A stretch of 64,000 nt of DNA from Apostichopus japonicus (lineage: Eukaryota; Echinodermata; Holothuroidea; Aspidochirotida; Stichopodidae): the NCBI RefSeq assembly GCF_037975245.1, contig NC_092572.1:23416489-23480488 (forward strand), in the 5' to 3' direction. Below the pieces are notes generated by a model. That model searched no databases. It was not told the origin of the DNA and worked only from the letters and a program-made list of their open reading frames with translations. A program made the translations under genes and the position numbers. How positions within the stretch are numbered: position 1 is the first letter of the stretch; the number at the start of each line of letters is the position of its first letter. Of this stretch, positions 1 to 64,000 are shown piece by piece.

Positions 1-348
1 ACAATGGAAGCAACAGGGAAAGGTCAAGGGTCAAATGCCAAACAAATACAGTGATGGTCTACTATGTGGTTTCAGTAGAGGTCCCAGCTTTTGATCTACC
101 TGGCTCCTTTCAACTCCCGGTTGTGACAATGGATCAATGTCCTTTTTTAATTAACTTTCAAATAAATCATTCATTGTATTAAGTATCATCTATGGATATT
201 CATGAGCCACACATTTACAATTTGCTAGGCCACAAAAATTGTTGCCAATCAGCCCAATTTCAGAATTTGCACATGAAACAAAATAGTACATTTTCCTTAA
301 ATACAAAGCATCACAAACTTATACAAAGCAACACAGTTTATGATACAA
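1..348. other. 3' flank of ZNF511, nothing recognised
   Basis: AT-rich sequence without a supported exon or repeat. A short plus-strand open frame from 192 overlaps the ZNF511 terminus on the other strand and has no recognisable content. Confidence 0.5.
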
Positions 349-354
349 TTTATT
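349..354 (-). terminator. Polyadenylation signal of ZNF511
   Basis: AATAAA on the minus strand lies 48 bases past the ZNF511 stop codon, a usual distance for a short 3' UTR. Confidence 0.6.
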
Positions 355-401
355 GCTTATACAGAGCATCCAAAATGATTGTTACCAGAAAGATTTCATA
401 G

Positions 402-537
402 TTAAAAGTACCAATAAGTACTCTTTTTTAGCCAATATTGACTCACTTGGTCTCCTCTGTTCTTCTGAGAGGTCCGTTTCTGTCCCGTCTGGAATGTCCT
501 TGGTCTGCCTCTACCAAAACTGATCTGTGACGGGACT
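402..537 (-). CDS. ZNF511: ZNF511 exon 5 (C-terminal motif and stop)
   Basis: The exon starts after CCATGAAG| and encodes [16 protein letters not shown] and a basic tail, ending at TAA (402-404). [10 protein letters not shown] corresponds to the conserved C-terminal IPS-x-I-x-FGxG motif of ZNF511. Confidence 0.87.
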
Positions 538-3500
538 CTTCATGGAAAAATATGAAAATAAACAATATTTAGGCTGGCAGTCAACCTGCCTCATTGGCAT
601 GTCCACTTTGTAAGGATACGAAGCAAACATCAGATTTTTAAGGCAATATCTCGCTCACCTAGCCTCGGCAGCCTACCCCCAACTCCTACCCCCAACTCCT
701 ACTCCTACCCCTAACTCCTACTCCTACTCCTACCCCCAACTCCTACTCCTACCCCTAACTCCTACTCCTACCCCCAACTCCTACTCCTACCCCCAACTCC
801 TACTCCTACCCCCAACTCCTACTCCTACCCCCAACTCCTACTCCTACCCCCAACTCCTACTCCTACCCCCAACTCCTACTCCTACCCCCAACTCCTACCC
901 CTATCCCCAACTCCTACCCCAACTCCTACCTCAACTCCTACCCCAACTCCCACCCCCAACCCTAACTCCTACCCCTATCCAAACTCCTACCCCTACCCCA
1001 ACTCTTACCCCAACTCCTAACCCAACTCCTACCCAAACCCAACTCCTACCCTACCCCAACTCCTACCCCAACCCTTATGTTAGGTGGCATACACCAAGAA
1101 AAACATTTCACTGCAATATATTAGTTTGACAGATAGGTTAAACTGAGCTGAGCTACAGAATATATATTGTGAATTTAAACTGTTTAAGATTCGATTTGCT
1201 CAGGTTTGCAACAAATATGGAGCAATAAACAACTGCAGCTTTCAAACATATATCAGATATCTTTCTACAAAATTATTCCATTGCTGGAAGAAGCAAGCGG
1301 TGGGGGGCACAGTGTTGGAAAACCTTGTTCAATTTCTCGCGAACACACTTCCGATTTCCCGCCAGTGTTCGCGCAGCGAACACGGCGAGCACGCGTAGCG
1401 TGCGAGCATAAAGGCGTGGGGTCCAGGGGGGTCAAGAGGTGGAACCCCTTGTGGGGGTCCAAGGGGCAAAGACCCCAGAAAATTTTGGTATTTTGGCGTG
1501 TCTGGCGATAAAAAATTCGCAGTTGAGGATGCAAAATACTGACAACATTTTTGAATTTAAATTGTCACGAAGCTGTTGAAAATTTTCAAATGACAAGTTA
1601 GAGTAGCTATATTACGTTATAAAATGAAAAGAGATTTAATCTGTCTTACAATCTTTAAAAAGTTTAACTTACACAACTTACGATATTATGAAACAAACAG
1701 CGTTCGGCAAAGCCCCGTTTATAGACTGCCTAACAATGAATAGCACACACAATACGTACATCAGTTTACAACTGCAGTACGGTTTACCCCTATTTTCTAC
1801 TTAAATACACGGTAGGATACTGTACATGTGCTGCGAATTTTCCCAGGTACAGTACCTTACCAAATAACTGCGCGCTCATCCCCTGTCTAACCTAACACCT
1901 GTTTGTTAACATTTTTGGCAAGTTTCCAAGAAACGTTTCATGGAGTATTCCTTATGATACTCGAGGTACAGTCAATACCTATACACGCAGCACATCGAGG
2001 CCCCACTAGCTATGGCCATCTTTATGAAAGTAAACCTTGTAATAAAACATGTTTTAGGCCACTTGTCATTATAAACTAAATGCTTAATATTATTTCCATG
2101 TTCTTGTAGAAAACTTCAAGTTCGCAAAATACAATTAGTTGTGTTTTTGTAGTTACGTGAGATCCGTAACCGACGAGGTGGTTAGGCTATTTGCTATGCA
2201 CTTAACTATGGTAGGATATTATTTTCTTCCGTATTTTTTGGAAATTCTAGAAAATACTTTCTTTTCCCCCAGCTTAACACCAGATGTTGTCTTACAGTAT
2301 TTTCATAAATGGGTGTACTAGAGCCTTGTTTACATGACATTAGTTGCATTTAGCACGATATGCCAGTTTCGCGTTAATTTTTCGAAAGTGTTTTGCTGGA
2401 TCTTTCAGAGTTTTTTCTCTGTCAAGTGAATACGTTGTGCATTGAGTATAAACTTATCGGGAATTCAAGAAAACGATGCGGGGATTTCTAGCAGACAAAT
2501 GTTTTCTTTGCGGGATTACTGAGTCAGTTGAAGGGAATCCCGCACCTTAGAGGGAACACTGAATTGAAGTCAAATTCATACGAAAGAAAACGTTTACTAA
2601 CTAACAAACAATATAAGTATAAACAAATGTGGAATGGCAATATTGTTCAAAACATTTCCCGCGAGGCTGATTTATTACAGCAAGCTTCCCGCGCTGGGCC
2701 GTGTGTGTCCGTGTGACATTGCCCTTGTGAGTGGGTTGGGGACACATCATTACTCATTATAGGCTATTGTGACTAAAATTGCGAGCACGCTCTCTGGACA
2801 TTTTTCTTTTGTTTCTGAAACTTTTCTTCTGAAATTTTCCTTATTGTTTTTACAGATGTACTTTTTGCTCCTTCTTGTTTTTTTTTTAAGTTTTGGCCCG
2901 TTTTTTCCCCGAATTTTTTTTTTCTCCAGCCAGGCTGGATTTCCCGCGAACCTGGTTCGGAAGGTTTTCCAGCCCTGGGGGGGCAATCTATCAACTACCA
3001 CCATCAAGGTGTTTCCCTGGATCCAGGGGTGTGACTCACCTCCTCCCTGGTGCAGATCTTGTTTCACCCCTCCCCTCGGATTCTTCGATGCCTACTTCCA
3101 TCACATCATCACCACAGTCTAATGATTTCACTCTGTAAAAAAACAACAAAATTGAAAATTTGATGATAATTTGATTTTCTTTGAAAGTTGTCATAACAGC
3201 TTTCCAAAAACACTAAAAGATAATACAGCATATGCCCTCAGCTTCAACTCTACACAACACATGTCGATCTATTTGTTCGACACACAAACACATTATGAAT
3301 GGTTAGCCTGGTAATCTGTGTCTACCAAATATCTGTTCGGCCAACCAAAATTCAGCTTTGGAGGTTGTCCAGAGGAACAACTAGTTACTGTACTTACATC
3401 AAATTTAGATTGCATTGTAACTAACTGCCGGACCCCCAAATAGGTTAAATAATATATATTGGTATCATCCCTCAAGCTGCTATTCTATTCACCAAACCTA

Positions 3501-6500
3501 CACATCTCTCCAAAAGTGTACATATTGCTGTTCTATTCACCAAACCTACATATCTCTCCAATGGTGTATATATTCTATTCACCAAACCTACAAATCTCTC
3601 CAATGGTGTACATACTCTATTCACCAAACCTACACATCTCTCAAATAGTGTACATGTTTCTGTTCTATTCACCAAACCTACACTTCTCTCCAATAGTGTA
3701 AATGTTGCTGTTCTATTCACCAAACCTACACATCTCTCCAATAGTGTACATGTTGATGTTCAATTCACCAATCCTACACATCTCTCCAATGGTGTACATA
3801 TTCTATTCACCAAACCTACACATCTCTCGAATAGTGTACATGTTGCTGTTCTATTCACCAAACCTACACATCTCTCCTATGGTGTACATACTCTATTCAC
3901 CAAACCTACACATCTCTCCAATGGTGTACATATTCTATTCACCAAACCTACACATCTCTCCAATACTTAGTGTACATATTGCTGTTCTATTCACCAAACA
4001 TACACATCTCCCCAAGTGTGTACATATTGTTCATTGTTATTTTGCTACATTTTTGAGGCATGTTTTTCTGCTGTTCATTTATTTATGTGTTAAAGTAACT
4101 CAAAAAAAAAAAAAACGCAAGAAAGGAAAGGAAAGAGAGGGCATATGGAGGGTATGGGAGGCTGTTTCAATTCAGTGCCACCTTAATATGTGGAATAGAA
4201 ACAAAGCAAACTCAAGACCACATTAGATAAATGGTGAGATCGTTCTAACATTAGTGACGGCAAACTTCCTCCTCTTAAACCACCGAGACTGCAAATTAAA
4301 TTCATTCCACACTCTGGTTTGGCTTAAGCCTAACAGAGGCATTTGTAGTTTATCGACATCAAAATATACTGTACTTTGTCAATCCTCATATAAAGAAAGT
4401 CTTCAAAAAGACTCACCCTCTCATCTTAATCTGTTTATCGAATCTGAAATTACGAGGGTATTGGTGGCATGCGACTAAGTGTGCTTTCCTGGCATCTTGA
4501 CTAGCAAATTTCTGGTGGCAGTCTTGCACAAGGCACTGATACTGTAGAAAGAGAGAGAGAAATATCTTTATAGCATGTTTTTGCCATTGAAATGAAATTT
4601 TCAAAAATGGGAGTTTATTTTATAGGGCTCTCATTTTATCCAACCCAATTTTGGTACATCATACTTGCAGACATGGGGAAGCACTCTTTGCTTAATTTAA
4701 TCAATTTAATATTCAATGAATTTTTCTCATAACTTAACCTGAGTGTAAGACTTTCCAATACATTGATGATAGGAATAGACAAAGAATGCAACGATATTAG
4801 CAAAGAGTTATCCGCAAGACCATATTTTTTAACTGTTCCCATAACCACCCATCAACCCACAATTTTCTATTCCGATTCATTTCCTCGTGCATGGAAAGTT
4901 TGTACAATGATCCAGGCTATCCTGCTAATAATGGAAACCTGGTTTAAACGTTTTGTTTGAATTTTAAATTTTCTGTATTAAATTACCATCGGGTGTTTTG
5001 CAGCAAGGACATCGAAGAGCGTGTCGTGCCACTCTAGAACATGGATCTCTAGCAGGTGATTGGACGGAAGGACGCGATGACAGACCCGGCAGACGTTGCG
5101 GTGTATACTGTTGTAATGGCTTTCGTAATCGGCCAGCGTTGAGAAGGGTAAATGGCACCCTGCGACATGACACTTGAATTCCGATAGTCTTTAAGGAATG
5201 AAAGAGAGAGAGTATGCTGTATGTCTACATAAACATGGCTGCCAAATTAGTACCAGATAATAGGGATGCACCCGATATCCGGTCCGGCCGGACAATCCGG
5301 CCGGATAGTGAGCAATTATCCGATTCCGGTTTCGGCAGGATATATTTCAAAATCCGGCCAGATCTTTTTCAAAATCTGGCCCGATCTTTTTCAAAATCTG
5401 GCCTGAATTATTTCTTGAAAAGGTGTTGGTATTAGCTTAAATCAATGTAAACTATTTCCAAAAATTAATAATAATATTTCAAAGTAAGTAAAAATTAGGT
5501 TTAACATGTTTAATTTAATTTTCTCAATGGTCTGACCTAGATTTGCTCCTTGTTTCAAACTTCTTATTAATGATTTCTTTTGTGTAATGAAAAAATCCAG
5601 TTCCGGCCGGACTTTATCTGGCCGGATTTCATGTACTATCTGGCAAAATCCGGTTCCGGCCGGATCAAAAACTTTGGATCCGGTGCATCCCTACCTGATA
5701 ACACTGGCATTGTGTAAAATAAATCCATAAATGCCACTGCAAAAAGCCTGTTATTGGTTTTCAATGTAACTAGTAAAGTTTTCTATACGTCCAGGTTGAC
5801 ATGTAGGTAAAAACATCAGGATTTTTTGCGACACTGCAACATTTTTTTTCAACATTTCCTCAAATGCAAGGTTATACTTCTACATTTCGAGACTCTCTTC
5901 ATCCCATAGCAAGCCCTGATACTCCAGACAGAAAAGCATGTGGTTTGTCAAACCTCTTTGTGGCAAAGAGATTTTGTTAATCGGTTCACCTAATAACGAT
6001 AAGAACTACTAATCAGGAAGGCATTGGAAAGTGTCAGATAATCCTTCAGACAATTCCGGCTTATCTGACATTAAGTCTATTCACAATCGCAGCAGGATAA
6101 AGACCTGTAGCATTTTCTTTTCTTGTCACAACCATTGCTTGAAGACCCAACGGTACTGAGACTTTGCATTGCTTCTAAGCTAGCATTTGTGTTGGTTTTC
6201 TCTTCAATGTATACTCAGGGAATTTTTCTATGGAAAACGTTGTCGTTTTTAATATTTTTATCTACATCTACAGTCAATCTGGTAGAATGCCTACTGTTAA
6301 AATTTGGATTTTAGAAAGAATTTTGTGAAACTGGTGCAAGGAGTCTATCTTTGAAAGTTAAGTTCCGAATAACCTAAAAATGCCACACGCTGAAAGAACT
6401 GATGAACATTTACATCATTGAAATCCCTAGACTGCCAACAAAAGTCTCTCTTTCCGTTTTTATCTTTTAAATCAAAACATGTTGTTCTTAGATTTCATTC

Positions 6501-8418
6501 AATTTCACAGTTCAAACATAGACAGAATGAAGTGAAACACAGTGGTCCCTTGCCTACAGTAGTCACAGGTTACATTCCCAAATGAAATAATTGCACACAA
6601 ACGAACACACATAAACACATACAAGAATAAAATGATGGATAGACATGCTTCCTGATTGCTGTTTTGTTCTCCCGCCAAGAACAGTCAGCCGTTGAACCAC
6701 AAAAGATTCTGGGTGAAAACCACCATGTATTGTTCAATTTGGACTTTTAAACTTTACTTTGAGAGGAGTACTGAATCAATGCTTTCTTGAAGTTGATAGT
6801 AATTTATCAAAATAAAACAAAGCTGTTAGCAAACTGCTTTATCCACACAAGAGCTTGTGTAAGAGAATGTGTACAACTAAGAGGGCCTGACTTTTCCTCC
6901 TAGCATGTTTTTCTTCAGAGGCTGAATGACAAGTTACAGTAACAGAAGGGACAAATAAACGCACCAAATACAGACAGGTTAATGAGCATGGTGAACACAA
7001 TTTTAAGAGAAAGATGTAAGAGGATTAGGAGACAAGGGATGGGGAGATGGTATAAACCGACAAGGGGAAAAGGAGATAAACAGGTAATTTATCAAAGACA
7101 ATGTGTAGAGGGTCTAGGACACATTGCAACTGTTGGTTCCACTTTGCTACATATTGTGCAACCGTGACATGGCCGCACTGTACACACAAAGAATTAGCCT
7201 AGCCTAGGCCCTAATGATAGCACATGAACTCATAATTTACACATCAACCTAACCAAATATGTTAGAGTGATAATACCTGAGTGTCTGTAAATTCTGGTCA
7301 AAACTTGACTCTCTATGTCAATGGTGGGCTCTAATGATCTTAGCAGCCTAACTGTTACATTATTGTGTTAGGCCTCAACTCAACACTGCCAAAATAAGTA
7401 ATAGCAGTAGCCTAGTACTAGTACTGTACTTACTTCATTTCTGCTTATTCCAACAATTAAGAAATATTTCGTATTTTGCAATTAAGCCATGTGTGCGACA
7501 GTCTCCAATATACGTTGTACGGACAGTGCACAGACTAGTAATTGTTCCAGTTGTTGTGAACACTGATAATATTGAGATGCCAAATTTCTAGAGCTTAAAA
7601 TAAATACATATGCCACATGTTCAACAATGAAAGAGCCTATGCAGCCTTAGCCCAGTTACATGAATCTATCCTTTAATCACATTTGCATGTAATGCCTGAT
7701 AAGATCTCAATAGGCACATACAGCAACACGTGTGTCATCTTTACTTCAAGAGCGTGATCATGATCAAAGCGGACTTTGAGACATGTCATGAGGCTAAAGC
7801 AAGCAACAGCTGGTACAGTGGTAGGTCTATTTGTCAAACATACTCAGTCTAGCCTAGGCCTTACAATGTCTGCAGCTATATAACAAACATTTCACCTCCG
7901 TAAATATTAAAAGGCACCCAAGAATGAGCAATCAGAGTACATAGCCTATGCCTATAGGCCTAATACTTAATTTTTTTTTAAATTAAAACTTTTATCCAGT
8001 AATTTTTATATAGGGCCCTTACTAGGGTACTAACACTTACGACCCTTTCCGACATTTTTAAGCCGACGTTTAACCAAATCTCGGCGTGGGCTCACACTGT
8101 CACAGTACTTATTTAAGAGTAACTGCAGAATACCCCACAAGAAGTATTAATTACTAGCCTAGGTGGAGTGGGTCTTAAGTACAGGTACGCTAACTCGGCC
8201 TAGCCTAATGCCGCTCAACACGCAACGTGGATTACGTGGAACGTACATTGAACGAACCTGTGATTGTGAAGCCCTTGTTCTTGAGCGCATCCGGTTAGCA
8301 TGAACTTGGACTGCAAATTGCAATAAATATCACCATCTTCGAAAAAAGTATCCGTTGGCTTTAGTAGCCTAACTTGAGGAGCAAATATCTTGGTGACTTT
8401 GTTCTCTGGGCGCTCCAT
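402..8418 (-). CDS. ZNF511: ZNF511-like C2H2 zinc-finger protein, complete five-exon gene
   Basis: Exons are 8258-8418, 4987-5188, 4417-4541, 3040-3132 and 402-537. They join with matching phases (2/1, 0/0, 2/1, 2/1) to give 238 residues, close to the vertebrate protein of about 250. The N-terminus carries the family motif FFEDGD (about residues 25-30). Three C2H2 fingers follow: C60-x4-C65-x12-H78-x4-H83, C87-x2-C90-x12-H103-x4-H108 and C124-x4-C129-x12-H142-x4-H147. The segments RNVC, HVLEWHD, YQCLV and FRFDK match what I know of ZNF511. The C-terminus has the conserved pattern [10 protein letters not shown]. The family is little studied; a nuclear, nucleic-acid-binding role is inferred from the fingers. 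The start ATG at 8418 opens the conserved N-terminus. The gene is complete and shows no frameshift. Nearby repeats lie in introns only. Confidence 0.92.
669..1078. repeat. Pyrimidine-rich minisatellite in ZNF511 intron 4
   Basis: About 400 bases of tandem CCAACTCCTACTCCTACCCC-type units. They are very regular from about 720 to 890, then decay to shorter and irregular forms. The stretch is almost purely C, T and A on the plus strand, so it is purine-rich on the transcribed minus strand. Confidence 0.93.
1290..1560. repeat. GC-rich dispersed repeat fragment
   Basis: A GC-rich island in AT-rich intron sequence, with G tracts and the self-complementary GCACGCGTAGCGTGCGAGC. Similar G-tract and AAAATTTTGG combinations recur in the elements near 9.1, 10.9, 15.0, 26.9 and 50.4 kb. 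The ends are not defined. Confidence 0.4.
1561..3039. other. ZNF511 intron 4, unannotated part
   Basis: AT-rich intron with no recognised element. Short open frames occur on both strands around 2.8-3.1 kb; the minus-strand one there is the shadow of ZNF511 exon 4. Confidence 0.5.
3040..3132 (-). CDS. ZNF511: ZNF511 exon 4 (short acidic linker exon)
   Basis: This 93-base exon has acceptor TTTTTTTACAG|A and donor GAG|GTGAGT. It starts and ends in phase 2, so it fits exactly between exons 3 and 5. It encodes an acidic, Gly-rich linker with [11 protein letters not shown], matching in position and style the variable acidic linker of vertebrate ZNF511. Because it is phase-symmetric, it could also be skipped without breaking the frame. 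Confidence 0.8.
3470..4030. repeat. Minisatellite of about 12 units in ZNF511 intron 3
   Basis: Tandem copies of a TTCACCAAACCTACACATCT core alternate between two unit lengths, about 41 and about 49-50 bases. The longer form carries an extra TTGCTGT. Both strands stay open for long stretches, which gives spurious repetitive protein-like frames. Confidence 0.93.
4417..4541 (-). CDS. ZNF511: ZNF511 exon 3 (finger 3 and FRFDK motif)
   Basis: The acceptor TTTCTACAG is followed directly by YQCLVQDC, and the exon ends after [10 protein letters not shown] with donor GAGG|GTGAGT (phase 2). The third finger and the downstream YP-x-x-FRFDK signature are the most diagnostic ZNF511 segment in the window. 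Confidence 0.93.
4987..5188 (-). CDS. ZNF511: ZNF511 exon 2 (fingers 1 and 2)
   Basis: Read on the minus strand, this encodes [11 protein letters not shown] through DVLAAKHPM and holds two adjacent C2H2 fingers joined by the short linker RNV. The acceptor is CCTTAAAG|A and the donor is CCGATG|GTAATT (phase 0). A longer open frame over the same bases is an out-of-frame shadow. Confidence 0.92.
5260..5692. mobile_element. hAT-like MITE with 8-bp target-site duplication
   Basis: The element has terminal inverted repeats ATAGGGATGCACC and GGTGCATCCCT. It is flanked by ACCAGATA (5252-5259) and ACCTGATA (5693-5700), an 8-bp duplication with one mismatch. Inside are many CCGGCCGGAT-type palindromes. 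No transposase frame is present. Termini of this form with 8-bp duplications are typical of hAT elements; it lies in ZNF511 intron 1. Confidence 0.85.
5701..8257. other. ZNF511 intron 1, remainder
   Basis: About 2.5 kb of AT-rich sequence. I found no exon, RNA gene or bounded repeat. Confidence 0.5.
8258..8418 (-). CDS. ZNF511: ZNF511 exon 1 (start codon, N-terminal motif)
   Basis: This exon encodes residues 1-53 plus two bases of codon 54, starting MERPENK and containing FFEDGD. The donor reads CACAG|GTTCGT and leaves phase 2, which fits the single leading base of exon 2. Confidence 0.88.
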
Positions 8419-8845
8419 CCTCTTTCCACATCAAAGACTGCATTCTCCAAGTTCAACGTAGACTACGTGTTTATTTGTAGGTATAAATATTTGTAGGTGT
8501 AAAGAAATGGGTGGGTACCTACTGAAAGCATTGAACAGTACATAAATGTACGTAGCAAGTCAGATACTACATACATAAATGATCGCGTGACAATTTAGAA
8601 AAACGAACGAGCGTCCTCTATTATTGGCACCACACCAAAATTAAAATCACCGTGGTGGGTATTATCTGTCATCTGAAGAATAACGTGAAGCAGATCAAAT
8701 ATACCGCTTGTACCATGAGTGTTTATAATATACTTCACATTGTATTCAGTTAAAAAATTTGACAAGATGGTTCCCGCAGAGGTAGTTCCTGTTGGGTACT
8801 AAATGGGGCCTAAGTTTCGACGATGGGGGCGGGGAGGGGGGTGGG

Positions 8846-10572
8846 CAGTGGCGTCACCAGACTTTTCAGTCTGGGGGGCACAGGGGGGGCACCAGCATTT
8901 GATGGGGGGCACTTAGGTGGATGCGGATCGCCGTCCTGGGGGAGGGGTCTAAGGGGAAGGGGTGCCCCCTCCAGGCGCGGCGGAACGGGAAAATTATTTG
9001 GGGTGAGGGGGCTAATGTGTAGAGACTATCTAAGCGGAGCGCCACCATCGGTTGGCGCGGAGCGTACAAGAAAATTTTGGGTTTTTCAAACCCTCAGATG
9101 GCCGGAAACGGCACTTCCCGAGTGTTTTATGCTGCGAATACCTAGCTCTGAAATATGGGTCTCAAGCCTGCAATTTCTCAGATTGCACGTAAAAGTCTGT
9201 AAAAACATTGTAATTTGTATATTCGATAGTGTTTCAAGAGAGTAGCTTTTACTCGTAGTGTACTCGCAAAGACGTTTTTGAGTGTAGTAAGGGGATGTTG
9301 AAGAACTGGCTGAAATGAAGCAAGTCATTGGCCTAAGACTAAGTTGTGTTGCGCTTACCGGTACTCACACTCACTGCTTCCACTTTTCATGGGGCGTGAA
9401 GACGCGGTTAGGGTGACAATGTGGTCTATAGCCAGGGGACGGGCCGAAGGTCCCCCAGCAATTACTAAAATGATTACACCTATATAGTATACGTGTGCAT
9501 CGGACAGATCGACAAGTATGCATTGAAAAATGGGCAGATGCACGTTTCGGAGCCTTGGTAAATATTGGGGGGGGGGGGGCTTATCATGAATTTGCCCCCT
9601 CAACTTTTTCATTGGGGAGCCCCCAAGCCCCCCCCCCGGTTCCGCCGCCACTGCCCCCCTCCCCCTTTGGAAATTTTTCGCATACGGAGGATGGGCTAGA
9701 TGCAAAATGCTGCCACATTTGATGTTAAATTCGATCTGAAGATATCTCCAGAAATTGCTATTTTTGAGGTAATGATTTTAACAAGGCGCAAAATTTTGCA
9801 GAGGATATGAACCACATGCTGTCGATATTATACCTAACCCTATATCAATATAGCCTACATTTGTTGAATTAATGTGTGCATGACCCCCGACTCCTTTCTT
9901 GTCCTCGTTTTCTCCCATTATCTATTAAGATGTAACAGGTTCCAGCATCGTTATTGGCTCCTATCAGGGATCTCACCATGCAATCCAAAGTTTGATCACA
10001 CATCGAGTATGGCTCAGTATGCAGGTGTGAACATTCGCCATTTGTTCCTACAAGCATCTGACCTCAAATGACCTCTGCACCCCTACACAACAGGGTTAAT
10101 ATATGGGTCCACAATATAGGCAAGTATGGTGCCTGCGGACCCTCACATTCTTACATTTCGTCAGCTCCTAACCTGTCAACCTCAGTCCAAGGCAACATAT
10201 TGCAGTACCCTCCCTTCTCACAGTCATGTAGCTCGCGAAGCGGACGTGTATATCCGTTGGTTTGGCGTGAGCACTGACACATTCAATGTAAATATCGACA
10301 CCTGTTGTGATGGCGCGGGTTACGACTTCGATACCCGACGTTCAAGGATAAACTTTTTCATTTTTTCGCAGCTCATTTGAAGAAAATACGAATTACTGTG
10401 CTTCTTTGTCCTTATAAAAAACCAACTCAGATGATGGGAGTTGAATATAACAAAATATATATATTTTTTTACCAACCCAAATCTCAGATGGGGGGGGGCA
10501 CTCGGGGGGCACTGGGTTTTCCAGGGGGGCACGTGCCCCCCCCCCCCGGCCCCCCCCTTGGCGACGCCACTG
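8846..10572. mobile_element. 1.7-kb inverted-repeat element with perfect 8-bp duplication
   Basis: The outer ends are CAGTGGCGTCACC and GGCGACGCCACTG. The identical octamer GGGGTGGG lies just outside both ends (8838-8845 and 10573-10580). The inside is a patchwork of G and C tracts (around 8.88, 9.57, 9.63, 10.49 and 10.54 kb) and a copy of the AAAATTTTCTTGTACGC module at about 9.06-9.08 kb on the minus strand. No transposase frame is visible. It is probably a non-autonomous hAT-like element with others nested inside; the G-rich duplication makes chance agreement slightly more likely than usual. Confidence 0.65.
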
Positions 10573-10716
10573 GGGGTGGGTAAGGAGAGGGTTTTCAAAA
10601 ATGATCGGACGTTTGGTTTGGTCTTTATTCAGTGGATGAAAACCATTTTTGAAGTTTTAGCAAAACTTTTCCACAGAAGGATGAAAATTAATTATCATGC
10701 AAAAGTAGGCCAAACC

Positions 10717-11012
10717 CAGGCGCGGAGCCAAGGGGAGGGGGGCGAAGGGGCAGCCGACCCCATAAGCTTGAGCATATTTTTTATATATTTTTTTAATGTT
10801 TTTATGATATCGCTAGTATTTTCAAAAGAGAAAATGCTAAGATGCAACTTACAAGGCCTGGGAAGTGCCATTTACAGCAATCTGGGAGGCATTTTCAGCC
10901 AAAATTTTCTTGTAGGCTTCGCGCCAAACATGGTGGCGCTACGCTTAGATAGTTTGCAATGCCGAATCTACAGTTTCGCCCCTCCCTTGGCAAGTTCCTG
11001 GCTACACGCCTG
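10717..11012. mobile_element. MITE with 8-bp duplication, AAAATTTTCTTGTA family
   Basis: The ends are CAGGCGCGGAGCCAAGG and CCTGGCTACACGCCTG. The flanks are GCCAAACC (10709-10716) and GCCAATCC (11013-11020), an octamer with one mismatch. The internal segment from about 10809 to 10930 matches 26866-26992, including ATGCAACTTACAAGGCCTGG. Confidence 0.78.
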
Positions 11013-11020
11013 GCCAATCC

Positions 11021-12349
11021 TCAATGACTATAACTGTAATTCGTTATATTTCAATTTGTTCAAACATTTCTAATCTGCCTATCTTGTTTTCTTGCTGATA
11101 TAATAACTATCTAAGTTTAAAGTGGATACTTTACCTGTATGAATGTAAAACAACGATATACCTGGTGCAATCCTTGCCATTTCCGTATGGAGAAGGGACA
11201 TAGATGAATTTTCGGTCAGCTTTATTCAATGACAAATCTGGCATTTACATGTAGGCAAATAGCAAAAACTATACCTTAACCATCCAATCAGGCCAGAAAT
11301 GTAAACCAGTTAATAATTGATATGTCTCTATATGACAGAACGGTCTAAAGAAGAGAAGACAACTTGGATTTGTTAACAAATATATTTCAAAAATCAATGG
11401 TCATAATTATCATCATCTCGTTATATGAGTACTGATTGCAAAAATTGAAAGCTATATATATACATACAAAATTTCAGTATTAGGAAATAGAAGTTGGAGT
11501 GCTTTTCCTCAAGAACAAAATGATCTCAGTAATTACATGCTTAATGAAAAAAGAGGAGGTTATCTATTTACTGAGAAGGCTTCTTACAAATTGTCTTGGT
11601 TTCTGCCCACCTGTGGTTTGTTAATACTTAAAACTTGCTTTAATACTTAAACCGATTAACCTGTGCATAACCTATAGGGAGATGTCATGTTTATATATAA
11701 TTAAGGCACATTTTGACATCTTTTTAACTAACGATCATTTCTCAGGAAAAGACTCCAAAGGTAGAGACTGGGTACGAAAACCAAACAACTTGATCCACCC
11801 TAAAGCACCTCAAAACTGTAAGCGGTTAATTTATCAGGTTATAAGGCACATTTTGACATCTTTTTAACTAACGATCATTTCTCAGGAAAAAGACTCCAAA
11901 GGTAGAGACTGGGTACGAAAACCAAACAACTTGATCCACCCTAAAGCACCTCAAAACTGTAATCGGTTAATTTATCAGGTTACGACTTGCCATATAACAA
12001 CTCCCTGGTATCACCCTGGAGGTAAAGCTGTTTTACCTCCATGGTATCACAAGGCCTCTGGAAAGTTCAAAATATACAACACAAGATCTGGTTGTAGCAG
12101 GGAGTTGTTATGGAACTCCCTGGTTGTAGTTAGGTGAGCTATCTGCTGTGTACTTTCTTGTTTCCCGAACTGTGGGAAAAAATATATGGAGTCACTCTTA
12201 CCGACCTTGCTAAATTGTGGGGGAGGGGGGGGGGGCGTGTATTCTAAAGTTAGCAACGACCATAACGCGGATCCCAAAGTCGGCAGTTACTATTACGGTT
12301 AGATTGCACGATAGCATACAGAAACACTGTACTCAAAACCTCACAGATT
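11021..12349. repeat. Intergenic DNA with a 140-bp direct duplication (11701-11981)
   Basis: Two adjacent near-identical 140-base copies start at 11701 and 11841, each beginning with TAAGGCACATTTTGACATC. A hairpin lies at about 12018-12041 (arms GGAGGTAAA and TTTACCTCC). The rest, up to the CARD gene, shows nothing recognisable apart from a G tract at about 12220. Confidence 0.8.
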
Positions 12350-12751
12350 TCAATGGTACTGGATAACGACGTGAAGGACTTGTACTGGTATCACGATGAC
12401 CGCGATCTGTTCCCAACTGTTGGCTTCTTCAATCGCTTCAGGTTCCTGTTCATTTTGAGTTATTGCTAGACAAACTTGCTCCAACTGCCGGGCGATATGT
12501 CCGGCGCCTGCTGTTTCTTTAAGTGTTGCTAGAAAGACTTCATATGCTCGTTCTCCTCTTTGTTGTAGCATGAAGATAAATCGTCGAATCTTTCTGTTTC
12601 GATTACATTCGGCTTCCAGGAGAGCAGCATCCGAATGATCGAATATATTGTTAGCGATGAGAGCAGGAATGCAAGGATCTATCTGCAGATCCTCTACCAA
12701 GAGAGGCAGAGATCTATTAAGGGCCTCTCTCTGTTGCCATGACATCGCCAT
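12350..12751 (-). CDS. CARD-only protein 1 (133 residues)
   Basis: A single coding exon starts at MAMSWQQREALN and ends at TGA (12350-12352). Residues about 4-92 read as a caspase-recruitment domain: six amphipathic helices, the DxLxxxxIF turn near residue 35, the RKIRRFIFMLQQRG segment and the late L-x-x-x-AGxGHIARQL helix. No caspase, kinase, NACHT or membrane segment follows; the tail of about 40 residues is acidic then hydrophobic. CARDs pair with other CARDs to build death or immune signalling complexes, so this may be an adaptor or a decoy (inference). A good acceptor (TTTTCTGCAG|) lies 13 bases before the ATG, so a 5' non-coding exon is likely; 13078 is a candidate donor. It is clearly related to the gene at 23532-23843. 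Confidence 0.75.
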   Translation of the reverse strand: MAMSWQQREALNRSLPLLVEDLQIDPCIPALIANNIFDHSDAALLEAECNRNRKIRRFIFMLQQRGERAYEVFLATLKETAGAGHIARQLEQVCLAITQNEQEPEAIEEANSWEQIAVIVIPVQVLHVVIQYH

Positions 12752-13652
12752 GATACTTGATTGTCTGCAGAAAATGAAATAAAGGAATCAAACACCAAGA
12801 ATTCAAGTCATGTCTTTGAGATACAGTGATTTTAGGCCTAAGTAACATGGAGCGCATGATAAAAGTATATGAGCTCAAACTGTGGTACCCTATAATCCAG
12901 CATGGTTGACTGAACAGTGTTGTACACCAATAGGGTATCGTTGCTGTGTCGTCATGGAATGATAATGGGGGCTTGCATTGAGATATCCTCTTTGCCCAAG
13001 ACCCCAATCCCCATGGGGTCAGCTATAGTCTTCATATATCTTTGGTTAAACCAATCATGTAGGTTTATATCGCTTACCGAAGTGAAACTGTTCAAATGAC
13101 AATGTGGTGAACGCTCTCAACTACTCAAGGATGCTCCGTCACAGAACTCTGCCGTGCCGAAACGATTCCGATGAAATCCTGGGAAGAATTATAAGACCAT
13201 TTGGTTTGGTAGGACTCAAGACTCTAAACTCTAGAATGGAAAAATTAGAAGACAAATTTGTAGGAATTATTACTATTTCATTAAACAAAGTTGAGAAAAA
13301 ACATAAATAATCTATAGATGAATGAATGTTTGAAATATCATGACGTTGCGACAACTCTGCAAAGAAATGTAGGTCAGAGCCTTCTCTATATAAGGCTCTG
13401 ATGTAGGTTTACTAATAGCGCCCTCTATTATTTAATACTGTTTAATATGCTGTGCATGTTTCTTCCGGAGTGACATACGTTTCGTTCGTACCAGATGTGT
13501 GTAGTTTAATAGACGTATGCTCAGATTCGGGGGATTTTCACTCACATTAAAGTGAACTTCACAGTTGGCTTTCCACCAGGACAAAAAAGAAAGCGTAAGT
13601 AATTTTACTCCATGATCATTTTCGTAGTTTGTAAAAACTCCTTGTATCCAGG
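12752..13652. other. Probable intron and 5' flank of CARD gene 1
   Basis: The acceptor for the CARD exon is at 12764-12773 on the minus strand. A minus-strand donor-like site TTCG|GTAAGC ends at 13078, with the same TTCG|GTRAG form as sites at 21054 and 25872. No coding exon was recognised. Confidence 0.4.
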
Positions 13653-14028
13653 CAAGGGCGTAGGAACCGGGGGGGCTGGGGGGCGCCAGCCCCCCAGTGA
13701 AAAATGTGGAGGGGCGGAAGTATCATTCCGCCCCCCCCCCCCCCGCTTCGCAAGTCAGAAAACCCCTTTTTCATTTCCAAATGAGAAAAAAATCTCATTT
13801 GGAGCACCAAATTGCATCTAAGGCCAGGTGAAAATGCAAAATTATATACAAAATGGAGTGGGTAGATTGAAGTGTGCTATATTGCACCAAATTGCATCTG
13901 AGGCCCCCTGGAAATGCAAAAAAATTCCAAAGGGGAGGGGGACACCCCCTCCCCTTAGACCCCTCCCCCAGGCCGGCCATCAGTCTTCAGCCCCCCCCCC
14001 CACTCAAAAGTACCTTCCTACGCCACTG
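13653..14028. mobile_element. 376-bp hAT-like MITE, copy 1
   Basis: The ends are CAAGGGCGTAGGAA and TTCCTACGCCACTG. The perfect octamer TATCCAGG occurs on both sides (13645-13652 and 14029-14036). The interior has long G and C tracts and the shared segment CCAAATTGCATCT. It is an inverted copy of the element at 21944-22296. Confidence 0.88.
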
Positions 14029-14036
14029 TATCCAGG

Positions 14037-14502
14037 GACTATGTGAGTCGACGGGAGGAGGTGCTCATTTACAAGTGTCAATTTCAAGTTATCTGTGTTA
14101 ATCAATATCATCATCGGTGTCCTAAAAGTATTACCTTTAAATTAAGGGAGGTAACGTCACCATATCGTCTTTCAAATGTCTGCCAGATTTTTTAAAGAAG
14201 ATTGAAATGATATTGTTTTTGTATTGTAACTTGCATAACGGTAGAACGTTTGAACACCGAATAATACTTCGTATCGTGGTAACATAAAACTATACGTTAA
14301 AGTATAATTGAAAAGATAACCAAGACTCTGTAAGCAACTAGGACTACTAGGACGGCAAAGGAATGTCGGGTATTCCCGTCCGAAGCGTGTTATAATGGCT
14401 CCTATGATATGTGTTGCTTTGTGCTCTGCATGGTAATCTCTTTACGCGTTTAGTGTATGCAAACAGGTGCGCATGACGAAGATCGAAATGGTAAGCAGTG
14501 CA
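14037..14502. promoter_or_regulatory. Flank with kappaB-like motif
   Basis: GGGTATTCCC at 14368-14377 sits inside a block, AAAGGAATGTCGGGTATT, that recurs at 18526 and in part at 20527 and 25074. No gene was recognised in this stretch. Confidence 0.3.
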
Positions 14503-15265
14503 CAAGGGCGGCGGAAGCACTTTTAATCTGGGGGGGCACCAACGTCGAAGGGCACTTTGCAGAAATTCGATTGGACTGATGCAGCCTTCTATTTAGTACC
14601 CTTTATAACTCTTATTGTATTATCTTTTTTGCGTATACACATCACTCCATCAACGCCACCCCCCCCCCCCCTCAAGGAAACAATGCATACTAGCACTGCA
14701 ATATCTAATGTGCAATTGGGAAACAAGGAAAAAGACAAAATGAGGTGAAATCATTATAAAGTCCAAGTCCCTGCACACGCGATCGATACATGCATGAAAG
14801 CAAATGAAATATGTCAAAATACTGAAAGAAAAATAATTTTCTATGTGTTTTTCAATGATTAAACTGATATTATTATAATCATTACTATTGTAACGACTTT
14901 CCCAATAATTCTAACCAATTTGGAAGGGTTATAACACGGCAAATGATTGTATGTTATTGGCACGCGATGTAATAACCAACGCATGCCTATACGATATGCA
15001 CATTAACATGTTGAACGCGCGCGTAGCGCGAAAAATTTTGGTAATATTTTTTCGGGCAAGTCGTTACATCACCCCAAATCAAATTGGGCTCCTACGCCCG
15101 TGGTAGTAAACATTTAAAACTTCCCGAAATATTTCATTCGACGTGGGTTTCGCTTTGTAAACTCTTTTTTATTTAGAAATTTTTATGTAGAAAAAGGGCA
15201 CATTTTTAACCTGAGGAAAAGTGGGGGGGCACGTGCCCCCTGTGCCCCCCCGGTTCCGCCGCCCT
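14503..15265. mobile_element. 763-bp hAT-like MITE
   Basis: Fourteen-base perfect terminal inverted repeats (CAAGGGCGGCGGAA and TTCCGCCGCCCTTG) lie between identical octamers GCAGTGCA (14495-14502 and 15266-15273). The interior is AT-rich with G/C tracts next to both ends and a GCGCGCGTAGCGCG palindrome near 15.02 kb. No transposase is present. Confidence 0.9.
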
Positions 15266-16281
15266 TGGCAGTGCAGTGAAGTAACTTTGTGCGTTCGTAG
15301 AGTTACGTGAGTAGAGCCCACCTTAATCGTATCTGAGGAAGGTATGGTGAATAGTAGTCTTGGTGAAGACAATGGTTCTATACATCATCGAATTATAACA
15401 CTAACTGAGGGCGCCCTTCCACAATTCTGCCTGTCAGTGAAATTAACCTTAAAACGAACTCGAAAGAGGAAGTGAGGGCGCACTCATATTAATTTTAACA
15501 GGCAAAGTAACATAATAATGCCAGGGTCTTGAACAAGGCTAAGTGAATAGATCAACGTTGTCCGTGTGTTGAGGGTAGATTGTTCACTTACGCAAGAGAC
15601 CAGGGAGTTAACATAAAAGAACAATTAAGAGTAATAATTTCGGATGCATCAACAAACTGACTGATTTGTTGAAATATACTCACATCAGCACAGCTACAAT
15701 TAAACTCATCTTATTTGTAACCTTACTGTATGACAAATGAGTAAAAACTAAAAAGACCAGAAATCGGCAACACTGGTATAGGAACTATACAGACAGGTGC
15801 GGCTGTTTATCAGTATGTAGCTTACATGCATGGGAGGTGAGGTGATACTGGATATAGCAAAGATATACAGCGGTATTAACAGTATGTTTAGTTGTATGGG
15901 AGGACTTATCTGTATATATAACGGCTGTGTAGCGAAGGTACGGCGTTATTATCGATATTTATACATTAGAGAAGGAGATAACGATTACAACAGTGCAGCG
16001 AAAGGAAGCCTCGGTACAGTGGACACGTTTTAATTTGTATGGAGGGACTCTTCGATACCGTCAGTAGAAAAGGTACTGCGGTATAACCGGTATTATTCTT
16101 GATGCTGCTTCGGAGGACATATCGATAGCATACTTAACACATCGAATCTACAACCTAATAATCAATAGACTATATCATGGACGTTACATATGAACCTAGG
16201 AGACTGACTTTGGTCAGCATGCGGGTTTGATAAGTCAATGAGGCTTCTTCGCGCGTTCCTGCTTGCATGAGGATCAAAAAT

Positions 16282-16292
16282 ACATACATACA

Positions 16293-16322
<30 letters not shown>
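16282..16322. repeat. CATA microsatellite
   Basis: About ten tandem tetranucleotide copies. Confidence 0.95.
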
Positions 16323-16326
<4 letters not shown>

Positions 16327-16408
16327 ATACACTAATAATCACAATGCCATCAGTGACACATACCTAACATCATTGTATACAATTGCGGCACACATAACTA
16401 CAAATGCC

Positions 16409-16424
16409 CGTCGCAAAACGTCGC
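16409..16424 (-). promoter_or_regulatory. Candidate 16-bp GCGAC dyad motif
   Basis: The minus strand reads GCGACGTTTTGCGACG, two GCGAC units 10 bases apart (one helical turn). The same form recurs at 17283, 17520, 18508, 19460, 20629, 21382, 25047 and 26056. Binding of any factor is inference. Confidence 0.4.
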
Positions 16425-16587
16425 ACCACATTGAATTGAAGGGAGATACTGTTTGCAGAAGTGTAAAATAGAACTAGGAAGTGAGAGGAGAATAATAGAT
16501 TGCAGGTTTAAACAAAACTTCACAAACTATCCGTCCGAAAACGAACTCAATATAAAGTACTTTCTTTGGTTGGACTTTAACAATTTC

Positions 16588-18412
16588 GACTGACATTGAG
16601 TTAATCTCTTTATATTTCATACAGGAAGTTGATTCAGTATGTGAAGATGAGTAGGTTGCGACTTATGTAATTGGAGACTGGTTTCTAATTTTCTACCAAA
16701 ACATTATTAACATCTTTCTTCTGTCACAGGAAACGTTTCAAAGGTTGAGAAGCAGTAATACTGTACATGTTACGCTATTAAATAAATCAGTGTAGAGTGT
16801 CTACTTAAAACAAATCTATTAAAAAATGTCAATTTTTAGTTTTCCGAGCAACTGACACATTTGTAAGATACGTTATATTTGTTAAGTGCATAATGCAATC
16901 AAATGCTACCGAACACTTACTCTGAACATCGTTAATGGTACAAATGATGCACAATGAGGATATTTGCATAAAAACTAAGTTGATAATATACACCTAAAGT
17001 CATCGTGAATAAATGAAGCCATGTTTACTCCTCACAAGTAAATACAAATGGTAATTATTGCAATATTTACCTGTATGCTTCTTCTGCAATCAAGATAATC
17101 TCACAAGACCATAAAGATTATGAAATAACACGTAACCATAATAGCTCCAACACTGACGCGCTCAAGCACCCTTGCAACCTACAAGTGTGCTCTGAGATAT
17201 ATATTCACTAGGCCTAAATCAGCTATCCCCTCACAGTCGATTTGAATAAGTTCTTACAAGCGCCATGCGCAGCTTATTAGTGGAGACGTTTTGCGGCGCC
17301 AGTTCAGGTGTAGGTGTGACTGCGCATGATTGATTTGTCGTAACGGGAAGAGTCGAAGAGTAAAGATAACTTTATTAATCATTAAAAGGAAACTACAGTG
17401 CTCGCAAGGCAAAAAAACATAAAAGATTAAAAAGTTCTAATAAAAAGTACGAAACTATGAAATAGCTAAATAGTCATTTTGATTCGATATACAAACACCC
17501 ACGCACGTTGGTTTATTTGGAGACGTTTTGCGACGCTGGTTTAAAACCCCGGTGAGCAATACAATGATTGTTTCATGTCATATAGGGATTAACTTGTAAG
17601 AGGGATATAGCAATGTTGCAGAACAATAATTTTGATTCTTTTTCATCGAGAAATACATCCACTTAACGTGCTTCCCCCGTGGCTGCATGCCTATATAAAG
17701 ATGATATTTTTTTTTATGGCGGACGGGAACGTGTCCCTCGTGCGCCCCCCCCCCCCCCCTCTAACCTACTAACTCTTGGTAGTTTGGTGAAAGGAAAGTA
17801 TATACTTGAAATAGTGAATCTATCTTACGGAATATATGAATGTACGATAAGTGTAACAGGTCCGTGGAGTATATAATTAACGGTCACTTACAACAATATG
17901 GAGACTGCATTTAGGTACCAAATTGAACGTTGCATACGAGTAGCCTATGTACCGCAACCCAGCACACCTGCGAATCGGAGAAGCCAACTGTCCCCGTACC
18001 GATTAGTTCTTCGTCCTCGCTGCGTTTTTTTTTTTTAAATTGAATGACAGCAACAGGTTATTCTACAACAAGGTAATCTAACGCGGATTTTTCTGTCACA
18101 GTTGTATGATCATTTTTATTAACTAAGAAATCTATATATGTTAGGATTAAGTGTGATTATATTATATAATAATGATAATATTGTATCCTTGTAACTAACA
18201 TAAAAGACAATAGTTTTTGTACTTACCAATCTTGTATACACAGTCAATAATCATGAATAACCAGAGTTATCTCCACTTCAAAAGAAGTAATCGCACACAT
18301 GCAGTCACTATTAGTAGCTGAGTTCAAATGCGACTGAAGCTGAGTTTACACGATTGAAATTAAAATTGGAAACTGATAGGCGACGCAAAAAGACGCATCT
18401 ATATTTTCAAAC
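16588..18412. repeat. Local segmental duplication, copy A
   Basis: Several blocks in this stretch recur in the same order in 19138-20412. They include TTGAGTTAATCTC...ATACAGGAAGTTG (about 16.6 kb), CATGCGCAG...GAGACGTTTTGCG (about 17.27 kb), CGTCCTCGCTGCG (about 18.01 kb) and TTGTACTTACCAATCTTG (about 18.22 kb). The copies have diverged with many indels. No intact reading frame was found. Confidence 0.72.
17520..17535 (+). promoter_or_regulatory. Candidate GCGAC dyad motif
   Basis: GAGACGTTTTGCGACG. A diverged copy, GAGACGTTTTGCGGCG, lies at 17283-17298. Confidence 0.4.
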
Positions 18413-18507
18413 CCAGTGTGTTGTCATTTGAAACACACTGTATTGACTTAAGAAAAAACTCATTCAAGAGATTATGATGACGTGATACACAACACCAGTA
18501 CTACCGT

Positions 18508-18547
18508 GCGACACTTTGCGACGACAAAGGAATGTCGGGTATTTCCC
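18508..18547 (+). promoter_or_regulatory. Composite site: GCGAC dyad plus kappaB-like motif
   Basis: GCGACACTTTGCGACG is followed 13 bases later by GGGTATTTCCC, and then by CTCGCACGTGT. On the minus strand a possible 5' splice site ends at 18227, about 280 bases downstream, as expected if this is a promoter for a minus-strand first exon. Confidence 0.4.
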
Positions 18548-19137
18548 GCTCGCACGTGTGTAAGTAGCCAATGTATATCAATATAGCTGTGCTGGATATT
18601 CAATCCAATCTGATAGGTCGTCGCATTGTGATAGGCGTGCGCCGTACAGAACATGAGTATAAGCTACACATGGAAAATTGAGTCACCATGGCAGTTCATA
18701 ATGGTGAACACGTAAACGATATGTAATCTGGCTTTTGTCTTTGTGGAATATCAAAGATAACTTTGTAGCTGTGCCCTGGCCCAAAATGAAAACACAAAAT
18801 ACGTATATGTTGATCGGTATTGACTTGATTGTGTCAGCTGTGTTGAAACATTGTATGTTATATAGTAGGGTGAGTGGCCCACGCTCCGCCCCCGGTGAAA
18901 ATGAGAGGACCGCCTCAAAACAGACCCGAAATCAGCGTGATTTTAGAAACTGAACGTATATGAGTGAGAGAACAAGAATAAATGAAAGCACAGCCCAAAA
19001 TCGGCAATCATATTGTCTTTGGCAGTTTATCACCACCTAATACGGAATACCCCTTAAAAACACACTAGCAACAAAACTGACGCACAGACTGAGCAACCCC
19101 ACTAGACCTGCCCCACCCCTACAAAAAAAAATCGACA

Positions 19138-20412
19138 AAGATTGAGTTAATCTCGTTATATTTCATACAGGAAGTTGTATTGCAATATGTTTTAACATCT
19201 GACTTCTGCTGCAGGAAGCGATTCCATAAAGTTGAGCTGCAGCAATACATATAACATTATAAACAAAATTAGTGTAGCGTATCTGTATCATTTTCTACCG
19301 AAACAAATCTTTCAAAAATAACTTACCCAACCTACACATCCGTGTGCTCTGAAATCAATCACAAGGCCTACATATGCCCAATCATCTCCTCAGAGTTCAT
19401 ATATAAATAGTCACTTTGAATGAGTTCATTTAAGCGCCGCCATGCGCAGTTTATCATTTGAGACGTTTTGCGACGCCAGTTTCAGGTGTTGGAGTCAAAG
19501 CGCGAGATTGTTTAATTTCCTAGTTTGAAACGGGATATTGACATGTTACATGTGTCCTGTAAAGGGTAAATATTCCAACGAACCAAACTAACGGATTCAA
19601 AGATACGAAGGTGTGCATTCCGACCAGTACGGAGAGTGGTTTCCATGGGAACAAACTGCTAAGCGACGTTTTGCAAATGCAAGGCTAGTTGAATGTTGTG
19701 TTGAAATACCTCTCATGTTAATGCATGTATTACTCTTGTATAGTTTTTCTCGTCCTCGCTGCGGTTTTACAATTAAGTGAAATTTTACATCTTGGATTTT
19801 CGATCTGTAACAGTTGTATGACGATTCTATTAACTAAGCATATCTATATGTGATGATTAATTGTAAGTTTAGCGACCAAATTATGTTCTCGTTTAATAAG
19901 GCGTCCTGTCAGTGGTGACTCCGTATGGTGGTTTCCATCAATCTAATACGGCAATGAGTCCTGCGTGTGTACCCACATGTGCCTGTGTCATTTCAATATA
20001 GTGTGACAAGAGAGTGTGTCAGCAGCACCACCTGATCACGTTTTCAAACACTATGCAAATTTGGTGACTTACAGGGAAATAATCTGGAAACATAATAGAA
20101 ACACTTTACATAAGACTGAAATTAATAAAAATCATAAGTTTTGAGTGGAAGAAAACTGGAAGAAATCAATTTTGTTACATTTGTACGAAGTAGCCTTGTA
20201 ACTTACATAAAATACAATGTTTTGTACTTACTAATCTTGTGTACACAGTCAATCATGAATGACGAAAGTTATGTTTACTTCGAATAAGTTATCGAACAGC
20301 TGCAGACACTATTAGTATAGCTATGTTCAAATGAGACAGCTTAGTTTACACTATTGAATTATATATTATATCCATACGCGACGCAAAGAGACACATCTAG
20401 GTTCCACTTTGG
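19138..20412. repeat. Local segmental duplication, copy B
   Basis: This is the shorter, collinear copy of 16588-18412. Both copies keep a minus-strand 5' splice-site-like sequence (ending at 18227 and 20232) and a GCGACGCAAA-type sequence 150-160 bases beyond it. Confidence 0.72.
19460..19475 (+). promoter_or_regulatory. Candidate GCGAC dyad motif
   Basis: GAGACGTTTTGCGACG, inside duplication copy B and collinear with 17283 in copy A. A partial copy GCGACGTTTTGC lies at 19663. Confidence 0.4.
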
Positions 20413-20533
20413 TTAGTTGAATCACACTGTATTGAAATGAAGATAGAGTTACGGGATATTAAACATATCCAAGAAACCCTGATGTCATGACCTATACACC
20501 ACGGTACCAGTTCTACTACTACTGACAAATGTC

Positions 20534-20644
20534 GGGTATTTCCTTCTCGCACGTGTTTAAATATGTGTCAATATTACTGGGCTGGATATTCTGATAAAAA
20601 CAAAAGTACTACCGAGTCACCAGTACTATCGACACTTTGCGACG
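20534..20644 (+). promoter_or_regulatory. Composite site: kappaB-like motif and GCGAC dyad
   Basis: GGGTATTTCC at 20534-20543 and TCGACACTTTGCGACG at 20629-20644. The candidate minus-strand donor at 20232 lies downstream. Confidence 0.35.
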
Positions 20645-21381
20645 GCAAAATAATCACCTTCGAATGACTATAAGATCACTTATACGTACGATATTACGTA
20701 GCGGATGTCATTTTTCTCTCTCGATGCATTGTAATGCAAGCACGCAAACTTGTCGAAAACGCTTCGTATAATAAAACGATAAATATATGAAGGTGGTTAT
20801 AGTACTCAGTAAGCTTCAATTTTCGTCATGTTTCTAGACATGAAATGGCGGACATACATACTATTTGTATAACATCAAACATTCTGTACGATTCATACTC
20901 GATGGTGATACAGTCCTATGCCATTCAGCACATGTATGTCCTCTAAGTAAGACACTAAAACAAGTTCGATACAACATCGATACGAAGAAAGATCACATTT
21001 TAACTTAGCGTTATCTAAGAAACGAGAATTTGAGATTTTGTTTTTAAACTTACCGAAATAGAGTAACGAGGAGAAAAGCCACACTCTCTTCATGTTAAGT
21101 TGTAGACAAGTCTCAAAGATAACCTTTAGTTATGAAGCAGCAAAGCACATATGTCAAACAAGTTCAATTGAAACAATTTTCTCCATATAAATAAAATAAA
21201 CAACAATAGGTCACGTTTGAATAGCACTGCAATCCTCTATAATGACGCGATTATTTTCACAAAATCATATAAAAAGCCTGAACCAGTAGAAAGGGGAACA
21301 GACCGCTCGAACCTGTATCTGATGCTACAAAGTTTATCAATCTATAGTGCGTAAAATATTTTTACTGATTCAGAACAAGAC

Positions 21382-21397
21382 CGTCGCAAAACGTCGC
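21382..21397 (-). promoter_or_regulatory. Candidate GCGAC dyad motif
   Basis: Perfect GCGACGTTTTGCGACG on the minus strand. A candidate donor TTTCG|GTAAGT ends at 21054, downstream on the same strand. Confidence 0.4.
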
Positions 21398-21943
21398 AAT
21401 GTTTTTGGAGCGGCGTATTGAATTGAAAGGATTGTTTTATTGACACAATCAGTGACGACATATTATGGAATCTTTATTTAGAGCGTATGGACTCTTTTAC
21501 TAAGAAAAGGCATACTATTTCCTTTTGAGATCAATTGTTCAGATCAACCAATGGAATATCACCGCGCGCCTTTTTATCGCGTCGCACTACTTCACGTCTA
21601 ATGTGAAAGGGCCTTTACGGCGATGGCTTTTGATTGACATGATTCGGCTCGTAAGGAATACAAGGCAGTTGTTCCTTGGACACATCCGACGGCTTGTTTA
21701 TAGACTTGAGATACTATAGGCTATGAAACCATTTAGGAGATTTTTTTTTATAGAGTCACCCCCATAAATACGTGGATGTAATAAGCCCTGTTGTGAATTG
21801 CTTAGGGTAGAGAAACTTACGTCAGTTTGGTTATTTCTATATTACAGTACAGGTGGTTCATTTACGGTCAGCGTCTTTATCCAAGGGCTACGTAACAGCA
21901 GCTCAATATACCCAATTTATTATGTCCTCTCCATGTGTTTGAT

Positions 21944-22296
21944 CAGTGGCGTAGGAAGGTACTTTTGAGTGGGGGGCTGAAGACTGATGGCCGGCCTGGG
22001 GGAGGGGTCTAAGGGGAGGGGTATCCCCCTCCCCTTTTTGGCATTTCCAGGTGACCTCAGATGCAATGTGGTGCAATGTAGTACACTTCAACACCTACTC
22101 CATTTTGTAAAAACTTTTGCACTTTCACCTGGCCTTAGATGCAATTTGGTGCTCCAAATGAGATTTTTCTCACATTTGGAAATGAAAAAGGGATTTTCTG
22201 ACTGGCGAAGCGGGGGGGGGGGGCGGAATGATACTTCCGCCCCTCCATATTTTGCACTGGGGCTGGCGCCCCCACCCCCCGGTTCCTATGCACTTA
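21944..22296. mobile_element. 353-bp hAT-like MITE, copy 2 (inverted)
   Basis: The ends are CAGTGGCGTAGGAA and TTCCTATGCACTTA. The flanks TGTTTGAT (21936-21943) and TGTTTGAC (22297-22304) form an octamer with one mismatch. It matches the reverse complement of 13653-14028 over most of its length. Confidence 0.85.
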
Positions 22297-22304
22297 TGTT
22301 TGAC

Positions 22305-23531
22305 TACCGCACTGCTGTAACAAAATCGGTAAGTCTCAGGATAGTGACTAATAAAACACGATAGTAATGGAAGGGTATGAGAGTGAACCATCAATTTCCA
22401 ATCAGTTACTCGAAGTCCAATATTAGAGACCTGTCTATCTTTTGCGGATAACTAGATGACGTAACCATGACGTTGATACTTTCATAATAGCCTGTATCAT
22501 CGAATTCATATTCCTTACTAAATGGAGATGATTTCTGACTGATATAGAAAGGTTTTAGTTGTTAAGTTTGTATGCATATCGTGTTTGTGTTCATGTAAAA
22601 TGTATGGAACGAAAAAAGAAATACAACAGAACGTTTCATACAAGTAAATTAAAGGAAACGCATCGCTAGGATATTTAATTTGCTCAGATTATTAATGGCT
22701 TTACTTCATAGATAAAATTCGTACAGGACTAGGGAATGGAAGTGAAATAAACTTACTACATTTGTTTAGAGTAAATGTGAACACTTGTCGTTGAGAGTTC
22801 CAATAAAGTAGGCTAACTTAAGTTCTTATTTAAAGGTTAATTAAACGGTCGAACCTACACACAAATCTTGTAATAAACGAAATTAAGCATTTATAAACCA
22901 CTTTTCTTTATAAAGGTTCACAAGACGAAAGCAGATACCGCTAGTTGAATAATGATATAAGAAAGAAGTTTAATCACATAACAAACACATTTATTCATGA
23001 ATTATTTGAGAAGCCCAGGGAAGAGGTAATGATCTATATACATTCTTTATAGGGTGAGGAATAAACCCCTCCTTCAGACGACTTGACCTCATATATCAAT
23101 GTTTGTCGAGTGAAGGATTACATTACGTATACATATCCTCTGAATGCGAATATTTCAATGAGTCTGAAACTAGGTTGGTTATGACCTCAAATTAGAGTAG
23201 CTAAAACAATTGCTGATATGTTCAATAGTAAACATGGCAAAAAATGATGATACCAATATCCAAAACGTACACAGATGTGAAGTCATTGTGGAGTTTATGC
23301 TCTATGAGTCTAAATAAAAGTTTATCATTTATATCATGCCAAGTGAATGAGTTATAGTCATTAGGAATGAACCGTTACGAGTCTTATAAACTTAACTTTA
23401 GGCTAAGGCATTCGGCCCTTGTTTGAAGAGTTAAGATCTGAGAAAGGTAGAAAGCTACGTTGGATATGTTTCGCCCGGCTGGTGGAATTCTGTAGCTGAT
23501 GGCCGAGTAAAGTCTCTGACAGACCTCTGCA
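22305..23531. other. 3' flank of CARD gene 2
   Basis: AT-rich, no recognised gene. A minus-strand AATAAA at 22990-22995, about 540 bases past the stop, could be the polyadenylation signal. Confidence 0.35.
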
Positions 23532-23843
23532 TTAGATGTTATTATCCCTCGTCATCTCTTCACTGAGTTGTTGTAAGTAAGTAGCTAGATGTCGCGTGCC
23601 AGCCGTTTCGTTCAACGTTGCTACGAAGACTTGGTAAGCACGTTGTCCACGGCTCTGAAGCATGCTGATAAATATCTGAATTCTACGGCACCGATCACCG
23701 ACAGCTGCAAGTAGCTCTGAGTCTGCGTGGCTGAATAGATCGGTCGCTATCAGGTGTGTTATGCATTGGGTCACTTCAAGATCCTGCACCAGCCTCGGTA
23801 GTGCTCTATTAAGAGTCAGTCGTTGTTGCCTTGACATAGACAT
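23532..23843 (-). CDS. CARD-only protein 2 (103 residues)
   Basis: The start is placed at MSMSRQQRLTLN, because the frame upstream runs into an acceptor (TTTATTTTCAG|) 14 bases before this ATG; the longer open frame would read through intron. The stop is TAA at 23532-23534. Residues about 4-92 align without gaps to the other CARD protein: RQQRLTLNRALPRLVQDLE versus WQQREALNRSLPLLVEDLQ, and MLQSRGQRAYQVFVATLNETAG versus MLQQRGERAYEVFLATLKETAG. It lacks the extra tail of its paralogue and ends soon after the domain. It probably works through CARD-CARD contacts (inference). A 5' non-coding exon is expected further right. Confidence 0.75.
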   Translation of the reverse strand: MSMSRQQRLTLNRALPRLVQDLEVTQCITHLIATDLFSHADSELLAAVGDRCRRIQIFISMLQSRGQRAYQVFVATLNETAGTRHLATYLQQLSEEMTRDNNI

Positions 23844-26312
23844 AGCGACAATAAAAGCTGAAAATAAAGATAATGTAACTGTAAGCACATCGGAACGGAT
23901 AGTTAAACTGATAAGACTCGAGTCCAGGCAGTGTGTTGTTTTTACGACACCATGTATTTTTACACATTGACTTTCCAGACTCGAATCATATACTTAAATG
24001 TTCACACATTTTCTGAATTCATGGAAACTTGATAAACTTTTTCCAGTCCCTTTACTTTTTATTTCAGTGACTCGGGTGATTACTCGTTTAGAACACTGGT
24101 ATCACCTTATATGCATATTCTGGAGTTGGGGAGGGGGGACCCTTATATGCGGAATTTGATAAACAAAAACAATACATTTTAAACTTTGTGAACGGCATTA
24201 CGCATAATGACATTACGGTTATAGCTCTTGGATATTTCCCTGTTCTAATTTCGATTCAATTAAATACATTCTTTTTGTCTAACTATCACCTAGGGAGGCT
24301 ACTAAGGTTTCACAAACAAAATTATGATTTAATTTTGTTTGCAAAATACCAATAATAAATAATCGCTCCACAAATTTCGCACTAGTTTATGAGCAAAGGA
24401 TTGGATATTTCGAAGAGTTTTCAGTAAAGGCCTACTTGAATACCAATAGTAGATAACGTAATACTTGCAAGACCAGAGGAAACTAGTCAAGAAACATAGT
24501 CTCATTTGAAAATGCAACACGTTGTTTTAATGCAGAAAAGTAATCAATTGTTTGGGACTAGCAATTCACTGATCATCCATGCTTAGAAAGTAAAACCCGT
24601 GTAACAGATGTAAAAGCATTGCAACTCTGGCGTATTTCACGGATAAAATCACGGACAATCTTAGCTGAATTACCGATACAGTTTAAGATCATGAATTTAG
24701 GCCACGTTGACCCTTATAGGGTCCCGTAAGCACCCCTCCTCTCGTATTTAAGAATAGATCTTGAAAGAACAACCTCCATCAATTCTCTCGTGAAATAGAG
24801 CATATACCAGTTTCCTCTTATTGTTAGCCGCACAACTCATTAAAATGCAACATAAGCAGTAGTTGTTATTCCTAAAGTATTACTAAAACATTTGGACGAG
24901 GTTGATGGAAGAGTTTAGGTACTTACATATACACCACAACCATTAACATTGAATAAACACTTTACATAGTTTCACTTGTAACTGTTCGTTACCCGTGTAC
25001 GTAGTGACAATATTGCAATAGGAAAGTACACATGTGGAATTTGAACGAGACGCTTTGCGACGTCAATATTGAACCGGGTATTCCCCCTTTTCGGCGCGAT
25101 AAATACATTTCATGCAGGCCACCAGTTTATGTAAATATAAACGTTCGTTTCAAGAACTCCTTGGTTACAGTAGGTCAGCTATAACACAGACATGACGAAA
25201 TAACCGCCACAGTTCATGTACTGTACCAACATTGAAGGAATGACTTAAATAAAGTTAAAACGTATATTATGTTCCTATGATTTAGACTTATATGTTATCT
25301 CACGTGTTCAACGCAAAGTACATGTCGCACCAGTACAATGGCCACATGTTGGACAACTAGAAGGTATTAACCACTTAAAGTTAAGAGGAATTATACAGAT
25401 GTTAGTCGATATAGTGAACGGCTTAACTAGTTTTATTATTGCGTTTGCTGGGTTATGAACTCGTACCACCAACCTCGACATATCTCTTCAACAAAATAGA
25501 AGCGATAACACACTCTCCACATGGATTATTGCCCAAGTAAAAAAAAAAGAAGGAATGTATTATTTTTACTCAAGTTGTCGATTGACCTGGACGGACCTTG
25601 TTAACCTTCCCCCTCTCTTCCTCCCTCCGACAATACCCCGTTGTATGCAAATGATCCTGAAACATACACTCCTTGGAAAAAACGGAGAGCGACTTTTGCA
25701 ACCACTGCTCTACTCTACGTTAACTAATATTACGGTATTGCCGTCATCTGTAGTATACCATCCCTGCCATTCTTCCCCATCGAAAATATAAAGCACTAAG
25801 GAAGCAATTTGACGTGAGTTTAAAACCGGTATAAATTATGACAATGCTAAAGTGAAATATAATTTACTCACCGAAATAATCTGCCGCACTTTGCTGAAAC
25901 GTTTTCCGTAAAATATGAAATCACGAAAGTTGGTTGAAATATGAATGGATATTTAACAAGCACGACCTGCGAGGCACACAACCAAACACAAAGTGAACTT
26001 TGTTTCGTAAAGGTGCATGTGAATTATCCAAAGCCTATATTGTAATACAGAAATGCGTCGCAAAGTGTCGCATAGTGTATTGTGTTTTAATAGAAATGGA
26101 AAGATTAGCATAGAAGTTATTAGAAGTATGGGATATTATTTTTAGTTCTATCCTGTTATATGTATAATTCAGCTGACGCAAAAAGGTATATTTGCATATA
26201 AATTTGAAACATGTGTTCCATGAAACATGTGTTTCATTGGCGATACAGTGTATGGATATATTCCATCAGTACAAGGAGTTGACTACTCAATTGGTACTTA
26301 AATTTATACTAG
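23844..26312. promoter_or_regulatory. Likely 5' intron and promoter region of CARD gene 2
   Basis: Two GCGAC dyad sites occur: 25047-25062 (GAGACGCTTTGCGACG), followed by GGGTATTCCC at 25076-25085, and 26056-26071 on the minus strand (GCGACACTTTGCGACG). Downstream of each on the minus strand is a donor-like site, ending at 24927 (GTAAGT) and 25872 (TTTCG|GTGAGT). No coding exon was recognised. Confidence 0.35.
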
Positions 26313-28016
26313 CAGGTGCGTATCCAGGGGGGGCGTTGGGGGCGCGCGCCCCCCGGGTAAGGAAAAGAGGAGAGAAAAAAAGAGAAGAAAAAAGGGAAAA
26401 GGAGAGGGAAAAAAGAAAAGGAGGAGAGAAAGGAAGGGAAAAGAAAAAGAAAAAAGAGAGAAAAAGAAGAAAAGGAGGGAGTAGAAGAGAGCCAAGACCT
26501 CCGGAAGAGAAAGAGGAATAGTCATAGTTTAAGCGCTGATCCCTATTATATACACAGGGTAGCCAGTGACAGATCAAGGATTACGGAGGGGGTGTGCGCC
26601 TCACCCTACCCCTTACACCGACAACTCCATTTTTGACGTTTCCATTTTTCCTCTCTCACTAATGTATCTATATAAATACTATATATGGTCTATCATAACG
26701 CGTGTGTGTGTATGGACGCCTCAAACAATTGTACAAATTGTAGTACAATTGTGCTATATGGAACCAACTGTGGCTGGTCTTGAACTCGACCGAGTCGTCG
26801 GGGAACATGACGCATTCCGGGAAGGGGGCGACCGCCCCCCCCCCCCCCCGAGCAAATTTTCTTTATGACATCGCTAGTAATTTCAAAATAGACAATGCTT
26901 AGATGCAACTTACAAGGCCTGGGAAGTGTCATTTCCAGTGATCTGGGAGGCATTTTCGGCCAAAATTTTTCTTGTACGCTTCGCGCCAACTATATATATA
27001 TCATATAAGTAAGCATCGGTCATTACATTGCATGGCATCGTGTACCGCACGGTCCGTGAAAGTTGCACAGTATACCGCCGGATGCTAATGTAAACAACCA
27101 AATGTCTCATGTAGATGGAGAAAAAGCATACAGATCCATTTATGTCAAAACTCTCTTTTACAGTAGTTATGTCGGCCAAGCTTAGAACTTTATTTTAATT
27201 ACCAAGGAGATCATTTTTAAGCTATTCATTGCTATTTATTTTTCTTTCAGTAGGCGCCCGAAAAAAATGGGAAAAAATTGGTTGCGGGCGGGGGGGGGGG
27301 GGGTTCTGCAGCCCCCGCCTCCTACGGGACCTACGCCTATGTGTGTAGTGTTCGGTTTCGATATACCTGATATCGGAAATATCTGCTATTTTTCATTTCC
27401 TTCAACCAAGTTTTATAATAGCCGTTATAAGAGGTTGCAATATTTCTACACCAATAAATTAACTGTGTCGGAATTTTCGAAAATTTCCTGACCAACATTC
27501 TTCATCATACTTTCTTCTACTCGTGCAATTTTGACCTGTCTATTAGGGGTTGAAGGAGGTTTTTCTATATTGGTTGTCCATAGATTGAATTTTGTGCAAC
27601 ATTATGGGTATGTTTTGAAGTGATTTTTATTCACGAGAAATGTGAATTTTCAAATTCTCAACAAATAATGGGCTTAAAACCTTGAAAAGTGGGGCTTTCG
27701 GATATTGTGGGCCGTGACGTAGAATCACCTACAAAAGCAATGATCCATAGGACATGCAATGAGGTCGAACATGATGTTTGACTGGTGAAAATCTTCAAAA
27801 AGGTTATGGATGGAAAAAAACTTTTGGGAAATACTTGGTTCTCAGTCAAAAGTGTACATCTGGTTGCTCATTTTCAAGCCCGAGAAGTGCCATTTCCGGT
27901 GATCTGGGGGGTATCAAAACCAGAAATTTTCTTGTACGCTCTGCGCCAACCGATGGTGGCGCTCCGCTTAGATGGTAATTCGCGCCCCGGGTTAGAAAAT
28001 CCTGGATACGCGCCTG
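26313..28016. mobile_element. 1.7-kb inverted-repeat element with perfect 5-bp duplication
   Basis: The ends are CAGGTGCGTATCCAGG and CCTGGATACGCGCCTG, flanked by ACTAG on both sides (26308-26312 and 28017-28021). The interior contains a purine tract, G/C tracts, the 26866-26992 module shared with 10717-11012, and a segment of about 600 bases (27400-27990) shared with 48630-50430. No transposase was found. The 5-bp duplication separates it from the 8-bp hAT-like group, so the family is left open. Confidence 0.75.
26359..26521 (+). repeat. Polypurine tract
   Basis: About 160 bases of almost pure A and G, such as AAGAGGAGAGAAAAAAAGAG. It lies inside the 26313-28016 element. Open frames over it (Lys/Glu/Arg-rich or Phe/Leu/Ser-rich) are compositional artefacts. 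Confidence 0.9.
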
Positions 28017-28021
28017 ACTAG

Positions 28022-31000
28022 TTATGCAGTTTTATGAAGTAAAGGGTTAGGAGTTGTTCATATACTGTCAGACTGTCCGAGCGAGTACTTTGAAACATGA
28101 CATAGGTGGCTACAGCTTACAGTGATAACATTAGCACTGGTAAATTATCAAAACTGGCTGAGATGACCTACCATACAGCGTGCCCTTCATGGCGATGGAT
28201 ATAGTGACGGCAAACTATAGCTGAGCTGTTCGAAAACTGTGAATCATCGGTTTCTTAACCACGAAATTCAGTGATGATTGATGGGATTTTCTGTACCTAC
28301 AAATTAAATCACTTTTAATAATCAATTTGAGGAAGTTATGTTGCAAATCATTGTTCAAATCAGTGTTGAAATCCCGTTATTTAGTTCGTTTGCTTCTCAT
28401 GAAAAGTACAATTTTAATTAATGCAGTAAAATTAGAAACCCGTTATACGATTGGCTATGTGCATGTGAATAACATACTCTATATGAAAAGCTTCTGGCCG
28501 ACAAAATGTTCAGAATTGAATAGAAAATCATTAATTACTTACCCTTATCTTGTTGACACAGTCTATATATGGGGACTCACTTCGATCAATTCAAATCTTA
28601 GTTTGACTGTGGTATCAGGTATTTGTTCAAATAGCGCAAATAACTTTCTTTTCATTTATTTGTTTATAGGAATCTTATCAAAAGAGTGTCTGCATGAAGA
28701 AGGAAAAAATAATGTATGTTCGAACCTGCATCGATGCATAGTTCAATATTTTCATCATTGTTGCAAGTCGTCCATGGCGACGGATTGCGGCGCACAGTAA
28801 ACCTTACAGCTGTTAACTGGTGATCGTGAATCACCGGCATAGTGCCGACCAAATCTAGGAGGGAGTGGGAATTTGATGGCAGAGGGACGTCAAAGAACGA
28901 ATACTGAGGGAAAGAAAAGATGGAAGGGATTTTCGTTTTTCAAACAATATACTGTGTATTTATACCGATTTTGCGAAATAGAAAGCTGGTAAGTTGCTAT
29001 TGGTCCACGCATTAAGGCTTAAAACTATATTCATGTTACTGCAGTGTGACCATTTAGTATCATTTCTCTTTGTGGTGAAACATCATATAGGCCACTGAAT
29101 ATTTGTTGATACAGTTTCCACACAGACAGCCTAGTTCGATTTAGTTGTGGGAGTGAAATAATTGTACAAGGTTCTTAGTACTTGAGAATGTGTATTCACA
29201 TCGTGTTGGTGCTAATTTGACATGTTGCAGGACGCTTGATATAATACTGGCCTACGTAACTTAAAGTGAAGCTCTGGGTAACTTATAGTGTACAATTTAA
29301 TACATGCGTAATACTATATGTAGAATCAGATCTGATAAATCATATTTGGAACAATATTTGAAGTGTTTCAGTCCGAATCAGCTGTAATTTATCTGCAAAG
29401 ACGGTTTCCTTAAGACATCTTAAGGCGAGTCCGTAGAAGCATCAAGGTCAGAGTGACATTATACGTGGACACTTCCAGGATTAGAACATTCCCTTTTTGG
29501 TGTTGTGTCTACAGGTTTTAACAATGCAGCAAGTATATGGTACCTTAATGTTACAAATACAATTAGTGCGATATCCTGATCACATGGAGGTTCAATACGC
29601 ATGACAGGACTTGACACGGGGAGGGGGCGATGACCACGGCCCACACCAATATCTTTTAATGGCAGTGGCTTTTCAAGAGTGCGGTGCTTTTCAGACAGTA
29701 GACAATGCTAAGCTTTTTTAATTATGCTTTCAACAAAAGAGAGACTAAGTTTTACACTGAAGTGTTTTGTTGAACACCAAACAATTGATCGCCCCCAAAT
29801 TTTTTTTGGGGCTTTTTTCTTCAACTTCAATTTGATACAAGATGATCATAACATCTAGAACACATAATAGATACGAAAAAATCTCGAACGTATGGGGATT
29901 ACTGTGGTACTCTTTATTTACAACGTAAAATCCAACATGAAACAAAAGATTAATACTTTCAAATGTTGACATGTGTCACAAAATATTATCCATTTATACT
30001 TTAGTCCGTATTCAGTTAAACCAGACAACCAGCTTGACAAGTGTCTACTGTTTCCTCTAATTAAAAATTAAAAAAGAACAAAGCGTATATAATCTAAGCA
30101 GTGTGCAGAATGTTGTAACTAGTCTACTGACACCTTCACAGTACATGATTGAGATTGCATTTTGGGATGAGCAACTCCAAACACTAGTTACGAAAAATCT
30201 TGCTCAATTTAGGAACTTTGCGACTGGTTAAAAAAATGAATTTCATTTGACAGTTAATACTTAATGCTGCCCTGTCCCTATGATGAATGATAAAGATGTT
30301 TCTGAAATACAGAACTGGGACTATCAGTAGATTTCATAAATGGTGATCAATATGGCCAAATTTTTCACTATTCCATGAAATGTGAAATACAACAGCTCCA
30401 TACTCCTGTAAAATATGAAATTGCAGAAGAATGCCACAATCCCATCCACTTCTCAACGCAGGTTCATATGAAACCCATTGCGACCTGTGCAACCTTAGGG
30501 AGGAAGATGTTAAACCAGTCAGTATTTGCTTTGCTTTAATACAGGTAGTAAACATTATGGCTTCAATTTCCTAGTTACTCCTTTTACCAATTCTGTAGTT
30601 TGGAATTATTTAACTTCACATTTTGACTATTGATTACCTCAAATGACCTTCGACCTCTACAAGAACAAAAGGGTTCCTGCACGCAAATAGTTACATCCAC
30701 ATAAATTCAAGGTTTACTTTTGGGGTTTGAGAGCTTACAAAGTTTTGAAACTTATGGCCTCAGATGACCTTTGAACTACTATTCATTACGGTGCATCAAC
30801 TCCCAAGTATGAAAAAAATCCAAGCTGTGCTCTTGTTTACTGAGTTTTCAGACTTTGACCTCAAATGACCTTTCATATATATGCAGAGTACAATGTTCTT
30901 CTACTCAAAAAAAGTTGCAACAACATACTAAGGATGAATGGGGCTTGGCTCTGATTTGAAATGATAATTAGCCCATTTCTTTCTTCATATAATTCCAAAG

Positions 31001-31997
31001 CATGAGGATGTTCACGAGGATGTTACATATTTATTCAGACCTACCATTTAAAATTTGTTAAAATTTATTGTAAATTTAAAAACTGGCTAGAATACATTTT
31101 AACAAAACGCTATAAAAATTATATTTTCTATAAACTGAACATCCTCTTTTAAAGTGAAGTTAAACACATGAAGAGTCTTTGAGTTATTGCAGGGCAATGC
31201 TTCAAAGCTCATCATGCACACTGGTGGCCTTTGTCCTCTTTTGAAGTTCAACCTTACAAACAGTCAGTCTTGGCTATAGATGCATTATATGTGCCATAAT
31301 CGAATAGGTACTCCATTGATTTAAAACCGCTTATAGGCAGATACAGGTATTATTTTGTATCTGGCATGAGTTTTAGGGGTTAACTCTTACCCTCATCCTG
31401 TGTAGTTCACAGCCAGAATCTGTTTTCTTCTGCAACCAGAGTGATTGCTCTCGATAGAATGAATGTTGTGTAGAAACACTTCAAGAGCTAGTAGTTGAAG
31501 CTCCCTTGTGCCATACAAATACTAAATCTCAACAATTAATTTAAATCATTTGTGTCTAAGATTTTTCACTATGGAAACTAGTGCTTGAATGTTTTCATTC
31601 AGTGTAATACAGAATCCAAGGGAGGATCACATCATCGATAAGTGAGTATACTGAAAAGGAGCTTCCATGATCTTTCATAGCGGTTAGAGAGACTAGGAGG
31701 AATCATGAAACAACTTAACTCCTGGAAGGGTCTGAGATAATTCCCTAACAACAGTGCCTGGGGCCTTTCTTAGCAGTTATAGCATACATAAGAAACATCC
31801 ACAGAATAAAACTTGTAGATGTGTTTCTGCAAGTATTCACAGAGGACTATTATCATAATAACAGTGCTTGGAATGTTTCACCTGAGTAACAACAATCAAA
31901 ATGGATTTTCACAGAGAGAATTATGGTATAGTTAATTGCAGGTAAAGCAGCCAGAATGAACCTCCACATAATGAAACTTGTAGGCCCATTCTGCAAG
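28022..31997. other. Intergenic region without recognised genes
   Basis: About 4 kb of AT-rich DNA. Decayed copies of the TGACCTTTGACC repeat family lie at about 30.62-30.90 kb. A minus-strand donor-like site ends at 28543 in a context resembling those at 18227 and 20232. The 157-codon open frame at 28327-28800 lacks any recognisable domain. Confidence 0.45.
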
Positions 31998-32380
31998 CAT
32001 CCACCAGCAAATAGTGTCTTTGGTATTTCACTGTGAAGAGGAAGGCATCATGAAACCCTTTATATTCTGAAAGCATCCACCAGCAACTAGTGTCTTTGGT
32101 ATTTCACTGTGACGAGGAAGGCATCATGAAACCTCTATATTCTGAAAGCATCTACAGCAACTAGTGTCTTTGGTATTTTACTGTGACGAGGAAGGCATCA
32201 TGAAACCTCTATATTCTGAAAGCATCTACCAGCAACTAGTGTCTTTGGTATTTCACTGTGACGAGGAAGGTATCATGAAACCTCTATATTCTGAAAGCAT
32301 CCACCAGCAACTAGTGTCTTTGGTTTTTCACTGTGACGAGGAAGGCATCATGAAACCTCTATATTCTGAAGCATTCCCTG
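31998..32380. repeat. 75-bp tandem repeat, five copies
   Basis: Copies of CTAGTGTCTTTGGTATTTCA...GAGGAAGGCATCATGAAACC start at spacings of 76, 73, 75 and 75 bases. Because 75 is a multiple of three, a 25-residue repeat stays open on the plus strand. There is no evidence that it is translated. Confidence 0.92.
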
Positions 32381-33073
32381 TCACCAGCATCTGAAAATAA
32401 ATCATGATAAACAGAGTTTAGAAGATGAAAAAATGTTTATAATCATTTTGATGGTCACAAAAATTATTAAAGCAACAAGAACATTGCAGTTTTTATATCT
32501 CGCTGTATGAGGCCGGTTGATTTTGCTATAAACCACAAATTGTGTTTGAGAGTGGTTGATTGACTGCTCCTGTTGCTTTTGTAAGGCTTTCTGAGGGTTT
32601 GCAGAGTCTTACTGTAGAGAAGTCTGTTTTCACTGCAGGTGCAACTTTTGTGGAAATGTGACAATAGTACAACAATTAATGAAGTTGAGCAACCATTCTA
32701 ATTTAGTCTTCCTTGCAAAGATAACCAATAAAAGATCCTACAGGTAACATACAATCAAAAATGTATTGAATTAATAATTTTTGAACCAACTTAAATGATA
32801 AGTAGATATTAATGTACCACAAGAAATTCGTTCATATAGCACAACAAATAAAATTATTACTCTCATTCTCTTAAAGTACTCACCAGTGATGACTTCACTG
32901 CTTCTGTTTCCTCTGAAGTCACCAATGAAGACAATGGCTTTAATAATTGCATTCACCATGCATCTCTTCCGCTGCTCAGAATTGTTTCATTGAGAGATGT
33001 TTCATTGTGCTCATCTCATAGTTTCAGCCATGGTCGGGAAGCTTCATCTGCACGCTGCTACAAATCTGAACCA

Positions 33074-34930
33074 TTACTTGTCAGATTTTCTTCTTTTTGA
33101 TTTACTTTTAGCTTGTCTTGTTAGGTTACCCCTGAAATGACGGTTAAATAAATCTATTTCTGAGCAAAGTCTTTTCCATTCTTTTTCTTCTACAGTTTCT
33201 CTTTCCTTGATGCTTCTGACTGGACAAAGATAAAAGATGATCTCTCTCATTTTCTGCAACTTTTCTTTACTTAATTGTGTAAACTCATCTTTCCCATCAC
33301 ATAGTCCTTTCCCTTGACAATTCTGGGTTCTTCGTTCCTCCTCTGTAAAGAATATTGGTACAAGCTCTTTAACTAATGCTACCCGGTCATCAGTTTTATC
33401 TTTATAAACAAGAATAGCTCGCTTTTCATGATCTTGTAAAGAGCTCAATGGATCAGCTGATGTTGAAGGATGACATCCAGGTGGTTGTGAAGACCCAGAA
33501 CTTTCCCCTAAGAATGAAGATGAATCTCGTTGACCTGGTGGCAATCTTTGACTAATGTCTCTTAACAAGGAGTAAACTTGATTGTGTTGTTCATTAATTA
33601 TTTTAGCTAATTCAGCATTGGTCTGTACAGACAATTCAGTTGTTTCTTCAGGAGGATCTGTCAACACATTTGGACTCAATGTTTCCATTTGCTCTGAAGA
33701 TGGCATCAATGGAGTTGATAGTCCTGCTTGTCCCTCACTAGTTGATAGAGGTGTTTGGAGGAGGCCATGAATGTCTCCTGATGTTGAACCACCCCTCCAA
33801 GCTGAAGGTGCAGATGAATCATAATCCTCTTGAGCTGTTAATTCTGGTTCCACGGATGACTCTTGTACCACCATTCTTGACTCCCCTATTATGACAGACC
33901 TATCGGCCTCTCTGGGAGGCCTGTCAGCTGAGGGACCTCCTACTTGACTTCTACTTGGTTCTCCTGAGATGGTGGGTTCAGGTTGTAGATGTTGCCTTCC
34001 TACCAGTGTATCACTAGATGTTCCAGACTGTAACTCATGTACGGATCTTACTTGTGCTGTTAAACGTCGGTCAAGCTGTTCAGTTTGTCTTGATGAGTCA
34101 CTTCTATCAGATGGAATGACTTGTCTGTTGCTTGGTGATTGCTGTTCTAATTGAGTCATTGGCAATGATGTCATTGGCAGTGATGTTTGCAGTACTTGAT
34201 TCATTGCTTCAGTAAGTACACCTGTTAATGGGTTTCCACCTCTACTTGATGGTGGTTGTAATTGTGCATATTGTAATGGATCATTTGACCGTAGCTGATG
34301 TCGAGGTTGTGGTGCATTTTGTCTAACAGGAAGATCTATATTTTGGTTAAATGATACATTAGGGTGAGGCAACCCTACATTGCTTCCTGTGGATAAATGT
34401 GGAATGTTGGTAATGTTAAAATTTTGTGGTAACATAGTTCCTTGATTGTGCTGTATCAAATAGTTGGGTGGTTGTAGGCCTTGTATCCTGCATCGTGGTG
34501 GTAGAGCCCTTTGAGTATGTGGGAATGGTCTGACAGAATTTCCTACAATGCTCTGCTGCAACTGTGGGGGTCTTGCCACCATTGCATTACCTACCATAGG
34601 TGTAATATACCTTGGTATTGAGAATGGCTGATGTGATTGAAAACTTGCAGGATTTGATTGCTGAAAAATTCCTCCCAAATGACTGGTTTGTATAACTTGA
34701 CTTGAAAAGGAAGGCTCATGGTTACTTGGAATCTCAGAAACGTTTGTTGTTGACCCATAATTGAAACGAGGCCAATCTCGATTATGCTGTGGAAGTTGAA
34801 TATTCCTTGGTATTAAGAATTGCTGATGTGATTGAAAACTTGCAGGATTTGATTGCTGGCAAATGCCAAGTTGTTGTATTGTGTTTCCTGAAGTTGAATC
34901 TTCTTGCTCCAACTCTGATGAAGAAGTATT
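33074..34930 (-). CDS. Exon 10: Gln/Pro/Ser-rich region and BEN-like C-terminus
   Basis: The acceptor TTCCTTTACAG| precedes NTSSSELEQEDS; the upstream part of the longer open frame is intron. The 618 residues open with two copies of a QQSNPASFQSHQ block, then a long Gln/Asn/Pro/Ser-rich stretch. The last 120 residues are structured: VALVKELVPIFFTEEE, a Gly/Asp turn, LSKEKLQKMREIIFYLCP, EWKRLCSEIDLFNRHFRGN. This order and spacing resemble BEN domains (LF-x-EEL, helix, W, I-x-x-x-R). A basic SKSKRRKSDK tail closes it before TAA at 33074-33076. ATTAAA at 32939-32944 could serve as polyadenylation signal. Confidence 0.72.
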   Translation of the reverse strand, partial: NTSSSELEQEDSTSGNTIQQLGICQQSNPASFQSHQQFLIPRNIQLPQHNRDWPRFNYGSTTNVSEIPSNHEPSFSSQVIQTSHLGGIFQQSNPASFQSHQPFSIPRYITPMVGNAMVARPPQLQQSIVGNSVRPFPHTQRALPPRCRIQGLQPPNYLIQHNQGTMLPQNFNITNIPHLSTGSNVGLPHPNVSFNQNIDLPVRQNAPQPRHQLRSNDPLQYAQLQPPSSRGGNPLTGVLTEAMNQVLQTSLPMTSLPMTQLEQQSPSNRQVIPSDRSDSSRQTEQLDRRLTAQVRSVHELQSGTSSDTLVGRQHLQPEPTISGEPSRSQVGGPSADRPPREADRSVIIGESRMVVQESSVEPELTAQEDYDSSAPSAWRGGSTSGDIHGLLQTPLSTSEGQAGLSTPLMPSSEQMETLSPNVLTDPPEETTELSVQTNAELAKIINEQHNQVYSLLRDISQRLPPGQRDSSSFLGESSGSSQPPGCHPSTSADPLSSLQDHEKRAILVYKDKTDDRVALVKELVPIFFTEEERRTQNCQGKGLCDGKDEFTQLSKEKLQKMREIIFYLCPVRSIKERETVEEKEWKRLCSEIDLFNRHFRGNLTRQAKSKSKRRKSDK

Positions 34931-37900
34931 CTGTAAAGGAAGAAAAACAAACCCTCTGCATTTACCAGGTACCATAAATGCTACAACGAAACATGTAGAG
35001 TCTGGAAATACCCTGCAGTTGATCCTCACTGACAGGTTCCCCCTCCCATTGTGCTCAAAGAATAGCAAAGGCAATTTTACAAACTGTACTCTAACACATA
35101 TAATAAATGAAGTGGTACAATACGCTTACTTTGCACATTATCTAGCAATAGATAAGTAAGGGCTTCAAAGCTTCTTTTTAATTTTAAAACTTTATTCTAA
35201 CTTTATTCTCTTTGTAAAATAGTTATTGCTCAACTTCTACTCTCTGGAAATCATTTTGAGGCAATTGTTACATTTTACTTAGCTTATCTAACCATATTCC
35301 ACTTCCGACCAGATCCACTTAAGGTTTATACTAGTGTAAATACTGTAAATGCTGCAAAGTCTTTCTCTATTGTTCTTTCCATCCAAAGTGATATACCTTT
35401 CTTTTGTTATGTGGCTCCACATTTGTCCCAGAATATGGAGGGGCTGTACGTTTTGGAGCAGAATTGTTTGTTGAGGCTGGGTAGTAAGTACTTGGGCCGG
35501 TCCTTCTGATCTCTGACTGACTAGGAACTAGATGGAGAAAATATATCAGGAAATACTTCAAGCTTGAATGACAGATGAAGAATTTCAAAGTTGCAGAGGA
35601 TAAAGATAAAATTCACAGGATAGTATTTGAACTTTGCCTTTGCTAATCTCATAAAGATGATCACTATTGATAGTGTATGTTATATTAAAGGAGAAACAAA
35701 CCCAAACTATCATCATTTTGCTGTATGTAGTAGAGAAGCCAGGGCCAGAAAATTGCCCACGAGAGGTACGAAAAAACTGTATTCATTTGGGAGATAGCAG
35801 AGATTTAATGTAGCTTCACAAACAGGGCTGAAGATTGCGAAATGTCTAAGTCAGACATAATGAGCAACATGTGGTTTCAATATTTGATCTTTTTATTATG
35901 TACAGGAAGTTGGGTTTGATGAGAGTTATGTGTGTTTCTCCTTAACCTAATGTAATCGCATTAAACATACAAGGTTCAATTTTATAATTCATCCTGAACA
36001 CAAAAGTTTGAGCTCTCAAAGCAACTTCATTATTCTTGCACTTCATTTTGACAGAAAGCTTTAAAACAGCAACTTCATCTCCATTAATATCAGTTATTCT
36101 AGACATGGTAGAACAAGAGTGCTGAGGATTTAGGGAGAGAGGTAAGCAAGAAATAAATACCTGGGTTATTTCAATTTAGCTCTTGATAGTTTTGATATAT
36201 CAATGGATATTAAACATGGTAGCCATATTTCAAAGTCAGGAGTTTGTGTAAGAAATGATCCAAGTATCATATCCACAGTTCTATAAGTAAGTTTTGTCAT
36301 CAGCAGCAAGTGGGCTCCACAGTGGGCAGCACAGGTGTATTGTGCCAATGTTTAATGTACTAATAGATCGTAAATTGATACCGTTAACAGAGTTGAATAA
36401 AACTATTGGTCCTCATCTACCATAAGATCACAAAAATACCTTACCTTTTCTATGCCTCTTTAAAATTAAAAACTCACACCCTTGAAAACCACCAAAATGA
36501 CTGCTACTGCTTTTTAACTAGTAACCTCACAGTATGCTGCAGACTTTTGTCCACAAAAGTCATCAAGCAATACCTTTGTCATAGCCTTCACAAACCAGGG
36601 CATATTAAGTTTCCTCAACTGTATACCCACCAATACATCAGGAACAAATCCTTACCACATTTTCAATGGAGGTTATTTTTCCTTCTAATGTGTTCAACGT
36701 GACATTAATCATGTTTCAAAACAATTTGGTTTAAGAAGTCATCATGACCGGCTTGAACAGCAACAATATATAAAAGAAATTATTTCAATATATCAGAATT
36801 TTACCAGGCATTGACGGACTGGAATTGCTGGTGCCTGGAACATCATCCACAGACTGAATTTGTCTCTGAGTGGCAGCAGTTTCCCCTAATGGAACAGATG
36901 ACTCATAGTAATGTAACAGCTGATATGGTTGGTCATTGTACTTTCCAGTCCCACCTGTAAAAATAAGTACCAAAAGGGTAGTGTGGTTAAAAGCATACAT
37001 GAAAGTAGTGCACATCCATTATTTTACACTTTGAATTCCAAACCCATTTTAATTTGACTACAACAGAAATGTAAAACAGTTTCGGTGCCAGAATGAGGTT
37101 TTGGGTAGTAAGAAACAGAAATATACTCAGTCCTCCATTTTAATTTTTATTTTGTTGCAAACCATATATAGATGGCATGTTTGAATGCGCATTGCATATG
37201 ACTTAATCACACAAGTTTTCAAATGCTTGTCAGTGAAAATTGAAGCAAGCGATATTGATGCTGACAATAATCATGATACAAACATTGTATCACCAAAAAG
37301 GAAGACTTCAAATAGATTTTCAACTACAGTGTGCCATAGGGGGTCATTTACTGTACAGTAAAATATACTGTTTTGTGAAATTTTGGAATTTCATCACATA
37401 CAGCCGCAATTATGACATAATATGTCAACATTTGGAGATAAAAAATATTGACAATTTTTCACATCAGTCAAGATTTCTGATGTCCTTCATGGCCACCATA
37501 TTTAACTAAGAAATGTAGCAGTCTTGAATGTACTCAGTAAGCACTCTTGTTCCTTCAAAGGAGTCATTGAATTATCCAACAATTCCAAGGAATGCATCTC
37601 TATGTACAAAAGTGTAGAAGGGCAAAACCAGAGCCTTGTCCCCTCCCCCAACTTCAGGCTTGATAACAATTAAAGGGTCACTATTCAAATTATATTTTCC
37701 AAATGTCTGTAAATGAAGTCAGAAACCTTAAACAAAAGGTCTTTACCTCATTAAATTTTTTTTTCTTCACATTTGACTGCAGACATTGAACTTACTTGAT
37801 AAACATTTGTAGTAATTGATGCAAGTTGATAAGGCAAAAGCATGGAATCTTTCCAGTTCCCATGATGCTTTCAATAGTGCTGCAACTCTTTGAGATGATG

Positions 37901-40900
37901 AAACTATCTTCTCATGAAGGAATGCCAAAAAAAACTTTGCTAGCTTTTCTTTCCTGTTTGCATACTCATCATCATCGTCATCATCTTCATCTCCATCTTC
38001 ATCACGGTACACAAATGCACTGTCAGCAAATTTATTTGTCCATTCATCTTCTGACACAGCAAAGAATTGCCACAGGATGTTCCAACCTTCTTCAGAAGCC
38101 AAAGATTCCATGATAGGATCGATAAGGTTATTGTAACTAAAGAAGTAAGTCTGCAATTTGTAATAGAAAATAATTTCATGATATATGCATGGAACTGAAC
38201 AAAATCTAAATAATTGCATTCCACATTCCCAAGTACTAAATTTAACCTGGTTTGGTTTTTTTCATGACAAGACATACTAAAAGAGGTCTGAATTATCTAC
38301 AAATTGTTTTAAGCAACATGATATTCTTACACAATTTTTTAAAGTGATTGCACCACAACATCTACCAATTTTTAATTCCTCTGATACTATATAAGTCACA
38401 TGTAAGAGGCACCTATAGTTAAAAGATGCCATATACTTCACTGAAATTACCACTAGTTACCTTTTAGACTGAATTTAACTGCTTGAATGTTTACAATCTT
38501 TCTGTGTATAACATGTATTTTCTGTAACATGTACTTCTGTGGGGTGTGAGATCACTAAAATCCACTTTGGTAATGCCCCCTGCTTCTCACCCCAAATTTT
38601 GGATCTGGAATCACATTGTGGTTTCGATAATGTAACATGAGCAATTTTCTTCAAGAATCTGACGTAATGTACAACATACTCGAATAGTAAAGCAGTGTGA
38701 TGTGACAAACAATATATTCACAATGACACAGGCTGTCTTGAAAACAGCAGGCTTCTTGTACTAAATGTGAAACATCAACATACTAAATATGAAATTTGTC
38801 CTAAATGTGAAATATTGCTGAAAGCATGGTTTTCACAATTTGACCCCGTGTGAACATGAATGACCATCGAATCTCCGCCAACAACATTAGGCTTTTTGTA
38901 CTCAATGTGGTACAATTACATATCAAATATGCATTCTGTCCAAGCTTCTCTTGCAATATTATATTAGGGAAGATGCCTTAACTAGTGTAGAGAGACAGGT
39001 AAGAGGGGACTGAAGTATATAACTGTATAGCATTTGTGGACTTCTAATTACCTTTTTGACCTCCACCAAAGTCCAAGTATGAGATCTGCCCAAGCTTCCA
39101 ATATTGAGATATCATGTTTACAAAGTTTTCACAATTTGACCTGTGTTGACCCCAGGCAAATGACCTTTGACCTCCACCAAAAGCTGCCAATAGGGTTCGT
39201 GTACTCAGTGTGGTTCATATACATATTGAATATGAGATCTGCCCAAGCTTACCTTCTTGAGATATCATGTTTAATAGGTTTTCATTTTGACAGCTAGTGA
39301 CCCCAAATGACCTTTCACCCCCACATAAAACAATAGGCTTCTTGTACTCAATAATGTACTCCTACACACAAAATAAGAAATCTGTCTAAGCTTCCCTTCT
39401 TCAGAGATCATGTTTACAAGCTGGGCGTCACAAACACACGCTCACACAGATACACCTACCCATACTCATTCGCCTGCATGACTGAATAGGTTACAATTAT
39501 CATCGAAACCAAAAATTATTCCAAAGTTGCAAAGTAAATATCCACAAGTAATGCAACCCTATTAGTATTCTACAGTACCAGTAGACTTACATAGCCTCCT
39601 GGGTGAGCATAAGCCTAGCATTTTTGTGTGTATAAAATCACTGAGCATACAAAATCAAAATAAGATATAACTTGAGATTCCACTTTCAACCAGAATGCAA
39701 AAATGCATTGTGGTTTTGATGATGTACATGAGCAGTTTTCTTCATGAATCTGACGTAATGTATAGTGAGGGTGTACATGTTTACAACGGTTGCACGAGTT
39801 GCCCTCTGATGACCCCAATAACCTTTGACCTCAACCAAAGACAATAGGCTTCTTTAACTCAATGTGGTACTTCTACACACTAAATAACAGGTAGGCCCAA
39901 CATTCCAGTATTGAGATATCGTGATTACAAGGTTATCACAATTTGACCCCTGAGGACCCCAAATGACCTTTGCCATCCACCAACAACAATAGCCTTTTGT
40001 ACTTAATGTGGTACTCTACACACTAAATATAAAGTTTGCCCAAGCTTCTCATCTTGAGATATTGTGTCTACAAGGTTTTCACAATTTGACCCCTGGTGAC
40101 CCCAAATGACCTTTGACCTCCACCAAAGCAATAGGCTCCTTGTACTCAATGTGGTACCTCTTACACACTACAAAAATTAAATTGGTCTGACCTTCCCTTC
40201 TCGAGATATCGTGTTTACAAGGTTTTCACAAATTTGACCCCTAGTGACCCCAAATGAACTTTGACCTCCGCCAATAAGAATAGGCTTCTTGCACTTAATG
40301 TGGTACTTCTACACATCAACTAGAGCACCAATGGTGCAGAAGCTCATACCTTTTCGAGCTTAAAAATGTAGGGCCCACTAAACTTTATGGCCCACCAAAT
40401 TTCAGGCCATTTTTCAGATTCCACAAATTTTGGGCCCAGGAGGGATAACCCCACCCCCCTCCCTCCATTAGCAGAACCCTGGCCACACCACTGGCTATAA
40501 TTCCTATTTTCCCCCTTTAAATCCTATTTTACCCACTCTCTCAAACAATACCACTGACCTACCCTATTAAACTTTCTCCCCTCTACCAGAGCAGACCTGA
40601 AGCACTCCTTGCCAAAATTTTGGCTGGCTGCCTACATACCTCAAGCTCAAAGACTTCTAAGAATCGGCAAGTGCTGATTGGCTATAGGGCTCTCATGCTT
40701 ACAGTTCAACAGTTAATAACAACTCCCAGTCCTGCTTTAATTCCACTAACAGCCTCTTCAGAGCTTAACCACAAATGTAAACAAACACTGCAGAGACTGG
40801 GAGACAAATTAAAGGAGCTTTGGCAAAAGGTGAAGGCTCAGATTTTTTTAAACAATGGGGATTAATTGTAATTAATTAACTTTTGACCAAAAATTATTAG

Positions 40901-43900
40901 GCATCACCTTATTCATACACAATCCAACAATCATCAGTTCAACTTTGAATATGATCCATCAAAATCTTGAGATTGAAATATTTGAAAATATTACAAAGAA
41001 TGACCCCCGATGACCCCCTAAATGACATTTGACCTCAATTTTCCGAACACCCCTCGTAACTCTCATCCCGAGGAACATTGTGACCAAGTTTCATTATAAC
41101 TGGCCATACACTGTACGAACAGGAGCAATTTGAAAATATAGGGCCGCAGCCCGGGCCACAAAAGACCCCTAGTTGATCTCAAATTCATGAACACCCTGAA
41201 GGTAAAACTTCCATAGTACTATCATGACAAACCCTCAACATTGTACCATGGAATCTGTAGGAGAAGAAGCATTTTGCGTATTTCCACAAAATGGCCCATT
41301 ACGGCCCACAGGTGACCTTTGACCCCAAATTTCAGACCATCTCTGATGGCCCTATACCCAATGGTCCTTGTGTCCAAGTTTCATGAAATTCCATCAAACA
41401 CGGTGCGAGTGGGAGCGGTTTTACCAATTGTTGACGGATAGAGTGATAGACGCTGCACTGTAACAATAGCTCACACCAGCATGCTGGTATGAGCTAAAAA
41501 TGAAATTGGTCTGACCTTCCCTTTCGTGAGATATCATGTTTACAAGGTTTTCACAATTTGACCCTGGTTACCCCAAATGACCTTTGACCTCCACCAAAAA
41601 CAATAGGCTTCTTGTACTCAATGTGGTACTTGTACACACCAAATATGACATAGGTCTGACCTTCCCTTCTTGAGATATCATGTTTACAAGCTGGGCATCA
41701 CAAACGCACTCACACACACACACACATACGCCATTATGAATGCAAAAGTTACGATTATCATCAAAACCAAAAACACTTCTAAAATACCAGATTTTATAAA
41801 GTGACAAAATTTGCCATGGTAACACAGGAACACAATGTATAATATTAAATATACATGTAATAAATATACACTGTTAGTCCTAATACCTCAGGACTTTCAA
41901 ACTTGATCCCATCTGTCTTGACATTTTCCCATTCTCCATGAACAATTGCCATCAGGCTTTGATGCCAATCAAGGTAATAATTTCCTCTAAGAATCTTTTC
42001 CATTGAGTCAAACTGCCCAACATCTGAACATTATTAAATGCTGAGCATGTGCATGAAGCACACATATGTGAATGTGAAGCGTAAAGCTCTTATAGCCGGG
42101 ATCCATGGTATGCTTTAGGGCCTTGCAAGCTCTGAAGTTTTAGGTGCTTTCTGCTGCCATATGAGCTGTATTTGGCACCACTTGAGGCAAAACTTTATAT
42201 AATGGTTTCCACTGCTTAATTTAGTTTTAACTCCTGTAAAAAGTCTGCTGTTTTCAGTATTATCATTTTTATCATGAAGATATCCACAACAGACAAAATG
42301 GACACACATAAAAATATCACTTAAAAGTTAAAACCATGAGTTCAATGACCCTACTTATTATTCGATTATTACTATTCAAATCATATCCAATGGCTAAATT
42401 GGCCCTCTCCAGAGGCTCCTTTAACCTTACACCCCACCCCTTTACTCTTTTCATGTGAGTGACCACTACTCCAGTCCCAATGCCTGATTCAAAAATAAAA
42501 CTCTTCAAATTATCAACCATATTCTTCACATGCATTTTGTGAGCAATGTCATTTATATGATTTCTCTTGTCCTAGTGTGCTTCTCGTTCTCGTTACATGT
42601 GTGTTAAATGTTATAATGCATACAGCATTTAGTGTGCTGGTAACTGTTGTAGTGTAGTGTGTGCAATGCGTGACAGTGCACGTTATTTAGCATTACAGCT
42701 AGCTAGCCAAATACGCCAAAGTAGCTGTGGTGTGAATGGCATAGCTATGGAACAGTAAAAGCTCGCTAATTTAATATTTCTGACCGTATATTGAATACAA
42801 TTTAGAGGAACTTTGCAACTTCAAGTTCGAAACATCATGCCTTTGAAATGTGTCTGGCCTTATTTTTTTTTGGTGGATATTTGGTATATAATATTTCGTT
42901 TACATCGTATCAATGTCAGGAGGAAATGAAACTCTATTTTTTTCATTTTCCCCTCGGAATATCAGTGCATCAAACCGGCAAGCCATTGCTTCATGGAGCT
43001 TAGCAGAAACACAGGTTACAATATGATATTCAATCTGAATTGATAAGATGTAAAACATGAATAATGATGAGTATTGCAACATATGTCTGCATAAATATCT
43101 AATATTATAACATAGCTCCACTTGAATGTATTATCTAGAAATCTTTTGGCTTGCATTTGTAGTCTTAAAAGAGAAAATACCTACCTTCTTGTACGATGAT
43201 ACTTGTCCCTTACTGGAGACTAGTACAACTTCTTCACTGTTCATGAATCTTAGCTTGCATGCTTGGTTCACCTTAGCCCAACAGAGACATAATCCACTGT
43301 CCACCAAGTAAAAAGATTGGTAAGTACCATATTCATCCTCATCCTCATCTTCATCCTCATCCTCATCTTCATCCCGTATATCTGACCATAAAATAGCCAC
43401 CATCTGGTATGTGTCATTCACAGCTACACTCCTTGCTACCCATTCTTTGTCCAATGGCGGAGAGTACCGCAACAACTTATTACCATCTCCATCAAACAAA
43501 CAGACTTGTAAGCAACACATGACACGGGTACAAACCACTAACTTTCCAGCAAGAAGAGATAAGTCTATTATGCTGGTACTAAATGACTTCAACTTGATGG
43601 AGCATTTCTTTCTTAAAGCAGAGTCAAACACATCAATACATTGAAAAAGTGGATCAGGTGAGTAACTTTTGTAACCCACTAATATGTCACTCCCTCTAAC
43701 TTCCACACAAGATGCAATACCATTCAAGGTAATTGAAGGGACCTCATTGTTATTCTTGAGGTTGAGAATCTTAAGTGTCTTTCCCTGACAGCTCACAATC
43801 CTGCTTTCATTAATAATTGATGTTAAATGGTTCCTATCTGAATAATCAGACATTGAATAAACATTGCTGTTATCTAAACTGTCTTCATCACTGCTGTTGC

Positions 43901-46900
43901 CATCATCGCCACAATTTTTGTTATCTGCATTACCTTCATAGCTAAACTCTGCAGAACACTCTATGGTCAAAAGGCCAGTGTCTTCTCTGACTGTCTTTGG
44001 AGAAAATGTATCCAAAAATATTCTTCCATCTTGTATTCCATGACCAGAAACAATAATCTTGCCAGATACTTCAACTGCTAAATCATCAACTTTCCATTTG
44101 CCTCTAGTTGAGAATGTGTTCAGTGATTTCCATCTAAAATATGAAGACAATGGATTATAGGTATATTAATTAAATTAACACTTATATGAGTATGAAAACA
44201 GTCAGCTCTGGCAAATTTTTCATTGTCAGAGATGTTAAGAAAACAGTTCTCACATTCATTTAGAAATCTTTCCAAATGTTACCTAAATAATAGCATATTC
44301 TTTTATCTTTATTTTTGGCCAACCAAGAATTACTGGTATACTGTTGTGTCAGCTACACCATTTTGCCACAGCATCCCTGGAAAAAATCTGTAATGGTAGA
44401 TCATCATTACTACCAATAAAAGCCAGAAAATCAAATGACTAAGTGAATAATGGCAAAATTTCACATGAGAATAGTTCATGTAACACTAATTCTTTCAAAT
44501 TGTTCCAATTGCTAAATCCACATTATCAGCAAGTGTCTTGCATTCAATTAGATGTACAAGTTTTCATACTTTATGTTGACCTCAAATGAATTTGACTTAT
44601 GAAAATAGGATTCTTGTACAAGTTTGATGTACATTTAAGCTTTACCATTGGAGTTTTTGTATTAACAAATCTTTCTTAGACTGGCCTCTAGTGATCAGTT
44701 GCTCAGCTTCTTGTAATTACTAAGGTGGCTCTATATGCTACAAAACAAGTTAATTCAATATTCAGTTTTGAAGTTATTGTTTACCAAGTTATCAGACTGA
44801 CCTTTTTCTTTCATGGAAAGAATATGGTGCTTGTATTTAATATGGTGTTTCCACATACCAAGTATCACACACTTTTGGAATTACAAGTTTACAAGCCAAG
44901 ATATCACACACAGTCATACACTCATACCCACAATCATCTCCATCTTCATAATCATCCCGTTGATTCCTTGCCTCTGTCAAGGAATCAATAAGTGTCGATG
45001 TGATTGTCTGCTACAAGTTACTTGTAACTACAGAACACTTATTGCTTAGATATTGGTTCCTTTGCAAACCCATAGTTGTATAAGTGGAAACAGTTCCAAT
45101 ATCCAATTACATTCATTCATTCAAAATCAGTTCCAGAAGATAAGGTGAGGAAATGTTTAGAACAATTATACAAAAGTTACTTACATATGCGAATCCTGTA
45201 CTGGTGTTGACTGACTGTCAGAATGTTCTTCAGAGGGTTCTAAAATTACAGAAATATAATGACAACAGGTAGCATTACTGGGCTTACTGGCTGCCAATGC
45301 AATAGAAGGATTCATATATACACTTTACTAAAAGTTTCAACAGACACTAGGCTCCATGGCAAGAGATGACTTTTTACACATACTCAAGTGAAATATGGTC
45401 CGATATTATCACTAGCTATGAAATCTTAACAGCCACTATTATCATGATTTCAGAATTTTAGAGGCAACTACTGTAGAATTGTTTTTTCTATTGTAAAAAA
45501 GAGCTAACCATAAACCCTGCTACATAAACAATTCTGCATTTGAACATTGAACATTTTGACTTTCGGTTGTGGAGTTATAAGCATTTGGAGATTTTCATGT
45601 TTGACCCCGTGACCTCATTATTATTCATTAGATGAGCATCAAAATCAAATAGGGTTCATCTACACACTATGGCGCATCTACTGTTTGTACCAAGTATGAC
45701 TTAAATCCAACTTGTCGTTGTTCAGTTACCATGTTTACAAGCTATTTTAGTGAAAATAAACTTAAGCCCCGCCCCCTAATAAATATGCATAATATCAACT
45801 TGAACATATATCACCATGTACCTGCTATCTACCAACATATTAGTACCAAGTATCAATATTAAATTTTGGATTTTGGTTGTGGAGTTATTAGCATTTGAAG
45901 ATTTTTACGTTTGACCCCATGACCTCATTATTATTGATGAGATGAGCACCAAAGTCAACAGGCTTCTCCTACTCAGTATGGCACATCTATGTACCAAGTA
46001 TAACTTCAATGCAACTTGCCATTATTGAGTTATCTTGTTTACCAGCCAAGGGCGTCGCATACACACACACACATACACACATGTTTGTTTTACATTCAGA
46101 CTGAGGACCCCATTGTTTTTTCCATTGTTCAAATCCACTTACCCTAACCTTAACAATACCCCATACAATAGAACTCTTCCGAAGACGTGGTGATTCTTTA
46201 GAAATCACATCCGAGGACCTGGAATTCTTTTGTTCAAGTCCTTGGTCAGAATACAAAACAAACGCATACAAACACACACGCACACGCAATCAACATCGCA
46301 TAGATTCCTTGAGCCGTCGGGCAAGGAATCAATCATGTACACCATTCAACCTGCCATACCATGGTGTGCAACCATATATTCTCCATCATACGGCAATATA
46401 ACCATACCGTATCTATAGCCTCCATGCACCTAACTTGAGCACTGATCTCCAGCATGCTACCTTCTAACATGCAACACTCTTCAGTATGTCACTCTAATCA
46501 CTTAACCTACAATAATTACTAAACGCGTTCTCTATCCCACCAAACCAATACTCTCTAGCATTCAATGTACAGTATAGCTTCCCACCTGCCATCAACCTAA
46601 ACGTACACCACTGTCCAGCATGACACACTATTACATTACACCTGCTAACTTTAATACTATATGAAAAAAAATATATGAACTATACTGTACATGCTCCAAC
46701 TCTCCAAACCAGCCGTTCACCCTCCCAGCCAGCCGTACTAATAATATACCTTCAACCCTGCCATACAACTCCACACACTCTAACCTTTCAAACGAGCAGT
46801 TAACCCTTCAGCATATGGCAAACCAAGATCACACTTTACATTGTTGTTGTTACAGTAGTCATACTATATTCAACTTTGTAACCGGCCACAACAATTATAC

Positions 46901-49900
46901 TCCCTTCAGCATACCACACTATCACCATGAATTATGCCATACCTATTAATATTCACATTACCTAACCCATCAAACCATCATTCTTCCTCCAACCACCCCC
47001 CCCCCACCCAAGGGCCTACTACAGTAACCATGCAAAAACTTCCAACAAGGCACACCTACAACCTAAGGCATGCCACATAACTACCTGTATACACAGTCAC
47101 TGATCTATGATAATTGCAGGGAATGATTTATCCAGTATTGCATCGCAAAATGCATCTTTCGTAAATACAGGAACCATAGCATTTCATAAGAGAAAGTGTT
47201 AAGAACCTTAAAACTGCTACACAAAACTTGAAGACTACATTATTCCATAATAAATACAAATTGTACACCCTTGAACACTCTGCCCCCTAAGCTACTACAC
47301 TAACAAATCATTATCCAGCATTAAATTTATTTACTTTTCTCAAACTTACTATATGTGTCATGAATATAGTACTGTAAGCATGCAAGTCAGGTGTTAAGAA
47401 GGTATGAAGTTCATCCATCTTTTAATTTCAGAGTTTATATGTTTACAAGGTGTTCAGACCTTGACCTGCCTTAAAATTCAATGACCTTTGACCTCCACAG
47501 AAATGATATGTTTCTCATACTCACTAAGGTGGATCGACAAACCAAGAGAACTGTATCGAACATTTACTTTATGGGTTAACATGTTTACAAGCCACCAACA
47601 CCACTGCAAATTCAATGCAAAATGCAGCATAAAATAAAGAATGCTCAAGCAACAAGTGATCCTTACTTGAATGCAGCTGGAATGATTCCAACTGACTCCT
47701 TAACATTGATACATGTGCTGTTCCAAGGTGTTGAAAGGCTTTCTTCAGTCCATCAAGGTTATCAGACCCTATGAAACCCTTCGTCTCTAATATTGATAAA
47801 AGGTGTGCTGCACGGTCATCCTGGGCCCCAGCCTCTATATCTCTGCTTTCGTTGCCATTTGTGCTCATATCGAGGTCTGTTATTTTGAAGAATCTTTTCA
47901 GTTCAGCACAATCAATGGGAGACATCACCCTACAGAGGGTCCTTTTCAAGTTCTCAAAAGTGCATAGCTGTGTCTGTAAAATCAAAATCAACAGCATATT
48001 AAATAAAGAACCCAAGTCAACAAAATACATATCACTCCAAATATCTGGCATTTTAGAATCATTACATCTCACCTCCAATCATTTAATTTAATTACATTCT
48101 ATATTTTAATATTTCCTATTTTCAAACAATATATTACAAACAAATCCATGACAAGGTGATTGGAAACTAAAAAGCAAACTGGCCCATGGGTGGCGATCAT
48201 GGGGGGACAGGGGACATGTCTCCCCCCAATATTTTAGGTGGGGGGATATAGTATCTAATATCCCTCCAATATTTGGTGGCATACATTTTTTTGTGGCTAT
48301 AAATAAAAAATATTGCGTGAGATTATTTATCCAAATCATATTTGGCGGTGGCTAAAACTTCATCCAACACATGCTGCATGAGGTAAATGACTCTTTGTGG
48401 TTGTTTCTGTGACCTGTGACCGTATAGTATGTTGTCACTCATGATTATTATCATAATGTCTGTACATCTCTTGTGTAGGAGTGTAAGTACATACCATACA
48501 ATCATATGATCCAGATCGATATGGGTTCACTGGGTTTTAATTTGGCCGGTTTCATACAGGAATTCTAACCGCATAGCCAGGGGGCGAAGGGGGAGACCGC
48601 CCCCCCCCCGAGCATATTTTACTTTGTATTTTTTACGATATCGAAGTTTTATAGTAGCCATTATAAGAGGTTTTAATATTTATACACCAATAAATTAACT
48701 GTGTCTGAATTTTTGTAAATTCCCTGACCAACATTCTTCATCATACTTCTCTACTCGCGTAATTTTGAGCGGGGTTGGGGTTGAAGGGGGTTTTTCTATA
48801 TTAGTTGTCAACAGATGAAATTTTGTGCAACATTATGGGTATGTTTTGAAGTGAATTTATTATTCAAATTCTGAATAAATAATGGGCTTAATAATAATAA
48901 TTATAATAAGTAATATTTATATAGTGCAAAGAGCGCAAAACCTTGAAAAGTGGGGCTGACCGGTATTGTGGGCCGTTACGTAGCATTACCTACAAAAGCA
49001 ATGATCCACAGGAGATGCGATGAGTTCAAACATGATGTGTGACAATCTTGAAAAAGGTTATGGATGAAAACAAGAGCCCAAGGGCACTGTGGTTCCTTGT
49101 GTAGGGGTATATGACAATACACATAATATTATCGCAAGATTGGGCTCAAATAGTCCAAGTAATTGTGGTCGGACTACATGTACCCATAAAGTAACCAACA
49201 CTATAGCCAACACATTTGTGATCACAAATTCTGATCAGAGTTTTGATCAGAAGGCACTTTTGAGATCTGAATATGGCGTCAAAAATGTAAGAAATATAAG
49301 GTCACCTACAAGCGGGTCAACAGATATGATAATATTGGTGACCTCAGATCACATGACCGTGAAGTTTGAAAATGTTCCACCACCCCATTCACAACTTGTC
49401 CCAAAATATCAATCGTGTCAGACCTTGGCACTGGGGGTTAATTGCATTAAATGTCTAAAAATTAACTTTGAACTCATATAACTTCACACACAAAAGTCAC
49501 TTGGGGGTCAACCCATCGACATTTACTGTATGATCAGAAGGTACCTGAAGTGAAAATAGCATCGAAACTGTAAAAATCCCCAAAACACTTAAGGGTCACC
49601 AGAGGTCAAATTGAGGTCAAAGGTCACCCAGATGCGGCTCAACAATTGGATTTAATTGAAGCAACTCCTAACCCTAACGGACAATTCATTCTCAAGTTAT
49701 CGCAAACATACTTGTTTTTCAACATTAATTGACCTTTGGTGACCTCGGATCACATGACCATTAGGTTTGAAAATGTTCTCCTAACCAGTTCACAACTTGT
49801 CCTAAAATATCAACCTTGTCGCACATTGGCACTGGGAGTTATTGAAGTTTTAATATTTTGGGTTTTTGGCCTCTAACTGACCTTTGGTGACCTTCACAGG

Positions 49901-52900
49901 CACCAAAAACAATAGGGAACACCTTCTCACTATGGCGGATCTATATACCAAGTTTGAGTTAAGTCCAACTTTCCCTTGTTGAGTTACAGTGTACCCAAGC
50001 AAGTGTCACAGATGCACACACAGACACACACACATGTTTGTGTTTCAGTCAGACCGAGGACCCCATTGTATTTCCAACTGTTCAAATCCACGTACCCTAA
50101 CTTTAACAATACCCCATACAATAGAATTCTTCTGAGGACGTGGTGATTCTTTAGAAATCACCACGAGGACCTGAAATTCTTTTGTTCAAGTCCTCGGTCA
50201 GATAGTTAAACAAACGCATACCGAACACACACACACACGCCAACCTGACTAGTGACTACATAGGTTCCTTTTGTTAAAGCAAAGAACCAAAAAAACTATT
50301 GGGAAAAACTTGGTTCTCAGGCAAAAGTGTACATCTGGTTGGTCATTTTCAAGCCTAAGAAATGCCATTTCCGGTGATCTGGGGGCCATCAAAACCAGAA
50401 TTTTTCTTGTACGCGAACAATTTTGGGGATGAAAGTTGCTACGCGCCTGCACCCAATAAAATCCCCCCCCCCCCAATATTTGAAACAAATTGCCACCCCT
50501 GAACTGGCCCATTGTTTCTATGCCATCTATTGAGAAAATTAAAGGTGTAAAGCTGTACAATACATACACAGTGTGTAGTCAGCAGCCAAATTTTTGTACC
50601 TTTTATTTGGAGTTAGCATGTTTACAACCCTTTTTAAACATTGATTCCTGTTGACCTTACGTGACCTTTGACCTCTACCAACTTCAATAGAGTTAATTCT
50701 TGCTCTAACCAAGCTGGATCTACATACTATGTATGAAGTTCAAGAAAGATGTACTTCTTCAGTTTTTCAGACTTTGACTTAAATGTTGACTGCAAATGAA
50801 CTTTGACCTTCACCAATTTTAACAGAGATTTTGTACTCATTAAGCTGGATCAACATACCACAAATGAAGTTCAACAAAGATGTACCTTTTGAGTTATTAT
50901 CGTTATTACATGTTTACAAAGTTTTTTGTTTTGGACTGTGACCTCTGTTTTACCCCAAGTGACCATTGAACTTCACAGAAAAGGAATAGGGTTCTTTTTA
51001 TCAATAAGACAGATCCACACACCAAGTATGAATTTAATCCACCATGAATTTTTTGAGATAAAGCGTTTTCAAGCAAGTGTTACATACACACACACACACT
51101 CACACACAAGTTCCACTTGACATAGTGGTGTAAGGTGTATCTACACACAGTGCTACACTTGGTCTGCAAAAACTGATTAGTTGGAATGTGAAGCCAGTTC
51201 TACTTTAGATCTAGCTTCAAACTGGTAGTCTAAACAACATGATATAATTGTTAAGAAAACAAATGTTCGCATTCACACACACTCACACACAATCCATTAG
51301 AGTGTAAGGTGTATCTACACAGTACACACAGTGCAACACTTGGTCTGCAAAAACTGACTAGTTGGAAAAAGAGAAGCCTACTAAGAGAAGTTCTACTTTA
51401 GAGCTAGCTTCAAACTGGTAGTCTAAAACAACATGTCTATGTAGCTCACAAAGTGAGACCACATTTGTATGGCTTCAGTATGTAAGTGGCTCCATTTTGT
51501 GAGTTAATTTTCAGGTTGATGGCTCCACTTTTATAATAATACAAACACACCATCACCATTGCATTCCTTCTGCCTCTAGCAAGGAATTAAAAGTGTCTAT
51601 TAATCTTTTCTGAAATCTGCCAAAGTTTGTAAAATCACACTAATAGTTGTACTCTACACAATGTTTGCATCCTATAGTACCACATTTACCGATGCAAAAG
51701 CAACTAAACATTTTGTATTTGTTCAAAAACACAATGGAGTCATATCTCTTTTATATATACACAGTGTATACTGTGGCCAAATTTTGATATATGATTGAGG
51801 AAAAGTTTGTACTAAACTTTGCTAAAATTTGGCAAGATTTGTTAAATCACAGTAATAGTTGTACTCTACACAAATTTTTGCATCCTATAGTACCACATTT
51901 ACTGATACTGAACAACTAAAAATTTCATATTTGTTCAAAAACACAATGGAGTCATTTTCATTTGGTTCATATCTCTAAAACATATACACAGTGTATACTG
52001 TGGCCAAATTTTGATGATTTAGGAAAACTTTGCACTAAACTTTGCTAAAATTTGGCAAGATTTGGAAAATCACAGTAACAGTTGTACTCTACACAATGTT
52101 TCGCAACCACTAGTACCGAATATACTAATACTAAAGCAACTAACTTTCATATTTGTTTAAAAAGACAATGGGGTCAGTTTTGTTTAGCTAAGATCTCTAA
52201 GAGCATACACACAGTGTGTGTACTCTGTAACCAGATTTTGAAATATGATTGAGGAAAAATGTGCACTAAACTTTGCTCAAATCTGTCAAAATTTGTAAAA
52301 TGGAACCAATAGCTGTGACCTATAAATTTGTTCGCATGCACTTATATGAATTTTGTTGATATAAACCTGCCAAAGAAGTCACATTTTTGCAGTAAATATG
52401 AAGCCATCAATGTTTGGCCCTAATTTCTACTACATACACACAGTGTGCAGTCTACAATCTAAATTTTTTAACTTGAATGTAAATATTTTGCACTGAAATT
52501 TTCTTAAATCCTGCAAATTTGGTAAGCTGTCACTAACAGTTGTGTTCTACTCAAAAGTTCGCATCCACTTATACCAAATTTCTTAATTCTAGACTGCTAA
52601 ATAATTCACATAAAGTTGTTCAAAAACTTGAGAGAATTTCTTGCTCACTTCTCTTACACTTGCACATTGCACACAACTTGTGAAATTTAGATTATCCATA
52701 TCTTTCTAATTTTTTTTTTGGCATTAGAATTTCATTAAATTTTGCCAAATTTGTAAAACAATAGTTATAATTGTTAAGAAAACAGATGTTTGCATTCACT
52801 TATATCAAATTTGTTTACTTTAATTGACTAGCTGATTAATCTAGACCTAAATTATATTCCTATTTTATCATAATCCTGCTGTACTTACCATACTGTACTC

Positions 52901-55432
52901 TCTCACTTCACCAGAGTAGTTTACTGTTAACAACCTGTTAACATCAACAATCCTGATTCTAAATGAGTCATCAACATCAAATGACATCAGTTGTTGACTG
53001 TCAGAGAGAGAGTAAACAACAACATGGCGGTGATCCCATAAAATATAAACCAGACCGCTAACAGTGATACTGCATGCATATGAGTAGTCTGGTGATTTAT
53101 ACTCATGTACAATATTTCCCTCCATGTTGTATCTAGTAGTAGCTCTACTCCAAGGGCCTGTAGATATGAACAGATTATCTCCATAAACTGTTATATTTTC
53201 AGGATATCCTTCTAATCCTTTCAAGGTGATTGTCTTGATTTCATTTAAACTAAAATCAAACACAATCACCTCGTTAGAATCATCCAAACCAATAAATATC
53301 TCTTCCTCTCTGGCAGTCACACACTTGGCTTTCCTATCGTGTAATAGGTTGACTGTGTGTAATGGTTCACTGTCGTCTGCCTCAATATGATAAACATGAA
53401 CGATATCACCGCACACAGTAACTATACGTGAATCATCCAAGAATGACACATAGCGATACGGCCATCTTGGATGATCGAATAGTTTAGTGCACAACTGAGT
53501 CATTAATGGCGACGAAGAATCAGGATCAGTTAACGTAAACAGGTCTATGAATGATGTATGTGTGCTGAGGTTGTATCCGCACACTGCCAGCTTGTTACCG
53601 CGTACAGCCATATCACTGACATACCAGCCACGTTCTGTTGTACATCTTGGTATGGTAACGCTACGTGCACTGCAATGGAAAGAGAAAAAGTGCAAATACA
53701 GGTCAATCGCAAGCCTGCGTCTCCATGGTAACAAGTAATATTAGCGTAGATATTGGCTAATAAAGATCAGTTTCATGAAGTAAACAACGGATGGAAAAAG
53801 GATCGTGCTTTCGAATGCTACGTACGTAGAGACACTATAACATTAACTCCATTAAATTATTAGTTGTGGAAGGCATTATACTGATCTACTGGAAAGATCT
53901 TTAAAGGAAATTATATTAGCTGACAGTGGATGAAAAATTAAGGTGAAGATAGGCTGAAAATCCTTTAAAATCAAGGGGAAATTTCTCCGTTCTGGTTGGG
54001 GCACGCATATCTTAAGCTATATGAATGGGGCGTTTGGAAGTTATAGGCCATACTTATCTCAATGTCTAATTGAAAGAAATATTATTTTGGAGTTTCTGGT
54101 GATCGCATGGTCATGGATACGATGAATTGCGGTGAGAAGGCCTAAAAGATCACATGAACCGAAAAAAATAGTTGTATTATAGCATGTAATATTTCCGATA
54201 AAAGGCAGAAGGGGAATGGAGTATATTTGTGTACAAATGTGGGCCTATAATATAGTACGTACTATACTGATCGATCGAACAATGTCACCACAACGATAAA
54301 ACGTGTTGGAGGTGGTTTCCTTGTCTGGAACGTGATGGCAATTTTGCGGTTCGTAATTGTCGCCAATGGTCAAATTATTACATATATTCAGGAATAACGC
54401 CATGCACTTTTTCTTGTGGGTAATTGTAGCAATAACAGTGTGCATATGTAGCCTATATTGTAATGTAGTGCTAGAAATTTCACAAAAACTTTTTTGGAGG
54501 ACTTTCATCTGTAAACAAATATATGAGTTGCTTTATTGGCGGTATGTCTGCAATGTTTGAAAAGTTGACGGCACTCCGTAAGCCTATATTTCCTTTTCTG
54601 TCTTTTTTAGCAGATTGGGATCGAGTAGCATATGCTCGACGCGTGGGATTCATAATTTTGATAGGACATAGCCTATTGTAAACTTTAATGCGAATTTCAA
54701 AAAATCAACAGAAGGATCGAACTAGACAAAGAGTATATGATATGACGAGAAAAACATCCTCGACCATTCTTTCCAAATGGAATTGTAGGCAGCATAACGA
54801 ACAAGTTCCAATGAAATATCAATTAAAGCTTCCACAGACATTTAAACGCAAATTTCTTGAAAAAAAGTACGGACGAAAGTTGCTTCACTAAAGTATTCAT
54901 TTAAACTGAGCGAATCTAGTAGAGGATCACAAATTTGGCAGTCCCGATCTTTGGCAGTTCTAATATTCGGAGCCAGTTCGAAGCCATAGCATCATTCACC
55001 AACATGTAGGCTCCCAATCGCGCCTTATAGTTATACACACTGGTAACAAACAAAACCATGGCGGGAAAACTTCTGAATGTGGTGGCGCTCTATCAAATTA
55101 CCAGAAAACAATACGCTCAAGAAACAACTAACAAATACAAGAATGTCAAATATGAGAAGAGGGTTTTTAGTTGAAAATATTGCTGTTGTGTAAAATATCT
55201 ACATTAGTTATATCATTCCCTCTCAATTTGGAAATGGGAGCAATTCTCTCATAGATACGGGTCAGTTTGTTCATTTATTTTGTATCTCTGTTTACCAATT
55301 GAAGATAATGATTTAAATTCTATCTGTCACATTTTAATCTCCAAGTCTGGAAAGAAACCGTCGGATACACATTTCTATGACACTCCGCAGAATTTGGTTG
55401 GTTACTTACCAAGGAGATGCAGTGGTGGCCAT
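33074..55432 (-). CDS. Candidate propeller-DED-propeller-BEN-like protein, ten exons, 1582 residues
   Basis: Exons in order: 55410-55432, 52889-53669, 47667-47973, 45185-45239, 43181-44133, 41887-42023, 37796-38150, 36805-36954, 35397-35527, 33074-34930. All nine junctions have GT-AG borders and matching phases, and the summed length (4749 bases) is a whole number of codons. Predicted layout: beta-propeller about 9-268; death-effector-like domain about 272-365; short linker; second propeller about 390-704 with an Asp/Glu run at 642-656; helical region about 707-870 with an Asp-rich loop; Gln/Pro/Ser-rich disorder about 920-1460; BEN-like domain about 1480-1565; basic, NLS-like end. DEDs build death and immune complexes; BEN domains bind DNA or chromatin. 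A link from death-fold sensing to transcription is inference. The weakest joint is 43181 to 42023, where a competing donor exists, so two adjacent genes remain possible. Confidence 0.6.
35397..35527 (-). CDS. Exon 9: polar linker
   Basis: The acceptor is TCTCCATCTAG| and the donor GAAAG|GTATAT (phase 0). It encodes PSQSEIRRTGPSTYYPAST and on to EPHNKRK. Low-complexity and probably disordered. Confidence 0.65.
36805..36954 (-). CDS. Exon 8: polar linker
   Basis: The acceptor is ATTTTTACAG|GT and the donor CCTG|GTAAAA. It encodes GTGKYNDQPYQLLHYYESSV and a Ser/Pro/Gln-rich end. Phases agree on both sides. Confidence 0.65.
37796..38150 (-). CDS. Exon 7: helical region with Asp-rich loop
   Basis: The acceptor is ACAAATTGCAG|ACTTAC, chosen over a nearby TTTAG because it alone keeps phase 0. 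The donor is TCAA|GTAAGT. It encodes NLIDPIMESLASEEGWNILW, an acidic stretch RDEDGDEDDDDDDEY, and LAKFFLAFLHEKI...ALLKASWELERFHAFAL. The fold is unknown. Confidence 0.65.
38750..41710. repeat. Array of TGACCTTTGACC-type repeats in intron 6
   Basis: Degenerate units of about 140-230 bases follow each other: GAGATATCATGTTTACAAGG, then CACAATTTGACCCC, then CCCAAATGACCTTTGACCTC, then CAATAGGCTTCTTGTACTCA. Related single copies lie at 30.6-30.9, 44.6-44.9, 45.5-46.0, 47.4-47.6, 49.5-50.0 and 50.6-51.1 kb. Confidence 0.85.
40341..41495. mobile_element. Insertion with short inverted ends inside the repeat array
   Basis: AGCTCATACC at the left and GGTATGAGCT at the right bound about 1.15 kb of different sequence. 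It breaks a repeat unit between CTTCTACACATCAA and AAATTGGTCTGACC. Just outside the left end is GCACCAATGGTGC and just inside the right end CCAGCATGCTGG. The exact ends and any target duplication are uncertain. Confidence 0.5.
41887..42023 (-). CDS. Exon 6: start of unassigned helical region
   Basis: The acceptor is AATGTTCAG| and the donor CCTGAG|GTATTA. It encodes VGQFDSMEKILRGNYYLDWH and on to KFESPE. The Trp- and Leu-rich amphipathic pattern suggests helices. No known domain was recognised. Confidence 0.62.
43181..44133 (-). CDS. Exon 5: second beta-propeller with acidic run
   Basis: The acceptor is TCATATTTTAG|. It encodes about 316 residues with propeller blades (WKVDDLAVEVSGKIIVSGHG, SCVEVRGSDILVGYKS, SVAVNDTYQMVAILW) and a DEDEDEDEDEDE run from a simple-sequence stretch at about 43331-43375. 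Two overlapping donors exist: AAG|GTAGGT ending at 43185 and GTAG|GTATTT ending at 43181. Only the second keeps the frame into exon 6. Confidence 0.75.
44150..45180. other. Intron 4 with dispersed repeat remnants
   Basis: Decayed repeat-array sequence lies around 44.56-44.96 kb. No exon was recognised. Confidence 0.5.
45185..45239 (-). CDS. Exon 4: 18-residue linker
   Basis: This 55-base exon, acceptor TAATTTTAG| and donor CATAT|GTAAGT, encodes PSEEHSDSQSTPVQDSH. Its phases (1 in, 2 out) join the DED exon to the second propeller exactly, which supports so short an exon. Confidence 0.6.
45540..46330. repeat. Dispersed repeat with long hairpin, copy 1
   Basis: The segment 46020-46280 matches 50000-50235, including TACCCTAACCTTAACAATAC and a central inverted repeat (CGTGGTGATT and AATCAC arms, slightly broken here). 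CA microsatellites flank both sides. Confidence 0.78.
46331..47666. other. Intron 3, remainder
   Basis: C- and A-rich sequence with many short near-repeats of the CATACCACACT type and a C tract at about 46.99 kb. One TGACCTTTGACCT site lies at 47482-47494. No exon was recognised. Confidence 0.45.
47667..47973 (-). CDS. Exon 3: death-effector-like domain
   Basis: The acceptor is GATTTTACAG| and the donor CAA|GTAAGG. It encodes 102 residues from TQLCTFENLKRTLCRVMS to LESFQLHS. The spacing LKRFFKI ... HLLSILETKGFIGSDNLDGL ... LRSQLESF fits the DED pattern (helices 2 to 6, the L-x-x-KGxIxxxNLxxL core). The usual RxDLL of helix 6 is not conserved, so it could also be another death-fold variant. 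Confidence 0.72.
48566..50455. mobile_element. Dispersed element, second copy, split by an insertion
   Basis: The left part (48640-49066) matches 27400-27815 and the right part (50285-50430) continues with 27815-27935, as if one element had been opened. The outer ends GCATAGCCAGGGG and CTACGCGCCTG resemble the termini at 26313 and 28016. No clear target duplication was seen. Confidence 0.7.
49071..50285. mobile_element. 1.2-kb element nested in the 48.6-50.5 kb copy
   Basis: This sequence is absent from the matching position (about 27815) of the related copy. It carries a perfect AGGTCAAAGGTCA at 49614-49626, the repeat family's CA tracts, and nested inverted repeats: outer arms GACCGAGGAC (50052-50061) and GTCCTCGGTC (50190-50199), inner arms CGTGGTGATT (50139-50148) and AATCACCACG (50156-50165). 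Confidence 0.65.
51128..51440. repeat. Direct duplication of about 175 bp
   Basis: GTGTAAGGTGTATCTACAC and the following TTGGTCTGCAAAAACTGA and CTAGCTTCAAACTGGTAGTC occur twice in the same order. Confidence 0.85.
51600..52840. repeat. Five diverged tandem units of about 225-240 bp in intron 2
   Basis: Each unit has an ACACAGTGTATACTGTGGCC-like palindrome, TTTGCTAAAATTTGGCAAG and ACAGTTGTACTCTACACAA. Divergence grows toward the right end. Confidence 0.85.
52889..53669 (-). CDS. Exon 2: first beta-propeller
   Basis: The acceptor is TTTCCATTGCAG| and the donor ATG|GTAAGT (phase 0). It encodes 260 residues with repeated four-strand blade patterns such as VSDMAVRGNKLAVCGYN, KCVTAREEEIFIGLDDSN and ENITVYGDNLFISTG. 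These resemble WD40/NHL-type propellers without strict WD motifs. The same blade style is seen in exon 5. Confidence 0.8.
53760..55320. other. Intron 1 of the propeller-DED-BEN-like gene
   Basis: AT-rich, without recognised repeats or exons. A Lys/Arg-rich open frame at 54688-54891 on the plus strand has no supporting feature. Confidence 0.45.
55410..55432 (-). CDS. Exon 1 of propeller-DED-BEN-like gene
   Basis: ATGGCCACCACTGCATCTCC encodes MATTASP and is followed by a strong donor, CCTTG|GTAAGT. It ends in phase 2, as exon 2 requires. An in-frame TAA lies two codons upstream, so the start is fixed if this exon is real. TATAAAA sits just before the ATG; if it were the true TATA box, transcription would begin inside the intron and another first exon would be needed. 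Confidence 0.5.
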
Positions 55433-55572
55433 GTTTTATAGATTGGTGAGAACTCGAGAGGACAAGAGACGAAGCTTCTTCTTTATCTGTTGGAAAAGGT
55501 GATGAAATTAATTTTTCAAAGTTAGTTAACAAGTCCATAAATGAAAGCAAAAACAATGTTGAAGATGAAGAC

Positions 55573-55719
<147 letters not shown>

Positions 55720-55769
55720 ACGGTCATAGTAGTAGTAGTAGTAGTAGTAATCATAATATTCATCATCAA

Positions 55770-57210
55770 AATATAATGAAAACGACGGTGACTGTTATGT
55801 CACAGTCATCATCATAAAAAAATGCAGACAAACAGGTTTCTGTTGTTTAGTTATCAGTCCCTGAACTTATTATATTATTTTTTTTATGCAGCAGAAACCT
55901 TATATAGCTAGCTTTAATATTACAGTTGTTTGAACGTTTGAGGTATTGTGATACAAAGAGGGCGGAGGGAGTAAGGTGTGCGGGTGGCAGGGAGGGGAGG
56001 GGTAATAGTTTGTTCTTTATTATCTTCTACCAAATCTAGCAACATTTGACACACACAGACAACTCCGTACAAAGTTCAACCCTCGTGATCGATAAAATCG
56101 ACATTTGGATTGGTGGTAGAACTTGGACGTGTTTGACGAAATTACAGAGACTTTGATTAGTGGATGAGGTAAGATTATGTTTCTATTACTCAGTTGACTT
56201 GCCAATTATATATTATCATATATTTCTACGAAATAGCTGTCGCGTCTAGGCTACCGTAGAAGTACACGTCCATTATGAAGTCGTTAGTATTCCGTCATCG
56301 GTCTCAGGAATTCCCCGATGTTGTGCAATGGTATTGCGAAATCTTGGGGATATTTTTTTGTGACGTTCAACCGTCGAGATTTTGTACATACTGAACTTAG
56401 TTGTGTATTGTATACACTACAGGACATTGGAATATGCTCGTGAACTTTGCACTGTGGGCGTGAATAATTATTGTGTGCTTAAATATAGCGAATCAGGACA
56501 CAATGAGCACGAACGAACAGACAAAGGAAAACTTAACTAACAATTCCGGCAAAACTCTCAGCGGTATCTCTTGTTCCCAGTCCCCATATTTCATAAAGGT
56601 TTTTTCGAACCCCGATATTAGTGCTACTGACAATGTCGACCAAATAGTGGCGTCGAAAGGCAGGTATTCGCTAACCTTACATAAAAAAAAAACAGTAACA
56701 CGCGATGATAGTATAGATGTAACCACGATCAAAAATAGATATATCCGTAGCAACCAGTAGGCCTATGCAGAACGTACGACACATATGATATTGTACCCGA
56801 ACATGATATTTTCGTTAGATCTAACAAGGTTATAAAACTAACCTTCCGTGGGAGGCAATGAGACATACATCTAGCCTATACCTTGCATATGTGATCGTTA
56901 TATCCGTGTAGCTTTGTTTGATGTCAGGGCGTATTGTACATTCACAGTTTGCATATATAAGCCAACAGTAGCTAGGCTACACTGTCACGAATTACTTGAC
57001 TTGTTCATGTTCGGAAATGCCATACTTTTGTTCTAAAAACAAAGCGACAGGTATGAGGTGAAAAGTTGTTTTCCCCCACGATTGTCAGTATTACTATTAC
57101 ATTAATTAAGCGATGCTGCGATTTAAAATTGTTGGTACTTCAAGTATCCGTATGCTATCCCAGTTTTTACATGCAAGGAAGATGAAGTGTTCAAATATAT
57201 GATATTTCAA
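55770..57210. other. Upstream flank, nothing recognised
   Basis: A plus-strand open frame at 56473-56760 (85-95 codons) has no recognisable domain and no clear splice context. No other signal was seen. Confidence 0.4.
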
Positions 57211-57214
57211 TGGA

Positions 57215-57560
57215 GCGATATGGGAGGGGGAGGGGGAGTCAAATTTAATTATCCTTTCTCAGAAGTGACTATATAAATATGGCTGGCGGGGAGGAGGTGA
57301 AGGGAAAGGGGTTCAGTATGGAGGAATACGGGGTGATATCGAAACGGATACAAGGGAGCATGGTTTAACTGTCAGATATAAAGGCCTACATAGTGGGGGG
57401 GGGGGGCTAGTTAAGTTTCAGGATCCTTTCTCAGAATATTTCTTAAGAATGACTACTTAAATGTGGCTGGCAGGGTGGGGTGGGGTGAAGGGAGATGGAT
57501 TCAGTATGGAGGAATACGAGGTGATATCGAAACGGATACAATGGAACATGTTTTAACTGA
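57215..57560. repeat. Direct duplication of about 170-180 bp
   Basis: Two copies share ATCCTTTCTCAGAA, TTCAGTATGGAGGAATACG and GGTGATATCGAAACGGATAC. A G tract lies between them. Confidence 0.88.
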
Positions 57561-59989
57561 GAGTGAAAACAGATGGTAGCCTACTTACCACTGTATGGAC
57601 AGTAACGCGGTGCGTTGTTGGATGTAGTAAACCGAACCTTTGATTTACCAAGACTGAAACGAAGCAGGACTTAAAGATACTCCACAAGAAACAAAATAGT
57701 TGACTTCACATGAAACGAAATAGAAATATTGCTTTCCTTTGTGCAGTAATTAATCCTGTTTGTTATTGCACGTAACCCACAGAGGATGTTGGATCAGTTA
57801 TGTCGGACTCGCCGATATATATATACAGACAAGGAATGTAATAAATATGAAATATTAGTTGTGAATTCAGCAGAGTCGTATGATCATGTGAGACTGACGT
57901 GGCAGTGGCTTATATGTTTACATATTTGATATCGATAACGCGACGCATAAAGTCAGCCAATCACATCACAGTAAATATACCGTAAATAAACAACAAAAAA
58001 GAAGGCGTGCCTAAAATGTACGGAATCCTTTAAGTGTGATGCAGTATTTTATAATACGAATGAAACTGACAAAATTACCACACGACACAGGAATACTATA
58101 AAATAGTTGCGTGTGCAAGGGGGGGGGGGGATTTCCACCCACCTCTGATAGTCGGGGATGATTTAGCCGGGGAATGTTTTGCATTCAGTCAAGGAAGAAT
58201 TGGACCACTGCCATGGGTAACAACATTTTAAGTTCAGGGCTATACCTGTAGTCAGGTTTCTGGATTTCAAAATCGGTCATGGTTTGATAAATTGACTCTA
58301 AGCATTTTTTTATCTAGTAGGAACACTAGCTGTGTTTTACCTTTTTGGCTGTTTTTTAGCTGTTTTTAAACTGTCATTATACTTCTTAACCTGATTTAAC
58401 TGTTTATGTTCCTTTTAAATTTTTTTTTTATTGTACAGCGCTTCGAGATTTCTGGGAGGCGCTATATAAGTATTACGTATTATTATTATTATTAGAGTTT
58501 ATTGTGTTAAGTTGCAGAAAGTTTATCGTAGATTAAATGTTCATAAAAATTCTTTCTCCGACGATCTTGAACGAATGGAATGAATTGCTTGATGAGTGGG
58601 TTGCTCTTTCTAAACTAAAGTCAATGGAGACATTTTTATGCATTATATACGTTTATTTTAAGAATTGCAGAATTTTAATGTCCTTGAGATAACTTTTTAT
58701 AGGATCCTTGACTAAAAGGAACTAGACTAAGCAACTATTTTATCTTCATCTTATTTAAGAAAGCTCTCCTCCCCCTCCCTACCCCTCCCTCTTTCGGAGA
58801 TAGAATAAAATCGGTAATTCGTACATGCAGTAACACCGTTGAAGCGGCGCAAAAGGGTGGCAGCAGACATGAAATGTTTTAGTCCGATCTCATCTCCGCC
58901 CAGTCGGCAAAAAGTCATGACGATTGATTTGTTGTACAAACCAGTCCTAAACATAATACGTGCTTGATAAGCGAGGCAGGCGACAGTACACCACTAGTAA
59001 TTAGCACCTGCCTCTGTTTGAGAAACGTTTTAACTCTTTTACACTACCAGTACTATCACCGGTAAATATGTTTGGAGGTAGTTAGGCCTACAGCCTAAGC
59101 TTACTTGGGGCTATACTTTATCCGATACCGCATAGCAAAGTGTTGCGGAAAATGGGCATATTGCTATACCTAGCCTAGGCCTACAACTAGTACAACTACA
59201 ACTTACTGTACAAAAACTAAACAAGTGCAAAGAGCCTAACTTGGGCCTAGCGCTAGCAGAGTTTGTACACAGTTACAACAATATGTCGAGACGAGGTTCA
59301 GCGCCTTCACAGCTGCCATGCAAAAAATTAAACACACAAGTATTCCCTTGACTTGTGACTAACTTTAGGCATAGCCCACATGCTACAGCACGTCTCAAAC
59401 TCAAAGGCGCTCCAACTCTCCGGAAGTTAGGCCAAGGCTAAACGTAAGACAAAAGTTAAGCCTTTAACTTAAGTTTAACCTTTAGGTTAGGCGTAGGCCT
59501 AGGCAAGTTGGTTTGTAAACATAGCTGACTGTAGAACTCTTATTCAGATTAATTAAAACAGTAAGAACCTGGCCCAAAGCTGGTGTTCTATTCACCTACA
59601 CCTACAGTAGCCTAGGAGTAGGACCTCTCTCCCATACTTAAGACTTATTTTAAGTGTATTACTCTTAGGCTCTAGTGTAGTCATGCTTTGTTCTTTACCT
59701 CACTTTTGGGACAACCACATTAACCCTTTCAAACAGACATCCAACAGTAAAACATGTCAGAGATTCAACCAGAAAACATCCTTAAAAGTTTTAATAACAA
59801 TAATCAGCAGTTATTTTTATGACGCTTAAGCAACAACAAATGTGGGAAAAACCCACAAGGGCTTATGAGTTATGGATTACAACTTTCACGTCGGGTGGTT
59901 CTAATTTACCAGTTTGAACGCAAATTTGAAATGTTTTCAATTTAGAAAGTCATTTCAGATGGGAAAACAGTAAATTGCTCTTGGATGAA
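57561..59989. other. Intergenic, nothing firmly recognised
   Basis: It contains a short TATTATTATTATT tract near 58.48 kb next to GCGCTTCGAGATTTCTGG, resembling the tail of a dispersed repeat. No gene was recognised. Confidence 0.4.
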
Positions 59990-60085
59990 AAACTCACCTT
60001 ACTATGACTCGGCCGAATTTCGAACCCGGAACCTCCCGATTGCTAAGCCTCATAGCTGCTTCAAATGCACCCGCCTTTATCCCTT
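59990..60085 (-). mobile_element. tRNA-derived SINE fragment
   Basis: The minus strand reads GCTTAGCAATCGGGAGG then TTCCGGGTTCGAAATTCGGC. GGTTCGAAATTC (60015-60026) is a good RNA polymerase III B box, in the setting usual for tRNA-derived SINEs. A complete cloverleaf and A box could not be built, so it is not called a tRNA gene. Confidence 0.45.
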
Positions 60086-60577
60086 TTACCCGCCTTTCAC
60101 AGATGGTATTTAATAGACCAGGAAAATGACAGCAAAGTTAACTGAAGCTGCAAGATAATATTCAGAAAAGTAATATCAGCAGTAAAATGAAAAACAATAG
60201 GTGCAAGAATATATTTTATTCTTGTATTCTTCATTTCTTCACCTTCAATTTATACTAAACTTACTGATAAGGAGACAGGCACAGCAAGAATAAACTTTCA
60301 ATCATAATGTGATTCATATTTAAAGATAGTGAGGAATGGTGTTATTGTTGTTGTTCTTAAGTATGATAGTGTTATTAAAATGTTAAATGTATGCCTGTCA
60401 CCTGTATACAACATTACACAATGTTGTCTAGTCCTTTATTGTGCTGTGTGTCTTTGATATGTCAGCCTACGTTTTGTACTTGAGAGGCTCATACCTAGAC
60501 ACCCATAATAAAGTTCTATACAGCATGTTAAACATTACCATGTCTGACTGGTCTTTGATAACCAGAACCAATCAGCG

Positions 60578-60772
60578 ACTAGAACCAATCAGCGGGCATT
60601 ATGTGTATATCTTTACAAGATCAGGATAATGACTATTTGTGAGCCTCTTTGATCCCCTGAATGTACGCAACCTTTTACATACATTCAGGGGATCAAAGAG
60701 GCTCACAAATAGTCATTATCCTGATCTTGTAAAGATATATAATACACATAATGCTCGCTGATTGGTTCTAGT
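60578..60772. repeat. Near-perfect long palindrome
   Basis: The left arm (60578-60665) and right arm (60680-60772) are inverted copies over about 88-93 bases, with a loop of about 14 bases. The only clear differences are a few bases near GTGTATATC/GATATATAATACAC and one or two substitutions. The outer edge is ACTAGAACCAATCAGCG. It lies 380 bases upstream of the TRAPPC4 ATG. Confidence 0.93.
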
Positions 60773-61154
60773 CTTGCCTTCACGTTTTAGCCACTGCTTC
60801 TTATTGTGTAATATGCTATATTTGTTATACTTTTTTACCCCTGAATACTCTTTTTATTACTAATCACGAGCAGTATACATAGTAGCCTTTTATATCCTTT
60901 ACCTAGTCATACGAATTGTTTACATTTTTATTTCTTAATCGTTTCATTGTTTTCGCTTGAGCTCCAGTTTTCGTCCAATTTCCATTGTATATAATCTATC
61001 CATTGGCTGAATAAATATCTATCTATCTATCTATGTAACCATTCTGTTACCCCTCTGGGATCTGACCTTTGTCAAGGACTTACTTTCAACTCCAAATTAC
61101 AATATTAACTCAGATTTGTTTATCTTCTTTTCAGTTTTCTTCTGAAATACAGCC

Positions 61155-61329
61155 ATGACTATCTTCAGTGTCTACATTGTCAATCGAGCGGGTGGGCTGA
61201 TTTATCAGATGGACCATCACCAGCCAAAGACTGAAGTTGAGAAGACCTTCAGTTTTCCCTTGGAGTTACAACTCAAGATAGTAGATGAGAGAGTCGTAGT
61301 AGCATTTGGACAGCGAGATGGCATCAAAG
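61155..61329 (+). CDS. TRAPPC4: TRAPPC4 exon 1
   Basis: It starts with ATGACTATCTTC and ends CATCAAAG|GTAAAA in phase 1. The last 20-30 coding bases are the founder of the minisatellite that follows. Confidence 0.94.
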
Positions 61330-63923
61330 GTAAAAAGAGGTCCTGTAGTAGGTGAGACAGGGGGTGTGTTGGTGTCTGGACAGGTAGATGGCATCAAAGG
61401 TAAATAGAGGTCCTGTAGTAGGTGAGACAGGGGGTGTGTTGGTGTTTGGACAGCGAGATGGCATCAAAGGTAAATAGAGGTCCTGTAGTAGGTAAGAGAG
61501 GGGGTGTGTTGGTGTCTGGACAGGTAGATGGCATCAAAGGTAAATAGATGTCCTGTAGTAGGTGAGAGAGGGGGTGTGTTGATGTTTGGACAGGCAGATG
61601 GCATCAAAGGTAAATAGAGGTCCTGTAGTAGGTAAGAGAGGGGGTGTGTTGGTGTCTGGACAGGTAGATGGCATCAAAGGTAAATAGATGTCCTGTAGTA
61701 GGTGAGAGAGGGGGTGTGTTTGTGTCTGGACAGGTAGATGGCATCAAAGGTAAATAGAGGTCCTGTAGTAGGTGAGAGAGGGGGTGTGTTGGTGTTTGGA
61801 CAGGTAGATGGCATCAAAGGTAAATATAGGTCCTGTAGTAGGTGAGAGAGGGGGTGTGTTGATGTTTGGACAGGTAGATGGCATCAAAGGTAAATAGAGG
61901 TCCTGTAGGAGGTAAGAGAGGCGGTGTATTGGTGTCTGGACAGGTAGATGGCATCAAAGGTAAATATAGGTCCTGTAGTAGGTGAGAGAGGGGGTGTGCT
62001 GGTGTTTGGACAGGTAGATGACATCAAAGGTAAATAAAGGTCCTGTAGTAGGTGAGAGAGGGGGTGTGTTTGTGTCTGGACAGGTAGATGACATCAAAGG
62101 TAAATAGAGGTCCTGTAGTAGGTGAGAGAGGGGATGTGTTGGTGTTTGGACAGGTAGATGACATCAAAGGTAAATAGAGGTCCTGTAGTAGGTGAGAGAG
62201 GCGGTGTATTGGTGTCTGGACAGGTAGATGACATCAAAGGTAAATAGAGGTCCTGTAGTAGGTGAGAGAGGGGGTGTGCTGGTGTCTGGACAGGTAGAGG
62301 ACATCAAAGGTAAATAGAGGTCCTGTAGTAGGTGAGACAGGGGGTGTGTTGGTGTCTGGACAGGTAGATGGCATCAAAGGTAAATAGATGTCCTGTAGTA
62401 GGTGAGAGAGGGGGTGTGTTGGTGTCTGGACAGGTAGATGGCATCAAAGGTAAATATAGGTCCTGTAGTAGGTGAGAGAGGGGGTGTGTTGGTGTCTGGA
62501 CAGGTAGATGGCATCAAAGGTAAATAGAGGTCCTGTAGTAGGTGAGAGAGGGGGTGTGTTGGTGTCTGGACAGGTAGATGGCATCAAAGGTAAATAGAGG
62601 TCCTGTAGTAGGTGAGAGGGGGTATGTTGGTGTCTGGACAGGTAGATGGCATCAAAGGTAAATAGAGGTCCTGTAGTAGGTGAGAGAGGGGGTGTGTTGG
62701 TGTTTGGACAAGTAGAGGGCATCAAAGGTAAATAGAGGTCCTGTAGTAGGTGAGAGAGGGGGTGTGTTGGTGTTTGGACAGGTAGTTGGCATCAAAGGTA
62801 AATAGAGGTCCTGTAGTAGGTGAGAGAGGGGGTGTGTTGGTGTTTGGACAGGTAGTTGGCATCAAAGGTAAATAGAGGTCCTGTAGTAGGTGAGAGAGGT
62901 GTGTTGGTGTTTGGAAAGATACAGTAGATGGCATCAAAAGTAAATAGAGGTCCTGTAGTAGGTGTGTTGGTGACTGGACAGGTAGATGGCATCAAAGGTA
63001 AATAGAGATTCTGTAGTAGGTGAGAGAGGGGGTGTGTTGGTGTTTGGACAGGTAGATGGCATCAAAGGTAAATAGATGTCCTGTAGTAGGTGAGAGAGGG
63101 GGTGTGTTGGTGTCTGGACAGGTAGATGGCATCAAAGATAAATATAGGTCCTGTAGTAGGTGAGAGAGGGGGTGTGTTGGTGTCTGGACAGGTAGATGGC
63201 ATCAAAGGTAAGTAGAGGTCCTGTAGTAGGTGAGAGAGGGGGTGTGTTGGTGTTTGGACAGGTAGTTGGCATCAAAGGTAAATAGAGGTCCTGTAGTAGG
63301 TGAGAGATGGGGTGTGTTGGTGTTTGGACAGGTAGTTGGCATCAAAGGTAAATAGAGGTCCTGTAGTAGGTGAGAGATGGGGTGTGTTGGTGTCTGGACA
63401 GGTAGATGGCATCAAAGGTAAATAGAGGTCCTGTAGTGGGTGAGAGAGGGGGTGTGTTGGTGTCTGGACAGGTAGATGGCATCAAGGGTAAAAAGAGGTC
63501 CTGAAGTTTCAGTCTTGTACCTCAAGTGGTGTGAGGTCAGAAACTTAAGTAACAAGTTTATAAACACTTCCCAACATCCCATCCACAGAACATTATGTGT
63601 AGGGAGGGATGAGATCAAGTATTTTAAGAATTTGTTTTCAGTGTTTTATGTGAAAAGCTCATTGGAATTTAACGTGAGTGACAATTCTGCTAGTTTCTAG
63701 CATATTTAGGGAATGTACAGTACTTAGATTTGCTGGTTTGTTTTTCAGTTGGTCACACGATCCTGGCAGTCAATGGAGATGCGGTCCACGGACGGAAACT
63801 GGAAGACGGAAGAGACATTTTGGAAGAGATTGCTGACTCTGAAAACTACCCCATAGCTATCAAATTTGGAAGACCAAAACTTTCCACAAATGAAAGGATT
63901 ATGTTGGCCAGCATGTTCCATTC
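61155..63923 (+). CDS. TRAPPC4: TRAPPC4 (synbindin), first two coding exons; gene runs off the window
   Basis: Exon 1 (61155-61329) and exon 2 (63749-63923) join in phase 1 within a Val codon and encode the first 116 residues. [57 protein letters not shown] and MLASMFHS match TRAPPC4, whose full length is about 219 residues. TRAPPC4 is a core longin-fold subunit of the TRAPP complexes that activate Rab1/Ypt1 and tether vesicles at the Golgi; the insert in this part of the protein is PDZ-like. The donor at exon 2 is ATTC|GTGAGT, so further exons lie beyond 64000. A pyrimidine-rich TTCTTTTCAG just upstream of the ATG could be a 5' UTR acceptor. The intron is occupied by a minisatellite. Confidence 0.95.
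61321..63490 (+). repeat. 70-bp minisatellite made from the TRAPPC4 exon 1/intron 1 border
   Basis: There are 32 occurrences of GCATCAAAGG or close variants at a spacing of 70 bases (a few of 57-72). The first one is the real exon end. Each unit holds TTTGGACAGGTAGATGGCAT (coding-derived), AAAG|GTAAAT and GTAG|GTGAGA. The array ends shortly before 63500. Confidence 0.97.
63749..63923 (+). CDS. TRAPPC4: TRAPPC4 exon 2
   Basis: The acceptor is TTGTTTTTCAG|TTGGTCAC and the donor TTC|GTGAGT (phase 2). It encodes the conserved VGH...NG...[11 protein letters not shown]-type segment (here [12 protein letters not shown]). Confidence 0.94.
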
Positions 63924-64000
63924 GTGAGTTGTGACGTATTTTATGTCTTGCTTGCATATCTATATGATTATCAATATCAGCTGGATTTGGTGTTGTAATT

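Follow-up and report, generated by a model that had tools for sequence, protein, structure and literature searches.

The 64,000-nucleotide stretch of Apostichopus japonicus DNA analyzed here (the window) carries ten candidate exons on its minus strand, which, as the preliminary description had it, can be joined into a stop-free frame translating to 1577 aa (Table 1). In this chain the death-effector-like (DED) exon begins at residue 269 and the BEN-like domain at approximately residue 1470; the positions first given, 272 and 1480, are close to these. It is very unlikely that the open frames of the two propeller exons (P1 and P2) and of the 618-aa last exon arose by chance in AT-rich DNA. Codon scores, calculated with Asp and Glu codons removed, are approximately zero for P2, the DED exon (DED1) and the last exon, so that the coding evidence for these three lies in the length of the open frames and not in codon bias.

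Table 1. Features of the locus, in window positions; the ten exons listed below the cassette, in their order of transcription, make up the 1577-aa chain.
Feature	Positions	Strand	Remarks
Duplicated front cassette	52024..57000	-	promoter side, exon 1, P1 exon, ~0.85 kb intron
First coding exon (MATTASPC..)	55410..55432	-	leftover phase 2
P1 propeller exon	52889..53669	-	24 predicted strands (six blades)
DED1, death-effector-like exon	47667..47973	-	phases f0/l1, shared with the DED exons of paralogues
Bridge exon	45185..45239	-	joins DED1 to P2; weak, 55 bases, modest score
P2, diverged propeller exon	43185..44133	-	~25% identity to P1; phases f1/l0 like P1
Proposed 42.0-kb exon	41887..42012	-	unsupported
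Exon 7	37796..38150	-	helical, with six helices predicted at low confidence; a candidate second DED
Exon 8, linker	36805..36954	-	phases f2/l1; score 24.3
Exon 9, linker	35397..35527	-	phases f2/l0; score 22.3
Last exon (exon 10)	33074..34930	-	618 aa: Gln/Ser/Pro-rich, then BEN-like domain, basic tail

When the P1 open reading frame was used as a query, 141 matching rows were obtained in the same genome, ten of which (the window included) have 78–100% identity and lie together at C12:23.47-24.29 Mb. We read the DNA of six of the nine other members of this cluster (copies A, B, C, D, E, and G) and of a distant copy (X). Between 57.0 and 52.0 kb the window shares 74–90% DNA identity with the fetched part of each of the six close paralogues; below approximately 52.0 kb the matches are reduced to scattered pieces, many of them repeats. 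The match ends inside a 223-base tandem repeat (51740-52301). Copy X matches the window, at 74%, in the P1 exon only. The first coding exon was recovered by pattern in three of the seven fetched paralogues, and the best-scoring splice sites give P1 the phases f1/l0 in eight of eight copies. Just 5′ of exon 1 the window has an ATG trinucleotide repeat of 54.7 copies (55556-55719), and paralogue G carries a long triplet run at the matching position. Many short plus-strand P1 fragments, several of them containing stops, are found just left of the window (C12:23401280-23411948).

The AF2 model of P1, built from an alignment whose two rows were P1 and P2, has a pLDDT of 88.6. It contains 24 strands and gives strong support to a predicted beta-propeller with four-strand blades about an axis. 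A PDB search with this model gave 1172 matches at E ≤ 0.001. By E-value, WD40 propellers head them, and the highest TM score among the 50 best of the 1172 matches (0.75) belongs to the NHL propeller of Brat, which also comes first in a profile search with P1 (E 0.002).

DED1 remains below the Pfam DED cut-off (14.7 vs 35.9 bits), and a tblastn search of the window with family DED queries (E 0.01) missed it. Compared with the family's DED exons by hhalign, however, it scores 41.0, and the best of 200 shuffles scores 19.8. In pairwise comparisons with eight relatives, 0 of 1000 shuffles did as well for two of them and 29–164 of 1000 for the other six. The first DED exon has phases f0/l1 in all seven exons examined; in copy D no DED was found. 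The putative identity of DED1 as a DED holds by this kinship to the family exons, not by Pfam. Its donor (score 8.1) is good and lies in the family's conserved phase, and DED1 should therefore be spliced onward.

When the window was searched by tblastn with P1 (E 0.01), P2 did not appear. A single comparison of the two exons gave E=3e-7, the likeness extends over the length of P2, and 32 of the 38 other genome hits of P2 at E ≤ 10 fall within P1 rows. P2 is shown by this kinship to be a relative of P1, and would be a propeller by that homology only. An acidic Asp/Glu run derived from a simple repeat lies inside it (~43320-43400). Splicing DED1 straight to P2 breaks the frame, so the ten-exon chain requires the bridge exon, which was equalled in 4 of 100 order-2 Markov shuffles. 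The frame of this exon is open upstream to an ATG at 45315, and it could serve as a first exon instead. No similarity was detected between the sequence upstream of P1 and that upstream of P2. We rejected the exon proposed at 42012-41887, since 58 of 100 shuffles contained one as good or better and the frame has no need of it, being open with or without it (protein of about 1535–1577 aa).

Exon 7 occupies a DED-like position, and its kinship tests failed or were marginal. Its hhalign score of 9.3 compares with shuffles of up to 18.9; its local alignment with DED1 was equalled by 25 of 1000 shuffles, and for the other eight DED exons the corresponding counts ranged from 51 to 930 of 1000. It ends in phase l1, and reaches f0 only through the second-best kind of acceptor. 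The model of exon 7 (pLDDT 51) has no fold match in the PDB, and we keep it as a candidate second DED only. It too contains an acidic Asp/Glu run from a simple repeat (~37960-38020). Between 43.2 and 34.9 kb the coding strand contains two non-overlapping candidate exons scoring ≥24 and three scoring ≥22, exon 7 included, against one and two on the real opposite strand and means of 0.17 and 0.4 in 30 shuffles of this 8.3-kb stretch. Because the opposite strand is nearly as rich, the support for exons 8 and 9 is modest; that they are genuine is plausible.

The last exon has a very good acceptor (12.1) inside its frame at 34930 and a poly-A signal at 32944. Its end scores below the Pfam BEN cut-off (13.5 vs 23.2 bits), and a genome-wide Pfam BEN search yielded 27 places, the window not among them. 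Three relatives that were scanned score 25.4 (L035), 22.3 (L029), and 22.1 bits (L033), one of the three being above the cut-off. Dispersed BEN open reading frames share the domain with the window at approximately 40%. Five such frames (L029, L030, L031, L032, and L034, on C20, C16, C23, C3, and C9) are mutually related, at 90–100% identity to one copy, and are perhaps part of a mobile element. The domain calls of the preliminary description are borne out strongly for P1, through homology to P1 for P2, through family kinship for DED1, and indirectly for the BEN-like end; by Pfam both the DED and the BEN call fall short.

That description overlooked the family behind P1 and DED1, which has more than 100 copies, and the fact that P2 is kin to P1 with the same intron phases. 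The downstream neighbors were analyzed for the 105 near-full P1 copies (36 of the 141 rows were excluded), an exon being paired with a copy when it lay downstream on the same strand, no more than 45 kb away and with no further P1 copy in between. The genome lists behind this pairing comprise 106 scored NACHT candidates out of 487 and 150 scored ZU5 candidates out of 204. At least 93 of the 105 copies have a NACHT and/or ZU5 exon downstream, and the opposite-strand control gave none (0/105). With the DED exon of one member as query, a DED exon was found downstream of 48 of the 50 C12 copies that match best; the two misses are D23862 and the window copy, which escaped this query because DED1 is too divergent. 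The DED exons of two family copies 164 kb apart (C12:28314266 and C12:28478735) are protein-identical, which points to a recent duplication or gene conversion.

In the relatives that were read, exons score above the Pfam cut-offs for NACHT (67.6 bits), ZU5 (47.0 and 51.1), and Death (60.8 and 40.5). Behind P1, copies A, B, C, D, and E run into a ZU5 exon (by Pfam for A and D, by similarity for B, C, and E). An exon after ZU5, in which Pfam gave no match, may be UPA. In copy X, P1 is followed by two DED exons and then NACHT. Copy G likewise has a pair of DED exons behind P1. Where its fetched DNA ends there is a 76-aa piece resembling the start of the NACHT exon of X, and a ZU5 row lies farther downstream.

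The window copy has the P1 exon with phases f1/l0 and, downstream of it, a DED exon with phases f0/l1, as its relatives do. It is one of the 12 of 105 copies with neither NACHT nor ZU5 among the scored candidates, and the only one of the ten cluster members (C12:23.4-24.4 Mb) that lacks a ZU5 row. As the NACHT and ZU5 lists cover 106 of 487 and 150 of 204 candidates, the absence from the window rests also on tblastn at E 0.01, in which one query for NACHT and two each for ZU5, UPA-like, and Death pieces found none of them. Judged from P1 and DED1 kinship, the window gene can be assigned to this propeller-DED family of more than 100 copies, whose members are probably fast-evolving innate immune sensors. 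No description of such a family, with propeller, DED, NACHT, ZU5, and Death, was found in the open-access literature among the matches listed.

Selection on P1 was estimated from five exons, those of the window and of copies A, D, E, and G; B and C were excluded as near copies of A, and three cluster members were not fetched. The mean dN/dS in this sample is 1.58 (dN 0.110, dS 0.069), and dN ≤ dS occurred in 1.3% of 5000 bootstraps. Pairwise values range from 0.83 to 2.16 within the cluster, vs 0.56 against the distant copy X. Variable sites comprise 52 of 108 positions off the strands vs 35 of 152 within them. In this small sample, the variation is compatible with the recognition of changing ligands.

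The shared front and differing backs of the paralogues imply that a front cassette was copied onto different backs, and that the back in the window is its own. We favor, with evenly balanced confidence, the explanation that the locus belongs to the propeller-DED family as a divergent member, in which a BEN-like back has replaced the usual back end. Usual members consist of a propeller front exon and one or two DED-like exons, followed by a NACHT ATPase and/or ZU5, a UPA-like exon, and Death. In the window, a recent front cassette with promoter side, exon 1, and P1 would stand ahead of a different back, made up of a DED1 of its own, a further propeller unit that has diverged (P2 and the helical exon) and the BEN-like last exon. 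If front and BEN-like end share a transcript, the propeller would bind a ligand, the DED would cluster the protein, and the BEN-like end would carry the response to chromatin instead of a NACHT/Death relay. With a DNA-binding-like end in place of the usual signaling end, the protein may act on genes directly. A broader version of this explanation, in which a positively selected multi-copy sensor family swaps the backs that follow a common front cassette and here combines two tandem or alternative propellers with one effector, a DNA-binding BEN end replacing the cell-death end so that the sensor would signal directly to chromatin, we hold to be speculative and on balance improbable. If true, an invertebrate immune-type family would keep a fast-changing sensor and swap its output module, and one output could reach chromatin without a relay.

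How many genes and proteins the locus encodes bears on this explanation. The original proposal of one gene is upheld as far as the open frame goes but not confirmed as a single transcript, with a weak bridge exon and a 42.0-kb exon at chance level. Moreover, the frame also closes without a stop when P1 and DED1 are joined directly to exons 8–10 (1082 aa), or when P2 and exon 7 are joined to exons 8–10 from ATG 45315 (1190 aa). With two other splice plans closing too, the matching phases are no proof of one transcript and only weak evidence for it. Since P1-DED1 is the family front and P2 is kin to P1 with the same phases, two adjacent units are as natural a reading as a two-propeller protein.

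Two adjoining genes, namely a truncated P1-DED1 front copy and an older P2-exon 7-8-9-BEN gene with its own promoter, are an unlikely alternative. The phases that P2 shares with P1, the readability of exon 7 in DED phases and the 1190-aa frame would all suit an independent second gene. On the side of the first gene, read-through of P1-DED1 would give 402 aa with a stop at ~47569, candidate poly-A signals lie at 47426 and 47331, and the front cassette is a young duplicate. A gene ending at that point would nevertheless leave the good, conserved-phase donor of DED1 without a use. Moreover, P2 has no convincing first exon among the candidates listed, and the dissimilar stretches 5′ of P1 and P2 also speak against two genes.

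Within the favored explanation of a family member with a BEN-like back, two arrangements of the product can be considered. One, a single protein of about 1535–1577 aa with both propellers, we regard as doubtful: the frame is open throughout, also when the 42.0-kb exon is left out, and the bridge exon has few equals in shuffled sequence, but the protein depends on that exon, which has 55 bases and a modest score, the 42.0-kb exon does no better than chance, and none of the seven fetched relatives has two propellers. The other, with alternative fronts on one back end and thus two proteins with different propellers, appears to us more doubtful still. It makes the bridge exon unnecessary, since phase 1 ends P1-DED1 as well as P2-exon 7, each is compatible with exon 8, and the 1082-aa and 1190-aa plans are free of stops; against this, phase 1 is common, so that compatibility alone says little, and the P2 unit has no first exon or promoter shown. 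Finally, it is quite unlikely that the BEN-like exon belongs to a separate, unrelated gene, which might derive from a dispersed BEN frame, for although the five near-identical dispersed copies share its domain, an in-frame ATG at 34975 precedes the acceptor and exons 8 and 9 exceed the controls only modestly, the context of that ATG was judged poor and the acceptor at 34930 is very good and in frame.

With regard to known systems, the propeller had been proposed to be a sensor of the Apaf-1 type. Apaf-1 consists of CARD, NB-ARC, and WD40 propellers; this proposal was not sustained, as a Pfam scan of six window ORFs and two exons gave no match to NB-ARC, NACHT, CARD, or WD40, and the best TM score (among the 50 best matches) and profile match are with the Brat NHL propeller. 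The likeness to TRIM-NHL proteins consists in these two matches and in a P1-like stretch at the end of a RING protein of this genome. On the other side, WD40 propellers outrank Brat by E-value, and the RING and B-box that TRIM proteins carry ahead of the propeller had no Pfam match in the six window ORFs scanned. Elsewhere in the genome, two ORFs have a P1-like C-terminal part: one of 737 aa (L036:954-3164) with a RING above and a B-box just below cut-off, and one of 641 aa (L037:1049-2971) with a B-box just below cut-off.

The window gene resembles BEN-domain proteins in its C-terminal BEN-like domain and basic tail, and differs from them in a domain that scores under the Pfam cut-off. No relevant paper on a BEN domain together with a death effector domain was found in the open-access literature. 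NLRP1 is an NLR protein with ZU5-UPA (FIIND), and the relatives of P1 are like NLRP1-type NLRs in their downstream NACHT and/or ZU5 plus Death domains. Unlike these NLRs, the family has a propeller at its front, and in the window copy neither ZU5 nor the NLR mark, a NACHT ATPase, was detected (106 of 487 candidates scored; tblastn with the NACHT exon of one relative). TRADD-N gave no Pfam match in the exons scanned. In the Branchiostoma expansions of DED, TRADD-N, and propeller, DED and TRADD-N come first and the propeller forms the C-terminal part (PMC8195603), whereas in the sea cucumber family it is the first large exon. The two have in common that large lineage expansions couple a death fold to a variable propeller.
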